Shown piece after piece: positions 1 to 64,000 of a DNA stretch of 64,000 bases. This DNA comes from Desulfuromonas sp. GTDB taxonomy: Bacteria; Desulfobacterota; Desulfuromonadia; Desulfuromonadales; UBA2294. Numbering within the stretch: the stretch's first letter is position 1; every line of letters starts with the position of its first letter. Location of the stretch: the NCBI GenBank assembly GCA_002869615.1, contig PKUH01000004.1, forward strand, positions 1 through 64,000, read 5' to 3'. The notes below the pieces were generated by a model. The model was not told where the DNA came from. It worked only from the letters and a program-made list of their open reading frames with translations, and ran no database searches. The position numbers were made by a program, and so were the translations under genes.

Positions 1-10
1 CAGACCGGAC

Positions 11-39
11 AAAAAAGCCCCCTGCAAGGGAGCCGTTTT
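11..39. terminator. Candidate bidirectional terminator at the left edge
   Basis: A 6-bp stem (17-22 with 28-33, loop TGCAA) has an A6 tract on its left and a T4 tract on its right. Read on the - strand the stem closes completely with one T-G wobble and runs into T6; on the + strand one pair is a C-A mismatch. It probably ends a gene lying left of the window, but that gene is not visible. Confidence 0.4.
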
Positions 40-42
40 CTG

Positions 43-74
43 CATACTCTTTTATGGCTCAATAAAAGAGTATG
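43..74. repeat. Perfect 13-bp inverted repeat with 6-nt loop
   Basis: Positions 43-55 (CATACTCTTTTAT) and 62-74 (ATAAAAGAGTATG) are exact reverse complements around the loop GGCTCA. There is no T-tract after it, so it is not an ordinary rho-independent terminator. It could be a protein-binding palindrome, part of a dispersed repeat, or a structured RNA end. Function unknown. Confidence 0.6.
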
Positions 75-388
75 GCGGAGTGCGCGGCCGCGACCGCGCG
101 GTTCTTCTGTCTCCTGTATTCGGTTCAAGAAAAACTTCCCTGAAATTCGGGTCGTGGCCCCTGACCCCTGACCTGGCAGTGTCTCTATCCAGCCAATCAA
201 GACCGCTGGTATCGAACGACCGGCTCCTGATTTTTCTTGCCTGTCCTGAGCCAGCTGAAGGAGGAGTCTAACGTTGTATTATACTCTTATCTGCGAAGAA
301 CATTTTTTATGGCAATAAATACATTTGATTGCTGAACCGGGATTGATCAACTAGTATAAGCAGAATAATTCATAGATGGTCATACCGT
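75..388. other. Intergenic region upstream of rnr, no convincing gene
   Basis: No coding sequence is supported: the only open frame (80-271) lacks a ribosome site and gives low-complexity protein unlike any family I know. The region contains a GC-rich palindromic stretch around 86-106, a short tandem of CCCCTGA-type units near 158-172, and CCTGAGCCAGCTGAAGG at 245-261, which resembles dispersed palindromic repeats seen in many bacterial genomes. A TATAAG at 355-360 has no -35 element at a suitable distance, so I cannot place the rnr promoter. Confidence 0.5.
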
Positions 389-2509
389 ATGAAATTACAC
401 TCGGAAAATATTATATCTGCGATCCGGAGTCACCCTGCCGAATCAATCAGCGGTCGTCAGCTGATGTCGGTTCTGAACCTGCCGGCGGCGGCCAGGCGGA
501 TCCTGCATCGACAGCTGCGTGAACTCGAACGGCAGGGTCTGGTTCGACGTATGCGTGGCGGTCGGTACTCCCTGGCCGGATCGTCCGGGACCCGTGATGG
601 GGTTGTTCAGATCACGAAAACCGGTGCCAGGATCATCCGGAACGACAAGGGTGAAAATATCCGGATCGCCGACCGCTTCCTTGCCGGTGCCCTTGATGGC
701 GATACTGTCCGTTTTGTTCTGTTGCGCCGGGACCGGATGAATCGCATGAATGGCAAGGTTGTTCAGATAGTCGAGCGCTCGGGCAAGCCGGTCGTCGCTG
801 TTTATCAGCCAGGGCGAGACAGCGGTTTTGTCCTGCCGCTCGGTGGCAGTGGCCAGACTTTACCGGTTTCGGGGCGGGCTTTTCCGGAAATTCAGCCGGG
901 CTACTGGGTCGTGGTCAGGCTTGTGAGTGGTAAAAACAGAAGCATTGCCAGTGCTGAAATTGTCGAGCGCCTCGGCACTCCGGAAGATCCGTCGGTTCAG
1001 GTTAAGGCGGTTGCTGCACGTTTCTCGATACCGCTAAGTTTCCCTTCCCCGGTTCTTGCCGAAGCCGAGGCGATTCCGGACATTATCCCTGATGCTGAGA
1101 TCAATCAGCGCACCGATTTGCGATTACTCCCTTTTATAACGATTGACGGTGAATCTGCCCGTGATTTTGATGACGCGGTTACGGTCGAAAAAACATCGGA
1201 CACCTTCAGGCTTTATGTCGCTATTGCCGACGTCAGCTATTATGTGTCTCCCGACAGTCAACTTGATCGTTGTGCGCGAGAACGTGGGACCAGTGTCTAT
1301 TTTCCCGGTTTCTGCATCCCGATGTTGCCGGAAAAACTGAGTAATGAACTTTGTTCGCTGAAACCGGGAGTCGATCGGCTGGTGTTGACCGCGGAGTTGG
1401 AAATAGATACTGAAGGTGTTGTTTGTTCGGAAAAATTTTACTCGGCCGTTATCCGGAGCCGGGCCAGACTGACTTATGCAGACGTTCAGTCCAGTCTCGA
1501 GCGAAAGGTACCGGAAACGGATGAAGATAATGAGCACCTGGCACAGTTGCAACTGATGCAGGAGCTGGCACGTGCTCTTCTGGTCAAACGCCGCAACCGG
1601 GGAGCGCTTGAGATGGAGATTCCGGAACCCGAAGTTATTCTCGACCGGAGGGGATTTCCCGAAACCATCCGTTATGCGCAACGTCTCGAGGCGCACCGGA
1701 TCATCGAAGAGTTCATGCTGGCGGCCAATGAAGCGGTCGCCAGGTTTCTGGCCGGAGCTGAAAAAACTCTGGTCTATCGGATTCATGAGCCGCCCGAAAG
1801 GAAAGACATCGATCGATTAAACCGTTACCTCGGCGAGCTGTCAGTGCCGAAGCTGGTACCCGGCCCCGGATTGGCCAAAGGGTTTCAGCACATGATCGGC
1901 TCGGTCTGCGGGGTGGCAGAAAAAAGAGTTCTCAGCCAGAAGATGCTGCGAAGCCTGAAGCAGGCCCGTTACAGCATTGAAAATCCGGGACATTTTGGTC
2001 TGGCAGCAGAGCAGTACTGCCATTTTACATCACCGATTCGTCGGTATCCGGATCTGCTGATTCACCGAACCCTCAGGCTGACATTGAGCGGGCACGGTCA
2101 TGATCCGCCACCGGAGGTCATGGCCCGACTGGCGGAACAGGCGTCCGCCCGGGAACGGAACGCAGTGGAGGCAGAACGGGATGTTAATGCCCTGCATGTT
2201 TGTCAGTTCATGGAACACCGGATCGGCGAGATCAGCCCCGGTATGATCAGCAGTGTCCATAAGTTCGGTTTTTTTGTTGAGCTCGACCGTTTCCCGGTTG
2301 AGGGGCTGGTTCATGTCTCCAGTCTCGATGATGATTTCTACCGGTTTGACCCGGAATGCGATCACCTGATCGGCGAACGATCCGGCAATATCTTTCGTGT
2401 CGGAATGAGAGTTAAAATCTCTGTTGAAAATGTTAATATCATGAGGCGGGAAATCGATTTTATATTGCCGACGCGTCGACCGGATCGACTCCGCCGGAAT
2501 AGTCGATAA
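389..2509 (+). CDS. rnr: Ribonuclease R (RNB-family 3'-5' exoribonuclease)
   Basis: Predicted processive, hydrolytic 3'-5' exoribonuclease that degrades structured RNA in the cytoplasm. The 706-residue product has an N-terminal winged-helix region (about 1-65) with basic residues, cold-shock-like RNA-binding segments, the RNB catalytic domain with IDGESARDFDDAV at about 250-262 carrying the metal-binding aspartates, a second conserved block ending in FTSPIRRYPDLLIHR, and a C-terminal S1 domain (about 625-695). Length is normal for RNase R. The ATG at 389 gives the full winged helix, although no strong Shine-Dalgarno is visible before it. It is followed after 15 nt by ribF, which suggests co-transcription. 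RNase II is the main alternative but lacks this N-terminal helix domain. Confidence 0.93.
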   Translation: MKLHSENIISAIRSHPAESISGRQLMSVLNLPAAARRILHRQLRELERQGLVRRMRGGRYSLAGSSGTRDGVVQITKTGARIIRNDKGENIRIADRFLAGALDGDTVRFVLLRRDRMNRMNGKVVQIVERSGKPVVAVYQPGRDSGFVLPLGGSGQTLPVSGRAFPEIQPGYWVVVRLVSGKNRSIASAEIVERLGTPEDPSVQVKAVAARFSIPLSFPSPVLAEAEAIPDIIPDAEINQRTDLRLLPFITIDGESARDFDDAVTVEKTSDTFRLYVAIADVSYYVSPDSQLDRCARERGTSVYFPGFCIPMLPEKLSNELCSLKPGVDRLVLTAELEIDTEGVVCSEKFYSAVIRSRARLTYADVQSSLERKVPETDEDNEHLAQLQLMQELARALLVKRRNRGALEMEIPEPEVILDRRGFPETIRYAQRLEAHRIIEEFMLAANEAVARFLAGAEKTLVYRIHEPPERKDIDRLNRYLGELSVPKLVPGPGLAKGFQHMIGSVCGVAEKRVLSQKMLRSLKQARYSIENPGHFGLAAEQYCHFTSPIRRYPDLLIHRTLRLTLSGHGHDPPPEVMARLAEQASARERNAVEAERDVNALHVCQFMEHRIGEISPGMISSVHKFGFFVELDRFPVEGLVHVSSLDDDFYRFDPECDHLIGERSGNIFRVGMRVKISVENVNIMRREIDFILPTRRPDRLRRNSR

Positions 2510-2524
2510 GAGACAGGAATCAAG

Positions 2525-3487
2525 ATGGAAATTATCCGAGATCTTGCTGCTTTGAAAACGCCGCTTGAAAATTCGATTGCAACGATCGGTAATTTTGACG
2601 GAGTTCATCTTGGACATCGCGAGATCTTTCGCGAAATCGTCAAAAAGGCGGCCGTGACCGGCGGCGTTTCGGTGGTCATCACCTTTGTTCCCCATCCCCT
2701 GAAAGTGCTCAAGCCGGAACAGGCGCCCCGCCTGCTGAATACCTATGCTGAAAAAGAACGACTGGTCCGGGCCTCATGCGTTGATTATCTGGTCGAAATC
2801 CCTTTTGACCAGGAGATGGCCGAAATGAGCCCGGACGATTTCGTTACTGAAATTCTGATCGGTAAACTCGGAATCAGGCATCTGGTTGTCGGCTACGACT
2901 ACGCTTTCGGGCGCGATCGATCGGGCGATGCCGACTTTTTGACACGGATCGGAGCAGAAAAAGGTTTTTCCGTTGAAGTACTCGGTCCGATCTTGCGCGG
3001 TGAGGAGATTTTCAGTTCTACCCTGGCCCGGCGTCTGCTTGCGGCCGGCGATGTCGAGTCGGTGGTTGAGCCGCTTGGCCGCCATTTTACCCTTGAAGGC
3101 CGGGTTGTCAGCGGTGCCGGCCGGGGTGCCCGTCTCGGGTTTCCGACAGCGAACCTGATTACCGAAAAGGAGGTTCTGCCCCGACCGGGAGTGTACGCAG
3201 TCAAGGTCAAATACCGGGACGCGCTCTACGATGGGGTTATGAACATCGGTTTCAATCCGACCTTCGGCTCCGAACGGATTTCCCTTGAGGTCCATATTCT
3301 CGATTTTTCTCAGGATATCTATGGCGAAACAATCCGGGTCTATTTTGTGGAGAGACTGCGTGACGAAAAGGTTTTTAAATCTGCCGATGAACTGGCTGCA
3401 TCGATTGCCCATGACATCGAAAAGGCCAGAGCCATCCTCGGTGAAACAAAGATTATTGAGTATCGGGATTATCTCGATTGTGGTTAA
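2525..3487 (+). CDS. ribF: Bifunctional riboflavin kinase / FAD synthetase
   Basis: Converts riboflavin to FMN and then FAD. The 320-residue protein has the N-terminal nucleotidyltransferase domain with IGNFDGVHLGHREI at about 21-34 (HxGH-type adenylyltransferase signature) and a C-terminal riboflavin kinase domain beginning near residue 180, with GRGARLGFPTANL and the later NIGFNPTFG block. Both domains are complete and the length is typical. The ATG at 2525 lies 15 nt after rnr and is preceded by a GAGACAGGA ribosome site. aroE follows after 23 nt, so rnr-ribF-aroE is probably one transcript. Confidence 0.94.
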   Translation: MEIIRDLAALKTPLENSIATIGNFDGVHLGHREIFREIVKKAAVTGGVSVVITFVPHPLKVLKPEQAPRLLNTYAEKERLVRASCVDYLVEIPFDQEMAEMSPDDFVTEILIGKLGIRHLVVGYDYAFGRDRSGDADFLTRIGAEKGFSVEVLGPILRGEEIFSSTLARRLLAAGDVESVVEPLGRHFTLEGRVVSGAGRGARLGFPTANLITEKEVLPRPGVYAVKVKYRDALYDGVMNIGFNPTFGSERISLEVHILDFSQDIYGETIRVYFVERLRDEKVFKSADELAASIAHDIEKARAILGETKIIEYRDYLDCG

Positions 3488-3510
3488 ATGAAGGGTCTGG
3501 ACGTTAAGTT

Positions 3511-4359
3511 ATGAAGATATCGGGTCGAACAAAAGTTGTCGGCATTTTCGGTGATCCGGTCGGCCATTCGCTGTCACCGAAAATGCAGAATGCCGCGCTG
3601 CAGGCATGCGGAATCGATGCCGTCTATGTCGCCTTTCACGTAGGCCCGCAATCACTCGCCGCGGCTGTTGAGGCGATCCGGACACTCGGAATGATCGGTG
3701 CTAATGTAACCGTGCCGCACAAGGAGAATGTGATCCCGTATCTGGATCGACTTGATCCCCGGGCCGAGCGGATTGGCGCGGTCAATACTATTGTGCATCG
3801 CCAGGGGGAGCTGATCGGCTACAACACCGATGGTGTCGGTCTGATCAGGGCTCTGCAGTCGCAATTCAAATTCAACCCGGCAGCAAAAAAGGTCGTGCTG
3901 CTCGGTGCCGGAGGTGCGGCCCGGGCTGCCTTGTGTGCTTTGGCCGATGCCGGTGCCGCTAAAATTATTCTTCTGAACCGGACAGTTGAGAAAGCAGAAG
4001 ATCTGGTTGCGAATTTTGCGCGGACTTTCCCGTCGGTTGAAATCGAGGCACACTCTCTGGTTGAGGAAGAGGTCCTGCCGGCGGTTGGTCAAGCTGATCT
4101 GCTGATCAATACCACCACAGTGGGCCTGCACGGAGAAGACTTTGATCTCGAGTTGATCGGACACTTGCCCGAATCCGGTCTCTTCTTCGATATGGTGTAC
4201 ACGGCAATGGTATCGCCGCTCCAGCAATCGGCCGCTCGCCGGGGAATACCTTTTGCCGATGGTCGCGGCATGCTGGTCGGTCAGGGCGAGGCCGCTTTTG
4301 CGCTCTGGTTTGATCAGCCGGCACCGGTCGGAATCATGGAAAAGAATGTTGCGAAATAA
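3511..4359 (+). CDS. aroE: Shikimate dehydrogenase (NADP+)
   Basis: Reduces 3-dehydroshikimate to shikimate in aromatic amino acid synthesis. The 282-residue sequence shows the substrate-binding motif GDPVGHSLSPKMQNAAL near the start, the catalytic Lys in NVTVPHKE, the conserved NTDGVG, and a GAGGAARAAL dinucleotide-binding loop at about 132-141. The C-terminal GRGMLVGQGEAAF block is intact. Three further shikimate-pathway genes (aroK, aroB, aroQ) lie at 38-41 kb in this window, but aroE is separate and joined to ribF. An 84-nt gap with its own promoter follows before pilB. Confidence 0.95.
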   Translation: MKISGRTKVVGIFGDPVGHSLSPKMQNAALQACGIDAVYVAFHVGPQSLAAAVEAIRTLGMIGANVTVPHKENVIPYLDRLDPRAERIGAVNTIVHRQGELIGYNTDGVGLIRALQSQFKFNPAAKKVVLLGAGGAARAALCALADAGAAKIILLNRTVEKAEDLVANFARTFPSVEIEAHSLVEEEVLPAVGQADLLINTTTVGLHGEDFDLELIGHLPESGLFFDMVYTAMVSPLQQSAARRGIPFADGRGMLVGQGEAAFALWFDQPAPVGIMEKNVAK

Positions 4360-4382
4360 GCCAATATTATAGCGACCTTATC

Positions 4383-4411
4383 TTGACAGTTTTTTTCCGC
4401 TTCTATAAGAT
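4383..4411 (+). promoter_or_regulatory. Sigma-70-type promoter for the pilB operon
   Basis: A perfect -35 TTGACA lies at 4383-4388, and TAAGAT at 4406-4411 (4 of 6 matches) follows with a 17-nt spacer; TATAAG at 4404-4409 would give 15 nt. It sits in the only sizeable gap between aroE and pilB, about 33 nt before the pilB ATG. Confidence 0.5.
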
Positions 4412-4443
4412 TGATTGAATTAATTTCCGAGAGAGGGTCATAT

Positions 4444-6147
4444 ATGTCAGAAGCACGTTTGGGGGAACTCCTTGTTCGCAATAATCTGATCTCCGATACC
4501 GACCTTGCCAAGGCTCTTGAAGATCAAAAAATGAATGGCGGCCGTCTCGGTGCCAGCCTGGTCAAACTCGGTTTCGTTAACGAGGATGAACTCTCCGCAT
4601 TTCTTTCCAAGCAGTATGGTGTCCCTTCGATCAATCTCAATGAGTTCGACGTCGATCAGGCGGTGATCAGCCTGATCCCGGCCGAGGTCGCCCAGAAGTA
4701 TATGATCGTTCCGATCAACCGGGCCGGATCGACCCTGATCGTCGCCATGAGCGATCCTTCGAATATCTTTGCCATCGATGATATCAAGTTCATGACCGGT
4801 TACAATGTTGAAGTTGTTGTCGCTCCGGAACAATCGATCAAGGAAGCGATAGATCAGTATTATGATCAGAGCGCATCCTTTGAAGATGTTCTCGGTGATA
4901 TGGACGACATTGACTTGGAGCTGGTCGAAGATGGAGAGGAAGTCGATGTCAATGAACTGGCCCAGGCGAGTGAAGATGCGCCGGTTGTCAAGCTGGTTAA
5001 CCTGATTCTGACCGATGCGATCAAGCGCGGTGCCTCCGATATACATGTTGAGCCTTATGAACATTCCTTCCGGGTCCGCTACCGGGTTGACGGTGTCCTC
5101 TACGAAGTCATGAAGCCGCCGATGAAGCTCAAGAATGCGCTGACCTCCCGGATGAAAATCATGGCCGAACTGGATATCGCCGAACGGCGTCTGCCGCAGG
5201 ATGGCCGGATCAAGATCAAGCTTGGCGGTGGTCAGGATATGGACTACCGTGTCAGCTGCCTGCCGACCCTGTTCGGTGAGAAAATAGTCCTGCGATTGCT
5301 TGACAAGTCGAACCTGCAGCTTGATATGACCAAACTCGGTTATGAGGTCAAGGCGCTGGAATGGTTCAAAAGAGAGATTCATAAGCCGTTCGGCATGGTT
5401 CTGGTTACCGGTCCGACCGGTTCCGGTAAAACGGTTTCTCTTTACTCCGCCTTGTCTGAACTGAACAAGGTCACTGAAAATATTTCGACCGCGGAAGATC
5501 CGGTCGAGTTTAACTTCGCCGGCATCAACCAGGTCCAGATGCATGAAGATATCGGGCTGAACTTCGCTTCAGCCCTGCGTTCTTTTTTGCGTCAGGATCC
5601 CGATATCATTATGATCGGTGAGATTCGTGACTTCGAAACTGCTGAAATTGGCGTCAAAGCAGCCTTGACCGGTCACATGGTGCTTTCAACCCTTCACACC
5701 AATGATGCTCCGGCGACTGTTAACCGCCTGTTGAATATGGGGATCGAGCCGTTCCTGGTCGCTTCCGCCGTTAACCTGATTACCGCGCAGCGTCTCGGCC
5801 GTCGTGTCTGTTCCGAATGCAAGGAACCGATCGAGATCCCGAAGGAAACGCTTATTGAGGCGGGTGTGCCGGAGTCCGAGGTTGACGGTTTCATTTGTTA
5901 CACCGGTGCCGGCTGTTCCACCTGCAGCGATACCGGTTCGAAAGGGCGGGTCGGTATTTATCAGGTCATGCCAATGTTTGAAGAGCTTAAGGAGCTGATT
6001 CTGGCGGGAGCCAACACGGCTGAGATTAAACGTGAATCAATGCGCCTCGGTTGCAAGACAATGCGCCAGTCTGCTTTAACCAAGCTTCAGGAAGGTGCGA
6101 TGACCCTGGAAGAGGTTCTGCGCGTCACGATTTCTGATGAAGGATAA
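4444..6147 (+). CDS. pilB: Type IV pilus extension ATPase PilB
   Basis: Hexameric cytoplasmic motor that drives pilin polymerisation at the PilC platform. I start it at the ATG at 4444, which follows a GAGAGGG ribosome site; an in-frame ATG at 4411 would overlap the promoter. The 567-residue protein has an N-terminal MshEN-type domain (about 1-150), then the secretion ATPase core with Walker A GPTGSGKT (about 322-329), Asp and Walker B box (RQDPDIIMIGEIRD), His box (GHMVLSTLHTND), and a C-terminal zinc module with paired CxxC motifs (CSEC and CSTC). All catalytic elements are intact, unlike the neighbouring pilT. Confidence 0.96.
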   Translation: MSEARLGELLVRNNLISDTDLAKALEDQKMNGGRLGASLVKLGFVNEDELSAFLSKQYGVPSINLNEFDVDQAVISLIPAEVAQKYMIVPINRAGSTLIVAMSDPSNIFAIDDIKFMTGYNVEVVVAPEQSIKEAIDQYYDQSASFEDVLGDMDDIDLELVEDGEEVDVNELAQASEDAPVVKLVNLILTDAIKRGASDIHVEPYEHSFRVRYRVDGVLYEVMKPPMKLKNALTSRMKIMAELDIAERRLPQDGRIKIKLGGGQDMDYRVSCLPTLFGEKIVLRLLDKSNLQLDMTKLGYEVKALEWFKREIHKPFGMVLVTGPTGSGKTVSLYSALSELNKVTENISTAEDPVEFNFAGINQVQMHEDIGLNFASALRSFLRQDPDIIMIGEIRDFETAEIGVKAALTGHMVLSTLHTNDAPATVNRLLNMGIEPFLVASAVNLITAQRLGRRVCSECKEPIEIPKETLIEAGVPESEVDGFICYTGAGCSTCSDTGSKGRVGIYQVMPMFEELKELILAGANTAEIKRESMRLGCKTMRQSALTKLQEGAMTLEEVLRVTISDEG

Positions 6148-6198
6148 ATACCGATTGTTGTGGCTCGGTTCATACATTCAAGTTAGGGGTTTAGGGAT

Positions 6199-7320
6199 AT
6201 GTCGACAAGTATTCATCAGTTATTAAAAACCATGGTTGAACAGGGGGCGTCTGACCTCCATATTACGACCGGCTCACCGCCGCAGCTACGGATTGATGGC
6301 CATATGGTTCAGATGAAGCTGGCGCCCTTGAATCCGCCCGATACCAAACAGCTCTGTTATTCGATTCTGACCGATGCCCAGAAACGTCGCTTCGAAGAGG
6401 AGAATGAACTCGATTTCTCCTTCGGTGTCAAAGGTTTGGCCCGCTTTCGCGGCAACATTTTCATGCAACGTGGCGCTCTCGCCGGAGTCTTTCGCCTGAT
6501 TCCTTTCAAGGTTCTGACCTTCGATGAGCTTGGACTGCCGCCGGTTGTTCGCCAAATATCGTCCAAGCCGCGTGGTCTCGTCCTGGTGACCGGTCCGACC
6601 GGTTCCGGCAAGTCGACCACCCTGGCGTCGATCATTGATGAAATCAATACGGTTCGCAGCGAGCATATCATCACGGTTGAGGATCCGGTCGAATTCCTCC
6701 ATCCGCACAAGAAATGCCTGGTTAATCAACGTGAGGTCTGAGCTGATACCCACTCTTTCAAAAAGGCGCTGAAATATATTCTGCGACAGGACCCGGATGT
6801 TGTTCTGCTCGGTGAGCTTCGCGACCTCGAAACGATCGAGGCGGCGTTGACCATTGCCGAAACCGGCCATCTCTGTTTCGCGACGCTGCATACCAACGGC
6901 GCGCTTCAGTCGATTAACCGTATTGTTGATGTTTTCCCGACCCACCAGCAGCAACAGGTTCGCACCCAGCTCTCCTTTGTTCTTGAGGGGATTATGTCGC
7001 AGACTCTCGTCCCCCTTGCATCAGGTAAAGGGCGGGCCCTCGCTTTGGAGGTCATGGTCCCGAACATGGCAATTCGCTCCTTGATCCGTGAAGACAAGGT
7101 TCATCAACTCTATTCACAGATGCAGATGGGGCAGGAAAAGTATGGCATGCAGACCATGAACCAGGCCCTGTTCATGCTTTTCCACAAAAAACAGATTACG
7201 CTGGAAATAGCAATGTCGCGTTCGTCTGATACGGAAGAGTTAAAACAGATGATTGCCAACCCGCAGGCGGTGATCAAGCGTCAGGTTTCGACTTCACCTG
7301 CAGGTGGCGGCAGACAGTAG
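6199..7320 (+). pseudogene. pilT: Pilus retraction ATPase PilT with an internal in-frame TGA
   Basis: Retraction motor of the type IV pilus, opposing PilB. The frame reads as a normal PilT of 373 codons plus stop except for TGA at 6739-6741 (codon 181). Upstream lies the N-terminal domain and Walker [10 protein letters not shown]; downstream, in the same frame, come HSFKKALKYILRQDPDVV, Walker B LLGELRD, the His box ETGHLCFATLHTNGA and the C-terminal lobe to TAG at 7318-7320. In homologues the residue between REV and ADTHS is Gly, so a single GGA to TGA change explains the stop. A product ending at 180 residues would lack Walker B and be inactive. No other damage is visible. Nonsense mutation, read-through or assembly error are all possible. 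Confidence 0.88.
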
Positions 7321-7360
7321 CATTGAACTCCTGTTGACCTAGGAAACAGAGGTATGCCGA

Positions 7361-8575
7361 ATGGCTAAATTTGCTTGGGAAGGTAAAACCAGAACCGGTA
7401 AGGTTCAAAAAGGTACGATGGAGGGCCCGGATGAAAATGCGGTAATGGCCCAGCTTCGCAACCAGGGGATCATGCCGTCGAGCGTCAAGGCTGCGACCGG
7501 GATGAGCATGGAGATCAATCTGGCCGCTTTCCAGCCGAAGATTACAACCAAGGACCTGGTTGTCTTCACCCGGCAGTTCGCCACCATGATCGATGCCGGC
7601 CTGCCGCTCGTCCAGTGCCTCGATATCCTTTCCCGGCAACAGGAGAACAAGACGTTCAAGAAAGTGTTGACCGAGGTCAAGGAATCGGTCGAATCGGGCT
7701 CGACTTTCGCCGATGCCCTCGGCAAACACCCTAAGGTCTTCGACGAGCTGTTTGTTAACCTGGTTGCGGCCGGCGAGGTTGGCGGTATCCTCGATACTAT
7801 CCTGAATCGCCTCGCCGCCTATCTAGAGAAGTCGATGAAGCTGAAGAAGCAGGTCAAGAGTGCCATGACCTATCCGACCACTATCATCGGCATCGCTTTT
7901 ATCGTCATCGCGGTTATCCTGATTTTTGTTATCCCGGCCTTTGAAAAAATGTTTGCCGATTTCGGCCAGGCGCTTCCCATGCCGACGCAGATTGTTATTA
8001 ATATCAGTAATATCGTTCAGGATTATGTTCTCGTGATCATCGGTAGTATCGTTTTTATTATTTTTGCATTCAAATATACCTATCGAACCAAAAAAGGCCG
8101 CGAATTTATTGACGACTTTTCCCTGAAACTGCCGATATTCGGTGTTTTGATCCGGAATGTCGCCGTGGCCAAATTTACCCGGACTCTTGGCACGATGATT
8201 TCGAGTGGTGTGCCGATTCTCGATGGTCTCGAGATTGTTGCCAAAACAGCCGGTAACCGAACGGTTGAAAAGGCGATCTACAAGGTCAAGCAGAGTATCA
8301 GCGAGGGCAAGACCATCGCCGAGCCGCTGGAGAAATCAGGTGTTTTTCCGTCGATGGTCTGTCAGATGATTGCGGTCGGAGAATCTTCCGGTTCGATTGA
8401 TACCATGCTCAACAAGATCGCCGACTTTTATGATGATGAAGTCGATGACGCCGTTGCCAATCTGACCGCAATGATGGAGCCGCTGCTGATGCTGTTCCTC
8501 GGAACAACCGTTGGCGGCCTGGTTATCGCCATGTATCTTCCGATCTTCAAACTGGCCGGTGCGGCGGGCGGTTAA
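7361..8575 (+). CDS. pilC: Type IV pilus inner-membrane platform protein PilC
   Basis: Polytopic platform on which PilB and PilT act. The 404-residue product has two tandem T2SSF domains (about 70-190 and 275-395), three transmembrane stretches (near 170-190, 220-240 and 375-395), and the characteristic FTRQFATMIDAGLPL and MMEPLLMLFLGTTVGGL signatures. The first 60 residues match the usual basic cytoplasmic N-terminus (KFAWEGKTRTGKVQKG). It lies 40 nt behind pilT and 11 nt before pilS, and is intact. Confidence 0.96.
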   Translation: MAKFAWEGKTRTGKVQKGTMEGPDENAVMAQLRNQGIMPSSVKAATGMSMEINLAAFQPKITTKDLVVFTRQFATMIDAGLPLVQCLDILSRQQENKTFKKVLTEVKESVESGSTFADALGKHPKVFDELFVNLVAAGEVGGILDTILNRLAAYLEKSMKLKKQVKSAMTYPTTIIGIAFIVIAVILIFVIPAFEKMFADFGQALPMPTQIVINISNIVQDYVLVIIGSIVFIIFAFKYTYRTKKGREFIDDFSLKLPIFGVLIRNVAVAKFTRTLGTMISSGVPILDGLEIVAKTAGNRTVEKAIYKVKQSISEGKTIAEPLEKSGVFPSMVCQMIAVGESSGSIDTMLNKIADFYDDEVDDAVANLTAMMEPLLMLFLGTTVGGLVIAMYLPIFKLAGAAGG

Positions 8576-8586
8576 AGCATATTCTG

Positions 8587-10263
8587 ATGAGCACTGCTCG
8601 TGCCGACAAGGCAGGTATTCCGATTGAACGTCGTCACGTCAGCTGGTTGCTCTTTTCAAGGTTTCTCATAACAACTCTTTTTCTCGGGGGCACCATTGTT
8701 TATCAGTGGCGCTCCCTTTCTTTTTCCCAGCCGCAAATCCCCCTGTTGTATGCCCTGACCGCTCTGACTTATGTACAGACAGTGATTTCTGCTTTACTGC
8801 TGTCAAATGCCCGCCGTCTCAGGCAGTTTGTCCAGGTTCAGGTCGGCTGGGACCTCCTGCTCGCCTTATTGATTATCTACCTGACCGGTGGTCTAGAGAG
8901 CCAGTTTTCATTTCTTTATATTCTGATCATTTTCAGCGCCTCGATTTTTCTTCCGCGACGTGATGTCATTATCGTCGCAGCGGCCTCTGCTATACTGTAT
9001 GGCAGTCTGCTCGATCTGCAGTATTTTCAGTACCTGCCCCCCCTATGGGAGTATGCGCCGCCGCAGTTGATTGACGGGGGCGAGGTGCTCTATGCAGTGT
9101 TCATTAATGTTTCAGCTTTTTTTCTGGTTGCGATTCTCAGCGCCCAGTTATCCGAACGGGGACGACGCAGCGAGATTGCCCTCGAGAAGAAGGCGATTGA
9201 TTTCGATGAACTGGAAAATCTGAATCGGACGATTCTGGCCAATATCAACAGCGGCCTGATGCTGATCAACCGCAGTGGCCGGATCCGCTCCTATAATGCC
9301 GCCGCAATCAGGATCACCGGCTATGCTCTGGAAGATATCTACGACCGGGATGTCCGCGAGATCTTCACCGGCTTCGATGTCTATGCCGATGGCGAGTTTA
9401 ATGTTATCAGCCGTGGTCAGGGCAGCTTTGTCGGTAAGGAAGGGCAGGACCGGACACTCGGTTTTACCTCGACGCTGGTTTCTGATGCCGACGGCGTCAC
9501 TATCGGCCTGCTGGTTGTCTTTCAGGATTTGACCGAGTTCCTGGAAATGGAAGACCAACTGCAAAGAGCGGATCGTCTGGCTGCGGTCGGACGGCTCGCT
9601 TCCGGCATGGCCCATGAAATCCGCAACCCGCTCGCATCAATCAGCGGTTCGGTTCAATTGCTCATGGAGGATGAAGATCTGCCGGAGGAGGATCGCCGAC
9701 TGATGGGGATTGTCATTCGTGAAGCCGACCGATTAAACAAGCTATTGACCGATTTTCTCTCTTTCGCCAAGCCGGCCCGGCCGGAACCGACTGAGTTTGA
9801 TATCTATGAGCTTTTGCAGGAACTGGTCGAAATGATCCGGGGTGATCGACGCTTTGTCGGTATTTCGATAGATATCGATTGCCGCCCGGACCGAACAGTT
9901 TATGCTGATCGTTCCCTGATTCGCCAGGTCCTGTGGGATCTGGCGATCAATGCTGCCGAAGCGATGCAGGGGCAAGGCGCAATAACGATTGGTTTGTTGC
10001 CGGATCTGTCGGTTATTTATGTACAGGATTCCGGCCCGGGGATTCCGGCCGAAATCAGGGGGAAGGTTTTCGAGCCTTTTTTTACGACCAAAAATTCCGG
10101 GACCGGCCTCGGGCTGGCAACGGTTTACTCGATTGTTGAAGCGCATGGCGGCCAGATCGATGTCGAAACGAATAATGGCGACGGTACCCGGTTTGTTATT
10201 TCATTGCCTGCAAAAAGGTCCTCTTATGCTATTTTCACATCAGGACAATTAGAGGAAGAGTAG
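8587..10263 (+). CDS. pilS: PilS-type membrane sensor histidine kinase
   Basis: Likely kinase partner of PilR, controlling pilA transcription. The 558-residue protein has about six N-terminal transmembrane helices (residues 20-185), a PAS domain (about 205-315), a HisKA domain with the phospho-acceptor His343 in SGMAHEIRNPLAS, and a HATPase domain with DSGPGIP and TGLGLATVYSIV boxes. In well-studied species PilS senses pilin levels in the inner membrane. pilR starts 14 nt downstream with a good AAGGAG site, so the two are co-expressed. Confidence 0.9.
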   Translation: MSTARADKAGIPIERRHVSWLLFSRFLITTLFLGGTIVYQWRSLSFSQPQIPLLYALTALTYVQTVISALLLSNARRLRQFVQVQVGWDLLLALLIIYLTGGLESQFSFLYILIIFSASIFLPRRDVIIVAAASAILYGSLLDLQYFQYLPPLWEYAPPQLIDGGEVLYAVFINVSAFFLVAILSAQLSERGRRSEIALEKKAIDFDELENLNRTILANINSGLMLINRSGRIRSYNAAAIRITGYALEDIYDRDVREIFTGFDVYADGEFNVISRGQGSFVGKEGQDRTLGFTSTLVSDADGVTIGLLVVFQDLTEFLEMEDQLQRADRLAAVGRLASGMAHEIRNPLASISGSVQLLMEDEDLPEEDRRLMGIVIREADRLNKLLTDFLSFAKPARPEPTEFDIYELLQELVEMIRGDRRFVGISIDIDCRPDRTVYADRSLIRQVLWDLAINAAEAMQGQGAITIGLLPDLSVIYVQDSGPGIPAEIRGKVFEPFFTTKNSGTGLGLATVYSIVEAHGGQIDVETNNGDGTRFVISLPAKRSSYAIFTSGQLEEE

Positions 10264-10277
10264 AAGGAGAAATTCTG

Positions 10278-11678
10278 GTGGCAAACAGTTATCGAATCCT
10301 TGTCGTTGATGATGAAGCGAGCATGCGTGATTTTCTCAGCATCATGTTGCATCGCGAAGGTTACCATGTTGATGCTGCAATCGACGGTGCCCAGGCGGTC
10401 AAACATCTCAGAGATCACAATTACGACCTGGTCATCAGCGACATCCAGATGCCGCAGCTCAATGGTCTCCAGTTGCTCAAGCATGTCAAGGAGCGCAATC
10501 CGGAAACCGTCGTTATCATGATCACCGCTTTTTCGAGTACCGAGGAAGCGGTTGAAGCGATGAAGCAGGGGGCGTATGACTATATTACCAAGCCGTTTAA
10601 GAACGAGGAGATCAGGCTGGTCATTAATAATGCTCTGGAGCGCAAGCTGTTGCGCCAGGAAAACGTTGAGCTGAAAAAAGCACTGGAGCAGCGCTATTCC
10701 TTCTCCGGGCTGATCGGCAAGAGCAAGCCGATGCAGTAGGTCTTCAACCTGATCGAGAAGGTTGCAGCGAGTAAGGTCAATGTCTTGATTACCGGGGAGA
10801 GTGGCACCGGCAAGGAACTGGTCGCCAGGGCGGTTCACTACCAGTCAGAACGCAAGGGGCAGCCTTTCATGCCGATCAATTGCGGCGCCATCCCGGAGAA
10901 TCTCCTCGAAAGCGAGCTGTTCGGACATGAAAAGGGTTCTTTTACCGGGGCCAATGTACAAAAAAAAGGTCTTTTCGAAATTGCTCATGGCGGGACGATC
11001 TTTCTCGATGAAATCGCCGAGCTGCCACAGATGATGCAAGTCAAGCTGCTGCGGGTTCTGCAGGAACAGGAGATCCGCCGAGTCGGCGGCACTGAGAATA
11101 TCAAGATAGACGTCCGCCTGATTGCGGCGACCAACAAGGACCTCGACCAGGAGGTCAGCGCCAATCGGTTTCGCGAAGACCTCTTTTACCGGCTTAATGT
11201 TATTCCGCTGCACCTTCCGGCCTTGCGCGATCGGCGCGAGGATATTCCGATGCTGATCGAACATTTTGCCCAGCAGATCAGCGGCAAGGATGAACTCAAA
11301 ATCGAGGAGACCGCGCTGCGACTGATGCTTGATTACAGCTGGCCCGGAAATGTCCGTGAACTGGAGAATGCGATTGAACGATGCCTGGTTCTCGGCATCG
11401 ATGATGAATTGACCGAGGAATGTTTGCCTGCACAGATTCGGAATGGTTCAGCTCGACCCTGTGTCAGCCTTGATCAACTGCCGGAGTCAGGTTTGGATCT
11501 CGATGCTTATCTCGGCGGGATTGAAAAGGAGATTCTGCTCAAGGCGCTCGAGCGTGCCGGCGGGGTTCGCAAAAAAGCGGCCGAACTGCTCGGCATCACC
11601 TTCCGATCAATCCGCTACCGTCTTGCCAAGTATGGTCTGGATGATGAGGATGAAGACTCGTTGATAAAGAATATCTGA
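10278..11678 (+). pseudogene. pilR: PilR-type sigma-54 response regulator with an internal in-frame TAG
   Basis: NtrC-family activator expected to switch on the sigma-54 pilA promoter. Translation starts at GTG 10278 behind AAGGAG (10264-10269). The receiver domain carries Asp55 in LVISDIQMP. The frame then meets TAG at 10737-10739 (codon 154), in the linker before the AAA+ domain, and continues without other damage through Walker A GESGTGKE, the sigma-54 contact loop GSFTGA, Walker B GGTIFLDE, and a Fis-type helix-turn-helix at the C-terminus. A product ending here is a lone receiver domain without ATPase or DNA binding. One base change from GAG, AAG or CAG would create the stop. Full reading gives 466 codons plus stop. 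Confidence 0.86.
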
Positions 11679-11766
11679 GCAGATTCGGAATGCCATCCGG
11701 GCTTTCCTGCCGACTCTCTTAACGGTAGCAATGGGAAGTTGACATCTTTTTCAGGGTTACACTTTG

Positions 11767-11793
11767 TGTCATAGCTCTTGTCAAAATTTGTCA
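11767..11793 (+). promoter_or_regulatory. Candidate PilR enhancer: three TGTCA boxes
   Basis: TGTCA occurs at 11767-11771, 11779-11783 and 11789-11793, spaced 12 and 10 nt, roughly one helical turn. PilR of Pseudomonas is known to bind TGTC-containing repeats upstream of pilA. The cluster lies about 110-135 nt upstream of the sigma-54 promoter, a normal enhancer distance. Assignment to PilR is inference. Confidence 0.5.
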
Positions 11794-11818
11794 CACCTGG
11801 CACAGAATGGTTGATTCA

Positions 11819-11846
11819 GTGACGAGTGACGAGTGACGAGTGACGG
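11819..11846. repeat. Tandem heptamer GTGACGA, four copies
   Basis: Three exact GTGACGA units and a fourth ending in G occupy 11819-11846, between the TGTCA cluster and the sigma-54 promoter. Similar GTGACGA strings occur as short dispersed repeats in related genomes (general recollection). Copy-number change would alter enhancer-promoter spacing by 7 bp per unit. Confidence 0.85.
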
Positions 11847-11899
11847 GTAACTACCTGTAATTGTGTCTTTTTTTATTTGATTAGTTTTGTGTGATAAGT

Positions 11900-11915
11900 T
11901 GGCACGCTGGTTGCT
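11900..11915 (+). promoter_or_regulatory. Sigma-54 (RpoN) promoter of pilA
   Basis: TGGCAC at 11900-11905, five nucleotides, then TTGCT at 11911-11915 match the -24/-12 consensus in spacing and in both invariant dinucleotides (GG 11901-11902, GC 11913-11914). Transcription would start near 11926, giving a leader of about 90 nt before the pilA ATG. Confidence 0.87.
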
Positions 11916-12015
11916 ATTATGAGAGCTCAGTGATTTAACATGTGAAAACGTTTGTTGCGTTTTGCAGAATGTCGGATTGTCCGACCCATTTGTTAACCTC
12001 GAAAGGAGAAAAGGT

Positions 12016-12234
12016 ATGTTGAAGAAATTCAGAAAGAACGAAAAGGGTTTTACCCTGATCGAGCTGCTGATCGTTGTTGCGATCATCGGTATCCTCGCTG
12101 CGATCGCGATTCCGCAGTTTGCTTCCTATCGTCAGAAGGCCTATAACTCGGCCGCTCAGTCTGACCTCAAGAACATGAAGACTGCCATGGAAGCGTATTT
12201 CGCCGATTATCAGGAATACCCGACGTTCCAGTAA
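12016..12234 (+). CDS. pilA: Short aromatic-rich type IV pilin PilA (PilA-N type)
   Basis: Major pilin subunit. The ATG at 12016 follows a strong AAAGGAG site; an upstream in-frame ATG at 11962 would lie in the leader. The 72-residue prepilin has a short basic leader ending KG, then FTLIELLIVVAIIG: Phe at +1, Glu at +5, a PilD site. The mature pilin has only 61 residues and no globular domain, the form found in Geobacter. I count 9 aromatic residues (positions 1, 24, 27, 32, 50, 51, 54, 57, 60). By comparison, the G. sulfurreducens pilin as I recall it has 6. The sigma-54 promoter directly upstream and the Spc-like gene downstream support the identity. Confidence 0.95.
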   Translation: MLKKFRKNEKGFTLIELLIVVAIIGILAAIAIPQFASYRQKAYNSAAQSDLKNMKTAMEAYFADYQEYPTFQ

Positions 12235-12267
12235 AATCAATTAAAGTTTAGACCATAGGAGGTCATG

Positions 12268-12624
12268 ATGAAAAAGATTATTCTGTTTGCAATTATTGCC
12301 CTGTTCCTGGCTGCTCCGGCCATGGCCGCGACCAAGGACTTTACCGGTGGTGGTGATGCGATTGTTACCGGTACCAATGACAAGGAAGCTTCGACCCAGA
12401 TCGCCGTTCTTTCGAACAATGTTGCCGGTCGTTTCGCCGTTTCCGCCGATCAGTTTGCCGCCATTACCAAACATCTGAATGGTTCCAAGAACTATGCGAC
12501 TTCGTCCGAGTCGACCAAGATCTACTGGGAGAACGTTGACGAAGCAAATGAAGGTTCGATGACCTTCGAGATTACCCTCAGCGCATCCGATACGGCTGAC
12601 TTCTCCGCTTGGGATGCCCTGTAA
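12268..12624 (+). CDS. Exported PilA-C / Spc-like pilin partner
   Basis: Small secreted protein next to pilA. I choose ATG 12268 because AGGAGG at 12257-12262 sits 5 nt upstream; ATG 12265 would be too close. The 118-residue product begins with a signal peptide (KKIILFAIIALFLAAPAMA), and the mature part starts ATKDFTGGGDAIVTG and is rich in Thr, Ser and Ala, with no cysteine. In G. sulfurreducens the gene behind pilA (GSU1497, Spc or PilA-C) encodes such a protein, needed for pilin stability and reported to pair with PilA-N in filaments. Assignment rests on position, size and the shared start of the mature protein. A strong terminator follows. Confidence 0.75.
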   Translation: MKKIILFAIIALFLAAPAMAATKDFTGGGDAIVTGTNDKEASTQIAVLSNNVAGRFAVSADQFAAITKHLNGSKNYATSSESTKIYWENVDEANEGSMTFEITLSASDTADFSAWDAL

Positions 12625-12652
12625 AATCTTTAGTTTACAGTTGATTTATGAT

Positions 12653-12683
12653 AAAACGGACGGGTCTTTACCCGTCCGTTTTT
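12653..12683 (+). terminator. Rho-independent terminator after the pilin pair
   Basis: A 13-bp stem (12653-12665 with 12670-12682, loop CTTT) with a GC-rich core ACGGACGGGT is followed by a T run. It separates the sigma-54 pilin transcript from the polysaccharide locus. Confidence 0.9.
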
Positions 12684-12701
12684 GTTTCCGGGAGTGATTG
12701 G

Positions 12702-13505
12702 ATGTCTGCATTTCTCAACCAGGTTCAGCTAACCTTCAAGTGGGCGATCAAGGATCGTGTTTTTTATGCTGTTATCGGGGTTTCTGTCGGTATGTTGCTT
12801 TTGATCCCAGCCCTCAGTTCCTTTTCAATGCGCCAGGTTCAGGAACTTTCGATTACCTTGAGCTTGTCATTGATCTCATTGATGTTGGTCGTCATGGCGG
12901 TTTTGCTTGGCACCTCGGCACTATGGCGGGAGATTGAGAAACGCTATATCATCTCGGTCCTCTCTTTGCCGATTTCCCGCAGTGCTTATCTGCTCGGCAA
13001 GTTTACCGGGGTTGTTCTGATTCTGGTCGCTTGTGCCATGATTCTTGGTCTGATTGCCTCGCTGTTGGTGTTGATTGCGTCCTCGACCTATCCGGCGCAA
13101 AATCCGATTCTCTGGTTTAACTTTGTGGCGGCGATTTTTTTTGAATTATTGAAAAGCATCATCGTCGCCGCGGTCGCTCTCGCCTTTACCAGTGTGGCCA
13201 CAACCTTTTATCTGCCGTTTTTCGGTGCATTCGGGATCTATATCGCCGGCAATGCTTCGCAGGAAGTCTACGACTACATCTCGAGTGAGTATGGCGATTC
13301 CTTCCCGACCCTGGCGAAAGCGATTACCGAGTTTTTTTACTATGTGATCCCTAACTTCAGTGCTTTTGACCTGAAGGTTTATGCCATCTATTCTCTACCC
13401 TTGCCGGCCAAAGGTCTGCTGCTGACGATTACTTATTTCCTGCTGTACAGCTCAGTCCTGGTCGGGATAGCTCTTTTCTGTTTTAACCGGAGGCAGCGGA
13501 TTTGA
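12702..13505 (+). CDS. ABC-2 type transporter permease
   Basis: Probable membrane subunit of an ABC exporter whose ATPase is encoded two genes downstream. The ATG at 12702 has GGAG 7 nt upstream; the longer frame beginning at 12648 would overlap the terminator. The 267-residue product has about six hydrophobic helices, including a paired N-terminal segment and long stretches around residues 50-85, 105-140 and 160-200. No substrate motif is visible. In G. sulfurreducens a similar permease lies behind pilA and spc in the xap (extracellular anchoring polysaccharide) locus, which suggests polysaccharide-related export. Confidence 0.8.
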   Translation: MSAFLNQVQLTFKWAIKDRVFYAVIGVSVGMLLLIPALSSFSMRQVQELSITLSLSLISLMLVVMAVLLGTSALWREIEKRYIISVLSLPISRSAYLLGKFTGVVLILVACAMILGLIASLLVLIASSTYPAQNPILWFNFVAAIFFELLKSIIVAAVALAFTSVATTFYLPFFGAFGIYIAGNASQEVYDYISSEYGDSFPTLAKAITEFFYYVIPNFSAFDLKVYAIYSLPLPAKGLLLTITYFLLYSSVLVGIALFCFNRRQRI

Positions 13506-14359
13506 TTCGCTATCTGCTTTTTATAGCTCTGTTCGGTACCCTTGTTCTGGTGACGATCCCCTTTTCCGGTTATATGAATGACCGGCCGGTCGCGCTGAAG
13601 CTCGGTTATACTCCGCGTGCCGAAGTCCTTAAAATTGTCTCGGGCGAACACCGTTACCTGGTGGCGAGTACCAACGTAATTCGTGTTCTGTTCTACTTCG
13701 GATCGCTCAATGAGGAATATGCGAATCGGAATCTGACTCCGCCTGAATATGCCCGAATGTATGAAACCCTGATTCAATCGGTCAAGTTGGATCCCTATAA
13801 TCAGGATCTTTATTATTTCGCCCAGGCGACATTCACCTGGGATGTCGGCCGTATTAAAGAAGTGAACAAACTGCTTGAATACGGAATGAAATACCGTGTT
13901 GACGACTTTAACCTGCCGTTTTGGGCAGGATTCAATACTGCATATTTCCTGAAGGATTATGACAAGGCAGCCGCTTATATGCAAAAGGCGGCAGAAATTT
14001 CAAACTCACCATTTTTTACCAAGCTGGCGGCCCGCTTTTTCCATGAGGCGGGCCGGAATGACCTCGGTATTGCCTTTCTCGATACCATGATCCGGACAGC
14101 CAAGGATCGTAAAATAAAAGATTCTTTATTGCTGCGCAAAAGAGCATTAGCCCAATTGCGGAATCTGCAGCAGTTAGTTGACCGGTTTCATGGTGAGACC
14201 GGCCTATGGCCTGAGACGATTGATACTCTGAAGGATAAAGGCTACCTCGATTTCATTCCAGCCGACCCGTATGGAGGGGTGTATATTATTGAACCGACAG
14301 GAACCGTTAAGACAACAAGCAACCTGACTTTTTCTCGCGACAATGAGAAAGAAAACTAG
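13502..14359 (+). CDS. Membrane-anchored TPR-like protein of the ABC transporter operon
   Basis: Function not recognised. It starts at TTG 13502, overlapping the permease stop in a TTGA, with GGAGG at 13489-13493. One N-terminal transmembrane helix (about 4-22) precedes a periplasmic helical region (about 85-205) with TPR-like spacing (KLDPYNQDLYYFAQ, DYDKAAAYMQKAAE). The C-terminal 60 residues (ETGLWPETIDTL, IPADPYGGVYII) resemble the C-terminal part of pseudopilin-type proteins. Position between permease and ATPase suggests it is an accessory of that exporter. Confidence 0.6.
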   Translation: MIRYLLFIALFGTLVLVTIPFSGYMNDRPVALKLGYTPRAEVLKIVSGEHRYLVASTNVIRVLFYFGSLNEEYANRNLTPPEYARMYETLIQSVKLDPYNQDLYYFAQATFTWDVGRIKEVNKLLEYGMKYRVDDFNLPFWAGFNTAYFLKDYDKAAAYMQKAAEISNSPFFTKLAARFFHEAGRNDLGIAFLDTMIRTAKDRKIKDSLLLRKRALAQLRNLQQLVDRFHGETGLWPETIDTLKDKGYLDFIPADPYGGVYIIEPTGTVKTTSNLTFSRDNEKEN

Positions 14360-14372
14360 AGGTGTTGATGCA

Positions 14373-15281
14373 ATGACAACTTCTGCGATCCGGATTGAAA
14401 ACCTTGGAAAGTTGTACCGTGGCAAAAAACGACAGTTGGTTCATGCTTTAACAGACCTGAACCTGCAGGTTGGTCAGGGCGAAGTATTTGGGTTTCTCGG
14501 TCCGAACGGCGCCGGAAAGAGTACAACTATCAAGCTACTTCTGGGGCTAATCCAACCAACCAGCGGCGGAGCCTTCCTGTTCAATCAGCCGGTTTCAGAT
14601 GCTTCTTCACGCTTAAGAGTAGGTTATCTTCCGGAAAACCCGGCTTTCTATGATTTTTTGAGTGCCCGCGAGTATCTGTATTTCGTTGCCGGTTCTTTCG
14701 GTATGAAAAAAGAACACATAAAGGAACAATCTGATCGAGTTCTCGAACTACTGCAACTGACAGACGCAGCCAATCGTCCGGTCAGTACCTATAGTAAGGG
14801 CATGGTGCAGCGGCTCGGCCTTGCCCAGACCCTGGTCCATGACCCGGATCTTTACATTTTCGATGAGCCGATGAGCGGCCTTGATCCGATGGGGCGGGCT
14901 CTGGTCAAGAAGATAATTCGAGATCTGAAAGGACAGGGTAAAACAGTCTTCTTCAGTAGTCATATAACGGCTGATGTTGAAAGTGTCTGCGATCGTATTG
15001 GTATAATCGTTAAAGGAGAACTTCGCAGTGAGGAGTCAGTCGGAACTCTTTTGCACGAGAGTATTCAGGGATATTCAGTCTGGGTGCGTGGACCGATTGA
15101 AGTGGACGGGTATCAGGGGCAGCTGGTTGCTGACGATGTATCGGCATTCAGGGTTCCCAAGGAACAGCTTGATCTTTTTATTGCGGCCATTGTCGCCCGG
15201 CAGGATTGCTCGATTCAACTTGTTGAACCAGAACGCAAGGACCTGGAAGCGTTTTTCCTTGATGTTGTGGCGAGGAACTGA
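14373..15281 (+). CDS. ABC transporter ATP-binding protein (XapD-like)
   Basis: Cytoplasmic ATPase for the permease at 12702. ATG 14373 follows GAGGTG by 8 nt and is preferred over the in-frame ATG at 14343 inside the previous gene. The 302-residue product has Walker A GPNGAGKST (about 43-51), signature YSKGMVQRLGLA, Walker B LYIFDEPMSGLDPMG, and H-loop SSHITADVE. The C-terminal extension (about 225-302) is typical of ABC-2 exporters. G. sulfurreducens xapD (GSU1501), in the same position relative to pilA, encodes an ATPase needed for matrix polysaccharide and cytochrome anchoring; equivalence is inferred from synteny. Confidence 0.88.
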   Translation: MTTSAIRIENLGKLYRGKKRQLVHALTDLNLQVGQGEVFGFLGPNGAGKSTTIKLLLGLIQPTSGGAFLFNQPVSDASSRLRVGYLPENPAFYDFLSAREYLYFVAGSFGMKKEHIKEQSDRVLELLQLTDAANRPVSTYSKGMVQRLGLAQTLVHDPDLYIFDEPMSGLDPMGRALVKKIIRDLKGQGKTVFFSSHITADVESVCDRIGIIVKGELRSEESVGTLLHESIQGYSVWVRGPIEVDGYQGQLVADDVSAFRVPKEQLDLFIAAIVARQDCSIQLVEPERKDLEAFFLDVVARN

Positions 15282-17014
15282 TGTCATATTTGCGGCCCGG
15301 GTTTGACCCGATAGTGATTGCGGTCATCGTTCTTGGTGTTTTTTCACCAATCGTTTACGCCGGCTTCAACTCGGTTGATGATATGGTTCTGGTCACATTC
15401 CTGACGAACCTGGATAGCTGGTCACTGGCCGACATTTTTTTTCCAGAGCATGGTTATTATTACCGTCCACTGTTATCCATTACGTTTTATTTTGATCGGA
15501 TCTTGTGGGACCTGAGCCCACAAATCATGCACTTTGAAAATGTATTGTTACATCTTGTAAACGCTCTTCTGGTCTATGCAATTGTTTTTCAGGTTCTTCC
15601 GAAAAATTCAAATTCCAGGCGTATCTGGGCAATTGGTGCATCTTTGTTATTTGGATGCCACCCGATTGTAACAGAATCGGTTAACTTGATTTCAGGACGG
15701 ACAGATTTGCTGGCCGGTGTTTTTATTCTGTTGTCCATATTATTTCTCCTGCGATCAGCACGCACTGAAAATAAATTATTACTTCTTCTCTCGGGGGTCT
15801 TTTTTTTTGTTGCTTGTCTCGCCAAGGAAGTTTCCGTTTTTTACTATCCTGCCGCTCTTGCTTTGTCGATTGCATCGTTCACTCATGGCACCGGTTTCTG
15901 GCGAAAGATCGCGTTGCGACAACAGTATCTGTATGTATTCAGCTTCACTTGTGCCGGCTATTTTCTTCTCAGATATCATGCACTGAAAAGTTCTGACAGT
16001 GGTGTTTCCAGGCTGGCTGAGAGTATTGGTGGCCAGTCTGAAAGCGTGTTCGATACTTTGCGTATCAGCCTCAAGGTGATGGGGTTTTACACCAAAAAGC
16101 TGTTCATCCCTTGGCCTCTAAACTTTGGCATTATCAATGTTTCTGATTACTATCTCGTGGTCGGAGTCGGTCTTGTCCTGTTATGTATCGTCTGGTTGTT
16201 GCGAAACGATCTTGTTTCGGCTTTTTTTCTGACAGCGACCTGTATTACTTCAGCCGCGCTTCTGGTCGTACTTGGAAAGGCTGCCTGGACACCAATTGCT
16301 GAACGTTATCTTTATATTGCCACTGCGCCTTTTGTTCTGGGTTCAGTTGCATGGTTGCATCAATCTAGGAATAAATGGTTTAAAGAAAAAGTTTTAGCCT
16401 GGGGAGGGGTTGTTCTTCTCACTGTTTTTGTTGTGACAACAGGAAATCGAAACTACATTTGGCAGGACAATCTACTGTTGTTTGAAGATACGGTCAGGAA
16501 ATCTCCGGCGTTCATCCCCGCAAAAAACCAGTTGGCCGATGCATTGATTAAAAAAGGGCGCATTGAAGAAGCACAAATTTTAATAGCCGAGGTTTATCAG
16601 AAATCTGAAAACAAAGATTATTCATCCGGTTATATTAACCAGGCAAGATCATTGGCTCATGACGGGAAGCTGGAGAGCGCCAGAGCTATTTTGGTCGAAA
16701 GACGCGACAGTGGAGAAACGGTTGATCCAAATCTGTACCAGGAGTTGGTCATGATTAACTTCAAACGGTTGGAAGCGACGAAAGAAGCGACAGCAAGGCG
16801 AGCGATTTACCAGGAAAACCTTCAGTTACTCAGTTCATATCATGCCATGCGTCCAGGCCCCTTTAATCTTTATCGAATCGGTAAAGCACATCTGTCACTT
16901 GGAAACCGAGAAAAAGCAAAGGAATATTTCGAAAAGGCTTATCAGCAGGCACCTGAAACAGCTCATTATCGTGAACCGGCCCGCAGATTAGCAGAACGGT
17001 TGGGTCATAAATGA
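15281..17014 (+). CDS. TMTC-like GT-C membrane protein with C-terminal TPRs
   Basis: Probable lipid-linked-sugar glycosyltransferase or polysaccharide-associated membrane protein. The 577-residue product has about ten transmembrane helices (residues 10-395), an early luminal loop with the acidic pair FNSVDDMVLV, and the segment HPIVTESVNLISGRTDLL, which is characteristic of TMTC/DUF1736-type mannosyltransferases. The remaining 170 residues are TPR-like (AEVYQKSENKDYSSGY, REKAKEYFEKAYQQAPE). It shares one base with the previous stop (TGATG) and overlaps the next gene by ATGA, so translation is probably coupled. The exact sugar is unknown. Confidence 0.65.
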   Translation: MSYLRPGFDPIVIAVIVLGVFSPIVYAGFNSVDDMVLVTFLTNLDSWSLADIFFPEHGYYYRPLLSITFYFDRILWDLSPQIMHFENVLLHLVNALLVYAIVFQVLPKNSNSRRIWAIGASLLFGCHPIVTESVNLISGRTDLLAGVFILLSILFLLRSARTENKLLLLLSGVFFFVACLAKEVSVFYYPAALALSIASFTHGTGFWRKIALRQQYLYVFSFTCAGYFLLRYHALKSSDSGVSRLAESIGGQSESVFDTLRISLKVMGFYTKKLFIPWPLNFGIINVSDYYLVVGVGLVLLCIVWLLRNDLVSAFFLTATCITSAALLVVLGKAAWTPIAERYLYIATAPFVLGSVAWLHQSRNKWFKEKVLAWGGVVLLTVFVVTTGNRNYIWQDNLLLFEDTVRKSPAFIPAKNQLADALIKKGRIEEAQILIAEVYQKSENKDYSSGYINQARSLAHDGKLESARAILVERRDSGETVDPNLYQELVMINFKRLEATKEATARRAIYQENLQLLSSYHAMRPGPFNLYRIGKAHLSLGNREKAKEYFEKAYQQAPETAHYREPARRLAERLGHK

Positions 17015-17868
17015 AACAAAATGCCTACTACAGAATTTTACGTCCACACCAGTGGTTGAAAAACCTTCTCTTACTGTTCCCACCTTTTCTAGGCGGAACC
17101 CTTACCGGAGTAACAGCGCTACCCATACTTCTGGCTCTTGGCAGTTTCTCGGCTGCGGCCAGTATGGTCTATGTGCTTAATGACCTGACCGATATTGAGT
17201 CCGATCGGAACCATCCACGTAAAAAGTTTCGACCACTTGCCTCCGGTGAGCTTTCCGGTAAAGCTGCCGTCATACTCGCCTTGCTGTTGGGACTGGTTGC
17301 ATTTGCTTGCGCCACTCAACTGTCAATAAAATTTGTCATTATCATTATCAGCTACATAGTTGTTTCCCTGGCCTATTCATGGCGTTTAAAAAATATACCG
17401 TTGGTCGAACTTTTCTGTGTTGTCAGCGGTTTCCTGTTACGACTCATGGCTGGTGGTGAGGCTTTCGGAGTGACGGTCTCAGACTGGCTTTTCCTGAGCG
17501 TTTTCCTTCTGGCCCTGTTCCTGGTGTCAGGTAAGCGTTTAAGTGAACTGCGTCACGAGGGAGGAGAGTCGTCTTACCGGATCAGGCCAGTTCTCGCTGA
17601 CTATCCTCAAGGTTTTCTTGAAGGAGCGATGCTGGTTTCCGGAGCAGCGGTTCTGGTGACCTACACCCTGTATGTGATTGGTCATCAGAGAAGTATCTGG
17701 GTCATTCCAATATGCTGTTTCGGACTACTTGCTTTTTTCCGGAGGGTTCTGTCCGGTCGGGGGGGCGACCCGACCCACGCTTTACTGCGTGACCCGATGC
17801 TCTTTCTCTCCGGCTTATCCTGGGTTGTTTTTGTTGCCTGGGAGATTTATGGTCAACTATGGAAATAG
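17011..17868 (+). CDS. UbiA-family prenyltransferase, DPPR-synthase-like
   Basis: Likely transfers a sugar phosphate to polyprenyl phosphate. The 285-residue membrane protein has about eight helices and the Asp-rich motif NDLTDIESDRNHPRKKF followed by RPLASG. This motif is closer to decaprenyl-phosphate phosphoribosyltransferases (mycobacterial Rv3806c type) than to quinone-pathway UbiA. The basic RPHQWLKNLLLLFPP start also fits that subgroup. Its place among glycosyltransferases argues for polysaccharide precursor synthesis, possibly a ribose or arabinose donor. The epimerase genes that would convert ribose to arabinose are not in the window. Confidence 0.75.
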   Translation: MKQNAYYRILRPHQWLKNLLLLFPPFLGGTLTGVTALPILLALGSFSAAASMVYVLNDLTDIESDRNHPRKKFRPLASGELSGKAAVILALLLGLVAFACATQLSIKFVIIIISYIVVSLAYSWRLKNIPLVELFCVVSGFLLRLMAGGEAFGVTVSDWLFLSVFLLALFLVSGKRLSELRHEGGESSYRIRPVLADYPQGFLEGAMLVSGAAVLVTYTLYVIGHQRSIWVIPICCFGLLAFFRRVLSGRGGDPTHALLRDPMLFLSGLSWVVFVAWEIYGQLWK

Positions 17869-18911
17869 TTTTTTTTCGACATTCCCTGTTGAGTCGTGGC
17901 GGCGACAAGATGGTTCTGTCTCACGCCGGGTATCTTGCTGATCAGGGGCACTCGGTTACGATACTGACGACTGTTGTTGAAACCGTCTTTCCGATTGATG
18001 ATCGTATCGTAGTGCGATTGACCGGTCGAGCCGGGAAATTAGGCACTCTCTGGTCCGGTTTCGCTACGCGCTTCAGGGCCGACGTCATCGTTGCCGATAT
18101 CATTCCGTTGGCGTTCCTGCTCTTTTTCAGGAATCGTGAAAGGGTCATTTATTTTTCCCAGGATTATGATGAATCCTATTATTTCACCATGGTCCAGCGG
18201 CTATTCATCCGTTCACTATACACCCTGGGCTTGACTTATTTCCGGATTCCGGTCATAGCCGTTTCACATTACCTCGCCGATCTTCTCCGGAATCGATTCC
18301 ATGCCAAGGTTATCGTGGTTACCAACGGAGTTGATACGAAGGTGTTTTATCCCGAGCACGACCCGGACCTGGCCTTGTTGAAGAATGATAAAAAGGCAAT
18401 AGTATCACTGTCGAGGAGTGATGCCCGTAAAGGTTTTGATGTCGCACAGAAAGTTCTGCAGAAAGTCGGCTCGGAATGTATTGATGATTTTGTCGTCTGG
18501 ACCGTCGGAGAATCTTGCGAGTCGGCTTTCCCGGGTTTGCATCATCGCCATTTCGGTTATGTAAAAGAGGATGAACTTCGTCGGATTTTCAGCAGCGCAG
18601 ACCTTTTTCTGTACCCGTCCCGTCACGAGGGTTTCCCTTTGATGGCGTTGGAAGCATTGGCGTGTGGTTGCCCACTCGTGACGACCGACGCCGTCAATGT
18701 GGTGAAAAACGATGTCGAGGCCCTGGTTAGCCCGGTCGAAGATGTTGGGTCACTGGCGGAAGATGTTAAAAAAGTCCTGGCCGATGAACGTCTTTCGGAC
18801 CGTCTCTCCCGGGCCGGGTTTGATTTTGTCGAAAAAAACACCCTCGCGCAGTCCAGGGCGAATTTCTGCCTGGCCCTGGATGGGATTTTTAAAGGCCGGC
18901 CATGCCGCTGA
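17859..18911 (+). CDS. Glycosyltransferase family 4
   Basis: Cytoplasmic GT-B retaining glycosyltransferase acting on polysaccharide intermediates. The 350-residue sequence shows the family N-terminus (HSLLSRGGDKMVLSHAGYLADQGH), the acceptor-side hinge VVTNGVDTKVFYPE at about 150, and the nucleotide-sugar-binding EGFPLMALEALACGCPLVTT block with the conserved Glu pair at about 253-261. It overlaps the UbiA-family gene by 10 nt and the next gene by 10 nt, so the operon is very tight. The donor sugar cannot be told from the sequence. Confidence 0.88.
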   Translation: MEIVFFRHSLLSRGGDKMVLSHAGYLADQGHSVTILTTVVETVFPIDDRIVVRLTGRAGKLGTLWSGFATRFRADVIVADIIPLAFLLFFRNRERVIYFSQDYDESYYFTMVQRLFIRSLYTLGLTYFRIPVIAVSHYLADLLRNRFHAKVIVVTNGVDTKVFYPEHDPDLALLKNDKKAIVSLSRSDARKGFDVAQKVLQKVGSECIDDFVVWTVGESCESAFPGLHHRHFGYVKEDELRRIFSSADLFLYPSRHEGFPLMALEALACGCPLVTTDAVNVVKNDVEALVSPVEDVGSLAEDVKKVLADERLSDRLSRAGFDFVEKNTLAQSRANFCLALDGIFKGRPCR

Positions 18912-19669
18912 CACTTCCGACAATGTCGTTGATCACGGTCTGTCGCAACGCAGAGTTAACGATCGGCGAAACCATCAAAAGCGTTTTGCTCCAGCGGCTG
19001 GAAGGAGTCGAATATATGATTGTCGATGGGGCCTCGACAGATGCGACCGGTGAGATTGTCGCAAAGTTTGTCGGGCAAGGGGTCGACGGTTTCATCAGTG
19101 AGCCGGACGGCGGTATTGCCGATGCCTTCAACAAGGGAGTCTCCAGGTCAACAGGAGATATTATCGGGCTGGTTAATGCCGATGACCAGCTTGTTGAGGA
19201 TACGGTTGCTTTTGTGCGGAGGTACTTTCATGAGCATCCTGATGTTGATGTTGTGCATGGTGATGTTCTTCTTTATGAGGGTCAGCGCTTTCTGAAGCAA
19301 CTGAAACCGGCCGGTTGCTGGTGGCATCCATGGCGCCTGGTGCTGTACAATCATCCGGCGACCTTTGTCAGGCGGCGGGTATATGAGGAACTTGGTGGCT
19401 TTGATGAAAGCTTTCGGATCGCTATGGATGTCGAGATTTTTCTGCGCTGGAACCGTGCCGGAAAACACATTCAATACCTTGAGAGACCATTGGCGATTAT
19501 GCAGGTTGGGGGCGTTAGCGGTGTACAAGCAAAAGCCGGTTTTGATGAATATCGACGAGCCGCAATCCTGCATGGATATTCTCCGGTGCTCGCCAATATC
19601 CAGTATGCTTGCAAGATAATATTAAATACCCTGGTGCTGCTTGGCCGCAGATATCTGCCCGGGATCTAG
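18902..19669 (+). CDS. Glycosyltransferase family 2 (GT-A)
   Basis: Predicted inverting glycosyltransferase. The 255-residue protein starts with MSLITVCRNAELTIGETI, followed by DGASTDATGEIV and SEPDGGIADAFNKGV, then the metal-binding region NADDQ (DxD-like) at about 96. This pattern resembles WcaE-like enzymes of colanic-acid-type clusters. There is no membrane segment until a weak one at the C-terminus. It overlaps the GT4 gene by 10 nt; the methyltransferase follows after 9 nt. Confidence 0.86.
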   Translation: MPLTLPTMSLITVCRNAELTIGETIKSVLLQRLEGVEYMIVDGASTDATGEIVAKFVGQGVDGFISEPDGGIADAFNKGVSRSTGDIIGLVNADDQLVEDTVAFVRRYFHEHPDVDVVHGDVLLYEGQRFLKQLKPAGCWWHPWRLVLYNHPATFVRRRVYEELGGFDESFRIAMDVEIFLRWNRAGKHIQYLERPLAIMQVGGVSGVQAKAGFDEYRRAAILHGYSPVLANIQYACKIILNTLVLLGRRYLPGI

Positions 19670-19678
19670 GATGGAATA

Positions 19679-20605
19679 ATGAGCAAGACTCTCACCGCGC
19701 AGAGGCTGGTTTCTGCTGAAGTTATCGAATGCCCGGCTTGCCGGAAAGGTGTTCAGGCCGTTTCTTATGTCTACCAGGACAACGGGCAGGATTACCCGGT
19801 TTACGATTGTCCGGATTGTTCATTTATGTTTATCCGCCCCTTACCGATTCAGGAGCTGAACGAACGGCAGATGGATTCTCTCGGCGATGCAGAGCTTTTT
19901 GGCAGTGATCTGATGAAATTTCTTCATCGGACGCTCTATATCAACAAGGAGATCCGTACGATCAAAAAACTGACCGGCGGTGATGTTTCGTTGCTGGATG
20001 TCGGTTGTGGTACAGGCTGGATTTCATCGCTCTGGAAAAAAGCCGGATTCCGGGTCGTCGGTCTTGAACCTTCGGCAGTAAGAGGTGCGTACGCCAACGA
20101 GACTTACGGTATTGAGGTGATAAACGACTATGTCGAAAACATCAGCCTGCCGGACCATTTTGACGTTGCCATCCTGCGCCATGTCATCGAACATTTTCAG
20201 GACCCGATTACGGTCATGGAAAAGGTGCGTTTTTCGTTGAACGCTGATGGCCTTGCCCTGGTGGTCGTGCCAAACATCGATTGCATCGGCCGCTATTTAT
20301 TCGGCACTGATTGGGAATGGGTTCTGCCCTGGCATTGTAATTTTTTCAACGAAAAGTCCCTACAGTCAATGCTCGAGACAGCCGGTTTTGAAGTCTTGAG
20401 CATCTACCAGACGGCATCACCACTTTATTACAGCGACAGCCTGGCCAGAAAGATCAATTTGCAGTTCTTCTCACAGATGATTGACAGAATCCGCGTGCCG
20501 GTAATGCTGGCATCTTCTCCGATGGCGATGCTTGGCTTGATACTTGGGCTTGGTGATAACCTGACGGCTGTTGCCCGGGTCGTTAATCAGTCTGAATCTC
20601 CATGA
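19679..20605 (+). CDS. Class I SAM-dependent methyltransferase with N-terminal zinc ribbon
   Basis: Sugar or glycan methyltransferase candidate. The 308-residue product has a CPAC...CPDC pair (about 19-49) that could bind zinc, then SAM motif I LLDVGCGTGW at about 101, motif II VVGLEPSAVRG, and AILRHVIEHF at about 163. This zinc-ribbon plus Methyltransf_11-type layout is common in O-antigen and capsule clusters. It overlaps the flippase start by 4 nt. Confidence 0.8.
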   Translation: MSKTLTAQRLVSAEVIECPACRKGVQAVSYVYQDNGQDYPVYDCPDCSFMFIRPLPIQELNERQMDSLGDAELFGSDLMKFLHRTLYINKEIRTIKKLTGGDVSLLDVGCGTGWISSLWKKAGFRVVGLEPSAVRGAYANETYGIEVINDYVENISLPDHFDVAILRHVIEHFQDPITVMEKVRFSLNADGLALVVVPNIDCIGRYLFGTDWEWVLPWHCNFFNEKSLQSMLETAGFEVLSIYQTASPLYYSDSLARKINLQFFSQMIDRIRVPVMLASSPMAMLGLILGLGDNLTAVARVVNQSESP

Positions 20606-21926
20606 TTGGATTGAAACGATACTTTGAGCACACTTCGTGGATGCTGGCCGAGAAAATTTTGCGTCTTGGCATCGTATTTTTCGTCGGGATCTACGTTGCA
20701 AGATATCTCGGTCCGGAGAAATACGGGATTCTGAATTTCGCTGTGGCGTTTGTTGCCTTGTTTGCTTCCTTTGCCGACCTGGGATTGAACAATATCCTTG
20801 TTCGAGAACTCCTGCACAAAAAAACGTTAAGCGAAAAACTCATAGGGACCTCTTTTTTATTAAAAATAGCAGGTGCCGGGTTTGTACTATTACTGATAAT
20901 TATTTTAACGATCTTTACGTCGTTTGGCCGGCAGACCGAGATTGTTATTTTGATTATATGTGTGGGGCTTGTTTTTCAGGCGTTCAATGTCGTTGAACTG
21001 TTTTTCCAGTCTAAGGTCCAAGCCAAATACCCTGTCTTTGCAAGGGTTTTTTCTGTTGTCCTGGCCAATATCGTTAAAATTCTCCTGATTCTGTTCAAGG
21101 CGCCCCTTGTTTATTTTGCTTTTGCCATAAGTCTCGAATATTTTCTTTTGTCTGTGAGCCTGGTCTATGTTTACTACCGCCAGAAATATTCTGTTTTCAA
21201 CTGGCACTTCGATCGCTCGATTGGGTTTGACCTGATTCGGGAATCCTGGCCTCTGATCCTGTCCGGGGTTGCCGTTTCGGTTTATATTCGGATTGATCAG
21301 GTTATGATTAAAAGCATGTTGGGAGATGAGGCGACAGGGATATACTCGGTGGCGGTCAACTTGAGTGAAGCCTGGTATTTTATTCCGATGACGTTAACGG
21401 CAGCTCTTTATCCTGCACTGGTTAATGCAAAAAAAATGACGAAACGGTTTACTATAAGCGCCTCGAAAAACTTTTTCTTTTCATGGTCTGGATAGCGATA
21501 GCGATAGCGATACCCGTCTCTATTTTCTCGAAAGAAATAATCGGTATTGTTTTTGGAATGCAGTACCTTCAGGCGCATGGTGTTCTTGCAGTTCACTGCT
21601 GGTCGGCATTGTTTGTTTTTATCGGACTCGTCAGTAATCAATGGTTTATTCTTGAGAATCTGAGTCGGTATACGTTATATCGACATCTTCTGGCTGCCGG
21701 TACCAATATTGTACTGAACATGCTGTTTATTCCTGCGTATGGTATCGTGGGAGCTGCTGTTGCGACCCTTTTGACACAGGTAATTACAAGCTATCTGTTT
21801 GATATCATTAACAAGCCGACCCGCATTCTTTTTGTTATGAAAAGTAAATACTTGTTCCTTTTTTTACCGATAACCCTTAAGTTTGTTTTACAGGGGCTTT
21901 TTAAGCGTGACAGGTTGAGATATTGA
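20602..21926 (+). pseudogene. Wzx-type polysaccharide flippase with a frame change at an A8 run
   Basis: Lipid-linked oligosaccharide flippase of the MOP family. Frame 1 (20602-21495) begins with EKILRLGIVFFVGIYVARYLGPEKYGIL, typical of Wzx, and reads well to ALYPALVNAKK. It then becomes unlike the family and stops at 21493-21495. The -1 frame continues from the same point as NDETVYYKRLEKLFLFMVW and runs to TGA at 21924-21926 with the expected last helices. The joint falls in AAAAAAAA at 21429-21436, read GCA AAA AAA ATG. A ninth A, or a -1 slip at A AAA AAA, gives one protein of 441 residues. Real frameshift, phase variation, programmed slippage or a homopolymer error are all compatible. Confidence 0.85.
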
Positions 21927-22015
21927 AATATCTGGTGAGACTGCTTCCCTTGTCACTGATTGGTTTTGGTTTGATCGTTTTCCGAAACCGTTTGCACCGA
22001 GCCGGATTGACGTGA
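21923..22015 (+). CDS. Possible 30-residue membrane peptide
   Basis: Not recognised. A TTG at 21923 overlaps the wzx stop as TTGA and opens a 30-codon frame ending in TGA at 22013-22015. The peptide has a hydrophobic core (LLPLSLIGFGLIVF) and a basic end (RNRLHRAGLT), a pattern that fits a single-helix membrane peptide. The ribosome site is weak (AGGTTGAG). It fills most of the only 100-nt gap in this part of the operon. It could equally be chance. Confidence 0.22.
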   Translation: MKYLVRLLPLSLIGFGLIVFRNRLHRAGLT

Positions 22016-22025
22016 TGGATTCTTA

Positions 22026-22745
22026 ATGGCTGCAATTATTCGGAAATGTGTTTATCTGGTTTTTTTTTACTTGCCTGAACGCCTGGTGGATCAATGTATT
22101 TTTGAAATTGTCGGTTTTTTTGGAAGATTATGCTCACGTTCTTATCAGCCAAATGACCGAGGTGAGGCGTTGATTAATCTTGGTAGCGGTGGTGCCGTCG
22201 TGCCGGGATTTGTTAATATTGATTTTTTCGGGACTGCAGGTGTCGATTATTCTGCAGACCTGAGGTTTCCTTTGAAAATTCCATCGAATACTGCCTGTGG
22301 AATTTTTTCAGAACATACTCTTGAACATTTAACATATACAGAAACAGAAAACTTGTTGAGGGAGTGTTATCGTATTATTGTGCCAGGAGGCGGGATTCGA
22401 ATTGTTGTTCCAGATCTTTCCATTTTCATGCAGAAATACATTGATAATGATCTGGAATGGTTCAGGCACTGGGAACAGTTGTATTTTAAAGATAGTGCGA
22501 ATAGCGAACGGAGTAGCCGGACCCTTCTGTCTCCAGTAGGCGCAGTGAGTTTCGTCACCCAGGAGTATGGCCATGTGTCATGTTGGGATTTTCCTGCCAT
22601 GAAGATTGTCCTGGAAAAGGCAGGTTTCTCAAGGGTGAAGAAAGTTGATTTCAGGGATGGTGAACACACCCACTTGATGATTGAACAGGATTGTAATGCG
22701 AGAAGATTCGTATCGTTATATGTTGAAGCTGAAAAATCAGCTTAA
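22026..22745 (+). CDS. Class I SAM-dependent methyltransferase
   Basis: The 239-residue protein begins with a hydrophobic or amphipathic stretch (VYLVFFYLPERLV), then INLGSGGAVVPGFVNIDFF as the SAM-binding region, ADLRFPLKIPSNTACGIFSEHTLEHL with the post-II SEHTLEHL motif, and the lid sequence LLRECYRIIVPGGGIRIVVPD. This is the form often found in lipopolysaccharide and EPS clusters, where the substrate is usually a sugar. Base composition is slightly more AT-rich than the genes before it. Confidence 0.78.
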   Translation: MAAIIRKCVYLVFFYLPERLVDQCIFEIVGFFGRLCSRSYQPNDRGEALINLGSGGAVVPGFVNIDFFGTAGVDYSADLRFPLKIPSNTACGIFSEHTLEHLTYTETENLLRECYRIIVPGGGIRIVVPDLSIFMQKYIDNDLEWFRHWEQLYFKDSANSERSSRTLLSPVGAVSFVTQEYGHVSCWDFPAMKIVLEKAGFSRVKKVDFRDGEHTHLMIEQDCNARRFVSLYVEAEKSA

Positions 22746-22766
22746 TCAATTGTTGTGGCTTGAACT

Positions 22767-23591
22767 ATGAACGCAAAATGGCTGGCAAAAGAATACATTC
22801 TGAGCGTTCACGCCTGGCTACTTGACAGGTTGTCTGATCCGATCCTGGCTGCTAACAAGATTTTTTGTGATCAGCACAAGGGTGAGCGATGTTTTATTCT
22901 GGGCAGTGGGCCGTCCATTAAAGAACAGGATTTGACCCGTTTGTCAGGCGAGTTGGTGATGACTCAGAATCATTTTCATGCCCATGATGACATCAAGACC
23001 ATTAACCCGTCCTATCACGTTAATGTCCCAATGTACCAACCGGCTGAATACCATGATGACTGGCGACAATGGTTGACTGGAATGAATGAACGTTTACCGA
23101 CCAGTACGACCCTTTTCTTTGGTAAAAACACCAAATGCATGGTTGATGAGCTTGGCTTATTTCAGGGACGTTCATATTATATAAAAACCGGTGGCAGTTT
23201 TGTTACTCGTCGTACGGCACCTGTCGACCTGACCCGTACTATCATGCCGGTTCCGACTGTTTTGACTCAATGTCTTGCCATTGCAATATATATGGGCTTT
23301 TCCGAAATTGTTCTGACCGGATTTGATCTCGATCAGATTTTTTTAAAGATGCAGGATCGATCAAAGGTCCGTTTTTACGGGTTGTCGCCGATTACAGACA
23401 ATGAAGCCGAAGAGACAGCTGAAAAAGAGGCCGCCCAGTACGGTAAAGAATGGTTCTATTGGTGGATGATCTGGCAGCAGTGTTTTTTGTTGAAAGATGT
23501 GGCCGAAAAAAAGGGGATACGGGTTGTCAATGCAACCAGAGGAGGATTGCTGAATGTTTTTCCGCGTAAAATATTTGAGGATATGGTTTGA
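22767..23591 (+). CDS. DUF115/GT42-like protein, possible CMP-sugar-using transferase
   Basis: The 274-residue product has CFILGSGPSIKEQDLTRL at about 39-56, LVMTQNHFHAHDD, and VPTVLTQCLAIAIYMGFSEIVLTGFDLD at about 165-192. The G-GPS motif and the distal AIA-GF-EI-L-G-D block are shared by GT42 sialyltransferases (Cst-II type) and by DUF115/MptE-like proteins of glycan clusters; the C-terminal NATRGGLLNVFPR fits the latter. The next gene encodes a CMP-sugar synthetase-like enzyme, which makes a CMP-sugar donor plausible. Sequence alone does not separate the two families here. Confidence 0.55.
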   Translation: MNAKWLAKEYILSVHAWLLDRLSDPILAANKIFCDQHKGERCFILGSGPSIKEQDLTRLSGELVMTQNHFHAHDDIKTINPSYHVNVPMYQPAEYHDDWRQWLTGMNERLPTSTTLFFGKNTKCMVDELGLFQGRSYYIKTGGSFVTRRTAPVDLTRTIMPVPTVLTQCLAIAIYMGFSEIVLTGFDLDQIFLKMQDRSKVRFYGLSPITDNEAEETAEKEAAQYGKEWFYWWMIWQQCFLLKDVAEKKGIRVVNATRGGLLNVFPRKIFEDMV

Positions 23592-24301
23592 ATAAAATGC
23601 AGGTTATTGCGATCATACCCGCCCGGGGGGGGTCAAAAGGCATCAAGAGGAAGAACCTGGTCACCTTCCGTGGCGAACCGCTTCTGGCGCACTCGATTCG
23701 TCACGCCAGGGAATCAAATTCTGTTGATCGGGTTGTTGTTTCGACAGATGATGAAGAGATTAAGACGGTCGCGTTATCCTGTGGCGCAGAAGTTCCTTTC
23801 ACAAGACCAGGCGAACTGGCCGAGGATCATGTGCTTGATTTGCCTGTTTTTCAGCATGCTCTGAATTTTCTGGAGGAAACCGAAAACTATCGACCTGATC
23901 TTGTCGTTCATTTGCGTCCGACAGCTCCTCATCGCAAGGCTGGCTGGATCGATCAGGCGATCCAGATGCTGCGGGGAGATCCGGCAGCTGATTCTGTGCG
24001 TTCAGTATCGGAACCTGACAAGCATCCTTATCGAATGTTTACCTTGAGCGGAGAGGGATACCTTGATGCAATCATGAAACATCAGCATCCGGTTCCTTAC
24101 CTGTTGCGTCGTCAGGATCTCCCGACGATTTATTATTATAATTGCGTTATTGATGTGACCCGCCCGGAAACGATATTCTCAAAGGATTCCATGACCGGTG
24201 ATCTCATCCTGCCTTTTATAATGAATGCCGATGACGTGATCGACATTGACACGCCTCGCGATCTGAAAATTGCCGAAGCATTGTTCGGGAGTGAAAAATG
24301 A
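23588..24301 (+). CDS. CMP-sugar synthetase-like cytidylyltransferase (NeuA family)
   Basis: Predicted to activate an acidic sugar with CTP. The 237-residue sequence has the nucleotide-binding start IIPARGGSKGIKRKNL, VVVSTDDEEI, HLRPTAPHRKAGWIDQAI and the metal-binding IDIDTPRDL near the C-terminus, all marks of acylneuraminate cytidylyltransferases. TTG 23588 overlaps the previous stop as TTGA and has GAGG 7 nt upstream; ATG 23597 is the alternative. No sugar-acid synthase (NeuB type) is in this window, so the substrate is unknown. Confidence 0.83.
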   Translation: MNKMQVIAIIPARGGSKGIKRKNLVTFRGEPLLAHSIRHARESNSVDRVVVSTDDEEIKTVALSCGAEVPFTRPGELAEDHVLDLPVFQHALNFLEETENYRPDLVVHLRPTAPHRKAGWIDQAIQMLRGDPAADSVRSVSEPDKHPYRMFTLSGEGYLDAIMKHQHPVPYLLRRQDLPTIYYYNCVIDVTRPETIFSKDSMTGDLILPFIMNADDVIDIDTPRDLKIAEALFGSEK

Positions 24302-25476
24302 AGATTCTTGTTCTTGGGGCAGGGATGTATGTAACCGGACGAAATGGGGCCGGCGTTGGAACCATACTTTCATCTCTGGCGGAATCATCGAAATCAATTC
24401 AAATTGACGAAGTCCTAATAGCCGCCCGGAAGCCTGAAAACGACGATCTTGTTGAAAATGCTGCCAATAGAATTAATGGTTTGCTCGGGACCTCCCTTAA
24501 GGTCAGTTTTAAAACGATATCTGGCAATGATTCGGCCGAAGATTTCAGGTTTTTATGTGCCAGTGACGATTTTGATTGCGTAATCCTGTGCGTTCCGGAC
24601 CATCTCCATTTCCGATATGCGGAACAGGCGGTTTTGAACGGGTTGCACACTCTTCTGGTGAAACCTTTCGTGCCGACTCGTGCCGAGGCCGACAGGCTGG
24701 TGACGTTGGCAAAAGAGAAAGCGGTTCATTGTGTTGTCGAATTTCACAAGCGTTTTGATGAGAGCAACCTGTACGCCAAAAAGGTTGTTACTGAAGGAAG
24801 CCTTGGCAAACTTCAGTATATTTCTGTTGCTTACAGTCAGAAAATATCTATTCCGACCGAGACCTTCGAAGCCTGGTCAAACCAAACAAATATTTTTCAA
24901 TACCTTGGTGTCCATTATGTCGACCTTATTTATTTTTTGTCAGGTTACCTTCCCGTCCGGGCAATGGCAGTTGGCACAATGGGCGCGTTATCGGCAAGTG
25001 GTATTGAGACATTTGATTCGGTGCATGCCCAGATTGTCTGGCATCGTCCCGAGAATGACAAAGATTGGTTTGTCTCACAGCTCAACACCAACTGGATCGA
25101 CCCTGTTTCTACTTCTGCGATGTCAGACCAGACGTTTACGATTGTCGGGACTTCAGGAAGGATCGATTGTGACCAGAAAAATCGCGGTATTGAGCTGGTG
25201 ACGGAAAAGACGGGTGTTCAAGCTGTCAACCCCTACTTCTCGGAATATTTGCCTGGTCCGGATGGTGCCCTTGCTTTTGGCGGCTACGGGCACAAGAGCA
25301 TCAATCTGTTCCTTGCTGATGTTGAGAGTTTGCAGGCGGGGGATTTGACCCCGGATGATCTGGTTGACTGTCGTCCTTCGTTTTTGCAATCCAGGGTTTC
25401 CACGGCCGTGATCGAAGCCGTTAATATGAGCCTTACATCAGACTTTGGATGGGTTGAAATTGATGCATTTTCTTGA
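24298..25476 (+). CDS. Gfo/Idh/MocA-family oxidoreductase
   Basis: NAD(P)-dependent sugar oxidoreductase. The 392-residue protein starts with KILVLGAGMYVTGRNGAG (Rossmann loop), followed by DFDCVILCVPDHLHFRYAEQA and the catalytic-region signature LLVKPFVPTRAEADRL (EKP-type Lys at about 121). HxxxD-like residues occur around HYVDLIYFLSG. It overlaps the cytidylyltransferase by ATGA and the following dehydrogenase by 14 nt. In sugar clusters such enzymes oxidise or epimerise nucleotide sugars or free sugar acids; the substrate here is not evident. Confidence 0.8.
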   Translation: MKILVLGAGMYVTGRNGAGVGTILSSLAESSKSIQIDEVLIAARKPENDDLVENAANRINGLLGTSLKVSFKTISGNDSAEDFRFLCASDDFDCVILCVPDHLHFRYAEQAVLNGLHTLLVKPFVPTRAEADRLVTLAKEKAVHCVVEFHKRFDESNLYAKKVVTEGSLGKLQYISVAYSQKISIPTETFEAWSNQTNIFQYLGVHYVDLIYFLSGYLPVRAMAVGTMGALSASGIETFDSVHAQIVWHRPENDKDWFVSQLNTNWIDPVSTSAMSDQTFTIVGTSGRIDCDQKNRGIELVTEKTGVQAVNPYFSEYLPGPDGALAFGGYGHKSINLFLADVESLQAGDLTPDDLVDCRPSFLQSRVSTAVIEAVNMSLTSDFGWVEIDAFS

Positions 25477-26506
25477 TAGCAAGAAACTGGGAACACTGAT
25501 GCGAAAAGAGCTCGAGGCAAGAGGTGCCAGCTCTGAATCTGCTCAACATGTGGTTGCGTCAGTCATTCAGTCATCCTTGCGGGGAGTTGATTCTCACGGC
25601 ATCAATCTGTTTCCACATTATTGCCACGCTGTCGAAGTCGGGCGGGTTAAAGGCTTTCCGGAATTTACCTGGGAACAAACTGCTGCCGCGACATCCCGGA
25701 TGGATGCAGACCATGCCTTTGGACATTATTCCGGTGCTGCAGCAATGGATCGAGCCATCGCAATGGCTTCGGATTCAGGCGTAGGTACCGTCAGCGTTTC
25801 GAATTCGACACACTTCGGAGCAGCAGCCTATTTTGGTTTACGGGCAGCGGAGAACGACTACGTTGGTTTCTCGTTCACCAACGCCGATGCTTTGGTTAAA
25901 GCCCATGGAGCAAAAGAAGCTTTCTTCGGTACGAATCAGATCTGCTTTACGGCTCCGATGATGTCGGAAGATCCGTTTTGTCTCGATATGGCAACCTCAA
26001 TGGTTTCCTGGAACAAGGTTATGAATTACCGCATGAGCGGTACTCAAATGCCTTCAGGCTGGGCATTTGATGCAGATGGTGTTGATGTCGTTGACCCTGA
26101 CCTTGCTGTATCTCTGAGTCCAGCCGGAAGTTACAAGGGGTTTGGACTGGGTATGATGGTTGATATATTGTGCAGTCTGTTGGCAGGCGGAAAAATCAGC
26201 AAGGATCTCAGGCCTATGTATCAGCCGCCGCTTGATAACAGCAAAAGAGAAATAAGACATTTTTTTATGGCTGTAGATATTTGCAGGTTTACCGATTTGT
26301 CAATGTTCAAGCAACAGCTTCAGGAGATGGTCGCCAGAATCAGATTGTTAACTCCGAACGATACGGAGCAGCCTGTTATGGTTGCTGGAGATCCGGAGAA
26401 AAGTTCAAAAGAGCATCGGTTGATAAACGGTATACCAATTGGAGACCAGAGGTTTCTAGAATTTCTAGATATTTCCGAAAAGTTTGAGACGGTACTGATG
26501 TCATGA
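25463..26506 (+). CDS. Ldh-family (malate/L-lactate/ureidoglycolate type) dehydrogenase
   Basis: NAD(P)H-dependent 2-keto-acid reductase family, not the classical lactate dehydrogenase fold. I start at ATG 25463 (MHFLDSKKLGTLM); the upstream TTG at 25445 lacks support. The 347-residue product has GVDSHGINLFPHY near residue 45, the catalytic-region SNSTHFGAAAYFGLRAAE, DMATSMVSWNKV and SPAGSYKGFGLGMMVDIL blocks, all in family order. Coupling to Gfo/Idh and CMP-sugar genes suggests it reduces a keto-sugar acid rather than a central metabolite. That is inference. Confidence 0.8.
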   Translation: MHFLDSKKLGTLMRKELEARGASSESAQHVVASVIQSSLRGVDSHGINLFPHYCHAVEVGRVKGFPEFTWEQTAAATSRMDADHAFGHYSGAAAMDRAIAMASDSGVGTVSVSNSTHFGAAAYFGLRAAENDYVGFSFTNADALVKAHGAKEAFFGTNQICFTAPMMSEDPFCLDMATSMVSWNKVMNYRMSGTQMPSGWAFDADGVDVVDPDLAVSLSPAGSYKGFGLGMMVDILCSLLAGGKISKDLRPMYQPPLDNSKREIRHFFMAVDICRFTDLSMFKQQLQEMVARIRLLTPNDTEQPVMVAGDPEKSSKEHRLINGIPIGDQRFLEFLDISEKFETVLMS

Positions 26507-27681
26507 AGCAACTGGTTGATGTTGTCAATTTTAATGCTGATGCGTCATGCCTTGATTCTGCTGTCTGGCTTGATGCTTTGGACGGTGGTAGCGAATCCCG
26601 GTTTTTTCAATGGCTGGATCTCTATGCCCGGATGGGAAAGAAAGTTGTTCTCGGTTTCCCCGGCGCAACTATCGCTGACATTGCAACCTTCAACCCCGAA
26701 GCGATTGCTCTTATCAACCGAAACCCGGCGGTTTTTGAAATCATTATCAGACCATTCGCGCATGACATTGCACTGCTCCGATTAGGTCAGGGGTTTCAAC
26801 TGAACTATGCAGCTGGAAAGTCAATTATTCTTAAAGAGTTTGAAAACGTAACAGATTATTACCTGCCTCCTGAATTTATGCTGACCAACGAACAGGTAGG
26901 TTTCCTCATTGATAACAGATCCGATGGTGTATTTATCAATCCAGGCCGTTTTGCTGATGAATTGCAATCACGTATTCCTGAGAACCCGTATCAGGTCAAT
27001 GGGTTATTTGACAGATCCTTGAATTGTATCCCTTTTTACAGTTTGCTCACAGGACGTTATCTGCATGCAATTCATAAATTTGATTGTTCACTATGGAATG
27101 AGATGATTTTGGGGTGTCGAAGCCGGCTACTGTTCTCATGGCGAGATGGCGAAAGTGCTTTTCTTGTGCCTAATGGCTTGGCAAGAGAGCGCTTCTGGCT
27201 TCAGCATGAAGATGAAAAAGTCACCAGATGCCATCTTGCCGAGACCCGGATTGATTTTCTTGAAAATTATGAGCTGTCAGAAAATCAATTTAAATCATAT
27301 CCTGTTCATTCATTTACTGCCTGGATGAAAGAATTCAGAATGCTTGGTTTTATTCATAGAGTCAGGGCGATTGAAGAAGGCCTCCATAGGCTCAGTTCTG
27401 AACTGAAAGGCTTTTGGCTTATGACTATCAATTCTGATATTCTTTCTTCTGTTGAAAAAAAGTCTCCAGAAGTGAGTATCAGAATGTCCGATAATGAACA
27501 GAGTCGGATCAATTATACGATCCAGAGAAGTGAGCGCGGTTATGAAGGGGAAGAGTACCTTGCGCTTCTGGAACGTAGTATTGAGAAAATACCACCATCC
27601 GATTATATGCTTAATTCTAAACGATTTCATATGCTCAAATTTCGCGCTAGAATGCAATACCTCTCTGGTTTCGAGATGTGA
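26503..27681 (+). CDS. Unknown 392-residue protein, possibly GH57- or deacetylase-like barrel
   Basis: Not recognised with confidence. It overlaps the Ldh-family gene by ATGA and is the last gene before the operon terminator. The first 200 residues alternate hydrophobic strands and helices in a barrel-like way. A block at about 110-160 (KSIILKEFENVTDYYLPPEFML, here split by eye into KSIILKEF and YYLPPEFML) is reminiscent of the Pro-Glu region of GH57-type hydrolases. The C-terminal 130 residues are helical and charged. No signal peptide is present, so it should act in the cytoplasm, probably on the CMP-sugar or its precursor. Confidence 0.4.
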   Translation: MKQLVDVVNFNADASCLDSAVWLDALDGGSESRFFQWLDLYARMGKKVVLGFPGATIADIATFNPEAIALINRNPAVFEIIIRPFAHDIALLRLGQGFQLNYAAGKSIILKEFENVTDYYLPPEFMLTNEQVGFLIDNRSDGVFINPGRFADELQSRIPENPYQVNGLFDRSLNCIPFYSLLTGRYLHAIHKFDCSLWNEMILGCRSRLLFSWRDGESAFLVPNGLARERFWLQHEDEKVTRCHLAETRIDFLENYELSENQFKSYPVHSFTAWMKEFRMLGFIHRVRAIEEGLHRLSSELKGFWLMTINSDILSSVEKKSPEVSIRMSDNEQSRINYTIQRSERGYEGEEYLALLERSIEKIPPSDYMLNSKRFHMLKFRARMQYLSGFEM

Positions 27682-27814
27682 AAGGGTAGGGCAATTGACA
27701 GTAAACGTTGGCCTAGTTTCTTTTTCGGCTTGATATAGTGTTTTCACAAAGCCTGAAGATGTTACTGAATTGTCGGTTTTAGGGTAGTCTTGGTCCCTTG
27801 TAATGAGAATGAGC

Positions 27815-27862
27815 AAAAAATACTGACCTGCCGTTTATCTGATTTAGCAGCAGTATTTTTTT
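27815..27862 (+). terminator. Strong terminator ending the polysaccharide operon
   Basis: AAAAAATACTG (27815-27825) pairs exactly with CAGTATTTTTT (27851-27861); inside, CTGC (27828-27831) pairs with GCAG (27847-27850). The T-rich right arm acts as the T-tract. It lies 134 nt after the last gene of the locus and rules out the TTG at 27861 as a start codon for the next gene. Confidence 0.8.
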
Positions 27863-27914
27863 GGCCAAAAAGTCTGTGTGCATTGACGTTATGCGGCCAC
27901 CTGGGAATTGCAAA

Positions 27915-28829
27915 ATGAATCTATTTAAATTCGTCAGAAGATTTGCAAAGCTGTTACTGCAGATTGACACTCGACTTCTTCGATTGGAAAAAGCTATTGG
28001 CCGGATAGAGTTAAGGCAATCCATGTCACTGGAGTCGAGTAATTTGAACGATCATGAGTTTCAGGTTTTCTCAGAGTGGGGCGAGGATGGAATTATACAA
28101 TATTTAGTCCGGAATATTGACATCGAAAATAACGTCTTTGTGGAGTTTGGGGTTGAGGATTATTCCGAGTCGAATACAAGGTTCTTGTTGGAAAACAACA
28201 ACTGGTCAGGTCTGGTAATTGATTCGTCTCAGGCAAATGTCGACTGTATTAAAAACGAGTCAATGTATTGGAGGTGCAATCTTAAAGCCGCCTGTGAGTT
28301 TGTTGATATTGAAAATATTAACCGAATTATAGAGAGGAATGGTTTGACCGGGGATATCGGTTTGCTCTCAATTGATATTGATGGAAACGATTACTGGTTG
28401 TGGAACGCAATTAATTGCATATCTCCCCGGATTGTAATTTGTGAGTACAACAGCCTTTTCGGGCCAAGAGCCAAGGTGACGATCCCTTATAATGAAAAGT
28501 TCAATCGGACAGTTGCTCATTATTCCAATCTTTATATGGGTGCTTCGATTGCAGCTTTAACGAGTTTGGCGAGAGAAAAAGGGTATTCACTGGTCTGTTC
28601 AAACAGTGCCGGGAGTAATGCTTTTTTCGTGCGTAATGATGTTGTTGGCGATTTGCCTATTTGTGAGCCTGAAAGTGCTTATGTTGAATCGAAATTCCGG
28701 GAAGCCCGGGATGAGGCAGGGAATTTGACATTTGTTTGCGGTGATGAAAGGCTGTCCCTGATCGGTGATCTTCCCATATTTGATCTTGATACCCAAAAGA
28801 CTGTCAAAATTAAAGAGCTGAAAATTTAA
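27915..28829 (+). CDS. FkbM-like methyltransferase-type protein
   Basis: The 304-residue product (start ATG 27915; the longer frame runs into the terminator) has an N-terminal helical region (about 1-45), then EWGEDGIIQYLV and FVEFGVEDYSESNTRFLLE at about 75-95, and GDIGLLSIDIDGNDYW at about 150. These match the FkbM-like group found in polysaccharide clusters, where members methylate sugars. The classical GxGxG loop is replaced by EFGVED, as is common in this subgroup. The gene is AT-rich compared with its surroundings and stands alone behind a terminator. Confidence 0.6.
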   Translation: MNLFKFVRRFAKLLLQIDTRLLRLEKAIGRIELRQSMSLESSNLNDHEFQVFSEWGEDGIIQYLVRNIDIENNVFVEFGVEDYSESNTRFLLENNNWSGLVIDSSQANVDCIKNESMYWRCNLKAACEFVDIENINRIIERNGLTGDIGLLSIDIDGNDYWLWNAINCISPRIVICEYNSLFGPRAKVTIPYNEKFNRTVAHYSNLYMGASIAALTSLAREKGYSLVCSNSAGSNAFFVRNDVVGDLPICEPESAYVESKFREARDEAGNLTFVCGDERLSLIGDLPIFDLDTQKTVKIKELKI

Positions 28830-28974
28830 ACATTGGAGATAGTTCTCTTTTTGACGTTTTGAAAGAGAAGCTGTTCGTTTGGTACTGTTGGGGGTTAGAG
28901 ATCTGGTTGCTTCTTGTGCCTTTAACGGTATAAAACGTTGCCTACAAACAGTGGGTTTTTATTGGGACCGACAT

Positions 28975-30078
28975 ATGCGGGTTGCCTTCGATTATCAAAC
29001 TTTTGCTATTCAACCTTATGGGGGAATATCCAGGTATTTTGTAGAGTTGGTACGAAGATTGTCTCTAATGGATGATGTAGATGCCAGGATAGTCGCTCCG
29101 GTCCACATAAACAATTACCTCAATAATTTCAATCAAAATTATGTATCTGGCCGATATGTTTCCAGGTTTCCCATGATTGAGTTTTTACGTTCCCTGTATA
29201 ATAGCGTTGCTTCGGTTCCTGCGATAAATAAATTTTCACCTGACATCGTTCATGAAACCTATTATTCGAGAAAAGGAATTCGATCGATTGTTGGGAATAA
29301 AACCGTAATAACTGTACACGACATGATTCACGAGCGTTTCCCGACTTATGTTGGCGCGAGAGATAAGACTGCATACGTTAAACGAAAGGCAATAGACCGT
29401 TCTGATCACATAATATGTGTATCCCACAATACGCGTAATGATTTATTGGAAATTACAGGTATCGATCCATCAAAAGTATCTGTTGTCTATCATGGTTTTG
29501 ATCTCAACGTTAAATCGACAAATTATTATCATAACTTGGTGAACGAGCCCTATATTCTTTATGTGGGCTTGCGTGATGGCTATAAAAATTTCCAGTCTTT
29601 ACTTAAAGCTTTTAGTCGCAACTCATCTTTGAATAAGGTTTTTAAACTGGTTTGTTTCGGTGGCGGATCCTTTACGCATGCGGAACGACAACGCAATAAG
29701 GAATCAGGTTTAAAAGAGGGGCAGGTGATATGGGTCGAGGGAGATGATAAGGTGTTGGCTCAACTATATAGTCATGCATCCGCTTTAGTGTTTCCTTCTC
29801 TTTATGAGGGATTCGGTATTCCTCCCCTTGAAGCTATGTCATATAAGTGTCCTGTTGTTTGCAGTAATGGTGGGTCGATCCCTGAAGTGGTTGGTGATGC
29901 AGGCGAATTCTTCAACCCTACTGATGTGGATGCTCTTGCTGAAGCAATGATTAGAGTTCTTTTGGTTCCAGAACGTGCTGATTTTTTACGTGCAATGGGA
30001 ACAGAACGCATAAAAAGTTTTTCCTGGGATACTTGTGCAAACAGAACTCGTGATATTTACGAATCGATACTTGAGTGA
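28975..30078 (+). CDS. Glycosyltransferase family 4
   Basis: The 367-residue protein starts at ATG 28975 with MRVAFDYQTFAIQPYGGISRYF, the usual GT4 acceptor-domain start; the frame is open further upstream but without family similarity. HETYYSRKG, VHDMIHERFP and CVSHNTRNDLLE follow, and the donor site EGFGIPPLEAMSYKCPVV lies at about 280. The gene is clearly AT-richer than the 17-20 kb glycosyltransferases and is flanked by gaps of 145 and 67 nt. This suggests an independently acquired gene next to the main operon. Confidence 0.88.
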   Translation: MRVAFDYQTFAIQPYGGISRYFVELVRRLSLMDDVDARIVAPVHINNYLNNFNQNYVSGRYVSRFPMIEFLRSLYNSVASVPAINKFSPDIVHETYYSRKGIRSIVGNKTVITVHDMIHERFPTYVGARDKTAYVKRKAIDRSDHIICVSHNTRNDLLEITGIDPSKVSVVYHGFDLNVKSTNYYHNLVNEPYILYVGLRDGYKNFQSLLKAFSRNSSLNKVFKLVCFGGGSFTHAERQRNKESGLKEGQVIWVEGDDKVLAQLYSHASALVFPSLYEGFGIPPLEAMSYKCPVVCSNGGSIPEVVGDAGEFFNPTDVDALAEAMIRVLLVPERADFLRAMGTERIKSFSWDTCANRTRDIYESILE

Positions 30079-30145
30079 CAAGTAGTAAACGGTTTTGTCG
30101 CATTTTGTTTATAATCCTTTTATTGGAAATGAAAGCTGTTTTCCG

Positions 30146-31237
30146 ATGGCCAGCATCCATTTGCTAAAGAAAATTGATAAATATTTAGGTCGATTTATCT
30201 GTAGTGTTCTGCCCTCTCCAAGGAATGTGCAGTTCGGATCTGTTGGAAAGGTTCTTATCGTCAGGCCGGGTGGGATAGGTGACGCGGTACACTTGATCCC
30301 TGCAATCAAAGCATTAAAGGAGAAATATCCGGATGCCGTTGTCGATATCCTGGCAGAAAAAAGAAATTGTCAGGTTTTTGATTTATGCCCGGAAATCAAC
30401 GCAGTTCATGTTTACGATCAACCTTCAGGCCTTATGAACATATTCAGGCAATCATGGGATTTAGTCATTGATACTGAACAATGGCATCTTCTGTCGGCTG
30501 TGGTAGCAAGGCTGGCCAGATCGTCCTGGAAGATTGGTTTCGACACTAACGAGCGTCGCAGGATGTTTACTCACCCGGTACATTACCGGCATGATTGTTA
30601 TGAAGTCGACAGTTTCCTGGTGTTGCTCAAGCCGTTGGGTGTCGACTCTGGCTTCAATTACCAAGAGTCTTTTCTGACGTTGCCGGCAAGTTCTCGACAG
30701 GCGGCCAAGGCGCAGCTTTCTCAGCTTCATGACAAAACAATCATAGCTATTTTTCCAGGGGCCAGTATTGCGGAGCGACGATGGGGCGCTTCTAAGTTCC
30801 ATGCTCTGGCAAAATCTATTGCTGAAAAGGGTTATCTTGTTGTCGTTATTGGTGGCCCTGAGGATAAGGCCCCTGGCGATCGCATCGTCGGCAGTCTGCC
30901 GAATGCGTTGAATCTTGCGGGCTCCTGCACTTTGGTCGAATCGGCAGCCATTATCAGTTGTTCACGGTTGCTTGTCAGCGGCGACTCCGGGGTGCTGCAT
31001 ATAGGAGTCGGTCTGGGTAAGCCGACAGTATCTCTTTTCGGCCCGGGGAACGCTAAAAAATGGGCTCCTCGTGGTGATCGCCATCGAGTCTTGGAAAAAC
31101 AGATCGCCTGTTCACCCTGCACAAAGTTTGGGTATACACCGAAGTGCCATATTGGTGTAAAGTGCATGCGAGAGATCACGGTTAATGAAGTTTTCACGGC
31201 CGCGATGGAATTGTTGCAGCAGGAAGAGGCCTCATGA
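30146..31237 (+). CDS. Glycosyltransferase family 9 (heptosyltransferase-like)
   Basis: The 363-residue product (start ATG 30146; TTG 30095 is an alternative) shows KVLIVRPGGIGDAVHLIPAI at about 32-51, with the GT9 catalytic Asp in GIGD. The C-terminal donor site has IFPGASIAERRWG and SGDSGVLHIGVGLGKPTVSLFGP, also diagnostic. Such enzymes add heptose or related sugars to lipopolysaccharide core. It overlaps pilD by ATGA, so this gene and the pilus peptidase are translationally coupled. Confidence 0.88.
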   Translation: MASIHLLKKIDKYLGRFICSVLPSPRNVQFGSVGKVLIVRPGGIGDAVHLIPAIKALKEKYPDAVVDILAEKRNCQVFDLCPEINAVHVYDQPSGLMNIFRQSWDLVIDTEQWHLLSAVVARLARSSWKIGFDTNERRRMFTHPVHYRHDCYEVDSFLVLLKPLGVDSGFNYQESFLTLPASSRQAAKAQLSQLHDKTIIAIFPGASIAERRWGASKFHALAKSIAEKGYLVVVIGGPEDKAPGDRIVGSLPNALNLAGSCTLVESAAIISCSRLLVSGDSGVLHIGVGLGKPTVSLFGPGNAKKWAPRGDRHRVLEKQIACSPCTKFGYTPKCHIGVKCMREITVNEVFTAAMELLQQEEAS

Positions 31238-32019
31238 CAAAATACCAGATCATAACGCTCCTTCTGGGGTCAGTCTTTGTTTTCGGGGCAATCGTCGGCT
31301 CGTTTTTGAATGTCTGTATTTACCGGATCCCGGAAGGGCTTTCCATTGTTTCGCCGCGCTCCCGGTGCCCGAAATGTGAGAAGCCGATAGTCTGGTATCA
31401 GAACATTCCGATTGCTAGCTGGATCTTGCTGCGTGGGAAATGTGCGCAATGCGCAACCTTGATCTCTATCAGGTACCCGCTGGTTGAGACTCTGAACGGT
31501 CTTCTTTATGTTCTCGTATTCTATTATTTTTTCCTGTCCTGGGCGACACCGGTCTATTTTGTGTTTCTTTCGATGCTGGTCGTCATCACGTTTGTCGATC
31601 TCGATCATCAGATCATTCCGAACAGCATCAGTCTGCCGGGGATTGTCTGCGGTTTTATCGCATCTTTTGTTGTCCCCTGGATTCAATGGCATGAGTCTCT
31701 CCTCGGGGCGGTGGCCGGTGGCGGGTTGCTCTTTGTTATCGCCGCCGGATATCGGCTGGTGGCCAAAAAAGAAGGGATGGGTATGGGCGATGTCAAGCTG
31801 CTGGCGATGATCGGCGCATTCCTGGGCTGGCAGTCGATCCTGCCAGTTGTTTTTGTTGCTTCCCTGGCGGGTTCGATTGTCGGTATTCCCTTGATGCTTA
31901 TGCAGAAGGCCGATCGCAAGCTGGCCCTGCCATTCGGGCCGTTTCTCTCCTTTGCCGCGATGATATATCTTTTCTGGTGGGATCTTCTCTTTAGCTGGTA
32001 TCAGTCACTTTTTTACTAA
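31234..32019 (+). CDS. pilD: Prepilin peptidase / N-methyltransferase PilD
   Basis: Cleaves the basic leader of PilA and N-methylates Phe+1 in the inner membrane. The 261-residue protein has about eight transmembrane helices, GSFLNVCIYRIPEG at the N-terminus, a zinc module with two CxxC pairs (RCPKCEKP and KCAQCATL), and the two catalytic aspartates in VDLDHQIIPN and GMGDVK. This full form, with the methyltransferase domain, matches bifunctional PilD. It is separated from the other pil genes by the polysaccharide locus on one side and a small regulator on the other. Confidence 0.95.
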   Translation: MTKYQIITLLLGSVFVFGAIVGSFLNVCIYRIPEGLSIVSPRSRCPKCEKPIVWYQNIPIASWILLRGKCAQCATLISIRYPLVETLNGLLYVLVFYYFFLSWATPVYFVFLSMLVVITFVDLDHQIIPNSISLPGIVCGFIASFVVPWIQWHESLLGAVAGGGLLFVIAAGYRLVAKKEGMGMGDVKLLAMIGAFLGWQSILPVVFVASLAGSIVGIPLMLMQKADRKLALPFGPFLSFAAMIYLFWWDLLFSWYQSLFY

Positions 32020-32145
32020 ATTATTTAAAAATAATTGGCGCAATATAATGTGTTTTTAATTCTTTTGGGCACATGATGTTGTGAAAACAGGCATGGAAGT
32101 ACCTAGAATTGGCTTTTATGATCATTTAATAGACCCATAAATTGC

Positions 32146-32173
32146 TTGACACTAAGTTTAATTTACCTATAAT
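32146..32173 (+). promoter_or_regulatory. Consensus sigma-70 promoter for the HTH gene and pilM operon
   Basis: TTGACA (32146-32151) and TATAAT (32168-32173) are both perfect, with a 16-nt spacer. CCTATAATTAGG (32166-32177), an inverted repeat CCTA/TAGG, overlaps the -10 and could be an operator, perhaps for the HTH protein encoded directly downstream. Operator function is inference. Confidence 0.85.
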
Positions 32174-32220
32174 TAGGCACAATTGTGATGAATAATGTTA
32201 GTATAGCCGAAGAGAATTCC

Positions 32221-32427
32221 ATGACAAAAAACAGGGTAAAAGAGATTAGAGAGTCTTTGTTGATGAGCAAGGCCGAGCTGGCACGCAAGGCCCGGGTCTC
32301 TCCTTTGACGGTGGACCGGATTGAGCGTGGCGCTCCCTGTCGGATGTCGACGATGCGGAAAATTATCCTTGCTCTGGGGCTGAAGCTGTCTGATCGAGGC
32401 GCGGTGTTTCCTGAAGATGGAGAATAA
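32221..32427 (+). CDS. Small XRE/HTH-type DNA-binding protein upstream of pilM
   Basis: A 68-residue protein (start ATG 32221 behind GAAGAG; GTG 32185 is an alternative). It consists almost entirely of a helix-turn-helix domain: VKEIRESLLMSKAELARKA, RVSPLTVDRIERG, and MRKIILALGLKL. No cofactor or oligomerisation domain is seen. Its own promoter is near-perfect and carries a palindrome at -10, which suggests repression, possibly of itself and of the pilMNOPQ genes that follow after 76 nt. The target is not known from the sequence. Confidence 0.72.
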   Translation: MTKNRVKEIRESLLMSKAELARKARVSPLTVDRIERGAPCRMSTMRKIILALGLKLSDRGAVFPEDGE

Positions 32428-32503
32428 GCGTCAGGGCATGCAGCTTTATTTGTTTGAGTCAATCAGAAACCTAACTTTATAGCGGAGATCGTGAGACCAT
32501 TCC

Positions 32504-33565
32504 ATGCTATTTGGTAGCCCAAAAAAAGATATTGTCGGTGTTGACATCGGGTCGCACTCCATCAAGCTTGTGCAGCTGCGTGAGTCGAAAGGGGTGTACC
32601 ATCTGGTGTCCGTGGGGATAGCGCCTTTGCCGCCCGAGGCAATTGTTGATGGCGCCATTATGGACTCAAGTACGGTTGTCGAGGTAATCGGCAACCTTGT
32701 CCAGAGCCTCAAGCTGAAAACCAAGGCTGTAGCGACTTCCATTTCCGGCCATTCCGTTATTATCAGGAAGATTCAACTGCCGATTATGACGGAAGAGGAA
32801 ATGGAGGCGTCCATACAGTGGGAAGACGAGCAGTATATTCCTTTTGAAATATCGGAAGTTAATATCGATTTCCAGATTCTCGGCCCGGATCCAAAGGATC
32901 CGTCACAGATGAACGTTATCCTGGTCGCCGCAAAAAAAGATTTTGTGAACGACTATGTTGCCGTTTTCAGCGAGTGTGGGTTGGCGCCAACCGTTATGGA
33001 TATCGACTGTTTTGCCATGGAGAATGCATTCGAATCCAATCATGAGATCAACGAGGACGAGGTTGTTGCATTGGTCAATATGGGCAGCAGTGCCATGAAT
33101 GTGAATGTCCTCAAGGAAGGCGTCTCGGTCTTTACTCGCGATATTACCGTTGGCGGCAATATGTTCAACGAAGAACTTCAGAAGAGACTCGGCCTGAGTG
33201 AGGAAGATGCAGAAAGCGTCAAACTCGGTGGGACTCTGGACGGAGTTGAGAAAAGTTCGATTGATGAGGTGCTGGCTGATGCAACAGAAAACCTTCTTCA
33301 GGAGGTTCAGCGCTCCCTCGACTTTTTCTCGGCGACATCATCGGATGATAAAATACAACGGGTTTTTATTACCGGAGGTGTTTCCAGGTTCCCCAATGTG
33401 CAAACACTTCTTCAGGAGCGACTCGGCATAAACGTCGAAATATTGAATCCTTTCAATCAGGTCGTTTTTGATGAAAAACAATTTGATACGGAGTATATCG
33501 ATGCAATCGGCCCGTTAATGTCGGTTGCGGTTGGGCTTGCCATGAGGAGGTTAGGTGACAAATGA
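32504..33565 (+). CDS. pilM: Type IV pilus assembly protein PilM
   Basis: Actin-like cytoplasmic ATP-binding protein that links PilN to the motor complex. The 353-residue sequence begins with KKDIVGVDIGSHSIKLVQL (ASKHA phosphate-1 motif), has VALVNMGSSAMNVNVL (phosphate-2) and VFITGGVSRFPNVQTLL (adenosine motif) in order, and is of normal length. The stop overlaps the pilN start as ATGA. Confidence 0.95.
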   Translation: MLFGSPKKDIVGVDIGSHSIKLVQLRESKGVYHLVSVGIAPLPPEAIVDGAIMDSSTVVEVIGNLVQSLKLKTKAVATSISGHSVIIRKIQLPIMTEEEMEASIQWEDEQYIPFEISEVNIDFQILGPDPKDPSQMNVILVAAKKDFVNDYVAVFSECGLAPTVMDIDCFAMENAFESNHEINEDEVVALVNMGSSAMNVNVLKEGVSVFTRDITVGGNMFNEELQKRLGLSEEDAESVKLGGTLDGVEKSSIDEVLADATENLLQEVQRSLDFFSATSSDDKIQRVFITGGVSRFPNVQTLLQERLGINVEILNPFNQVVFDEKQFDTEYIDAIGPLMSVAVGLAMRRLGDK

Positions 33566-34122
33566 TTCGAATTAATCTGTTACCGGTCCGCGCGGCCCAG
33601 AAAAAAGAACGCCTGCGTAGCCAGATCGTTATTCTGATACTGTCACTCATTTTAACAATGACTGCTTGTGGCGCTGTTTACTTTTCTTTATCGGTCAAGG
33701 TCTCAAATGTTGAGGATGAGATCAAAAACAAGCAGGATGAGATTGTTCGCTTGAAAAAAGCAATCGGCCAGGTCGGGCGCTTCAAGAAATTGCAGGAAGA
33801 GTTGCGTGGCAAGCTTGATGTTCTCGATGAACTTAAAGAGAAGCGCACGGGGCCGGTCCGCCTGCTTGATGAGTTGAGTAATGCTATTCCGGATAAAGTC
33901 TGGATCGGATCGTTCTCGGAAACAAATGGTAAGGTGTCGATATCCGGCACCGGGCTCAATGAAGAGAATGTTGCGCAGTTCCTGCAGAATATCGAAGCAT
34001 CCCCTTATTATAAAGGGGTTGAGTTGAATGTTATTCAGAAGAAAACCGAGGCCGGGCGAAAAGTCGAATCATTTTCTATCACCTGCTCTGTCGAGTCGCC
34101 TGAAAAGGCCAAGAAGAAATAA
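33562..34122 (+). CDS. pilN: Type IV pilus assembly protein PilN
   Basis: Bitopic inner-membrane protein of the alignment complex. The 186-residue product has the conserved cytoplasmic start MIRINLLPVR, which binds PilM, one transmembrane helix (about 22-45), a periplasmic coiled coil (about 45-95, ending LDVLDELKEKRTGPVRLLDEL) and a small ferredoxin-like domain. It is coupled to pilM by a 4-nt overlap. Confidence 0.94.
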   Translation: MIRINLLPVRAAQKKERLRSQIVILILSLILTMTACGAVYFSLSVKVSNVEDEIKNKQDEIVRLKKAIGQVGRFKKLQEELRGKLDVLDELKEKRTGPVRLLDELSNAIPDKVWIGSFSETNGKVSISGTGLNEENVAQFLQNIEASPYYKGVELNVIQKKTEAGRKVESFSITCSVESPEKAKKK

Positions 34123-34137
34123 AAGTATTGTAATGCG

Positions 34138-34734
34138 ATGAATCCTAAAGTCGAATGGTTGTTAAAGCGCCCCAGGTATCAGCGTGGATTAATGCTGGCG
34201 GGTGTAATGGCTGTTGTTATCGGATTGTTTGTCTATCTGATGTATCTGCCATTGCAGGACGAATTGACGCGGCTGAACGAGGAAGATGAAACCCTGCAAA
34301 GGAAACTTGTAAATGATCGGCGGATAGCTTCCAACTTACCGAAATTCAAGGCAGAATATGAGAAAATGGTGACTCAGCTCGATCAGGCATTGACCGAGCT
34401 TCCGAATGACAAGGAAATCCCCAAGCTTTTAACATCCATTGCCGCAGCGGCAAAGGAAAACGGCCTGGAGGTGCAATCATTCAAGCCGGGCAGCGAGAGC
34501 AAAAAAGCCTTTTATGCCGAGGTCCCGGTATCATTGAATCTGACGGGTACATTCCATCAGGTTGCAATGTTCTTTTATGATGTTGGCAATCTTCCCCGTA
34601 TTGTCAACCTGAGTAACGTCAAATTGGGTGGGAGTAATAAAGGTGCTGGCAAGGTGCGCCTGAGTGTGAACTGTCTTGCGACAACTTTCCGGTTCCTCAA
34701 CCCATCGGAAATGTCCGACAAGAAAAAAAAGTAA
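34138..34734 (+). CDS. pilO: Type IV pilus assembly protein PilO
   Basis: Partner of PilN in the periplasmic alignment ring. The 198-residue sequence has a short cytoplasmic tail, a transmembrane helix (about 18-40), a coiled coil (LQDELTRLNEEDETLQRKL) and a ferredoxin-like periplasmic domain with the family signature PVSLNLTGTFHQVAMFFYDV. It starts 15 nt after pilN. Confidence 0.93.
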   Translation: MNPKVEWLLKRPRYQRGLMLAGVMAVVIGLFVYLMYLPLQDELTRLNEEDETLQRKLVNDRRIASNLPKFKAEYEKMVTQLDQALTELPNDKEIPKLLTSIAAAAKENGLEVQSFKPGSESKKAFYAEVPVSLNLTGTFHQVAMFFYDVGNLPRIVNLSNVKLGGSNKGAGKVRLSVNCLATTFRFLNPSEMSDKKKK

Positions 34735-34773
34735 TTATAAATTAATGTCACATCTTGCCGACTTGAGGAGAAT

Positions 34774-35301
34774 ATGAAGAAGCGGCTTATTGCATACATA
34801 CTGATTCTATTGTTGCTTTTATCGGTTTTTGGTTGTGGCTCTGATGACTCAGGAAAGAAGTCAACAACCAGAGTAAAAAAAACCGTTAATAAGACAAAAG
34901 AGGTAGCCAAGGTTCCGGTTGTGGAAGCCCCCAAAGCTGAAGAGAAATATATCTACAACCCGATAGGCAAGAGAGACCCTTTTGAGAATCCGTTACAGGT
35001 AATTGACGAAGTTGCACCTGGATCGGGTGAGCCTTTGACGCCATTGCAAAAGTTCGATCTGGGCCAACTGCGGCTGATCGGGGTAATTATCGGCAAGGGT
35101 GAACCACGCGGGATGGTCATCGCTCCAGATGGCAAGTCATTTATCCTGACAGTTGGCACCAAGGTTGGGAAGAACGATGGAACTGTCGTTGATATTACGA
35201 CTGATGCAATTATCGTTAAAGAAAAATATTACGACTTTACCGGAGAGATAAAAACGAGTGTTCAACAGATTATGCTTCCTAAAGCGGGAGGAGTAAAATA
35301 G
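34774..35301 (+). CDS. pilP: Type IV pilus lipoprotein PilP
   Basis: Periplasmic lipoprotein that joins the PilNO ring to the PilQ secretin. The 175-residue product has a lipobox (LLLLSVFGCG, Cys at about 21), a flexible Lys/Thr-rich linker, the RDPFENPL motif at about 69 and a beta-rich C-terminal domain (FDLGQLRLIGVI, RGMVIAPDGKSF). pilQ follows after 1 nt. Confidence 0.93.
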   Translation: MKKRLIAYILILLLLLSVFGCGSDDSGKKSTTRVKKTVNKTKEVAKVPVVEAPKAEEKYIYNPIGKRDPFENPLQVIDEVAPGSGEPLTPLQKFDLGQLRLIGVIIGKGEPRGMVIAPDGKSFILTVGTKVGKNDGTVVDITTDAIIVKEKYYDFTGEIKTSVQQIMLPKAGGVK

Positions 35302-35302
35302 C

Positions 35303-38071
35303 ATGATGAATCAGGTATTTAAGAGATCTGTCAGGCGTTTATGCATCTTGTTGTCAACGGTTCTGTTGACCCTGATGTTCGGGTTGCCTTCTGCCGTTTT
35401 TGCGGCAGCACCTGTCAACAAGATGGACAAGGTTGACATCAGTACCGCTTCGGGATCTCCCGTGGTGATGATAACAACCGAAAATCCGGTTGGCTATCGT
35501 TACACGGTATATGATTCAATCGATCCTGTACGTGTTGTTGTTGATTTCCCGGGGATGGATGTCGATGCAGTTGATGCTCCTGAAGTAAACGATGCCGGTG
35601 TTGTCAGTGATGTCAAAATCTCCTCCTTTGATCTGACTTCAGGGAAACTGGGCCGGCTGGAGGTTATTCTCTCCCGGTCAGCGGCTTATGATGTTTCCCT
35701 GACTGACAACGTCTTTACCATGACCTTCAGTGACTCTGTCGAGCCGAGTGCAGCAGCTGTCCAGGCAGAACCTGAACCGCTTGCGAAAACGGATGCTGAA
35801 CCAGAGGTCCCGGAAGAGTCGGAAGACATCAAGATCGCATCACCTGAACCAGAGCCGGTTCCTGTCAACTCAGAGTCTGCCGTTTCTTCAGCCAGTTCGA
35901 GTCCGGCCTCGGTTGTTACGGGGGTTTCAGTTAATGATTCTTCCCTTTCTATTAATGCGGATGGTCGTATCGAGATCTTTAAGTACTTCAAGCTCGGTGC
36001 TCCGGCCCGGCTTGTAGTTGATGTGTATGGTGTAAAAGCTGGATTCAAGGAGCGCAAATTCAACCTGGGGAACGGTTTCAAACAGATGCGGGTCGGTGCT
36101 TATAAGGACAAAGCCCGTTTTGTTCTGGATGCCGTCGATACGCTTCCTGAATACACGGTAGTCACTCAGGATAATTCTGTTGCAGTTGCCTGGGGTGACG
36201 CTGTCGGTGAGGATGTCCCAGTTTCCTCGTCCTCGGTTGTGTCGGGGGTGCCGGTCAATATTGAAGCTGTAGATTTTGATATCGAGGGGAATGAATCGGT
36301 CGTCAGGGTGACCTTGAGTAATTCTGCCAATATCATTGAGCCGACAGTAAAAGACGATATTGTCGGTTTCGGCGTTCGCAACGCAACCATATCCAGAGCT
36401 TTGCGCCGGGCTGTCGATGCATCTTCGTTCCCGAGTTCGATCCGGCTTGTAACTCCGTACACTGTTCTGGTCGGAGACAGCCAGGATGTCCGGTTTGCCG
36501 TTGAACTGAAAGGGCCGAGTGAATACGAGCTGGACCAGAGTGGAAACGTTGTGACTCTAAGGGTCGTTAATGGTCCGTTTGCGGAACCGGAAGCACTAAA
36601 AGACAGCACTATTGCGGTTGCCGTGGAAGAATCCTCTGCCGGCCAGGAAGATATGGCCGGGAGTGATGCAGAATCATCTGAAACCGCAGAGTCCACAGAG
36701 ATTTCGAATGCCGAAGTCAGTAATATCGTCGATGAATCGGTTATGGGTTCGGTTACTGAAGATGAAGTTTCTGCAGCAGATATGGCCGGATCAGATGTTC
36801 CGGTAAAATCGCGTACGGTTTCTACCACAGCTGAAAATATTTATGCCGGTCAGCGGATTTCACTGGTTTTTGACAAAGCCAATATTCGTAATATTCTGCA
36901 GCTGATTGCCGAGGTCAGTAACCTGAATATTCTTGCCGGAGACGGAGTTGATGGCACCATCACTCTGCGCTTAATTGATGTCCCATGGGATCAGGCTCTT
37001 GATCTTATTCTCGAAACAAATGACCTTGGGATGATTCGGGACGGCAATGTCGCCCGTATTCTTCCGAAAGAGTCAATCCGGGCGATGGATGAGGCGAAGT
37101 TCACCGCCGACCGGACCAAGGAAAAGCTTGAAAATCTTGTCACAGAAGTCATAACCGTCAGTTATACCGATCTTGGAAATATCTCGAAACCGAGTCGGGA
37201 ATTGTTGACCGATCGTGGAAAGATCACCGAGGATAGTCGGAATAAACAGCTTATTGTCACCGATATTCCGAAGATCATTGAAGAGGTTCGAAACCTGGTA
37301 TCAATACTGGATACTCCGGAGAAGCAGGTTCTGATTGAAGCAAGGATTGTTGAAGTCAGCACAACCGCCAACCTTGACCTTGGCATTAACTGGGGTTTTG
37401 CCTATAGCCAGGACGCTTCTTTTTCGGTACCACATCAGGGGACCAGTACCCAGGAGTCGGGGCTCGGTCTGGGCGGAAACTTCGTTGTCCAGGCTTTTGC
37501 TGCCGGTCTCGGACAAACAGCCGGTATCGGGGGTGAATTCAGCTGGGGACGGGTCGGTTTTGATACGACAATCCTTGATCTCCGTCTCGGTGCTCTTGAA
37601 ACCGCAGGTGAAGGCCAGGTTATTTCAAACCCGCGCATCATGACTCTCAATGGTGAAAAAGCCAAGATTTCCCAGGGCACCATGATTCCGTATCAGACGG
37701 TTTCATCGAGTGAGATCAAAACCGAACTGGTCGAGGCTGCTTTGTCGCTCGAAGTGACTCCGGTTATCAATCCGGACGGTTCGGTTATTCTTGAAATCAA
37801 GGCAACCAACAGTACGCCTGGATCAACGGTTGCGACCGGCGCCGGCGCCGCACCATCCATTGACACCAAAGAGGCTGAAACAAAGATGCTGGTCATGGAT
37901 AGCGAAACCATGGTTATTGGCGGAATCTACGTCGAAAAGGATGATTACAGCGAGAATGGCGTGCCGCTTCTTATGGATATCCCACTGATCGGTCATCTCT
38001 TCAAGTCAACGAAAACGAACAAAAACCGCACTGAACTGATGATTTTTATAACCCCGAGAATCATCGAATAA
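35303..38071 (+). CDS. pilQ: Type IV pilus secretin PilQ with three AMIN-like domains
   Basis: Outer-membrane channel for the pilus. The 922-residue protein has a signal peptide ending AVFAAA, three beta-rich AMIN-type segments (about 45-145, 205-300 and 318-430) that bind peptidoglycan in relatives, two acidic Ser/Glu-rich linkers (about 148-205 and 430-510), a secretin short domain (VFDKANIRNILQLIAEVSNLNI at about 523, split here as VFDKANIRNIL and AEVSNLNI), N1-type modules and the C-terminal secretin core ending MIFITPRIIE. It is longer than Pseudomonas PilQ, as I recall about 710 residues. Start is ATG 35303 or the next ATG at 35306. Confidence 0.95.
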   Translation: MMNQVFKRSVRRLCILLSTVLLTLMFGLPSAVFAAAPVNKMDKVDISTASGSPVVMITTENPVGYRYTVYDSIDPVRVVVDFPGMDVDAVDAPEVNDAGVVSDVKISSFDLTSGKLGRLEVILSRSAAYDVSLTDNVFTMTFSDSVEPSAAAVQAEPEPLAKTDAEPEVPEESEDIKIASPEPEPVPVNSESAVSSASSSPASVVTGVSVNDSSLSINADGRIEIFKYFKLGAPARLVVDVYGVKAGFKERKFNLGNGFKQMRVGAYKDKARFVLDAVDTLPEYTVVTQDNSVAVAWGDAVGEDVPVSSSSVVSGVPVNIEAVDFDIEGNESVVRVTLSNSANIIEPTVKDDIVGFGVRNATISRALRRAVDASSFPSSIRLVTPYTVLVGDSQDVRFAVELKGPSEYELDQSGNVVTLRVVNGPFAEPEALKDSTIAVAVEESSAGQEDMAGSDAESSETAESTEISNAEVSNIVDESVMGSVTEDEVSAADMAGSDVPVKSRTVSTTAENIYAGQRISLVFDKANIRNILQLIAEVSNLNILAGDGVDGTITLRLIDVPWDQALDLILETNDLGMIRDGNVARILPKESIRAMDEAKFTADRTKEKLENLVTEVITVSYTDLGNISKPSRELLTDRGKITEDSRNKQLIVTDIPKIIEEVRNLVSILDTPEKQVLIEARIVEVSTTANLDLGINWGFAYSQDASFSVPHQGTSTQESGLGLGGNFVVQAFAAGLGQTAGIGGEFSWGRVGFDTTILDLRLGALETAGEGQVISNPRIMTLNGEKAKISQGTMIPYQTVSSSEIKTELVEAALSLEVTPVINPDGSVILEIKATNSTPGSTVATGAGAAPSIDTKEAETKMLVMDSETMVIGGIYVEKDDYSENGVPLLMDIPLIGHLFKSTKTNKNRTELMIFITPRIIE

Positions 38072-38094
38072 TAAATGATTCTTAAGTCACATTT

Positions 38095-38124
38095 AAAAGG
38101 GCAGGTTTCCTGCCCTTTTGTTTT
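38095..38124 (+). terminator. Terminator between pilQ and aroK
   Basis: AAAAGGGCAGG (38095-38105), loop TTT, and CCTGCCCTTTT (38109-38119) form an 11-bp stem followed by GTTTT. It separates pilMNOPQ from the aro genes, though partial read-through is possible because aroK starts only 19 nt later without a clear promoter of its own. Confidence 0.88.
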
Positions 38125-38142
38125 ATCTGTTAAGTTGAATGT

Positions 38143-38643
38143 ATGCACAATATTTATCTGATCGGTTTTATGGGGGCCGGAAAGTCGACAATCGGCAAAC
38201 GTCTGTCGGAATATATGAACCGACCATTTATCGATCTTGACGAAACAATTGAGAGGGGTGTCGGCAGCAGCATCAGCGAAATATTTGCCGAGCAGGGCGA
38301 ATCGTGCTTCAGGGATATGGAGACAGCTTACCTGAGGGATGTTTCTGAAAGTCACGACCAGGTCGTTGCAACCGGCGGCGGTATCATCGAACGCCCTGAA
38401 AACTCGGAGATCATTAGTAATACGGGGCAATCAGTATTTCTGAAACTCGGGTGGAAAGATCTGATTGCAAGGCTCGAGCAGAGTGAGCATCGGCCCCTTG
38501 CTTCAATGAAAGATGGTTGGGCTTCTACCAAAAGATTGTTTGATCGTCGGCAACCGCTATATGCTATGGCGGACCATGTTGTTGATGCACAGAATCTGAC
38601 GATCGACGAAATTGTAGAAATAATAGTTAATCGAGTTGCGTGA
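38143..38643 (+). CDS. aroK: Shikimate kinase
   Basis: Phosphorylates shikimate at O-3. The 166-residue sequence starts with NIYLIGFMGAGKSTIGKRL (Walker A GAGKST), has the substrate-binding FIDLDETIE and GGGIIERPEN, and the lid region HRPLA. Length is normal. aroB overlaps its stop. The pilQ-aroK-aroB order is conserved in many proteobacteria. Confidence 0.95.
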   Translation: MHNIYLIGFMGAGKSTIGKRLSEYMNRPFIDLDETIERGVGSSISEIFAEQGESCFRDMETAYLRDVSESHDQVVATGGGIIERPENSEIISNTGQSVFLKLGWKDLIARLEQSEHRPLASMKDGWASTKRLFDRRQPLYAMADHVVDAQNLTIDEIVEIIVNRVA

Positions 38644-39752
38644 TGCTGGATAATTTCGATTCAATTAAAGTTGGTCTGGGCGATAAAAGCTACCCGATCT
38701 ATATTGGGTCAGGTACGATTAATTCGCTGCCGGAATTTTTGACGGAAGTCAGGTTCCCTTCAAATATCACGATTATCTCGAATGAAACAGTGTACGCTTT
38801 GCACGGTGAGACGCTTCATTCGGTACTCGATAATGTCGGGCTGTCGGTCTCGGTGATAACGATTGAGGATGGTGAAGAGTTCAAAAACATGTCGACCCTG
38901 ATGTCGATTTACGATGGGTTGGTACAAAACAATACGGATCGGAGTTCCGGTATAATTGCCCTGGGTGGCGGCGTTGTCGGCGATATTGCCGGTCTCGCTG
39001 CAGCGACATTCCTGCGGGGCATTGATTATTTGCAGATTCCAACAACATTGCTGGCTCAGGTAGACAGCTCGGTAGGTGGAAAAACGGCTGTCAATCACTC
39101 CCTGGGTAAAAATCTTATTGGTACCTTTAATCAACCAAAACTCGTCTGTATTGATATTGATTTCCTCGACACGCTTCCGGAGCGGGAATTTCTGGCGGGA
39201 GTTGCCGAGATTATCAAATACGGGATTATTCGTGACCTTAGTTTTTTTAACTGGATGAATGATAACCGTCAGGCTCTATTAGCAAAGGAGCCCAATGCAG
39301 TTGTTCATGCGGTAAAGACGTCTTGCCAAATTAAAGCTGATATTGTAGAAATTGATGAAAAAGAATCGTCGATCATGGCTATTCTTAATTATGGACATAC
39401 TTTCGGTCACGCGGTTGAATCATTAACTGATTACCGGGAATTTCTCCACGGCGAGGCGGTGGCAATAGGAATGGTTGTCGCGGCCCGGTGTTCGCATCTG
39501 ACCGGATATTGTACGATAGAGACAGTCAAGGACATCAGGGAGATCATCAAGGCCTATAAATTGCCGGTAACAATTCCTGGTTTCAGTGTGGAACAATACC
39601 TTGAAGCAATGATGCACGATAAGAAAATGAAAAACGGCCGTTTAAATATGGTTTTGAACAAGGACATAGGTAATTGCGTGGTCGAGGAAATTGCTGATCC
39701 CGCTTCCCTGTTTAATGACATAATCGGCAAGGTGGAACTGAACAGTGTCTGA
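38643..39752 (+). CDS. aroB: 3-Dehydroquinate synthase
   Basis: Cyclises DAHP to 3-dehydroquinate, using NAD+ and a divalent metal. The 369-residue protein (ATG 38643 shares one base with the aroK stop) has IALGGGVVGDIAGLAAATFLRG (here IALGGGVVGD and AAATFLRG), the metal- and substrate-binding TTLLAQVDSSVGGKTAVNH and NYGHTFGHAVE with its His ligands. It overlaps the next gene by 8 nt. Confidence 0.95.
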   Translation: MLDNFDSIKVGLGDKSYPIYIGSGTINSLPEFLTEVRFPSNITIISNETVYALHGETLHSVLDNVGLSVSVITIEDGEEFKNMSTLMSIYDGLVQNNTDRSSGIIALGGGVVGDIAGLAAATFLRGIDYLQIPTTLLAQVDSSVGGKTAVNHSLGKNLIGTFNQPKLVCIDIDFLDTLPEREFLAGVAEIIKYGIIRDLSFFNWMNDNRQALLAKEPNAVVHAVKTSCQIKADIVEIDEKESSIMAILNYGHTFGHAVESLTDYREFLHGEAVAIGMVVAARCSHLTGYCTIETVKDIREIIKAYKLPVTIPGFSVEQYLEAMMHDKKMKNGRLNMVLNKDIGNCVVEEIADPASLFNDIIGKVELNSV

Positions 39753-40590
39753 AGATTTGCGCGCTAAAATAGAGGAATACAAAGCCGCCCTGGTGCAGGA
39801 TCCGAAATCGTCGGTTTTTTCTGGTCTTTGTAATGCCTATCTGCAATTGGGGCAACTTGATGATGCTCTGGAAGTTGCTCTTAAGGGGAGCTGGGAGTCG
39901 CCGCAATCGACCGTCGGTCATCTTGCCGTCGGGCGTGTGTATTTTGAAAAAAAAGTACTGAAAAAAGCGGAAGAAGCATTTTTCAGGGCGCTTTCTATCG
40001 ATCAGATGTGCATACCTGCATACAAGGGTTTGGCCAGAATTTATCGAAATAATGGCGATCATGCCAAAGCTTCCGATATTTTAACCAAGGCGATCATGCT
40101 TGATCCCGGTGACGCCTCTTTGCAACAGATGATCGAGTCCCTGTCGTCACCTGAAGTCAGTACTCAGTCGAGTCCCGAAGCCGCAACCGAGATAGCAACT
40201 GGAAACAATGTTGCGTCACAGGAGCCCGCAATGGACCAACCTTCTGATGGAATGAAGTCGATTACGACCGCTACGATTGCTGATATCTACATCGAGCAGG
40301 GGCTGTATGACAAAGCACTCGAAGTATATCGTGAATTATTAACAGAGAAGCCGAATGATCCCGGCGTTCAGCAGAAAATTTCCGAACTCCAGGGGCTCAT
40401 TAATAGTGCCGGGTCGACCACTCCGAATCCGAATGACTCTCAATCATCGGAAGATGTGCAGCAATCTACAGTTGCTCCAGTTGTTGATGAGGCCATGGCT
40501 GCAAATACTTCGGGTGGAGATGATCTTTCTGTTATTGCAAAACTGAATGATTGGCTCGGATCTATTCAGGCAAGGAGGAACCGTGTTTAA
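39745..40590 (+). CDS. TPR-repeat cytoplasmic protein of the aro operon
   Basis: Unknown role. The 281-residue product (GTG 39745, overlapping aroB by 8 nt) has no signal peptide. It has TPR-like repeats at about 15-50, 50-85 and 85-120, an Ala/Ser/Thr-rich linker (about 130-170), another TPR (IADIYIEQGLYDKALEVYREL) and an acidic, low-complexity C-terminal region. Its stop overlaps the roadblock/LC7 gene, so the two are probably made together. A scaffold for that small GTPase-regulator-like protein is a reasonable guess only. Confidence 0.65.
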   Translation: MSEDLRAKIEEYKAALVQDPKSSVFSGLCNAYLQLGQLDDALEVALKGSWESPQSTVGHLAVGRVYFEKKVLKKAEEAFFRALSIDQMCIPAYKGLARIYRNNGDHAKASDILTKAIMLDPGDASLQQMIESLSSPEVSTQSSPEAATEIATGNNVASQEPAMDQPSDGMKSITTATIADIYIEQGLYDKALEVYRELLTEKPNDPGVQQKISELQGLINSAGSTTPNPNDSQSSEDVQQSTVAPVVDEAMAANTSGGDDLSVIAKLNDWLGSIQARRNRV

Positions 40591-40942
40591 CGAAATATTA
40601 CAAGGTATTGTCCAGCAGACTGGTGGCGGAATCGGCGCTGTTCTTATGGGATATGACGGGATTGCTATTGAACAGCATCTTGAACCGATTGAAGGGTTTG
40701 ATTTTCAGTTGCTGGCTGTTGAATATGCCAATGTACTGAAGGAAATCAAAAAAACGGTAGAAATTCTCGATACCGGTCGAATGGAAGAGGTATCCATAAA
40801 AACAGAGCGTTTTTTCGTTATTATCCGGTCACTGACGGACGAATACTTCCTGGCACTGACCCTCGATCGTACAGGGAATTTCGGTAAAGGTCGTTACCTG
40901 ATGATGCGTGATGCCCCGAAACTTCTTGAAGCGCTGATGTGA
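40583..40942 (+). CDS. Roadblock/LC7-domain protein (MglB-like)
   Basis: The 119-residue protein starts at GTG 40583 behind a perfect AAGGAGG (40572-40578). It is a single roadblock/LC7 domain: FNEILQGIVQQTGGGIGAVLMGYDGIAIEQ, here FNEILQGIVQQ and GAVLMGYDG, then a beta-rich second half. Proteins of this fold include MglB, the GTPase-activating partner of MglA that sets cell polarity and pilus pole switching in Myxococcus. No MglA gene is in the window. Location near the pil genes makes a polarity role plausible but unproven. Confidence 0.78.
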   Translation: MFNEILQGIVQQTGGGIGAVLMGYDGIAIEQHLEPIEGFDFQLLAVEYANVLKEIKKTVEILDTGRMEEVSIKTERFFVIIRSLTDEYFLALTLDRTGNFGKGRYLMMRDAPKLLEALM

Positions 40943-40949
40943 GTAATCG

Positions 40950-41390
40950 ATGAAAATCCTTGTTCTCCATGGGCCTAATCTGAATTTACTCGGCACTCGC
41001 GAACCTGATGTTTACGGGACCGAAACCCTGACTGATATTGACAGTGCGTTAAAAGAACTGGCTCAGGAACTGAGCATTACCATCGAAACTTTCCAATCGA
41101 ACCATGAAGGCGTACTGATTGACCGGATTCATTCCGCAAAGAATGACAATACTTCAGGGATTATTCTGAACCCTGGCGGATTAACCCATACCAGTGTTTC
41201 GTTACGAGATGCTGTCGTTGGCGTGGCACTTCCAATCGTCGAAGTTCACCTGTCAAATATTCTGGCACGCGAAGAATTCCGCCACCATTCCTACATCACT
41301 CCGGTTGCCGTCGGTCAAGTATCCGGTTTCGGAGCCAAAAGTTATTTACTCGCCCTGCATGGCATTCTCGCAATACTCAATCATCAGTAA
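40950..41390 (+). CDS. aroQ: Type II 3-dehydroquinate dehydratase
   Basis: Dehydrates 3-dehydroquinate to 3-dehydroshikimate. The 146-residue sequence has the signature [20 protein letters not shown] at the N-terminus, with the catalytic Tyr in DVYG, the [14 protein letters not shown] loop, [15 protein letters not shown] and [17 protein letters not shown]. It is of normal dodecameric type II length. It follows the roadblock gene after 7 nt. Confidence 0.95.
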
Positions 41391-41401
41391 ATTTATACGG
41401 T

Positions 41402-42475
41402 ATGATCAATAAACGCGTCGCAAAGGCCGAGGCTATTCTGCACGATCATGGTCTGGCGGCTATGATTTTCACTGATTTGAATAACATCCGATATCTGTCC
41501 GGATTTACCGGGACAGACGGGGTGTTGATTCTGACAAAAGACTCACTGAGTTTTTTGACCGACAGCCGCTATACAACACAGGCCCGGGAGCAAACTGAAT
41601 GTCGGGTCATCGAGTATAAAGATAAGCTTGACGGGATTTCTGATTTCCTTGCAAATCAACCGGATAAAGGTCGGATTGGTTTTGAAGGCTCAATCTTAAC
41701 GTTTCAGGTTTACTCAAGTCTGCTTGAAAAGGCCGGCCCGGAATTCGAATTTGTGCCGGTAAAGGATACCACATCTCTCAGGGCTGTTAAGGATCGTGAC
41801 GAGATTGGTAAAATGAGATCAGCCGCTGATATCTCGGCGCGGGCTCTTGATTCGATTCTCGGTCTGCTGCAACCCGGCATAACCGAATCGGAAGTAGCTC
41901 TTGAACTGGAAATTGCCGCACGTCGGCTTGGAAGTGAAAGAAAAGCGTTCGATTTTATTGTTGCATCCGGTGTCCGTGGAGCCTTGCCCCACGGAGTTGC
42001 ATCAAGCAAACGCATCGATCGCGGAGATGTTGTGACGATTGACTTTGGCTCATGTTTTGAAGGTTATTACTCTGATGAAACCGTTAATTTTGCTATCGGC
42101 ACGATATCGACTGAAATGCAGAAAATTCACAATATTGTCAAAAAAGCTCATGATTTGGCAATAAAATCGATTAAACCGGGTGTTTTATTGTCAGATATTG
42201 ACAAGATTGCCCGTGATTTTATTTCTGAAAAAGGTTATGGTGTAAACTTCGGTCATGGCTTGGGGCACGGAGTCGGGCTCGATGTGCATGAATCGCCGCG
42301 TGTTTCGCCCTTGGCGACTATGCGTGCTGAAGAAGGTATGGTTTTTACCGTAGAGCCGGGAATTTATATTCCTGATCTTGGCGGTATCAGGATAGAAGAT
42401 ATGGTCGTCGTTACTGCGGCAGGTTGTGATTGTCTGACCCGTTTGCCGAAGGAGCTGCGGCTGCTTACAAATTAG
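41402..42475 (+). CDS. M24-family Xaa-Pro peptidase
   Basis: Predicted Xaa-Pro aminopeptidase or dipeptidase with a two-metal centre. The 357-residue protein has an N-terminal creatinase-type domain (about 1-130) and a pita-bread catalytic domain with the metal ligands Asp in TIDFGSCFEGYYSDET, His in HGLGHGVGLDVHESP, Glu in TVEPGIY and Glu in GIRIEDM. It lies between aroQ and accB, an order common in related genomes. Confidence 0.9.
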   Translation: MINKRVAKAEAILHDHGLAAMIFTDLNNIRYLSGFTGTDGVLILTKDSLSFLTDSRYTTQAREQTECRVIEYKDKLDGISDFLANQPDKGRIGFEGSILTFQVYSSLLEKAGPEFEFVPVKDTTSLRAVKDRDEIGKMRSAADISARALDSILGLLQPGITESEVALELEIAARRLGSERKAFDFIVASGVRGALPHGVASSKRIDRGDVVTIDFGSCFEGYYSDETVNFAIGTISTEMQKIHNIVKKAHDLAIKSIKPGVLLSDIDKIARDFISEKGYGVNFGHGLGHGVGLDVHESPRVSPLATMRAEEGMVFTVEPGIYIPDLGGIRIEDMVVVTAAGCDCLTRLPKELRLLTN

Positions 42476-42498
42476 CCGAAACCAGGAGGTTGTAAACA

Positions 42499-42975
42499 AT
42501 GGATATCAAGGATATCAAGAGTCTGATTAAGATGGTAACGGATACCGATATTTCGGAATTCGAAATGGAAAATGCTGAAGAGCGAATCGCCATAAAACGT
42601 GGTTCCGGGCAGGAAATTGTTCACGTTGCCGCACCGGCTGCTCCGGCTCCGGTTGCGGCTTCGCCTGCTGCACCGGCTGCGCCGGCCGCTGCTTCGGCCG
42701 CTCCAGCTGAAGCGGCACCGGCCATAAATGATAAGCATGAAACCATCAACTCTCCGATAGTCGGTACGTTTTATCGCAAACCGAGTCCGGATGCTGAAGT
42801 ATTTGTCGATGTTGGTTCTGTTGTTGAAAAAGGCGGGGTTGTCTGCCTGGTTGAAGCAATGAAGATGTTTAATGAAATTGAAGTTGAATTTAAATGTAAA
42901 ATCATCGAGATCCTCAAGCAGGATGCTGAGCCGGTGGAATTCGGCGATCCGCTGTTTGTTGTCGAGCCTCTGTAA
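42499..42975 (+). CDS. accB: Biotin carboxyl carrier protein of acetyl-CoA carboxylase
   Basis: Carries the biotin that is carboxylated by AccC in fatty acid synthesis. The 158-residue product has an N-terminal domain (about 1-45), a long Ala/Pro linker (about 47-75) and the biotinyl domain with the lysine in VEAMKMFNEIE at about 123. It has an AGGAGG-like site upstream of ATG 42499. Confidence 0.95.
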   Translation: MDIKDIKSLIKMVTDTDISEFEMENAEERIAIKRGSGQEIVHVAAPAAPAPVAASPAAPAAPAAASAAPAEAAPAINDKHETINSPIVGTFYRKPSPDAEVFVDVGSVVEKGGVVCLVEAMKMFNEIEVEFKCKIIEILKQDAEPVEFGDPLFVVEPL

Positions 42976-43017
42976 TTGGCGATTTATTGTCCTGAATACT
43001 GAATTGGAGTTTAAACT

Positions 43018-44358
43018 ATGTTTCATAAAATCCTGATCGCTAATCGTGGCGAGATCGCCCTGCGAATCATCAGGGCCTGCAAGGAACTTGGGATCAAAAC
43101 CGTAGCGGTACATTCCGATGTTGACAGCGAGGCACTGCATGTCAAGCTTGCAGATCAGTCGGTCTGTATCGGTTCTGCTCCGAGTTCCGAAAGCTATCTC
43201 AATATCAGGGCAATTATCAGCGCTGCGGAAGTCACCGATGCTGATGCGATTCACCCGGGCTACGGGTTCCTCTCGGAAAATGCAGAATTTGCCGAGATCT
43301 GTGAGAATTGCGGAATCACTTTCATCGGTCCATCAGCTGATAGTATGCGCCTGATGGGCGATAAGATCAGTGCCCGACAGACCGTAACCAAAGCCGGTGT
43401 GCCGATTCTTCCCGGAACCAAGGAGAATGTAGCGACGGTTGATGATGCAAGAAAAATTGCTGATGAGATCGGTTTTCCGGTTATCATCAAGGCGACTGCC
43501 GGCGGCGGCGGGCGAGGCATGAAAGTAGTCCATTCCCAGGCTCATCTCGCCAATGCGTTCAATGCAGCACGGACCGAAGCGGAAGCCGGTTTCGGTAATC
43601 CCGATGTCTATATCGAAAAGTTTTGTGAAAATCCACGGCATGTTGAGATCCAGATACTGGCCGACAAACATGGCAATGTGATCCATCTCGGCGAACGCGA
43701 TTGCTCCATTCAACGACGCCACCAGAAACTCATAGAAGAGGCGCCCTGTCCGGTTTTACCGGAAGGTATTCGTAAGGAAATGGGGGATTGCGCAGTCGCT
43801 GCCGCCAAGGCATGTGGCTATTCCAGCGTTGGCACAATGGAGTTTCTCCTTGATAAGGATAACAAGTTTTACTTCATGGAAATGAACACGCGGGTGCAGG
43901 TTGAACATCCGGTGACCGAAATGATTACCGGCGTTGATATCATCAAGGAGCAGATCCGTTCGGCGGCCGGTGAGAAACTTCGTTATACCCAGGATGATAT
44001 CAAGATTCAGGGTCATTCGATCGAGTGTCGGATCAACGCCGAAGACCCGGTTAAGTTTACACCTTTCCCGGGCAAGATCGACGGCTACCATACGCCGGGT
44101 GGGCTCGGTGTCAGGGTTGACAGTGCTGTTTATGATCAGTATACGGTTCTCCCCCATTATGACTCGATGATTGCCAAGTTGATCGTTCATGCCGAAACCC
44201 GGGAAGAGGCGGTTAAGCGGATGGCCAGAGCTCTTGATGAATACATTATTGATGGTATCAAGACGACGATACCGTTTCATCAGAGAATTATGGCCAACAA
44301 GGACTTCATCGAAGGTAAAAATGTCGATACCGGTTTTCTTGAACGGCTTGTTTTTTGA
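43018..44358 (+). CDS. accC: Biotin carboxylase subunit of acetyl-CoA carboxylase
   Basis: ATP-dependent carboxylation of biotin on AccB. The 446-residue sequence has the N-terminal [22 protein letters not shown] start, an ATP-grasp domain with the glycine-rich loop [11 protein letters not shown] at about 158-168, the [21 protein letters not shown] block and the catalytic [19 protein letters not shown]. It is complete and ends in a strong terminator. Confidence 0.96.
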
Positions 44359-44361
44359 AGT

Positions 44362-44390
44362 AAAAAAAGGCCGGCTTGCCGGCCTTTTTT
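44362..44390 (+). terminator. Terminator after accC
   Basis: An A7 run, GGCCGG, loop CTTG and CCGGCC followed by T6 form a compact GC-rich hairpin directly after the accC stop. It closes the aro-acc operon. Confidence 0.92.
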
Positions 44391-44514
44391 ATTCGGTCGG
44401 ATTAAATAAATTGAAGTGAGCCTGTCCTTAAAGTAATATTTGAACCGATAGTTGGAACCGTAACAAACCAACGATGCCAAATTGTTTTAATCATTTAATG
44501 GATCTAACCGGTTT

Positions 44515-46122
44515 ATGAAAAATCCTCAAAGCAAACCGTTGCTCCTGTTCCTCGTGTCAGTCATCCTCTTGTTACCAGCTGTTTCGCAGGGCCAGCTGTA
44601 TGATAATAAGAGCAAGGCTCTCCCGGGTGATAACCAGCTTGCCTCATATTACGAAGCCGGGACCGTTTCGATTCATACTGAAGATTATTATAGAGCCAGA
44701 GAAATCGGTTATTCAGAGGTGATACGCCTGGCACTGCAACAAAATCTGGCATTGCAGGCAACGATTTATAACGCGCAAATTCGTAAAGCGGCGTATGATG
44801 GTTCCTTCAGTTTGTACGATCCGCAACTGTCCGCGGTTTACAGAGACGGTGAAATACATGATTTTTTGAGTACTGCTGTACCGACTGAATTCGAGCGTGA
44901 ATACAGCGAAACGACGGTTACCGTATCGCAAAGACTTCCTGTCGGGACAGAACTCTCCCTTTCCGGACAGCTTTATGAACAGAAAGAGACTCCACAACCG
45001 GCTCTTGACCCGGCCTATGACAGCAGCGCTCGATTAACTCTGGTTCAACCACTTCTTAAGGGATTCGGAACGACAGCGACCGAACAGACGATCCTTTATT
45101 CGGAAAAAGAGAGCGAGATCGCCCTGGAAGATCTCAGGGCTACGGCTTTCCAGGTTGTTGCTGATGTCCGAAATGCCTATTTTGAGACTCTCCAGGCCCG
45201 GTATGCCTTGTCCTATCGCGAAGCCTCGGTCCAGTTGGCGCAACGGATCGCCAGGGAGAATAAGGCCCGGGTAGAAGCCGGAATTCTTGCGCCGGTCGAA
45301 AAACTCGAGGCCGAGGTTGGCTTGCAAAGCCGTGAAAGGCTTCTTCTTGATGCACAAAGATCTTATTTTGATGCTCTTGATCGTTTCAACCTGTTGCTCA
45401 ATTCCGGTGATGAATATTATCGGCCGGTCCTCCAATCATTTTCCATGGATTTTGCCGCTACAGAGGAAGAAGGGATTGCCGCGGCGATTGACAAGCGCCC
45501 CGACGTGGCGCGCCGCATTCGCGAGATTGAAAAGAATCGAATAGCACAATCTCTGGCGCGCAACGCCCTGTTGCCGGAACTGAATGTTGTCGCAAGCTAC
45601 AGCCAGAACGGGTTTGATTCAAACCGAAGCGAGTCGACCGATATGGTTCGCGACGGTGATTATGACAGCTGGGAAGTCGGTTTAGAGCTCTTGTATCCCT
45701 TATTCAATATAGAAGGTCGTAATCAGCTGAAACGGGCCGATATCGCACTGCAAGAGCAACGTACCTTGCTGGCACAGCTGCATAATGAAGTACGTAATGA
45801 AGTAAGATCAGCTATTCGCCGTATCAACGTTAATCGCAAGAAAACAGAAGTTGCCAGGCGGGGACATGATCTGGCGACGGAAAAGCTTCGAATTCTGATG
45901 AAGAGCCGCGAAGTCGGCCTTGCCACCACCCGTGACGTTCTCGATGGCGAAGAAGACCTTGCCAGTGCAAGGAACGACCAGATTATATCGCACACCGATT
46001 ATTTTAAATCGATAACCGCCTATTTGCAGGCAACCGGGACGTTGCTCGATAACGAGCGCATTGTTTTTTCCGGTCACCGTGAATATGAAGAAACCCGGTC
46101 GCCTTTCCATCTTCTTCCGTGA
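44515..46122 (+). CDS. TolC-like outer-membrane efflux protein
   Basis: Predicted trimeric outer-membrane channel with periplasmic helical barrel. The 535-residue protein has a signal peptide (LLLFLVSVILLLPAVSQG), two halves with the OEP-type pattern (SEVIRLALQQNLALQ near 65; AAIDKRPDVARRIREIEKNRIAQSLARNALLPELNV, here shown as RPDVARRIREIEKNR, near 320) and heptad-like helices between them. No adaptor or pump gene is adjacent, so the partner is unknown; mqnA overlaps its stop. Confidence 0.85.
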   Translation: MKNPQSKPLLLFLVSVILLLPAVSQGQLYDNKSKALPGDNQLASYYEAGTVSIHTEDYYRAREIGYSEVIRLALQQNLALQATIYNAQIRKAAYDGSFSLYDPQLSAVYRDGEIHDFLSTAVPTEFEREYSETTVTVSQRLPVGTELSLSGQLYEQKETPQPALDPAYDSSARLTLVQPLLKGFGTTATEQTILYSEKESEIALEDLRATAFQVVADVRNAYFETLQARYALSYREASVQLAQRIARENKARVEAGILAPVEKLEAEVGLQSRERLLLDAQRSYFDALDRFNLLLNSGDEYYRPVLQSFSMDFAATEEEGIAAAIDKRPDVARRIREIEKNRIAQSLARNALLPELNVVASYSQNGFDSNRSESTDMVRDGDYDSWEVGLELLYPLFNIEGRNQLKRADIALQEQRTLLAQLHNEVRNEVRSAIRRINVNRKKTEVARRGHDLATEKLRILMKSREVGLATTRDVLDGEEDLASARNDQIISHTDYFKSITAYLQATGTLLDNERIVFSGHREYEETRSPFHLLP

Positions 46123-46964
46123 TGTCTCTTAAAATTGGACATATTACTTACGCCAATTGCGCTCCTTTTTTTCATTACCTTGCCGCCAGCGGGTTTGTTG
46201 GTGAAATTATCAAAGGTGTTCCGGCAGAACTGAATCAGATGCTGGCCGCCGGCGAGATCGACATATGTCCAGCCTCATCAATCGAATACGCTCTGCACTC
46301 CGATGATTACCGGATTCTGCCAGGTCATTCGATCAGTTCGATCGGACCGGTGCAGAGTGTGTTGTTGTTTTCAGATCTTCCGCTTTCAGGTCTTAATGGT
46401 GTTCCGATTTCGATTACCGGCGAGTCGGCCACTTCTGTAGCGTTGCTCAGGGTCGTTCTTCAGGAATTTTATCAACTCGATAACATTATCTGCCAGAAAA
46501 TCGACACAATCGGAAATGCAGATCTGAACGCTAATCAGCCATTGCTACTAATCGGCGATCGTGCTCTGAAGGCCCGTCTTAATAAAGCTGCCGCGGGTAC
46601 GGTTATTGACCTGGGTGAGCTGTGGTACCATTTCACCGGCCTGCCGTTTGTCTTTGCCTTATGGATTGTGAAACGACTTGTTGCCGAGGAACGCCCGGAA
46701 GAGGTAGCCGAGTTCAGATCGCAACTCGATCATTCTCGCAACAAAGCATTCGCTTCTCTCGATAAACTTGCTTCTGAATCCCCCGAAAAGGCATGGATGG
46801 GAGTGGATGGATTGGCCGAATACTGGCGCCATGTTTCTTATGACCTCGATCCTGCGCACATTGAGGGGTTGCGCTGTTTCTACCTTCTGCTTGAGAAGCA
46901 CGGGCTGATCGAAGTCTCTCCGGAAATCTGTTTTTTCAGCGATCAGTCAAATGAAGAAAAATAG
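46122..46964 (+). CDS. mqnA: Chorismate dehydratase MqnA (futalosine menaquinone pathway)
   Basis: First dedicated step from chorismate toward 1,4-naphthoquinone by the futalosine route. The 280-residue protein (ATG 46122, sharing one base with the TGA of the previous gene) has the family start KIGHITYANCAPFFHYL, DICPASSIEYALHSDDYRILPG, ITGESATSVALLRVV and ELWYHFTGLPFVFALWIV blocks. Menaquinone is the usual quinone in this bacterial group. No other mqn gene is in the window. Confidence 0.92.
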   Translation: MSLKIGHITYANCAPFFHYLAASGFVGEIIKGVPAELNQMLAAGEIDICPASSIEYALHSDDYRILPGHSISSIGPVQSVLLFSDLPLSGLNGVPISITGESATSVALLRVVLQEFYQLDNIICQKIDTIGNADLNANQPLLLIGDRALKARLNKAAAGTVIDLGELWYHFTGLPFVFALWIVKRLVAEERPEEVAEFRSQLDHSRNKAFASLDKLASESPEKAWMGVDGLAEYWRHVSYDLDPAHIEGLRCFYLLLEKHGLIEVSPEICFFSDQSNEEK

Positions 46965-47380
46965 TCGTTTATGATCTCGGCGTGATCAAAACAGAGTGGG
47001 GCGGGCAAATCATCAAGCTTGAAAAGCCGTGCCTTGCCGGCATCATCACCGGCCCGGGGCTGGCCAATGCCTTTGGCGGAGAATACAACCGATATCGTGT
47101 GCTGACGCGGATCGCGCTGGGGATCTGAGTAGGCACGAAATTGTTTCAGGTGAGACAACTCCATTCCGACCTCTTCCATCGCTTCTCTCCTGGCCGCGGC
47201 TTCAAGCGGTTCACCATAATCGACAAATCCGCCCGGCAACGCCCAGCCAAAAGGCTTATTCTTTCTTTCAATCAAAACAAGCGAATTGTCGACCTTGATG
47301 ATAATATCGACAGCCGGTAGTGGATTGCGATATTCCTTGATAGCAGTTTGACATTCAGGGCAGTGCAGGATTTTCGACAT
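46943..47380 (-). CDS. Nudix hydrolase
   Basis: A 145-residue hydrolase of nucleoside diphosphate-linked compounds. The Nudix box reads GFVDYGEPLEAAARREAMEEVG at about 51-72, shown in two parts as GFVDYGEPLEAAAR and REAMEEVG, with all catalytic Glu present. An N-terminal CPEC resembles half of a zinc ribbon. It is transcribed toward mqnA and their 3' ends overlap by 22 nt. Confidence 0.9.
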   Translation of the reverse strand: MSKILHCPECQTAIKEYRNPLPAVDIIIKVDNSLVLIERKNKPFGWALPGGFVDYGEPLEAAARREAMEEVGMELSHLKQFRAYSDPQRDPRQHTISVVFSAKGIGQPRAGDDAGKARLFKLDDLPAPLCFDHAEIINDYFSSFD

Positions 47381-47410
47381 CGATTGGCCTCATTGTGCTG
47401 GAAAATACCG

Positions 47411-47440
47411 TTGACATCCCAGCCTCAGGTTGTTGATAAT
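47411..47440 (+). promoter_or_regulatory. Sigma-70 promoter of the tRNA-Leu gene
   Basis: A perfect TTGACA (47411-47416) and GATAAT (47435-47440, 5 of 6) are separated by 18 nt and lie 10 nt upstream of the mature tRNA 5' end. Confidence 0.82.
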
Positions 47441-47450
47441 AGCGCACCTT

Positions 47451-47537
47451 GCCCGGGTGGCGGAACTGGTAGACGCAAGGGACTTAAAATCCCTCGGGAG
47501 CAATCCTGTACGAGTTCGATTCTCGTCCCGGGTACCA
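47451..47537 (+). tRNA. tRNA-Leu, anticodon UAA
   Basis: An 87-nt class II tRNA including an encoded CCA. Acceptor arms GCCCGGG and CCCGGGT pair with one G-U. The anticodon stem GGGA/TCCC encloses CTTAAAA, giving anticodon TAA. A long variable arm (CGGGAGCAATCCTG region) and the T arm with GTTCGAT are clear. It has its own promoter and terminator, and no repeated 3' end pointing to an integrated element was seen. Confidence 0.96.
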
Positions 47538-47550
47538 TTAAAGTATCAGA

Positions 47551-47595
47551 ACATTAAGGGGATTGCCACAACAGGCAGTCCCCTTAATGTTTTTG
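47551..47595 (+). terminator. Terminator of tRNA-Leu
   Basis: A 17-bp stem (47551-47567 with 47574-47590, one G-T pair, loop ACAACA) ends in a T5 tract. The remaining sequence to 47834 is AT-rich and holds no convincing gene or consensus promoter. Confidence 0.92.
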
Positions 47596-47834
47596 GTTGT
47601 TTCACGACCGTAAACAGCTGAAATGTAACGTCCGGGCGGGGTTTTTTGGTTCTCTTGAAATTGTTGTCTGGATGTGTTTTTTTGGCCTGAATCTTGAATT
47701 AAAGCAGGGGATACTTGCTTGATTAAAAAAACTTCTCTGCATAATACAACGCTGACTTTTGTGGCGAATTGTAATATGATTACGAGTTTGAAAACTATTA
47801 ATGAATAATCATATTAAACATGGACTTATCTGAA

Positions 47835-48368
47835 ATGAAAACAGTATTGCATAGTTCCGTTATGGTGAGAACGATCCTCACTGGTTTGATCCTGTTGAGC
47901 ATGGTGACCATTGCGTCGGCGAAGGACTTGTCCCGGGGCCAGGGTAAAAGTCTCGATGAGCAGGTACATGGTATCAAGAGTGAAGTGCTGTCGATCGCCA
48001 AGGAACTCGACAAGTTGGAAGAGAGGTTGTTGTATCCATCCCATACCCAGATAGCGGTTTTTGTTTCAATGCGCAAGAATCAGACCTTCAGCCTTGATTC
48101 AGTCGATATCGAACTGGATGGGAAAAATATCGCGTACCATATCTATACGTCCCGGGAATTGAATGCTCTCACTGATGGCGGCGTCCAGAACATTTTTACC
48201 GGTAATGCAGCGATTGGAATGCATGAATTCAAGGTGACGATGCGTGGCAAGTCCTCTGCCGGAGAGGATATTCGGCTGGTCAAGAGCTTTTCATTCGAAA
48301 AAACGGCCGAAGCGGTCATTGCCGAACTCCTGTTGTCCGAAAAATCAATCACTTTAATCGACAGATGA
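47835..48368 (+). CDS. Exported protein, first gene of the Agl/Glt-like cluster
   Basis: Unknown. The 177-residue product (ATG 47835; ATG 47820 is an alternative) has a signal peptide ending VTIASA, an amphipathic helical region (about 35-65, SEVLSIAKELDKLEERLL) and a beta-rich domain (about 70-155) that looks immunoglobulin-like (IAVFVSMRKNQTFSLDSVDIELDGK, shown in part). It probably works in the periplasm with the TPR proteins that follow 3 nt downstream. No named family was recognised. Confidence 0.7.
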   Translation: MKTVLHSSVMVRTILTGLILLSMVTIASAKDLSRGQGKSLDEQVHGIKSEVLSIAKELDKLEERLLYPSHTQIAVFVSMRKNQTFSLDSVDIELDGKNIAYHIYTSRELNALTDGGVQNIFTGNAAIGMHEFKVTMRGKSSAGEDIRLVKSFSFEKTAEAVIAELLLSEKSITLIDR

Positions 48369-48371
48369 CAG

Positions 48372-50306
48372 ATGCGTAGTCGTTGGGTTGTCATAATAGC
48401 GGGTACGCTCCTCCTCTGCACCGTTAATGTTGCAGTGAGTAGTGCGCGTACCGCAGACGAACTTTCGGATCTTGCTGTCCGGGAGGCTCATTACTCGACC
48501 CTTACCGGTGAGCTGTTTGCTGCGATATCCCGCCTCGACCGGGAGTTGTTGCAACGGAAAAAAGAGAGAATTCTCGCCGGGGAACGGGATCGCTACTCCG
48601 AAGCCGATCTCGAGGTTTTGATCAAGCATATTTCTATTGAGATTGCTTACCGGATGCACCAGAGGGATGGCGTTCGCCTGATTGATACCATCATGACCAT
48701 CAGTAATGACAAAGAGCGCAACCTGTTGCTCTATCGTTTGGCAAATCTCTATTTACAGAAGGATCAGCCACAAAAAGCTCAAGCAGTTCTTGATCGGGTC
48801 AACGGTGAAATATTGCCTGAACTGAAAGGTGCCCTTGCCTTCACCCGGGCCCAGGTGCTGATGGCAAACGGGAAGCTTGATGCCGCTATTCCCATTCTTG
48901 ACGAACTCAGAAAGTCGCAAAGTTTTATCGGATTCGCCGGTTATAATCGCCAGGCGCAAAGTCTGCTCGGATTTGCTGATTATAATCTCGGTATTGCTTA
49001 TCTGTTAAACGGTAATATAGAAGAAGGCCGTCAACAACTCGATCTTGCCGGCCAGATTGTCAGCGAAGAAGAATTGACCCGGTCGCTTCGTGACAGAGCG
49101 AATCTGATGCTTGGCGATCAATTACTGACCGATGGTTTGTACGCCGAGGCCGGCCAGGTTCTTGATCGAGCAAGACTCAAAGGCCCTTTTTCTGCTCAAG
49201 CCTTATTGTCAGCCGGGTGGTCAGCAGCTATGCAAGCTGATTATGAGCAGGCCCTGGTGCCATGGACCTTGCTGTCCGAGCGCAATGTGACCGATGCGGC
49301 AGTTCAGGAAGCAATGCTTGCCGTACCATATAGTTATGGCAAGCTCGGTGTTTATAGCAAGGCAGCGCTCCTTTATGGTCAGGCTGTGGAATCATTTGAA
49401 AACGAGATTGTAAAACTGAAGGATTCGCTTGCCAGTGTTGGTCAAGGGGGTTTTCTCAAAAATATTTCCAGAAAAGAGTTGAGGCGGCAGGAAAACTGGG
49501 TCGTTAAATTACGCGAACAACCAGATATGCCTGAGACGTATTACCTGCTTGACCTGATGGCAACAGATGAATTTCAGCAAGCACTGGATAATTATGTTGA
49601 CCTGGCCCATCTACAAGAAAAACTGATTCGCTGGCAACAGGACATTCAGGCTTATGAAGGATTGATCAAGAAACGACGTGCTTATTATAAGCCGATTTTG
49701 CCGGGTATCGACGCTGAATTTCGGAAGCTCGAATCCCGTATGCAGCTGCGGCTGAAACAGCGAAATCAGATTGCACAGCAATTGATTGCGATAAAAAACT
49801 CACCCCGACCCGATGTTCTGGCGACCGCCGGGGAACGAGAACTCCTCGGAGAAATTGATCGTATCGACCGGGCGCTTCGTCCCTATCATACGATCAAGAC
49901 CCGTGCCCGGGTTGATCGTCTTCGGGGTCTGGTTGTCTGGTCGATATACAAAAACTATGATCAGCGCTTGCAGGCGACGACTTCCAATTTCAAGAGGCTC
50001 GACGAGGTTGTTGCTATTCTGGAAAAACAGTACAACAGTTACCTTCTGTACCGCAAGGCAGCGACCCGGAGCTATAGCGGTTATGGCCGAAGCATAGAGG
50101 ACGTGCGCAGTCGGATCGATAACGCACTGAAGGAAACGATCCCCGTGCTGAATCATCAGGGAGAACTGCTCGAGTCGATGGTTACAGCTGAATTGAACAA
50201 GCGACTTGAAAAGCTGGAACAGATGCAGATCAAGGCTCGATTTGCGATGGCCGACAGCTATGATCGTGCTACCCGAAGTCGAAATAATGCGGGAGGCATC
50301 CGTTGA
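48372..50306 (+). CDS. Periplasmic TPR protein of the Agl/Glt-like cluster
   Basis: The 644-residue product has a signal peptide (WVVIIAGTLLLCTVNVAVSSA), no lipobox, TPR-like helix pairs over about 110-345 (LANLYLQKDQPQKAQAVLDRV, LLTDGLYAEAGQVLDRA) and a long coiled-coil-rich C-terminal half (about 400-640). In Myxococcus and its relatives the gliding machine includes several such periplasmic TPR proteins (GltC, GltD and GltE). It may correspond to GltC by size, but this is uncertain. It overlaps the next gene by 4 nt. Confidence 0.7.
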   Translation: MRSRWVVIIAGTLLLCTVNVAVSSARTADELSDLAVREAHYSTLTGELFAAISRLDRELLQRKKERILAGERDRYSEADLEVLIKHISIEIAYRMHQRDGVRLIDTIMTISNDKERNLLLYRLANLYLQKDQPQKAQAVLDRVNGEILPELKGALAFTRAQVLMANGKLDAAIPILDELRKSQSFIGFAGYNRQAQSLLGFADYNLGIAYLLNGNIEEGRQQLDLAGQIVSEEELTRSLRDRANLMLGDQLLTDGLYAEAGQVLDRARLKGPFSAQALLSAGWSAAMQADYEQALVPWTLLSERNVTDAAVQEAMLAVPYSYGKLGVYSKAALLYGQAVESFENEIVKLKDSLASVGQGGFLKNISRKELRRQENWVVKLREQPDMPETYYLLDLMATDEFQQALDNYVDLAHLQEKLIRWQQDIQAYEGLIKKRRAYYKPILPGIDAEFRKLESRMQLRLKQRNQIAQQLIAIKNSPRPDVLATAGERELLGEIDRIDRALRPYHTIKTRARVDRLRGLVVWSIYKNYDQRLQATTSNFKRLDEVVAILEKQYNSYLLYRKAATRSYSGYGRSIEDVRSRIDNALKETIPVLNHQGELLESMVTAELNKRLEKLEQMQIKARFAMADSYDRATRSRNNAGGIR

Positions 50307-53300
50307 TCAGACTTTTATTTATATTGATACTGGTTGTCGGCATGGTCGCGTGTTCTTCGGCGCCGCGTAAAGGAACAATCGGCCAGTTGCGACGGGTCGA
50401 TATCGCTATCGAAAAGGAGAATATTGATCAGGGGTTTGATAAGGCGATCGAAAGTTACGAACGATTCCTGGAGAAGACAGAAAAGACAGCGATGACGCCC
50501 GAAGCTATCCGTCGTCTGGCCGATCTCAAGGTAGAAAAGGAGTATGGTCTAATTACCGAGAGCAGCTCGGATTCAGCAAAATCTGACCTGGCGCGGCCGA
50601 AAAAAAGTACTAAAAAAACCTCGGCAAAAACTACCAAAAAAGATATCGACTCACCCGGTCGGTCGGCGCCGAGGAAAAAACAGAGAGCAACTCCTGATGT
50701 AACATCGGCCCTTGCTTACAGGAAAGGTGAGACGGATACCAATTTTGAAGATCGGAGTACGTCATCGATCCCTCCTGACACTGCTTCGACAGTTGATGAA
50801 TTGCCGGCTGAGTTCAACCTTGAACGGACCGGCGCGAAAGAGGCGGTTGACCTTTATCGGAAACTGCTCACCGAATACCCGGAATACGAACGGAGCGATC
50901 AGGCTCTTTACCAGCTCTCACGAGCCCTCGAAGAACAGGGGCAGGTTGAAGAATCGATGCTTGTGATGGAGCGTCTGGTCGCCGCGTTCCCCGATTCCAA
51001 ATATCTTGATGAAGTCGAGTTCCGACGGGGCGAATCCTTTTTTGCCAGGCGCAACTACCCCGCGGCCGAAAAAGCATACGAAAGTGTCGTCGCCATCGGT
51101 GAAAAATCACAGTTTTATGTTCTGGCACTTTTCAAACTCGGTTGGAGCTATTACAAGCAGGATCTTTACAATAAGGCGTTACACAAATTTATTGCTCTGC
51201 TCGATTACAAGGCTGCATCCGGTTATGATTTCGGACGGATCAGTGATGATCAGGAAGGCAAGCGGATCAGAGACACCTTGCGAATTGCCAGCCAGAGTTT
51301 TTCCAATCTCGGCGGTGTGACTGCCATAATCGATTATTTCTCCGGTTATGGCCGGCGCAAGTATGAGCATGTTGTCTACGCCAGTCTGGGCGAATACTAT
51401 TTCAGTAAACAACGCTACAACGACGCGGTAACGACCTACTCCACCTTTGTCAGCCGCAACCGAACCCACCGGCAGGCACCTCTCTTTGATTTGCGGGTCA
51501 TTGCAATTAACAAGGCCGGCGGCTTTGCTTCTCTGGTTATCGAGGCGAAAAAGGAATATGTCAACCGTTATGGCTTCGGTGCCGATTACTGGAAACATTT
51601 CAAACCGGATTATCGCCCGGAAGTACTCGATGGGCTCAAGGTCACGTTATTTGACCTGGCAAACCATTATCATGCCAGATATCAGAACAAGCTAAAAACC
51701 AAAGAAAAGCCAAATAATCTGAAAGAGGCTCTGCACTGGTACCGGGAATTTCTCGGCTCGTTCCCGATGGTTGACGAATCGGCAGCGATGAACTATCAGC
51801 TGGCTGAATTGTTGCTGGAAAACAAGATGTATCATGAGGCCGCTCATGAATTCGAAAAGACGGCCTATGTTTATCCGGTTTTTGCCAAGGCTGAAAAAGC
51901 CGCATATGCCTCTGTTTATGCCTTTCGTGAACATCTCAAGCAAGTGAAGGGTGACGACAGGGAGCAGGCGGTAAGGGATGTTATTCGCGTCTCCCTGAAG
52001 TTTGCCGAATCTTATCCGCAGAATAAAAAAGCTGCAGCTGTACTGGCTGCAGCAGTCGATGAACTTTATGCTCTCAAAGATTATAAATCGGCGCTGATTG
52101 CAGCCCGGAATCTGATTGAACGTTTTCCGTCGATTCCGAAGGATGTTCGTCGCTCGGCGTTACTGGTTGCGGCGCATTCTTCCTTTGAGCTTGAACTCTA
52201 TGCTGATGCTGAAAAAGCGTACACCGATGTCCTGAAGCTGGTACCGGAGAGTGATGCGTTGCATGATACATTGACCGATAATCTGGTCGCATCCATCTAC
52301 AAGCAGGGGGAGGCGGCTAATCGTTCCCAAAATTATAAGCAGGCGGCTGAACATTTTCTTCGGGTCGCCCGGGTCGCACCAGCATCGAAACTCCGCCCGA
52401 CGGCAGATTTCGATGCTGCCGTTGCTCTGATCAAGGTCGAGGAATGGCCGATTGCTGCCTCGATTCTGACCGACTTTCGTAAAAGATTCCCGAAACATAA
52501 ATTGCAACCCGAAGTTACCAAGAAACTGGCCTATATCTACCGGGAAGAGGGTGACTTTGCCAAGGCTGCGGCTGAATTTTTACGGATAGATGCTGAAACG
52601 ACCGAGCCGGAACTCCGTCGCGAAGCACTCCTGACGGCAGCCGATCTTTACCGGAAGGTCGATGATCTGGCCACGGCGAGACAGGTCTATCGCCGATATA
52701 TTGAGATGTTTCCGGAGCCGGTGGATGTCAATATTGAAGCTCGAGACAATCTTGCTACGATTCTCAAGGAACAGGGTGAACAAAAGCTCTACCTTGATGA
52801 ATTGCAGAACCTTGTCGACCTTGAAGCGGCTGCCGGGGAATATCAAACCCTGAAAACCCGGGAGATCGCCGGACTTGCGGCCCTGATTCTTGCCAGGGTC
52901 GATTATGAAAAATCGGTTGCGGTGCGTCTGGTCGAGCCGTTTGCCAAGAACCTGCAGCGCAAGCAGGCTCTGGTAAAGAGAGTGACCGAGGCTTATACCA
53001 AACTGTTTGATTACGAAATTGGAGTTGTTACGGCGGAGGCGACTTTTTACCTTGCCGAAACCTATGCCGATTTCAGCAGGTCCCTGATGAACTCAGAGCG
53101 GCCGGACGGGCTGAGCCCTCTCGAATCGGAGCAATATGAACTGGCGCTGGAAGAACAGGCGTTTCCGTTTGAGGAAAAGGCGATCGAGATGCACCAGGCG
53201 AATATCGAGTTGATATCGCGAGGAATCTATAACGAGTGGATCGAAAATAGCCTGGACAAGCTCGCTGTCTTCATGCCGGCCCGTTATGAAAAGCCGGAGA

Positions 53301-53488
53301 TGGAAAACAATAAATTCGCGTCGATGCAAGGCTTTCGCTTCGAGAATAAAGAGCTCTATCGGATTAAGCAGGCTGAAGCGGCGCGCGCTGCCGAGGCAAA
53401 GAACAGCCGAATGTCGGAAAGTGGGCAAAGCAAACGTTCCGACGGCGTTGATCAAACACCTGCTTCGACCGGGGGGAGGACAGACTGA
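50303..53488 (+). CDS. Large TPR lipoprotein (GltD/AgnA-like)
   Basis: The 1061-residue protein starts with a signal peptide and lipobox (LVVGMVACSS), so it is membrane-anchored by lipid. A Lys/Ser/Thr-rich low-complexity segment (about 85-125) is followed by many TPR-type repeats from about 180 to 860 (ALYQLSRALEEQGQVEESMLV, FKLGWSYYKQDLYNKALHKF, given in part), then a helical region and a charged, Ala-rich end. Its size, lipidation and neighbours resemble GltD of the Agl/Glt machine. It shares one base with the start of the next gene. Confidence 0.72.
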   Translation: MIRLLFILILVVGMVACSSAPRKGTIGQLRRVDIAIEKENIDQGFDKAIESYERFLEKTEKTAMTPEAIRRLADLKVEKEYGLITESSSDSAKSDLARPKKSTKKTSAKTTKKDIDSPGRSAPRKKQRATPDVTSALAYRKGETDTNFEDRSTSSIPPDTASTVDELPAEFNLERTGAKEAVDLYRKLLTEYPEYERSDQALYQLSRALEEQGQVEESMLVMERLVAAFPDSKYLDEVEFRRGESFFARRNYPAAEKAYESVVAIGEKSQFYVLALFKLGWSYYKQDLYNKALHKFIALLDYKAASGYDFGRISDDQEGKRIRDTLRIASQSFSNLGGVTAIIDYFSGYGRRKYEHVVYASLGEYYFSKQRYNDAVTTYSTFVSRNRTHRQAPLFDLRVIAINKAGGFASLVIEAKKEYVNRYGFGADYWKHFKPDYRPEVLDGLKVTLFDLANHYHARYQNKLKTKEKPNNLKEALHWYREFLGSFPMVDESAAMNYQLAELLLENKMYHEAAHEFEKTAYVYPVFAKAEKAAYASVYAFREHLKQVKGDDREQAVRDVIRVSLKFAESYPQNKKAAAVLAAAVDELYALKDYKSALIAARNLIERFPSIPKDVRRSALLVAAHSSFELELYADAEKAYTDVLKLVPESDALHDTLTDNLVASIYKQGEAANRSQNYKQAAEHFLRVARVAPASKLRPTADFDAAVALIKVEEWPIAASILTDFRKRFPKHKLQPEVTKKLAYIYREEGDFAKAAAEFLRIDAETTEPELRREALLTAADLYRKVDDLATARQVYRRYIEMFPEPVDVNIEARDNLATILKEQGEQKLYLDELQNLVDLEAAAGEYQTLKTREIAGLAALILARVDYEKSVAVRLVEPFAKNLQRKQALVKRVTEAYTKLFDYEIGVVTAEATFYLAETYADFSRSLMNSERPDGLSPLESEQYELALEEQAFPFEEKAIEMHQANIELISRGIYNEWIENSLDKLAVFMPARYEKPEMENNKFASMQGFRFENKELYRIKQAEAARAAEAKNSRMSESGQSKRSDGVDQTPASTGGRTD

Positions 53489-54156
53489 TGTCATTTCTTA
53501 TGGTGAAATGTCGTCTGGTTACTGCCATAGCCCTGACGGCAATATTGGTATTATCAGGATGTGCCGGCACCTCCGGCCCTTCTGCGCCTCTTCCGGAAAG
53601 CCCGTCGGTCAGGCCTGATTCGGATACGGTTTCGCGATTAAAGGAGGGGCGGATCGGTTTTTTTATTGCCGATAAGGGGCAGTATAATGTCAATCAGCGT
53701 GATCTTTTCGTGTTGGGTGTTGATGCTTTGAATACAGGTGCGTATGATGTGGCTGTTGACTGTTTCAAGGCAATTGTCAAGGCGGCACCGACCCAGACTG
53801 CGCCCTATCTTAATCTGGCGATTGCCTATATCCGGAGTGGTCAGGATGATCGAGCCGTTGCTCCGTTGAAAAAGGTTCTGGACAAGGTTGCCGGACATCC
53901 GTTAGCAAGTCATGAGTATGGTCTTTTGATGCGCCGCGCCGGTCGGTTTAATGAGGCAAGGGATGTTTATGAGAAATCGCTGGAGCTGTATCCCGAATAC
54001 TACCCTCTGCATAAGAACCTGGGGATTCTCTGCGACATCTATCTGAACGATCTTGAATGCGCTTCCAGTCAGTATGAACTGTTTCTTGAGGCACAGCCGG
54101 AAGATGAACTGGTCAGGTTATGGCTGGCCGAAGTCCGGGGGCGGATGCGCCGCTAA
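53488..54156 (+). CDS. TPR lipoprotein (GltE/AglT-like)
   Basis: The 222-residue product has a lipobox (ILVLSGCAG, Cys at about 25) and three to four TPRs (LGVDALNTGAYDVAVDCFKAI, LAIAYIRSGQDDRAVAPLKK). Adventurous-gliding protein AglT/GltE of Myxococcus is also a TPR protein encoded beside a GltD-type gene. Outer-membrane retention is likely because no Asp follows the lipid Cys. The next gene follows after 25 nt. Confidence 0.74.
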   Translation: MSFLMVKCRLVTAIALTAILVLSGCAGTSGPSAPLPESPSVRPDSDTVSRLKEGRIGFFIADKGQYNVNQRDLFVLGVDALNTGAYDVAVDCFKAIVKAAPTQTAPYLNLAIAYIRSGQDDRAVAPLKKVLDKVAGHPLASHEYGLLMRRAGRFNEARDVYEKSLELYPEYYPLHKNLGILCDIYLNDLECASSQYELFLEAQPEDELVRLWLAEVRGRMRR

Positions 54157-54181
54157 AGATGTTCCTGCGGGAGAATAGAGT

Positions 54182-54481
54182 ATGAAAATAAAATTATTGA
54201 CATGCATTATCCTCGTTATCATTTCCGTGGCAGTGGCTTCGGCAAAAGAGGTTGAATCGGCGGGGCAAGGTAAAGTCAAGGCTCTTACCGGAATGTCGAT
54301 TGTCGGCAACGATGAAGCGCCGAAGGCGCTTTATATCGTGCCCTGGAAAAGTTCTGAAATCGGTGTAGAAACCGATCTCGACAGGACGCGCAACATCAAT
54401 TACAAACCTGTTGATCGGGAACAATTCAGACGCAAAGTTGATTATTATTACGTCAGTACGACAAGCAATACTGGGAGGTAG
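54182..54481 (+). CDS. Small exported protein of the Agl/Glt-like cluster
   Basis: A 99-residue secreted protein with signal peptide ending AVASA. The mature part has a short conserved-looking core (TGMSIVGNDEAPKALYIVPWK) and a basic, Tyr-rich end. No domain is recognised. Its place between the AglT-like lipoprotein and the TolQ-like gene suggests a small periplasmic part of the machine, perhaps GltF-like. That is positional inference only. Confidence 0.6.
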   Translation: MKIKLLTCIILVIISVAVASAKEVESAGQGKVKALTGMSIVGNDEAPKALYIVPWKSSEIGVETDLDRTRNINYKPVDREQFRRKVDYYYVSTTSNTGR

Positions 54482-54485
54482 TAAA

Positions 54486-55139
54486 ATGGATATCGTTTAT
54501 AGTTTGTTCGGTTTTTTTCAAAATGGTGGTCTGTTCATGTACCCGATACTGTTTGTCTTTGCAGTCGGTATGGCGATAGCCTTTGAACGTTGGATTCAGT
54601 TGGGGCGAGTCAAAAATGAAAATCGCAAGATATGGAACCGGGTTCAGCCGATGCTGGCCGAAGGGGATTATAATCAGGCGCGCACCCTCGTTGAAAAGGA
54701 TAAATCGACTATTGCCCGGATGCTTGCAATGGGGTTGGAACGTCAGGGAGCCGTACGCCGACGCGAAGATATTGAAATTGCAATGGAAGAAGGATTGATG
54801 GAGGTTATCCCGCAGCTTGAGAGGCGGACACATTATATCGGATTGCTGTCGAATATTGCAACTCTGCTCGGACTGCTCGGCACGATCATGGGCCTGATTG
54901 AGGCATTTACAGCTGTCGCCAATGCCAATCCAGCCGAAAAGGCCGACCTGCTGTCGGCCAGTATCTCAGTTGCCATGAATACAACGGCTTTCGGGCTGAT
55001 GGTGGCCATCCCGCTTTTGCTACTGCATGCCAAACTGACCTCTACGACCGGGCAGATCATTGACAGCCTTGAGATGGCTTCGATTAAAACCCTGAACAGC
55101 ATTTCGAGTAACGCCAAGCGGCAGATGCAGGAAGGTTAA
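54486..55139 (+). CDS. TolQ/ExbB/MotA-type proton channel subunit (AglR-like)
   Basis: Inner-membrane channel subunit energising the machine. ATG 54486 follows GGGAGG (54473-54478) by 7 nt; the frame is open further upstream inside the previous gene. The 217-residue product has three transmembrane helices (about 15-38, 118-142 and 155-178) and the family core LLSNIATLLGLLGTIMGLIEAF (shown in part: ATLLGLLGTIMG) plus NTTAFGLMVAIP with the conserved Thr residues. Two ExbD/TolR-like genes follow, as in the Myxococcus aglRQS set. Confidence 0.88.
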   Translation: MDIVYSLFGFFQNGGLFMYPILFVFAVGMAIAFERWIQLGRVKNENRKIWNRVQPMLAEGDYNQARTLVEKDKSTIARMLAMGLERQGAVRRREDIEIAMEEGLMEVIPQLERRTHYIGLLSNIATLLGLLGTIMGLIEAFTAVANANPAEKADLLSASISVAMNTTAFGLMVAIPLLLLHAKLTSTTGQIIDSLEMASIKTLNSISSNAKRQMQEG

Positions 55140-55141
55140 TC

Positions 55142-55633
55142 ATGCTCAAGCGACGTTCCCGAAGGCGGTTTAAGGAAACGCCGGAACTGAATATTACGAC
55201 ATTTCTGAATCTGATGGTCGTTCTGATTCCGTTTCTGCTGATCAGTGCCGTATTTTCCAGGGTAACGATTCTTGAACTCAGTGTTCCGACAGCGGCATCC
55301 ACCAACGTCGCGGTCGATAAACCTGAAATGAGTGTTGAGGTGATTGTCCGGCAGGAAAAGCTCGAATTTTCCAACGGTTCCAAGGTTGTCGCGACAATCC
55401 CGAAAAAAGATGGCGAGTACGATCTGAAAAAGCTGAGTAGTCTGCTTCTGCGTATCAAATCTGATTATCCGCAAAAAGAGGATGCGATGGTCCTGATGGA
55501 GCCGGATATCAAATACGACTACCTGATTCAAATAATGGATGCGGTGAGAGGCGCAAGAGCCTGGGAAGAGGACTCGGAAGATTCAGTCCCTGTGCCGCTA
55601 TTCCCGGATATTTCGATCGGAGATGCGCCATGA
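55142..55633 (+). CDS. ExbD/TolR-like protein with Asn at the channel position
   Basis: The 163-residue bitopic protein has a very basic N-terminus (KRRSRRRFK), one transmembrane helix (LNLMVVLIPFLLISAVF, about 22-38) and a periplasmic domain. Normal ExbD/TolR proteins carry an Asp in the helix that conducts protons; here the aligned residue is Asn23 (TTFLNLMVV). The partner gene directly downstream keeps Asp27. It starts 2 nt after the TolQ-like gene and overlaps the next by ATGA. Confidence 0.85.
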   Translation: MLKRRSRRRFKETPELNITTFLNLMVVLIPFLLISAVFSRVTILELSVPTAASTNVAVDKPEMSVEVIVRQEKLEFSNGSKVVATIPKKDGEYDLKKLSSLLLRIKSDYPQKEDAMVLMEPDIKYDYLIQIMDAVRGARAWEEDSEDSVPVPLFPDISIGDAP

Positions 55634-56124
55634 GGGAATCCAGACGTATAAGACGGATGGCGCGAAACCGGAAAAAGGTTTCGGCTCTGAATCTGACTTC
55701 CTTGATGGATGTATTTACTATTCTCGTTTTCTTTCTTCTGGCCAATTCAGGTTCAAATGAAGTGTTAACTCCGCCGAAAAAGATCGAGTTGCCGAGTTCG
55801 GTAGTCGAATCGAAACCACGTGAGACAGTAGTCATTATTGTTGGTGCCGAGCAGGTCGTTGTTCAGGGTAAGGCGATTATTGAAACCAGGGATCTGATCG
55901 AGACGAAAGAGGGATTTATCCCGGAAATTTCCGAACGTTTGGCATTCCTCAGCAAGAGCGTTATTGGCATAAGTGACAGGACGATTGAAGACAGCAGGGA
56001 AGTGACTATTCTGGCTGATCGGGAAATCCCGTTTAATGTTTTGAAAAAGGTGATGTCTTCCTGCACGCTATCCGGTTACGGCAAGATCTCACTGGCGGTT
56101 CTGCAGAAAAGTACCCAGTCATAA
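55630..56124 (+). CDS. ExbD/TolR-like protein with the channel Asp
   Basis: The 164-residue product has a basic N-terminus (RRIRRMARNRKK), the helix signature LNLTSLMDVFTILVFFLL (about 20-37) with Asp27 in the proton-pathway position, and a periplasmic domain that ends in the usual ExbD fold (REIPFNVLKKVMSSC). It is coupled to the Asn-bearing paralogue by a 4-nt overlap and precedes the TonB-like gene by 2 nt. Confidence 0.87.
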   Translation: MRESRRIRRMARNRKKVSALNLTSLMDVFTILVFFLLANSGSNEVLTPPKKIELPSSVVESKPRETVVIIVGAEQVVVQGKAIIETRDLIETKEGFIPEISERLAFLSKSVIGISDRTIEDSREVTILADREIPFNVLKKVMSSCTLSGYGKISLAVLQKSTQS

Positions 56125-56126
56125 TA

Positions 56127-57551
56127 ATGAATAATATTGAATCGACAAAATTGGCTCACGAATTGGAGCCTTTGAACGGGCGTATCAAGCAATTAAAAGC
56201 GACGCGTGAGAATCTCGAACAGGAGATCCGCAAGGTTGATTCCGACCTTGACGAACTCGAGAGCCAACGACAACGCTATGATGCCCTGCAGGAGGTCTGT
56301 GCCGCCCTGACGAAGCTTGAAGATGTCGGCGCGAAAGATCTCTTCTGGGGCACACTTCCTGAAGGTGTTGACCGCGGCGAATCGTTTAGCCGGCTCTGCC
56401 AGTTGCCGGAAAAATACCGGGAACAAATCGAGGCGAAAACCAGAAGAAAAGAAGAATTGCAGTCGCAGATCAAGAAATGCTCCTTTGCTCTGTTTGAGCT
56501 GGAAGGAGATGTCTATGAGGCCTATCTGCGTGAACAGAAGAGACGCGACCAGTTTGTTATTGAGCGCGAAGTCGCTTTTTTCCCGATGCGTGCCGCGGTC
56601 ATGCCGTGGAGCAAAGAGACCGAGGGTGATCGATTATTCCGTCGAGCGGTATTGATTGCTTTCCTGATCAGTTTCCTGTTCGGAGTTGTCGTCCCGCTGG
56701 TAAATATCCCAATGCCGGAACGGACAGTCGAAACGATCGAGATTCCGGAACGGATTGCCAAATTGGTCAAGGATGTCCCGGTTCTACCTGAGCCCGAACC
56801 GGCACCGGTCCCTGAGCCGGAACCCCCGGTCGAAGAGGAGAAGAAAGTCGATGAACCGGAGCCGGCAAAGCAGGATACTAAACCGGAAATGCCAAAACAA
56901 CCGGCGGAGCAGGTTGCCCGCAAGAAAGTACAGAACACCGGCGTCCTTGCTTTTAAAGAGTCTTTTAAAGATCTGATCGTCGATGCCCCGGTCGCCAAGG
57001 TTGGCACTCAGGCACGTATCAGAGAAAATGCTCCAAAAGCGGGTGGCAGTCCGCAAGCGCGGCGCTCATTGGTTGCCATGCAGGCTACCAGCGGATCAAG
57101 CGGCGGCATCGACGCGACGGCGATCAGCCGCGAGGTTGATTCGGCAGGAGGAGGGAGCGGCAAACGGATCGGTGGAGTTGCATTCTCCCGGGTCGAAAGC
57201 TCGGTCGCAGATTTGGCAGAAAAAGAAGAACGTTCAGCTGGCAGTACGACCAGACCGGGACGGACCGACGAAGAGATCCAGATCGTTTTTGATCGCTACA
57301 AGGCGACGCTTTACCGGATTTATAATCGAGAACTCCGCAGGAACCCGACCCTGCGCGGCAATATCCTTTTGCGGATTACGATTCAGCCGAACGGTACGGT
57401 TTCGGCCAGTTCGGTCGAGTCGACCGATCTCGCATCGCCGGAACTTGTTGATAAAATCGTAGCACGCGTCCTCAGGTTTAATTTCGGACCGAAAAAGAAC
57501 GTTCCGGAAATAACGATTCTTTATCCAATCGATTTTCTGCCGGCAAGATAG
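56127..57551 (+). CDS. TonB-like protein with AgmX/PglI-type C-terminal domain (GltG-like)
   Basis: The 474-residue protein has a cytoplasmic coiled coil (about 1-135, LNGRIKQLKATRENLEQEI), one transmembrane helix (about 173-193), a Pro/Glu-rich periplasmic spacer (about 220-265), a flexible Gly/Ser region, and a TonB-fold C-terminal domain (about 385-474: YNRELRRNPTLRGNILLRI, TIQPNGTVSASSV). This tail matches the AgmX/PglI C-terminal domain of myxobacterial gliding proteins. The long cytoplasmic coiled coil is unlike classical TonB. It is the last gene of the cluster. Confidence 0.8.
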   Translation: MNNIESTKLAHELEPLNGRIKQLKATRENLEQEIRKVDSDLDELESQRQRYDALQEVCAALTKLEDVGAKDLFWGTLPEGVDRGESFSRLCQLPEKYREQIEAKTRRKEELQSQIKKCSFALFELEGDVYEAYLREQKRRDQFVIEREVAFFPMRAAVMPWSKETEGDRLFRRAVLIAFLISFLFGVVVPLVNIPMPERTVETIEIPERIAKLVKDVPVLPEPEPAPVPEPEPPVEEEKKVDEPEPAKQDTKPEMPKQPAEQVARKKVQNTGVLAFKESFKDLIVDAPVAKVGTQARIRENAPKAGGSPQARRSLVAMQATSGSSGGIDATAISREVDSAGGGSGKRIGGVAFSRVESSVADLAEKEERSAGSTTRPGRTDEEIQIVFDRYKATLYRIYNRELRRNPTLRGNILLRITIQPNGTVSASSVESTDLASPELVDKIVARVLRFNFGPKKNVPEITILYPIDFLPAR

Positions 57552-57570
57552 ATCCAGACACGGGTCAGGG

Positions 57571-57589
57571 CCTCAACGTTTTATTGAGG
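57571..57589. terminator. Weak hairpin between convergent genes
   Basis: CCTCAA (57571-57576) pairs with TTGAGG (57584-57589), with GGTC/GACC just outside. There is no proper T-tract. It lies in the 91-nt gap between the TonB-like gene and the convergent AMMECR1 gene, so a terminator role is plausible but weakly supported. Confidence 0.3.
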
Positions 57590-57642
57590 GACCAGCCGGA
57601 TGTTTAATTGATAACAATCCAATCACGCGGCCGGGTGGTTGG

Positions 57643-58191
57643 TTAATCGCCAAAAATCTGGGCACTGAAAATATAGATATCAGCGTCCTCGGCCTCCCAG
57701 GCGTCAGTCGGAAGGCCGGCTTTAAGACAGGTCTGTTTGAGAAAGGTCTCACGGTCCCAGTCGTGCTCTTCGGCGACCTGGGGGAGCAGAACACCCCGGT
57801 AAAAACCTTTCTCGAGATAGATGCCGTGTTTGCCGATCTCGATCTCGCTGATATCCTCTATCTTTTGCAAAGGTGAAAGGACTGATATCTCAAGTGAGAT
57901 TGATTCCAGGTCGACTTCCTGTAGGGGGTAGAACCTGGGATCCTTGGTGGCCGAAGCCGCTGCTATTTCTGCGACTTCCCTGAACAGCGGCAATTCCGAC
58001 TGGAAATTGCCGATACATCCCCGCAAGTCGCCGTGTTGCTTGATTGTGACAAAACAGCCGCTGCGAACATTGAGAGCTTTTTCTTCGCGTGGCTCGGGAA
58101 GAACGTCTGATTTGAGGATGGCTGATTGGATGGCGTCACGGGCAATATCGAGCAGAATCTTCTTTTCCTTGCTTTTTAAAGCTGTTTCCAC
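57643..58191 (-). CDS. AMMECR1-domain protein (AmmeMemoRadiSam system protein A)
   Basis: The 182-residue protein is a single AMMECR1 domain: CFVTIKQHGDLRGCIGNF with the conserved LRGCIG at about 56-61, AAASATKDPRFYPL, and LLPQVAEEHDWDRETFLKQTCLKAGL (in part). In bacteria it often accompanies a Memo-like protein and a radical SAM enzyme (the AmmeMemoRadiSam set), but neither is visible here. Molecular function is not established. The start ATG lies at 58189-58191 with AGGTTGT upstream. Confidence 0.88.
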   Translation of the reverse strand: METALKSKEKKILLDIARDAIQSAILKSDVLPEPREEKALNVRSGCFVTIKQHGDLRGCIGNFQSELPLFREVAEIAAASATKDPRFYPLQEVDLESISLEISVLSPLQKIEDISEIEIGKHGIYLEKGFYRGVLLPQVAEEHDWDRETFLKQTCLKAGLPTDAWEAEDADIYIFSAQIFGD

Positions 58192-58370
58192 ACAACCTCC
58201 ATTATTTCAAGGTTTTTAAAAAGGTCAATGATGTTGAGGCTATGCTATGCGGAATACGTTTTTTTTTCAAGGCCAACATCGTTTTTTCAGATTTAATTAT
58301 GATGTTTGATTATATCTATGCCTTGTTGTTCAACCCGGATCGTTTTAAGATGAAAAGTAACAGGAAAATT

Positions 58371-59687
58371 ATGTCTCGCACCCCTGAAATGATAGTCGTT
58401 CTCTCTGTTCTCCTCGCTGTCCTGACTGCGCCCTTGTCCGGCTGTGCCGTGAATCCTGCGAGCGGACGTTCCGAACTGGCGTTGATATCAATGTCGGCTG
58501 ACGAAGAAAAAGCGCTTGGCCAAAAAATGTTCCCCGTTGTTCTACAGAAAATGGGGGGTGAATATCCGGATCCGGAACTGCAGGACTATGTCCAATCGGT
58601 TGGTGATCGGCTGAAGAATGCCGGATATCGTAAAGACGTATCTTACTCATTCAGGGTTGCGAATGATTCTGCACCCAACGCCTTCGCCTTGCCGGGTGGT
58701 TACATTGCCATCACCAGGGGCTTGTTGTCCAGCCTCGCCAATGAAGGGCAGTTGGCGGCGGTTCTGGGGCATGAGATTGGCCATGTCGATGCCCGTCATG
58801 CGCTCCAGGGGCTGCAGTGGAGCAATCTTCTCGGTCTCGGCCTGACGTCTCTGCCCGGTATGACCGACAGCGCTCGATATTCTGCCTTGATTCGTTCATC
58901 CGGGGAAGTCTCAACAATCCTGATTGAGCATTCCTACAGCCGCGAGCAGGAGAGTGAATCGGATCGTTTCGCTATCGACTACATGATCAGAACCGGCTAC
59001 AATCCGGTCGACGCCGTTGACCTGCAGCAGGTTTTTGTCCGGAAAATCGACAAACCGGAAGATCCGCAGTGGCTGGACGGTCTTTTCAGAACCCATCCGT
59101 TTTCAAAAAAACGTCTCGAAGAGACCAGGGAATATATTGCTGAAAATTATCCGGAAGCGAACCGGACGGATCGCAAGCCTGATCAGGAATTCCTGATTGC
59201 GACCGAAAAAATGCGCAAAGCCATCCCCGGATACAAAAAATATGATCAGGCTCTGCTTATCGAAAAAGAGAAGTCTTCTGCGCGGGCGATCGGACTCTAC
59301 CTCGAAGCCGCCGCTCTGGCACCCGAAGAGTCTCTGATCCTGACTGGTCTTGGTTTGGCTTATTTGCGACTTGAAGATTTTGTCTCTGCCAAGCAGCACC
59401 TGTCGCGAGCCGTCAGGATCGATGGCAGTTATTATTTGTCCCGGCTCGGCCTGGCGTATGTCTATCTTGACCGGGAAGGTTTTTCAAAAGCAATCCTGCA
59501 TGCTGAAAAAAGCTTTGAGCTTTTTCCCACGGTTGAGTCTGTTTACCTGGCAGCGCGTGGTTATGATGGCTCTGACGAATCCGGAAAAGCGCTTCAACGT
59601 TACCAGGTCGTAGCGCAATCGGTGCCGAACTCCTCGATGGCTAAACTGTCGGTGAAACGAATCAGGGAGATTGAAGGAACGAAATGA
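58371..59687 (+). CDS. M48-family metalloprotease lipoprotein with C-terminal TPRs (BepA-like)
   Basis: Probable periplasmic zinc protease involved in outer-membrane protein quality control. I use ATG 58371 (AGGA 6 nt upstream; ATG 58350 is close and possible), giving 438 residues. The signal peptide ends in a lipobox (PLSGCAV). The zinc motif HEIGH is at about 134-138, with the third ligand in SREQESESDRFAID, and TPR-type repeats fill about 300-430. Domain order equals that of BepA/YfgC. The next gene overlaps the stop by 4 nt. Confidence 0.9.
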   Translation: MSRTPEMIVVLSVLLAVLTAPLSGCAVNPASGRSELALISMSADEEKALGQKMFPVVLQKMGGEYPDPELQDYVQSVGDRLKNAGYRKDVSYSFRVANDSAPNAFALPGGYIAITRGLLSSLANEGQLAAVLGHEIGHVDARHALQGLQWSNLLGLGLTSLPGMTDSARYSALIRSSGEVSTILIEHSYSREQESESDRFAIDYMIRTGYNPVDAVDLQQVFVRKIDKPEDPQWLDGLFRTHPFSKKRLEETREYIAENYPEANRTDRKPDQEFLIATEKMRKAIPGYKKYDQALLIEKEKSSARAIGLYLEAAALAPEESLILTGLGLAYLRLEDFVSAKQHLSRAVRIDGSYYLSRLGLAYVYLDREGFSKAILHAEKSFELFPTVESVYLAARGYDGSDESGKALQRYQVVAQSVPNSSMAKLSVKRIREIEGTK

Positions 59688-60211
59688 ACTGGACTGAATA
59701 TCTGAACGAGAACGAACAGATCCGTTGGCAGGGGCGGCCGGCTCCACGTTGCTATACCTTCCGTAACTGGATACATTCCCTTTTCGGGGTCGTTATCATG
59801 ATTGCCGCGGTCGCCTGGTCAATCCATGGCCTGCATCTGGCGACGGCACAGGGCAGTTTTGTTTTTATTTTGTTGCCGATACCTTTTCTGCTTGCCGGTG
59901 TCTACCTCGCGTTTGGCCACCTGGTGCTCTCAAGGCTTGAGTGGGAGCATGTTTTTTTTGCACTGACCGATCAACGGGTAATCGCCATCAGCGGGCTCTG
60001 GTCGCGCCGGATCAAAACGATCGCTCTTGCGGACATCGTGTGGTTCGAACTCCGACCGCTCGGTGAGGAACTCGGTACCATCAGGATCAGGGGGCGCGAG
60101 CCTCAGCAGCGAATGTCCGTAACCTGTGTCGAGCACCCGCGTCAGCTGACCGGAATTCTCGAAGAGGTCCTTTCGGCAAACGGTATTGACATTACCGGTC
60201 GCAACGAATAA
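59684..60211 (+). CDS. Membrane protein with bacterial PH-like domain
   Basis: The 175-residue product has two transmembrane helices (about 30-50 and 62-82) followed by a PH-like beta domain (FFALTDQRVIAISGLWSRRIKTIALADI, in part, at about 92-150). The LTDQRVI and IALADI elements are usual for bPH proteins such as YdbT/YdbS families. Role unknown. Overlap with the M48 gene (ATGA) suggests a joint envelope function. Confidence 0.75.
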   Translation: MNWTEYLNENEQIRWQGRPAPRCYTFRNWIHSLFGVVIMIAAVAWSIHGLHLATAQGSFVFILLPIPFLLAGVYLAFGHLVLSRLEWEHVFFALTDQRVIAISGLWSRRIKTIALADIVWFELRPLGEELGTIRIRGREPQQRMSVTCVEHPRQLTGILEEVLSANGIDITGRNE

Positions 60212-60291
60212 GAATGCCCCTCCGGTGACAGATCGAGGTCTGATAAAACTGCCGCTGTTGTCGAGTCAGGTGGCGATAGAGAATATAATTT

Positions 60292-61626
60292 ATGAGTAAA
60301 ACGGTTTATCTCGAAACTTTTGGATGTCAGATGAATATCGTCGATTCGGAGCGGATCATCGACCTTCTGGCACAGATCGGCTACCATCAGGTTGATTCGG
60401 CGGATAATGCCGACCTGGTGCTGCTTAATACCTGTTCGGTTCGTGACCGGGCCGAACGGAAGGTCTACGGACATCTCGGCCGGTTCAAGCCGATCAAGGA
60501 CCGTCGCCCCGACCTGATAGTCGGCGTCGGCGGATGCGTTGCCCAGCAGGAAGGGGAAAAACTTCTCGAAAAAATACCGCATCTCGATATCGTTTTCGGA
60601 ACCCATAATGTTCACAAGCTTCCCGAAATGGTGCTCAAGGTCGAAGGCGCCGAGGGGCGTTTCCAGGAGACCGGGTTCCTCGATCGCGAGACGAGGCTCA
60701 ATCTTTTTCCGAGCCGCACCGGAGGAGATACGGTGAACCGTTTCGTGACCGTCATGCAGGGCTGCGATAATTTCTGCTCGTACTGCATCGTTCCGCATGT
60801 CCGTGGTCGGGAAATCAGTCGTCCGAGTGAGGAAATCGTTAATGAGATCAGCTCCCTGGCCGGCGAAGGTGTCAGGGAGGTGACCCTGATCGGACAAAAC
60901 GTCAATTCCTATGGTCTGCGCGAAGTCGGAGAACTCTCATTTGCCGGATTGCTCGATCAGGTTAACGCGATCGACGGTATTGACCGGATCCGCTTCACAA
61001 CATCGCATCCAAGGGATATTTCCGAGGAATTGATCTCCTGTTTCGGTCGACTTGAAAAGCTTTGTCATCACATTCATCTGCCGGTTCAGTGCGGTTCCAA
61101 TCGTGTGCTTGAAAAGATGAACCGGGGCTACACCCGGGAGCATTACCTTGATTTGATTGAGCGTTTGCGCCGGATCTGTTCCGATATCAGGTTTACAACC
61201 GATATTATTGTCGGGTTCCCCGGCGAGTCAGAGTCGGACTTTGAGCAGACACTCGATCTGGTTGAAAAGGTTCGTTTCGCCGATGCTTTCACCTTCCTGT
61301 ACTCACCCCGCCCGGGGACTGCCGCGGCAGAACTGGAAGAGACCCTTGCCCCGGAACAGAAACAGCAACGTTTCGACCGGCTGATCGAAACTCAGCAGAA
61401 GATAAGTTTGACCTTCTGGCAGGGTGATGTTGGCCGGCTTGTGCCTGTTCTGGTTGAAGGTGAAAGCCGACAGGCGAACGGTCAATTGTTCGGCCGGACT
61501 ACCTGGAACAGGATCGTTAACTTTACCGGAACTTCTGATATGATAGGTCAAATCGTACCGGTCCGGATCATCAGGAATTTTCGGAATTCGCAACTGGGTG
61601 AAGTTGAAAAGACACAGGTCGCCTGA
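60292..61626 (+). CDS. miaB: tRNA-2-methylthio-N6-dimethylallyladenosine synthase MiaB
   Basis: Radical SAM methylthiotransferase modifying A37 of tRNAs that read UNN codons; the tRNA-Leu(UAA) of this window is such a tRNA. The 444-residue protein has an N-terminal UPF0004 domain with three cluster-binding Cys (TFGCQMN, LNTCSVRD, GGCVAQQ), the radical SAM CDNFCSYC motif at about 157-164, and a TRAM domain at the C-terminus. ATG 60292 is 80 nt after the previous gene. Confidence 0.95.
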   Translation: MSKTVYLETFGCQMNIVDSERIIDLLAQIGYHQVDSADNADLVLLNTCSVRDRAERKVYGHLGRFKPIKDRRPDLIVGVGGCVAQQEGEKLLEKIPHLDIVFGTHNVHKLPEMVLKVEGAEGRFQETGFLDRETRLNLFPSRTGGDTVNRFVTVMQGCDNFCSYCIVPHVRGREISRPSEEIVNEISSLAGEGVREVTLIGQNVNSYGLREVGELSFAGLLDQVNAIDGIDRIRFTTSHPRDISEELISCFGRLEKLCHHIHLPVQCGSNRVLEKMNRGYTREHYLDLIERLRRICSDIRFTTDIIVGFPGESESDFEQTLDLVEKVRFADAFTFLYSPRPGTAAAELEETLAPEQKQQRFDRLIETQQKISLTFWQGDVGRLVPVLVEGESRQANGQLFGRTTWNRIVNFTGTSDMIGQIVPVRIIRNFRNSQLGEVEKTQVA

Positions 61627-61651
61627 CGGCTGACGATAAGGGGTATCTGTA

Positions 61652-63535
61652 ATGGCCAAGGGCAAAATCCTTGCCATCGATGGAGAATCATTCTATCAAC
61701 GCTTTTACCGCAATACTCTCGAGTCCGAGGGCTTTGCCGTCCGTGTTTCGTCGAGCGCCGCCGAGGCGATTGAAGCATTGCGCAAGGACGACTTTGATCT
61801 GGTCGTCGCCGATATTCATCTGACCGACAGTGAAGGCATTTCACTGATCGACTCGATTCGCAAGTACAACCAGCAGCAGGATATTCTGATTGTCACCGGT
61901 CAGCAGGATGTTCAGCATGCCGTGCATTCAATGAAGCTCGGCGTCTCGGATTACCTGTTGAAGCCGGTTAATCATGAAGAGTTTCTCCTTCTGGTTAACC
62001 GGATCCTCTACCGTCAGGCTGTCAACCAGGAGCATCAGCGGTTGATAGATGAGAACGTCGAGTTTCATGCAATCCTCGCCCAGTATCGCAAATGTCTTGA
62101 CTTGCTGAAGGTCGATGACCTTGATCGACTTGGCGATCTGATTCTTGACACCCTGATGGAGCTTTTGTCGGCCGAGGGGAGTGCCCTCTGGCTGGCTGTT
62201 GACGGACAGGATTTTTTGCTCCGCTGCCGACGAGGGCTGGCGCGCATTCGGCCGAACGAACAAAGCTTCAATCTCGGAGATACGCAATGGCAAATGGTTC
62301 GCTCCGGGCAATCCCGGTTGCAGGGCGAAGACCGGATTGTCGTGGTGCCGCTTGAATACAACGGAACACCGCTCGGGCTGGTTCGCATCGAGTCCCCGAT
62401 CGGCCGGTCCGGCTTTAACCGCCAGGATCTGCGTGTTTCCGAGCTGGTCGCCGACTTTTCCGCCAGCGCCCTGAATAAGGTCCTGCAGATTCGCGCCCTT
62501 GAACATAGTTCCCTGCATGCCAGTCGTGATGAGGCCTATAGTATGGCCTTCTTCAGGGATTACGCCGCCAAGGAGTTCTACAAGGCCCGGCGTTACAATC
62601 GCCAGCTCTCTTATGTCAGGCTGGTGGTCGATAATATGGATCAGGTTAAAAGTCTTTTTAACCAGCGTGATCTGGATGCGGTTCAGTCCCGCATGCTTGA
62701 TCTGGTCAACGCGGTGTTGCGCGACGCCGACATCATTGCCATGCATTCGGACAGCAGCTACAGTATCCTCTTGCCCGAGACCGATTATTGGGGTTCGCTG
62801 GTGACCCAGAAGCGGATCCGCAAGGCGATTGAGGGCGAGTTGAAATTGAGCAACATGAAACGGGAACTGAATTTTGACGTTTTTCTCCGTTCGTCTTCAT
62901 ACCCGGCCGATGGCGCGACGCTGGAAGACCTGGAAGCGGCCACTGAAAACCGGTTACAGCGCCTGCGGACCAGCCTTTTTTATAAAAGCAATCTGGTCCG
63001 ACTCGATTTCTGGTCAATTTTTAACCGGGTGCTCGGCCGCCCCGGTGAAGTCAGGACGGTCGACGGGAAGCTGATTGTCTCAAGTGATCTGAAGAAATTT
63101 GAATCACCGATCCGCAGTCGTTTTATTCGCGTACCGGCCGAGAGGTTGGATGAGATCGCCCGGGCCCTTTGCCGCGAGGTTGTTGAAGCGAGCCGGGTAC
63201 GCGGTATTATCTATTGCGGCTGCGCCGATTTTGAGGCGATGCGTCGTTCTCTCCGCTATGTTGATCAGCTCGAGAAAACCGAAACATCATTTTTTATGCT
63301 TGGCGGCAACAAGAGGGCGAACTGGGATATGAACCATGTCGTACCAATTCATATAGATGACCGGAATTTTCTGCAGAATGCGTTTCTCCTCTACATGAAT
63401 GAAGATTATGCTTATGCCATGCTGGCTCGTCGGGTCGGGGACGAGCTGATCGGCTTTCATTCTTCGGATTTCTATTTTGTCGAGAATATGATTGCCAAAC
63501 TTCAGGAACAGTATCAGTTGAGGTCACAAATCTAG
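61652..63535 (+). CDS. Response regulator: receiver, GAF-like and degenerate GGDEF domains
   Basis: A 627-residue cytoplasmic signalling protein. The receiver domain (about 5-122) has phospho-acceptor Asp54 in LVVADIHLTD and the conserved LKP. A GAF-like region follows (about 150-280). Residues about 295-445 have the fold pattern of a diguanylate cyclase (FFRDYAAKEFYKARRYNRQLS, in part), but the GGDEF position reads HSDSSYSILL, so catalysis is unlikely. The last 150 residues form a further domain I do not recognise. ATG 61652 follows an AAGGGG site. Confidence 0.75.
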   Translation: MAKGKILAIDGESFYQRFYRNTLESEGFAVRVSSSAAEAIEALRKDDFDLVVADIHLTDSEGISLIDSIRKYNQQQDILIVTGQQDVQHAVHSMKLGVSDYLLKPVNHEEFLLLVNRILYRQAVNQEHQRLIDENVEFHAILAQYRKCLDLLKVDDLDRLGDLILDTLMELLSAEGSALWLAVDGQDFLLRCRRGLARIRPNEQSFNLGDTQWQMVRSGQSRLQGEDRIVVVPLEYNGTPLGLVRIESPIGRSGFNRQDLRVSELVADFSASALNKVLQIRALEHSSLHASRDEAYSMAFFRDYAAKEFYKARRYNRQLSYVRLVVDNMDQVKSLFNQRDLDAVQSRMLDLVNAVLRDADIIAMHSDSSYSILLPETDYWGSLVTQKRIRKAIEGELKLSNMKRELNFDVFLRSSSYPADGATLEDLEAATENRLQRLRTSLFYKSNLVRLDFWSIFNRVLGRPGEVRTVDGKLIVSSDLKKFESPIRSRFIRVPAERLDEIARALCREVVEASRVRGIIYCGCADFEAMRRSLRYVDQLEKTETSFFMLGGNKRANWDMNHVVPIHIDDRNFLQNAFLLYMNEDYAYAMLARRVGDELIGFHSSDFYFVENMIAKLQEQYQLRSQI

Positions 63536-63538
63536 ATT

Positions 63539-64000
63539 ATGGCGTTTGCGCAACAGAAAATACTTCTCGCTTCCTCAAGCGGATTATTCGATCCGATGGA
63601 AGGGCTGTTACAGCAGTCCGGTTTCAAGGTTTCGAAGTGTTCTGATGGCGCACAGGCTCTTGAGATTGCTTTGAAAGCCAAGCCGGAACTGATGCTGGTC
63701 GACACCGCCATACCTGTACTGCCGGCCGACAAGCTTGTCCAGATCCTCCGGTCCAACAGCAAGACCGAACTGAACTCGATTTTCTTTATCGGTCCGGATG
63801 GCGAACAGATCGAAGGGTTCCGCAACAAGATCGACCGCTATGTGCCGCGGCCGTTTAACAATGAACAGCTGCTCGCTGAAATTCTGACCTTTTTCAGCCG
63901 GCGCGAAAAAAGTGAGCAACTCGGCAAAACCCGCACCGAGGTCGAGGGCGATCTGAAACAAATCTCTCTTCCCGATCTGCTGCAGATCTTTTCGCATAAT
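63539..64000 (+). CDS. Receiver-domain protein with PATAN/DUF4388-like region, cut by window edge
   Basis: An open frame from ATG 63539 to the end of the window, 154 codons, 3 nt after the previous gene. It starts with a receiver-like domain (QKILLASSSGLFDPMEGLL, phospho-acceptor-like Asp in ELMLVDTAIP, RYVPRPFNNEQLL). It continues after a linker with GDLKQISLPDLLQIFSHN, the beginning of a PATAN/DUF4388-type domain found in regulators of motility in this group. The C-terminus is outside the window. Confidence 0.75.
   Translation, partial: MAFAQQKILLASSSGLFDPMEGLLQQSGFKVSKCSDGAQALEIALKAKPELMLVDTAIPVLPADKLVQILRSNSKTELNSIFFIGPDGEQIEGFRNKIDRYVPRPFNNEQLLAEILTFFSRREKSEQLGKTRTEVEGDLKQISLPDLLQIFSHN

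Follow-up and report, generated by a model that had tools for sequence, protein, structure and literature searches.

A gene for a Wzx-type flippase changes reading frame within a run of eight adenines, and the question raised by this locus is whether the break belongs to the organism, as a switch or recoding site in the export of a surface polysaccharide, or to the assembled sequence. The window, by which we mean the whole stretch of 64,000 nt that was analysed (contig C4:1-64000), comes from a draft genome of 3.08 Mb in 121 contigs, 98% complete. The broken flippase gene as a whole occupies window positions 20602-21926 and consists of the following parts:

20602..21495, plus strand: 5′ part of the wzx-type flippase, from the ORF list; matches PF01943 over residues 11-274 with 105.5 bits (cut-off 28.2).
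21429..21436, plus strand: the frame joint, an A8 run with an in-frame A_AAA_AAA heptamer, read from the sequence; homologues are continuous here.
21435..21926, plus strand: 3′ part of the gene, read in the -1 frame; translation gives 163 residues followed by a stop, and PF13440 extends into it when the parts are joined.

Read directly, the run at 21429-21436 is AAAAAAAA. The ORF at 20602-21495 has a product of 297 aa, the first 278 residues of which are flippase and run to ...LYPALVNAKK by way of GCA AAA AAA; the final 19 residues do not follow the family's frame and end at a TAG. From the AAT at 21435, the -1 frame translates as NDETVYYKRLEKLFLFMVW... and stays open until the stop at 21926. 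The initial annotation had placed the joint exactly on the A8 run, with GCA AAA AAA in one frame and the -1 frame read beyond it, and had described A AAA AAA as a classical -1 slippery sequence and a product of 441 residues. On all three points the sequence bears it out, the heptamer being in the correct phase for a -1 slip (GC A_AAA_AAA A TG) and the two halves adding up to 278 + 163 = 441 residues.

Once the halves are joined, the PF13440 score rises from 64 to 78 bits (78.1 against a cut-off of 23), with the match spanning the joint. Both PF01943 and PF13440 are thus matched above their curated cut-offs by a gene within a polysaccharide cluster, and the product shares with known Wzx flippases of the MOP superfamily the family match, the cluster context and a conserved loop motif. 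It is the only PF01943 gene in the draft genome. Coding potential passes from frame 0 to the -1 frame at about 21412-21502, and a frame-switching HMM put the switch at 21438 under a moderate frameshift penalty; under a stricter penalty it made no call, probably because the flippase gene is AT-rich for the genome. Mean identity to 30 homologues is about 42% for the 3′ part and 47% for the 5′ part, and by this comparison the 3′ part appears free of decay. Both halves are otherwise well conserved, as would be expected if the break were erroneous or had arisen very recently. If translated as assembled, the truncated flippase would be missing its C-terminal membrane segments and would not be expected to flip its substrate. 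Just 3′ of the joint, at 21491-21512, lie three and a half copies of the hexamer AGCGAT, coding for IAIAIAI; changes in the length of this repeat would preserve the frame.

We compared the site with about 70 flippase homologues (33–48% identity) that span the joint, all of which are continuous there, whereas in the assembly the frame of the present gene is broken at the Ala-Lys-Lys codons. The loop motif itself, N-A-K-K-x-S-E-x-L-Y-Y, is conserved among the homologues. Its Ala-Lys-Lys is often written GCN AAA AAA/AAG, and A-runs of 5–7 are common. At the site the homologues' longest A-run ranges between 1 and 9, so they preserve no tract as such; in five of them (L049, L054, L055, L066, L070) it reaches 8 or 9 with the frame still continuous. 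An identical in-frame A_AAA_AAA occurs, unshifted, in six homologues (L004, L049, L052, L055, L064, L079), and the heptamer can therefore be understood as simply the spelling of Ala-Lys-Lys. Judged by these relatives, it is inherited coding sequence and not evidence of recoding. In the genome's own long ORFs, which were picked for being open and include wzx itself, the in-frame heptamer was counted 44 times in ~221,000 codons, 13 of them within runs of at least 8. The nearest flippases found are those of Shewanella and Epsilonproteobacteria (47–48% identity), the best of the gene's own order reaching about 40%, which suggests that wzx may have been acquired horizontally. Neither the single further genome of the genus nor the single further one of the family yielded a second copy of the flippase gene.

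The neighbours of wzx are glycosyltransferases, methyltransferases, a UbiA-type prenyltransferase, an ABC exporter and an oxidoreductase, together with a PseF-like cytidylyltransferase whose score stays under the cut-off of its model. This polysaccharide cluster (window 12265-31237) is embedded in a type IV pilus locus, flanked by pilB-pilT-pilC-pilS-pilR-pilA and pilD/pilM-pilQ, of which pilT was confirmed by a family search and the others were named by reading their sequences. Geobacter sulfurreducens likewise has a polysaccharide locus, xap, beside its pil genes (xapD is GSU1501, pilC GSU1493 and pilS GSU1494; PMC5585712). The likeness between xap (PMC5585712) and the wzx cluster is one of layout, in that polysaccharide genes with an ABC exporter adjoin pilB-pilT-pilC-pilS-pilR-pilA. 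Elsewhere in the cluster, homopolymers of 8–9 lie within genes or at their starts (T8 at 15435, T9 at 15800, T8 at 17869, T9 at 22060 and G8 at 23625), and all of these ORFs are open.

How the break is to be read depends on the base-level quality of the assembly, for which stretches totalling 878 kb, about 29% of the genome, were read for lesions. Two of the lesions lie in the window:

6739..6741, plus strand: in-frame TGA inside pilT; TIGR01420 matches 2-177 before it and 180-343 after it, and the residue is Gly in 7/7 aligned relatives.
10737..10739, plus strand: in-frame TAG that interrupts a pilR-like sigma-54 response regulator; the receiver half lies before it and the sigma-54 activator half after it, and the same-genus genome has GAG.

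Others fall outside it. In rpoB (contig C67:7000-12000, L178) an in-frame TAA stands where all 13 of 13 aligned relatives have Glu. A search of the order for rpoB gave a match in 100 of 134 genomes, and among the matches listed only that of the present genome has a stop inside. The genome's only proS (contig C15, L105 5015) also contains a TAA. RNA polymerase subunit RpoB and prolyl-tRNA synthetase are indispensable to cell life, and the consensus must therefore contain base errors. In-frame TAG codons interrupt aconitase (L094 4548) and ptsI (L120 14286), the latter with PEP-utilizers_C matched on either side and at a position that we take to be the Glu of the family motif; further in-frame stops, judged by eye, lie in a response regulator (TAA, L103 7695) and a glutamate-synthase-like gene (TAG, L144 2700). 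Besides wzx, one other gene shifts frame on a homopolymer: bioW, at a T10 run (L155 7238-7247). The count of two frameshifts in the 878 kb is a minimum, the coding-potential scan being insensitive in AT-rich genes.

The stops in rpoB and pilR imply a G>T change relative to the codon of the same-genus genome, and the TGA for Gly in pilT would likewise imply G>T. Our search of the literature on G-to-T artefacts in metagenomes found nothing to the point. An altered genetic code as the common cause of the stops was rejected, since TAA, TAG and TGA are all present, and at different residues. In RpoB, four private substitutions, counting the stop, were seen at positions where the same-genus genome sides with the other relatives; by this measure, among the aligned relatives, a raised missense rate in RpoB was not shown. 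Six further candidate stops (L095, L099, L109, L110, L116, L117) were judged by eye to be natural gene ends or shadow frames, and four candidate frameshifts (L103, L104, L108, L111) overlapping gene starts. Single in-frame stops were also seen in two other genomes of the order, in proS of one (G001) and pilT of the other (G025); base errors of this kind thus appear not to be unique to the present assembly.

We consider it probable that, at the frame joint, the assembled consensus is wrong by one base in the homopolymer, and infer that the A8 itself is erroneous. On this account wzx would be nothing out of the ordinary: the Wzx-type flippase gene of a surface-polysaccharide cluster. Its A-run would arise from the conserved loop Ala-Lys-Lys being written GCA AAA AAA, and a base would have been lost from that homopolymer in the consensus of a draft that carries other impossible-looking stops. 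The uninterrupted frame of all the homologues argues for such an error, as do the lesions in indispensable genes (the TAA codons in rpoB and the sole proS), the further stops in pilT, pilR, ptsI and aconitase, and the T10 frameshift in bioW. A missing base was one of three readings put forward in the initial annotation, with recoding and phase variation, and it has gained weight from the essential-gene stops and bioW; recoding has lost ground to the continuous homologues and the lack of a stimulator. Three considerations weigh against a consensus error. Most of the other lesions look like substitutions, not indels. Other runs of at least 8 within clear ORFs appear intact: among 81 such runs in the 878 kb, 35 lie in clearly intact coding frames, which leaves frequent homopolymer miscalling unsupported, one (bioW) is suspect, and 45, the wzx A8 among them, are uninformative by coding potential. 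Finally, homopolymer length also drives genuine slipped-strand mutation. A one-base error in the A-run nevertheless seems to us the simplest account.

It is also possible, if doubtful, that the A-run has undergone a genuine slipped-strand indel. The outcome would be phase variation, with the flippase switched reversibly on and off within the population, or else surface-polysaccharide export that has recently been lost. A homopolymer tract does sit at the frame joint of a gene for a surface structure, and A8 belongs to the longest class of A-runs in the genome's first 303 kb. With one PF01943 gene only, a change here would have an effect. Surface glycans are a usual target of phase variation (PMC3711429), and homopolymer slips are documented in capsule genes (PMC10249906, PMC13410964). 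For example, a T9 run in wzx and an A9-to-A8 change in gtr6 were mutated in Acinetobacter under phage selection (PMC10249906), and kpsC of E. coli K96 undergoes a reversible 7A–6A change (PMC13410964). These cases share with ours a single-base homopolymer change in a polysaccharide gene, once a wzx, but the variation in Acinetobacter and K96 was seen in sequenced isolates and revertants, whereas here there is one assembled sequence with known errors. Against such an indel, the locus is represented by a single sequence without a length variant, the assembly carries demonstrable base errors, and the relatives have not kept a long tract, with anything from 1 to 9 A's at the site and only five of them at 8 or 9. 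We regard it as unlikely that A8 is real and that Wzx production is switched within the population, or leaks, at the tract, by mixed tract lengths in the DNA or by slippage in the transcript.

Transcriptional slippage taken separately, in which a real A8 would put a minority of mRNAs into the continuous frame so that some full-length flippase is made, is very improbable here. It is known for tssM of Citrobacter, where 11 A's give 20–25% (PMC4256274), and has been proposed for homopolymer frameshifts of insect endosymbionts (PMC3017870). Like wzx, tssM1 of Citrobacter rodentium has its A-run shortly 5′ of a premature stop, with the downstream frame coding for the remainder; it differs in having 11 A's and demonstrated products (PMC4256274), as against 8 A's in wzx. 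In bacteria, slippage has been described as efficient once a run reaches 9 (PMC5009743), and the tract at the wzx joint, with 8 A's, falls short of the ~9 or more A/T on which it depends. Moreover, the A8 would have to be real first.

Programmed -1 ribosomal frameshifting at A_AAA_AAA, yielding the 441-residue flippase beside the 297-residue product, shares with the dnaX and IS-element sites at A_AAA_AAR (PMC4066793) an X_XXY_YYZ heptamer in the right phase at the joint, and A_AA.A_AA.A is among the motifs for which unstimulated shifting in E. coli exceeds 0.10% (PMC4066793), but we reject it as extremely improbable, since even the best motifs reach only ~0.3% there without stimulators (PMC4066793), no stimulator was found, and the frame transition is not conserved, about 70 homologues being continuous, six of them through the same heptamer. 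No Shine-Dalgarno-like word occurs within 21 nt upstream of the heptamer. Downstream, an 84-nt stretch folds at -13.3 kcal/mol against a shuffle mean of -16.25 (z +1.07), with 170 of 200 shuffles folding as well, and one of 49 nt, with a z of -1.04, is no more structured than shuffles either.

Taken at its most probable, the finding bears on how this genome is read. Because no living cell can carry the stops in rpoB and proS, the other gene breaks in the assembly, those of pilT, pilR, wzx and bioW, should not be taken as biology without reads. If the A8 is nonetheless real, wzx would add another polysaccharide exporter switched by a homopolymer to a type of event that is already known, here in an environmental bacterium. 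And if the population does switch at the tract, a surface or pilus glycan would be exported phase-variably by this environmental bacterium, a member of a Desulfuromonadales-type order.

Follow-up and report, generated by a model that had tools for sequence, protein, structure and literature searches.

The operon described here encodes what looks like the motor and part of the periplasmic core of the myxobacterial gliding apparatus, and it raises the question of what such a machine drives in a Desulfuromonas sp. The window analysed is a stretch of 64,000 nucleotides (GenBank assembly GCA_002869615.1, contig PKUH01000004.1). A stand-alone Agl/Glt core complex was published in 2011 without an assigned role; the passages of Luciano et al. 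that treat it list the Group B genes gltC, D, E, G and aglR, Q, S and place them in Gammaproteobacteria, Geobacter and Fibrobacter (PMC3169522). The operon is a member of this complex. New here are a pair of genes for giant exported proteins, A and B, adjoining the operon in relatives, the tracking of the motor by B, and a residue signature in the motor itself.

The first-pass annotation had proposed a nine-gene series, and all nine open reading frames were found on the plus strand, from 47820, or from an in-frame ATG at 47835, to 57551, with gaps of -4 to +25 nt between genes (Table 1). A tRNA-Leu gene and a predicted terminator-like hairpin set the operon apart from the genes upstream, and an AMMECR1-family gene follows downstream in the opposite orientation. 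By tblastn the same gene order occurs on one strand in relatives, and it is kept in Desulfuromonadales, Desulfobacterales, Gammaproteobacteria, Myxococcota and Acidobacteria MAGs. All nine genes are present in 45 of the 80 loci fetched, most others being cut by contig ends (P6 alone was seen in locus L032); the arrangement is far beyond chance. An origin from a plasmid was rejected (channels in five plasmid records, below 60% identity), as was a phage origin (no phage matches).

Table 1. Features of the operon and its upstream boundary (positions in the window)
Feature	Coordinates	Strand	Remarks
tRNA-Leu(taa)	47451..47537	+	upstream boundary, outside operon
Terminator-like hairpin, 20 pairs	47548..47593	+	consensus scan only
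P1, exported, 182 aa	47820..48368	+	coiled-coil helix and Ig/transthyretin-like beta-sandwich (model pLDDT 86)
P2, exported TPR protein, 644 aa	48372..50306	+	GltC-like by place and weak similarity
P3, TPR protein, lipoprotein-like signal, 1061 aa	50303..53488	+	GltD-like
P4, small TPR lipoprotein (LSGC lipobox), 222 aa	53488..54156	+	place of GltE
P5, exported, 99 aa	54182..54481	+	place of GltF, similarity to GltF undetectable
P6, AglR-type MotA/TolQ/ExbB channel, 217 aa	54486..55139	+	MotA_ExbB 89.9 bits, tree
P6 codon 162, Val	54969..54971	+	replaces third-helix Glu; Val in 79/81 family members
P7, TolR/ExbD-like axle subunit 1 (AglQ-like), 163 aa	55142..55633	+	
P7 codon 23, invariant Asn (78/78)	55208..55210	+	replaces proton-carrying Asp of TolR/ExbD
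P8, TolR/ExbD-like axle subunit 2 (AglS-like), 164 aa	55630..56124	+	
P8 codon 27, invariant Asp (76/76)	55708..55710	+	
P9, GltG/TonB-like transducer, 474 aa, one TM segment	56127..57551	+	N-terminal coiled coil, without FHA
AgmX/PglI C-terminal domain of P9	57264..57536	+	sole one in genome at E<=0.001

The channel was assigned by its tree, in which the operon-type channels form one clade (support 100/100) that groups with AglR and the AglR paralogues at 97/94, apart from the TolQ-like group; its position as sister to AglR itself has support of 84/76 only. In each of the four myxobacterial genomes searched, P6 has as its best match an AglR-like gene with two TolR-like genes after it (145-158 bits, with the next matches at 106-120), which bears out the Agl-type channel of the first-pass annotation. 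ExbD domain scores of P7 and P8 are 50.8 and 53.8 bits. The motor signature consists of a channel Glu changed to Val and one axle Asp changed to Asn, and the third-helix residue is Glu in the ten myxobacterial relatives read. The paired changes offer a natural test of the number of proton sites that such a motor needs.

Among named NCBIfam models, the best for P6 is TolQ (59 bits, cut-off 221) and the best for P3 is YbgF (120.6 bits, cut-off 90.1), in an output from which the AglR, GltC and GltD models are absent. On the question of Tol/Ton versus Agl/Glt affinity, proposed as the refuting test, this result is mixed. The TolQ and YbgF matches favour, together with the homologous motor class and the OmpA-like domains of B, as in Pal, a Tol-Pal-like constriction or integrity system engaged in outer-membrane upkeep. 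This use, suggested earlier from the window alone, gained no support and is quite unlikely: the tree sets P6 apart from the TolQ-like group, the genome holds four MotA/TolQ/ExbB genes in all, and the motor is patchily distributed (found in 27 of the 156 class genomes), unlike a housekeeping function. The operon resembles Tol-Pal and Ton systems in its motor superfamily and the TonB-like layout of its transducer, and differs from them in that its channel falls outside the TolQ-like group, five more exported proteins are encoded with it and its partners are giants; neither tolB nor pal is among the nine genes.

The claim that part of the Glt periplasmic core is present holds for P3 and for the tail of P9, and is weak for P2 and P4. 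P3 ranks GltD-like proteins first in two of the four myxobacterial genomes and second in the other two. P9 has a Pro/Glu-rich stretch followed by the AgmX/PglI tail, which matches myxo_SS_tail (NF033768) at 60.6 bits (cut-off 40); the protein scores 43.5 bits against the GltG model, below the cut-off of 650. A separate gltJ elsewhere in the genome, for which a search had been proposed, is unlikely because this tail is single in the genome. P2 gave a weak match (31 bits) in one of the four genomes, to the ORF that precedes gltD, none in two, and two weak ones in the fourth (G085). P4, a generic TPR match, scored 49-68 bits against ORFs at the GltE position, with other TPR models outscoring GltE in NCBIfam. 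P1 is present in 50 of 80 loci, the remainder mostly cut; it has no match in Pfam or NCBIfam, and its predicted fold has none in the PDB at E<=0.001, only weak transthyretin/Ig-like ones. P5 carries the conserved motif GMSIVGNDEAPK..LYIVPWKSSE. Its identity with GltF was considered on account of the right place, after the gltE-like gene, and a similar size, and was rejected: the hhalign score of 10.5 (probability 0.3) falls below shuffled GltF controls (best 16.2 of 60).

Membership in the complex of Luciano et al. rests on gene content, one-operon clustering, taxonomic range and an extra gene absent from Myxococcales, as set out in the passages that describe it. The operon is a single cluster with an AglR-type channel, two TolR/ExbD-like neighbours and homologues of gltD and gltG, and the profiles of P1 and P5 found nothing significant in the myxobacterial loci read. 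Those passages do not mention giant neighbours, their co-occurrence or the Glu-to-Val/Asp-to-Asn signature (PMC3169522); unlike in relatives, the giants are not adjacent in the window. The Myxococcus AglRQS-Glt system shares with the operon an AglR-type channel, two TolR-like subunits, TPR proteins and an AgmX/PglI-tailed transducer. Here, in contrast, the genes form a single operon, P9 is without FHA, one axle Asp is Asn and the channel Glu is Val, a second GltJ-type tail is lacking and P5 shows no detectable similarity to GltF. B is absent from all four myxobacterial genomes with Glt clusters that were searched, which gave OmpA-domain matches only. The suggestion that the machine is ancestral and serves some other purpose agrees with an idea already voiced in passages of PMC3169522 and PMC3858216.

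Surface adhesin genes had been described as lacking, but this applies to the window alone. Among the relatives' loci, 38 show both flanks, and all 38 carry a gene for a giant exported protein next to the operon, 29 recognised by A/B profile and nine by size and exported N-terminus only. The remaining 42 of the 80 loci, with one flank short or missing, were set aside; some have a giant on one of the sides, recognised by profile in part and seen downstream in L034, L041, L070 and L074, and some have none on the single visible side (for example L012, L022, L023 and L029). Where fully read, the giant is a pair: A, a DUF11-repeat protein with eight DUF11 stretches and SdrD_B, and B, with OmpA-like domains and a large beta-barrel C-terminus. 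The model of this C-terminus has about 30 beta-strands and matches the outer-membrane barrels LptD, BtuB and FhuA (best E 2.8e-8), which at a pLDDT of 57 is taken as a sign of a beta-barrel and not of a fold family. In four Myxococcota genomes the B region lies inside one ORF of 5088-5146 aa, and in the two read A and B are joined in one frame beside the operon. A literature search, with supplements outside it, found no paper tying DUF11/OmpA-barrel giants to the Agl/Glt core.

Clustering of the flanks of 79 loci gave A and B as the main recurring neighbours, and none of the recurring families belonged to polysaccharide genes. No support emerged for surface-polysaccharide transport, a use also proposed earlier, in which the machine would resemble the Nfs sporulation system of Myxococcus, where paralogous Glt-like proteins driven by AglRQS move spore-coat polymer. 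Agl-Nfs does act on a carbohydrate polymer, and A/B giants are not mentioned for Nfs in the passages concerned (PMC3858216). The genes sampled at about 17-25 kb in the window include a glycosyltransferase and a sugar oxidoreductase, but pil, aro, OEP and menaquinone-type genes lie between these and the operon, and we consider this use unlikely.

The association of B with the motor extends to whole genomes. In the class of the window, 26 of the 27 genomes with the motor have near-full B and none of the 129 without it does; in a gammaproteobacterial order the counts are 20/23 and 0/124. Sixty-one of the 147 genomes of that order have only a more distant AglR-type channel and none of these has near-full B; they were classed as motor-negative on a best channel of <=325.4 bits, a limit drawn from a gap in the scores after these had been seen. 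G600, with a partial channel of 344.9 bits, was counted as motor-positive without B, alongside the clear cases G640 and G677. Counted as B-positive were G495 (a 683-aa fragment), G480 and several gammaproteobacterial genomes with B in split pieces. Four of the 20 gammaproteobacterial genomes with B retain it even though it lies at a distance or on a different contig. Eight genomes of the class that are without the motor, and 11 of the gammaproteobacterial order, gave shorter or partial barrel matches only, so the barrel family also occurs outside the partnership with the motor, and Fisher test values overstate independence because the genomes tallied are related. The co-occurrence links B with the motor and falls short of proof that the motor moves A or B. 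A strict genomic partner in two distant groups nevertheless names a candidate cargo for the core complex, and the question of cargo can now be tested in cultured relatives.

The giant pair beside the operon in relatives suggests a machine whose task is to deploy or move a giant adhesin. We lean slightly towards the view that the operon encodes a proton-driven transducer of this kind, and we infer a wheel-and-axle mechanism. By analogy, P6 would form a pentameric wheel and P7 and P8 a heterodimeric axle, together using the proton motive force; P9 would cross the inner membrane and carry motion into the periplasm, and the TPR proteins P2, P3 and P4, with P1 and P5, could relay it to the outer membrane. 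The load in relatives would be B, through its periplasmic OmpA-like domains and outer-membrane beta-barrel, and A, as a long DUF11-repeat surface protein, and the machine would most likely export, extend or move this adhesin-like pair, though DUF11 proteins are known in many roles. Its analogues would be AglRQS-Glt, which works on outer-membrane and adhesin proteins of its own, and GldLM, which works on SprB. GldLM with type IX secretion uses a proton motor both to export and to move giant adhesins such as SprB; the comparison was made through P3 only, whose match to the PorW/SprE TPR model is weak (43 bits, cut-off 250).

Giant surface proteins could serve as adhesins, as in the SprB or CglB systems, and with the same kind of motor and transducer they would also suit an engine for gliding motility. 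We hold this very unlikely: in the relevant passages of Luciano et al. the core on its own is argued not to power motility, with gliding undocumented in most of its carriers (PMC3169522), and the genome of the window is without a separate GltJ-type tail. Returning to the deployment of adhesins, it is possible, if somewhat doubtful, that the 'ancestral core' of gliding served to transport or actuate giant outer-membrane adhesins, as an eleven-gene unit of motor, transducer and the two giants inherited or moved together, with a single protonatable axle Asp and the channel Glu absent, and that gliding arose by swapping the adhesin-barrel cargo for the GltA/B/H/K-CglB set. If true, this would account for the task of the gliding motor's ancestor and would add a proton-driven adhesin machine in several phyla.

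Of the 27 genomes in the class that carry the motor, only that of the window (G000) lacks near-full B. Neither A nor B lies beside the operon, no remnants of them were found within the window, and no near-full B was found anywhere in the assembly. The same genome encodes a diverged protein of 1958 aa with DUF11, SdrD_B, OmpA and a barrel-like end (contig C40, 396-6272). The partner is perhaps missing, or replaced by this protein. That the operon is an orphan which lost its cargo, or which switched to the C40 protein, is a tentative and rather doubtful reading, compatible with adhesin deployment in the relatives. It accords with the solitary position of the genome and the domains of the C40 protein, and with G526 of the same genus (87% complete), which has neither the motor nor a C40-like match at the same cut-off. 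Against it, none of the nine genes is disrupted and all are conserved, which speaks against decay; G497 has a giant of similar score (407 bits) but not the motor; and with an assembly of 121 contigs B may be missing from the assembly alone. The adhesin reading of the core complex in general draws further on Fibrobacter, where FSU_2401-2403 (ExbD-like and TonB-like), which by their matching description probably belong to it, are given as detected on cellulose only in the part of PMC4619616 that reports them.

The first-pass annotation had placed in this Desulfuromonas sp. assembly (3.08 Mb, 121 contigs, 98% complete; the window spans bases 1-64000 of contig C4) a nine-gene Agl/Glt-like envelope machine, and the nine-gene series is right, with all genes on the forward strand (table). 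According to both Pfam and NCBIfam, P2, P3 and P4 carry TPR repeats, P6 is a MotA_ExbB channel, P7 and P8 are ExbD proteins, and P9 bears an AgmX/PglI tail; the exported proteins P1 and P5 had no match in either collection. Because a tRNA-Leu gene and a strong hairpin resembling a terminator intervene, the operon looks independent of the preceding menaquinone-type and outer-membrane-efflux genes. It is a new member of a published kind. Luciano et al. (PMC3169522) describe a cluster of gltC, gltD, gltE, gltG and aglRQS, with one further gene that is absent from Myxococcales, in Gammaproteobacteria, Geobacter, one betaproteobacterium and Fibrobacter; they call the function of this core complex unknown. 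It is named a stand-alone basal transport machine in a 2013 paper (PMC3858216). What this analysis adds to the published machine is a candidate for its cargo and a signature of its motor; both can be tested.

Coordinates of the operon, of fused giant neighbors in relatives, and of other loci observed
Location	Strand	Feature	Remarks
Window 47820-57551	+	Nine genes P1-P9	Intergenic gaps -4 to +25 nt
L168:1223-16570	-	A and B fused, one frame adjoining the operon	5115 aa
L169:1290-16727	-	A and B fused, one frame adjoining the operon	5145 aa
Window 12000-32000		Lower G+C (0.45-0.49); possibly a surface-polysaccharide island	Glycosyltransferase and sugar oxidoreductase among genes sampled
Window 32504-38071		PilM-type gene and secretin (922 aa, AMIN domain), as in a type IV pilus cluster	Shikimate-pathway genes next
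Window 39745-40942		TPR gene, then roadblock/LC7 gene	Flanked by dehydroquinate-synthase and dehydroquinase genes
G377:C103:11667-14357; G186:C1:7254963-7255628		Two TPR ORFs (1874 and 2087 aa)	Rank ahead of GltD for the P3 profile (two myxobacterial genomes)
G000:C104:2716-14649 (L166)		1932-aa DUF11-OmpA protein of the window's genome	After ORFs of 409, 168 and 1433 aa, all in one direction

The assignment of the series to the Agl/Glt family was close to right. In four myxobacterial genomes chosen for their GltG matches, the top match of the P6 profile (145-158 bits) was an AglR-like gene with two TolR-like genes after it, while the other channels reached 106-120 bits at most. In a tree of 34 channels with several long branches, the core clade (support 100/100) joined AglR and its paralogues (97/94), and a TolQ-like group stood apart (100/98); the direct sister relation of the core clade to AglR was weaker (84/76). 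The P3 profile ranked GltD-like ORFs first in two of these genomes and second in the other two. The assignment held less well for P2, which matched a GltC-place ORF immediately before gltD, gltE and a gltF-like ORF at 31 bits in one genome, and for P4, a TPR lipoprotein of generic type. P9 carries the GltG/GltJ tail and lacks an FHA domain. Named NCBIfam models favored TolQ for P6 and YbgF for P3, in output that contained no AglR, GltC or GltD models.

With P6 as query, 273 relatives were found among genome contigs, and the best 80 were kept as loci; Desulfuromonadales, Desulfobacterales, Gammaproteobacteria, Myxococcota and Acidobacteria MAGs are among the titles. All nine genes were held by 45 of these 80 loci, and the order and single strand of the genes found were constant except in L032, where P6 alone was detected. 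Near the operon, six loci (L007, L009, L019, L022, L026, L079) have an OmpA-type lipoprotein-like gene, and five (L015, L017, L022, L023, L026) have a second TolQ-like channel gene about 50-120 nt past P9. Four genomes of the window's class (G422, G404, G450, G476) each have a pair of core-type channel genes spaced by about 3 kb.

When flanking ORFs in 79 loci were clustered, two same-strand neighbors recurred: in 38 loci a giant exported ORF past P9, and in 15 loci an ORF before P1 whose end is outer-membrane-like. Once more of the flanks was read, both proved to be one A/B pair, placed on either side: A-B-P1 to P9 in a Desulfuromonadales MAG (L146), and P1 to P9-A-B in gammaproteobacterial loci (L147, L149). 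Protein A, 1723-2808 aa long where read, contains DUF11 repeats together with SdrD_B/Cna-like domains; B, of about 1700 aa, combines OmpA-like domains with a long stretch of beta-strands. The final 723 residues of B were modelled with low confidence as some 30 strands, and matched outer-membrane barrels. In G001-G004, titled Myxococcota or Deltaproteobacteria, the B region lies inside one ORF of 5088-5146 aa; the two of these that were read (L168, L169; table) each form a single frame next to the operon. A giant adjoins the operon in all 38 loci with both flanks visible: 17 are A by profile, downstream, 12 are B by profile, upstream, and nine were recognised only by their size (at least 1096 aa, truncated where the locus stops), their position and an exported N-terminus.

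Motor and B also occur together across genomes. Within the window's class, 27 of 156 genomes searched have the motor gene (E<=1e-60), and near-full B was found in 26 of them (one as a fragment), on the same contig and strand as the motor in 24. It was found in none of the 129 motor-negative genomes, eight of which have shorter barrel proteins. In a gammaproteobacterial order (147 genomes), a core-type channel occurs in 23 (22 at >=385 bits, one partial at 344.9), and near-full B in 20 of these and in 0 of 124 others. B is linked to the motor in 16 of the 20; in four it is unlinked yet kept, on a different contig or (G611) some 950 kb distant. The partnership is specific, since 61 of the 147 genomes have no AglR-type channel other than a second, more distantly related one (<=325.4 bits) and lack near-full B. 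Fisher tests gave 9e-29 (class) and 8e-22 (order), values that are too small because the genomes are related.

The window's genome is the sole motor-positive genome of its class (n=27) without near-full B; neither A nor B lies beside the operon, nor is there a trace of either within the 64-kb window. Its best B match (347.7 bits) is a 1958-aa protein on contig C40 that carries Ig-like, DUF11, SdrD_B and OmpA domains and ends in a barrel-like region. This protein may be the partner, or B may have been lost or left unassembled. A more distant match lies on contig C104; a 1988-aa protein of G008 matches similarly to the C104 DUF11-OmpA protein.

The axle Asp and third-helix Glu carry protons in TolQR and ExbBD. 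At the Asp position P7 has Asn in 78/78 family members, P8 retains Asp in 76/76, and Asp stands in each of the 12 myxobacterial AglQ/AglS-like sequences read. The third-helix Glu is Val in 79 of 81 P6 proteins and is kept in the 10 myxobacterial channels read. These paired changes in P7 and P6 suggest an axle with one proton site. P6 matched only TolQ structures among PDB sequences at E<=1e-8, and by analogy with TolQ, P6 with P7 and P8 would make up a wheel and axle driven by protons, with P9 as putative transducer, P2-P4 as a possible periplasmic relay, and B and A as the proposed load.

Published work offers some independent hints. Cell aggregation in methanogens has been tied to DUF11 proteins (PMC10787695). 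In Fibrobacter, whose FSU cluster we infer to be the core complex, FSU_2401, 2402 and 2403 (described as ExbD-like and TonB-like) appeared on cellulose only, and FSU_2397, 2398 and 2400, the TPR pair and the channel, were present under all conditions (PMC4619616). The neighboring OmpA entry FSU_2396 was likewise limited to cellulose; an OmpA entry that is possibly the same gene, Fisuc_1891, appeared also on glucose (PMC4619616). Several of these Fibrobacter proteins were more abundant on cellulose in a second study (PMC6851124).
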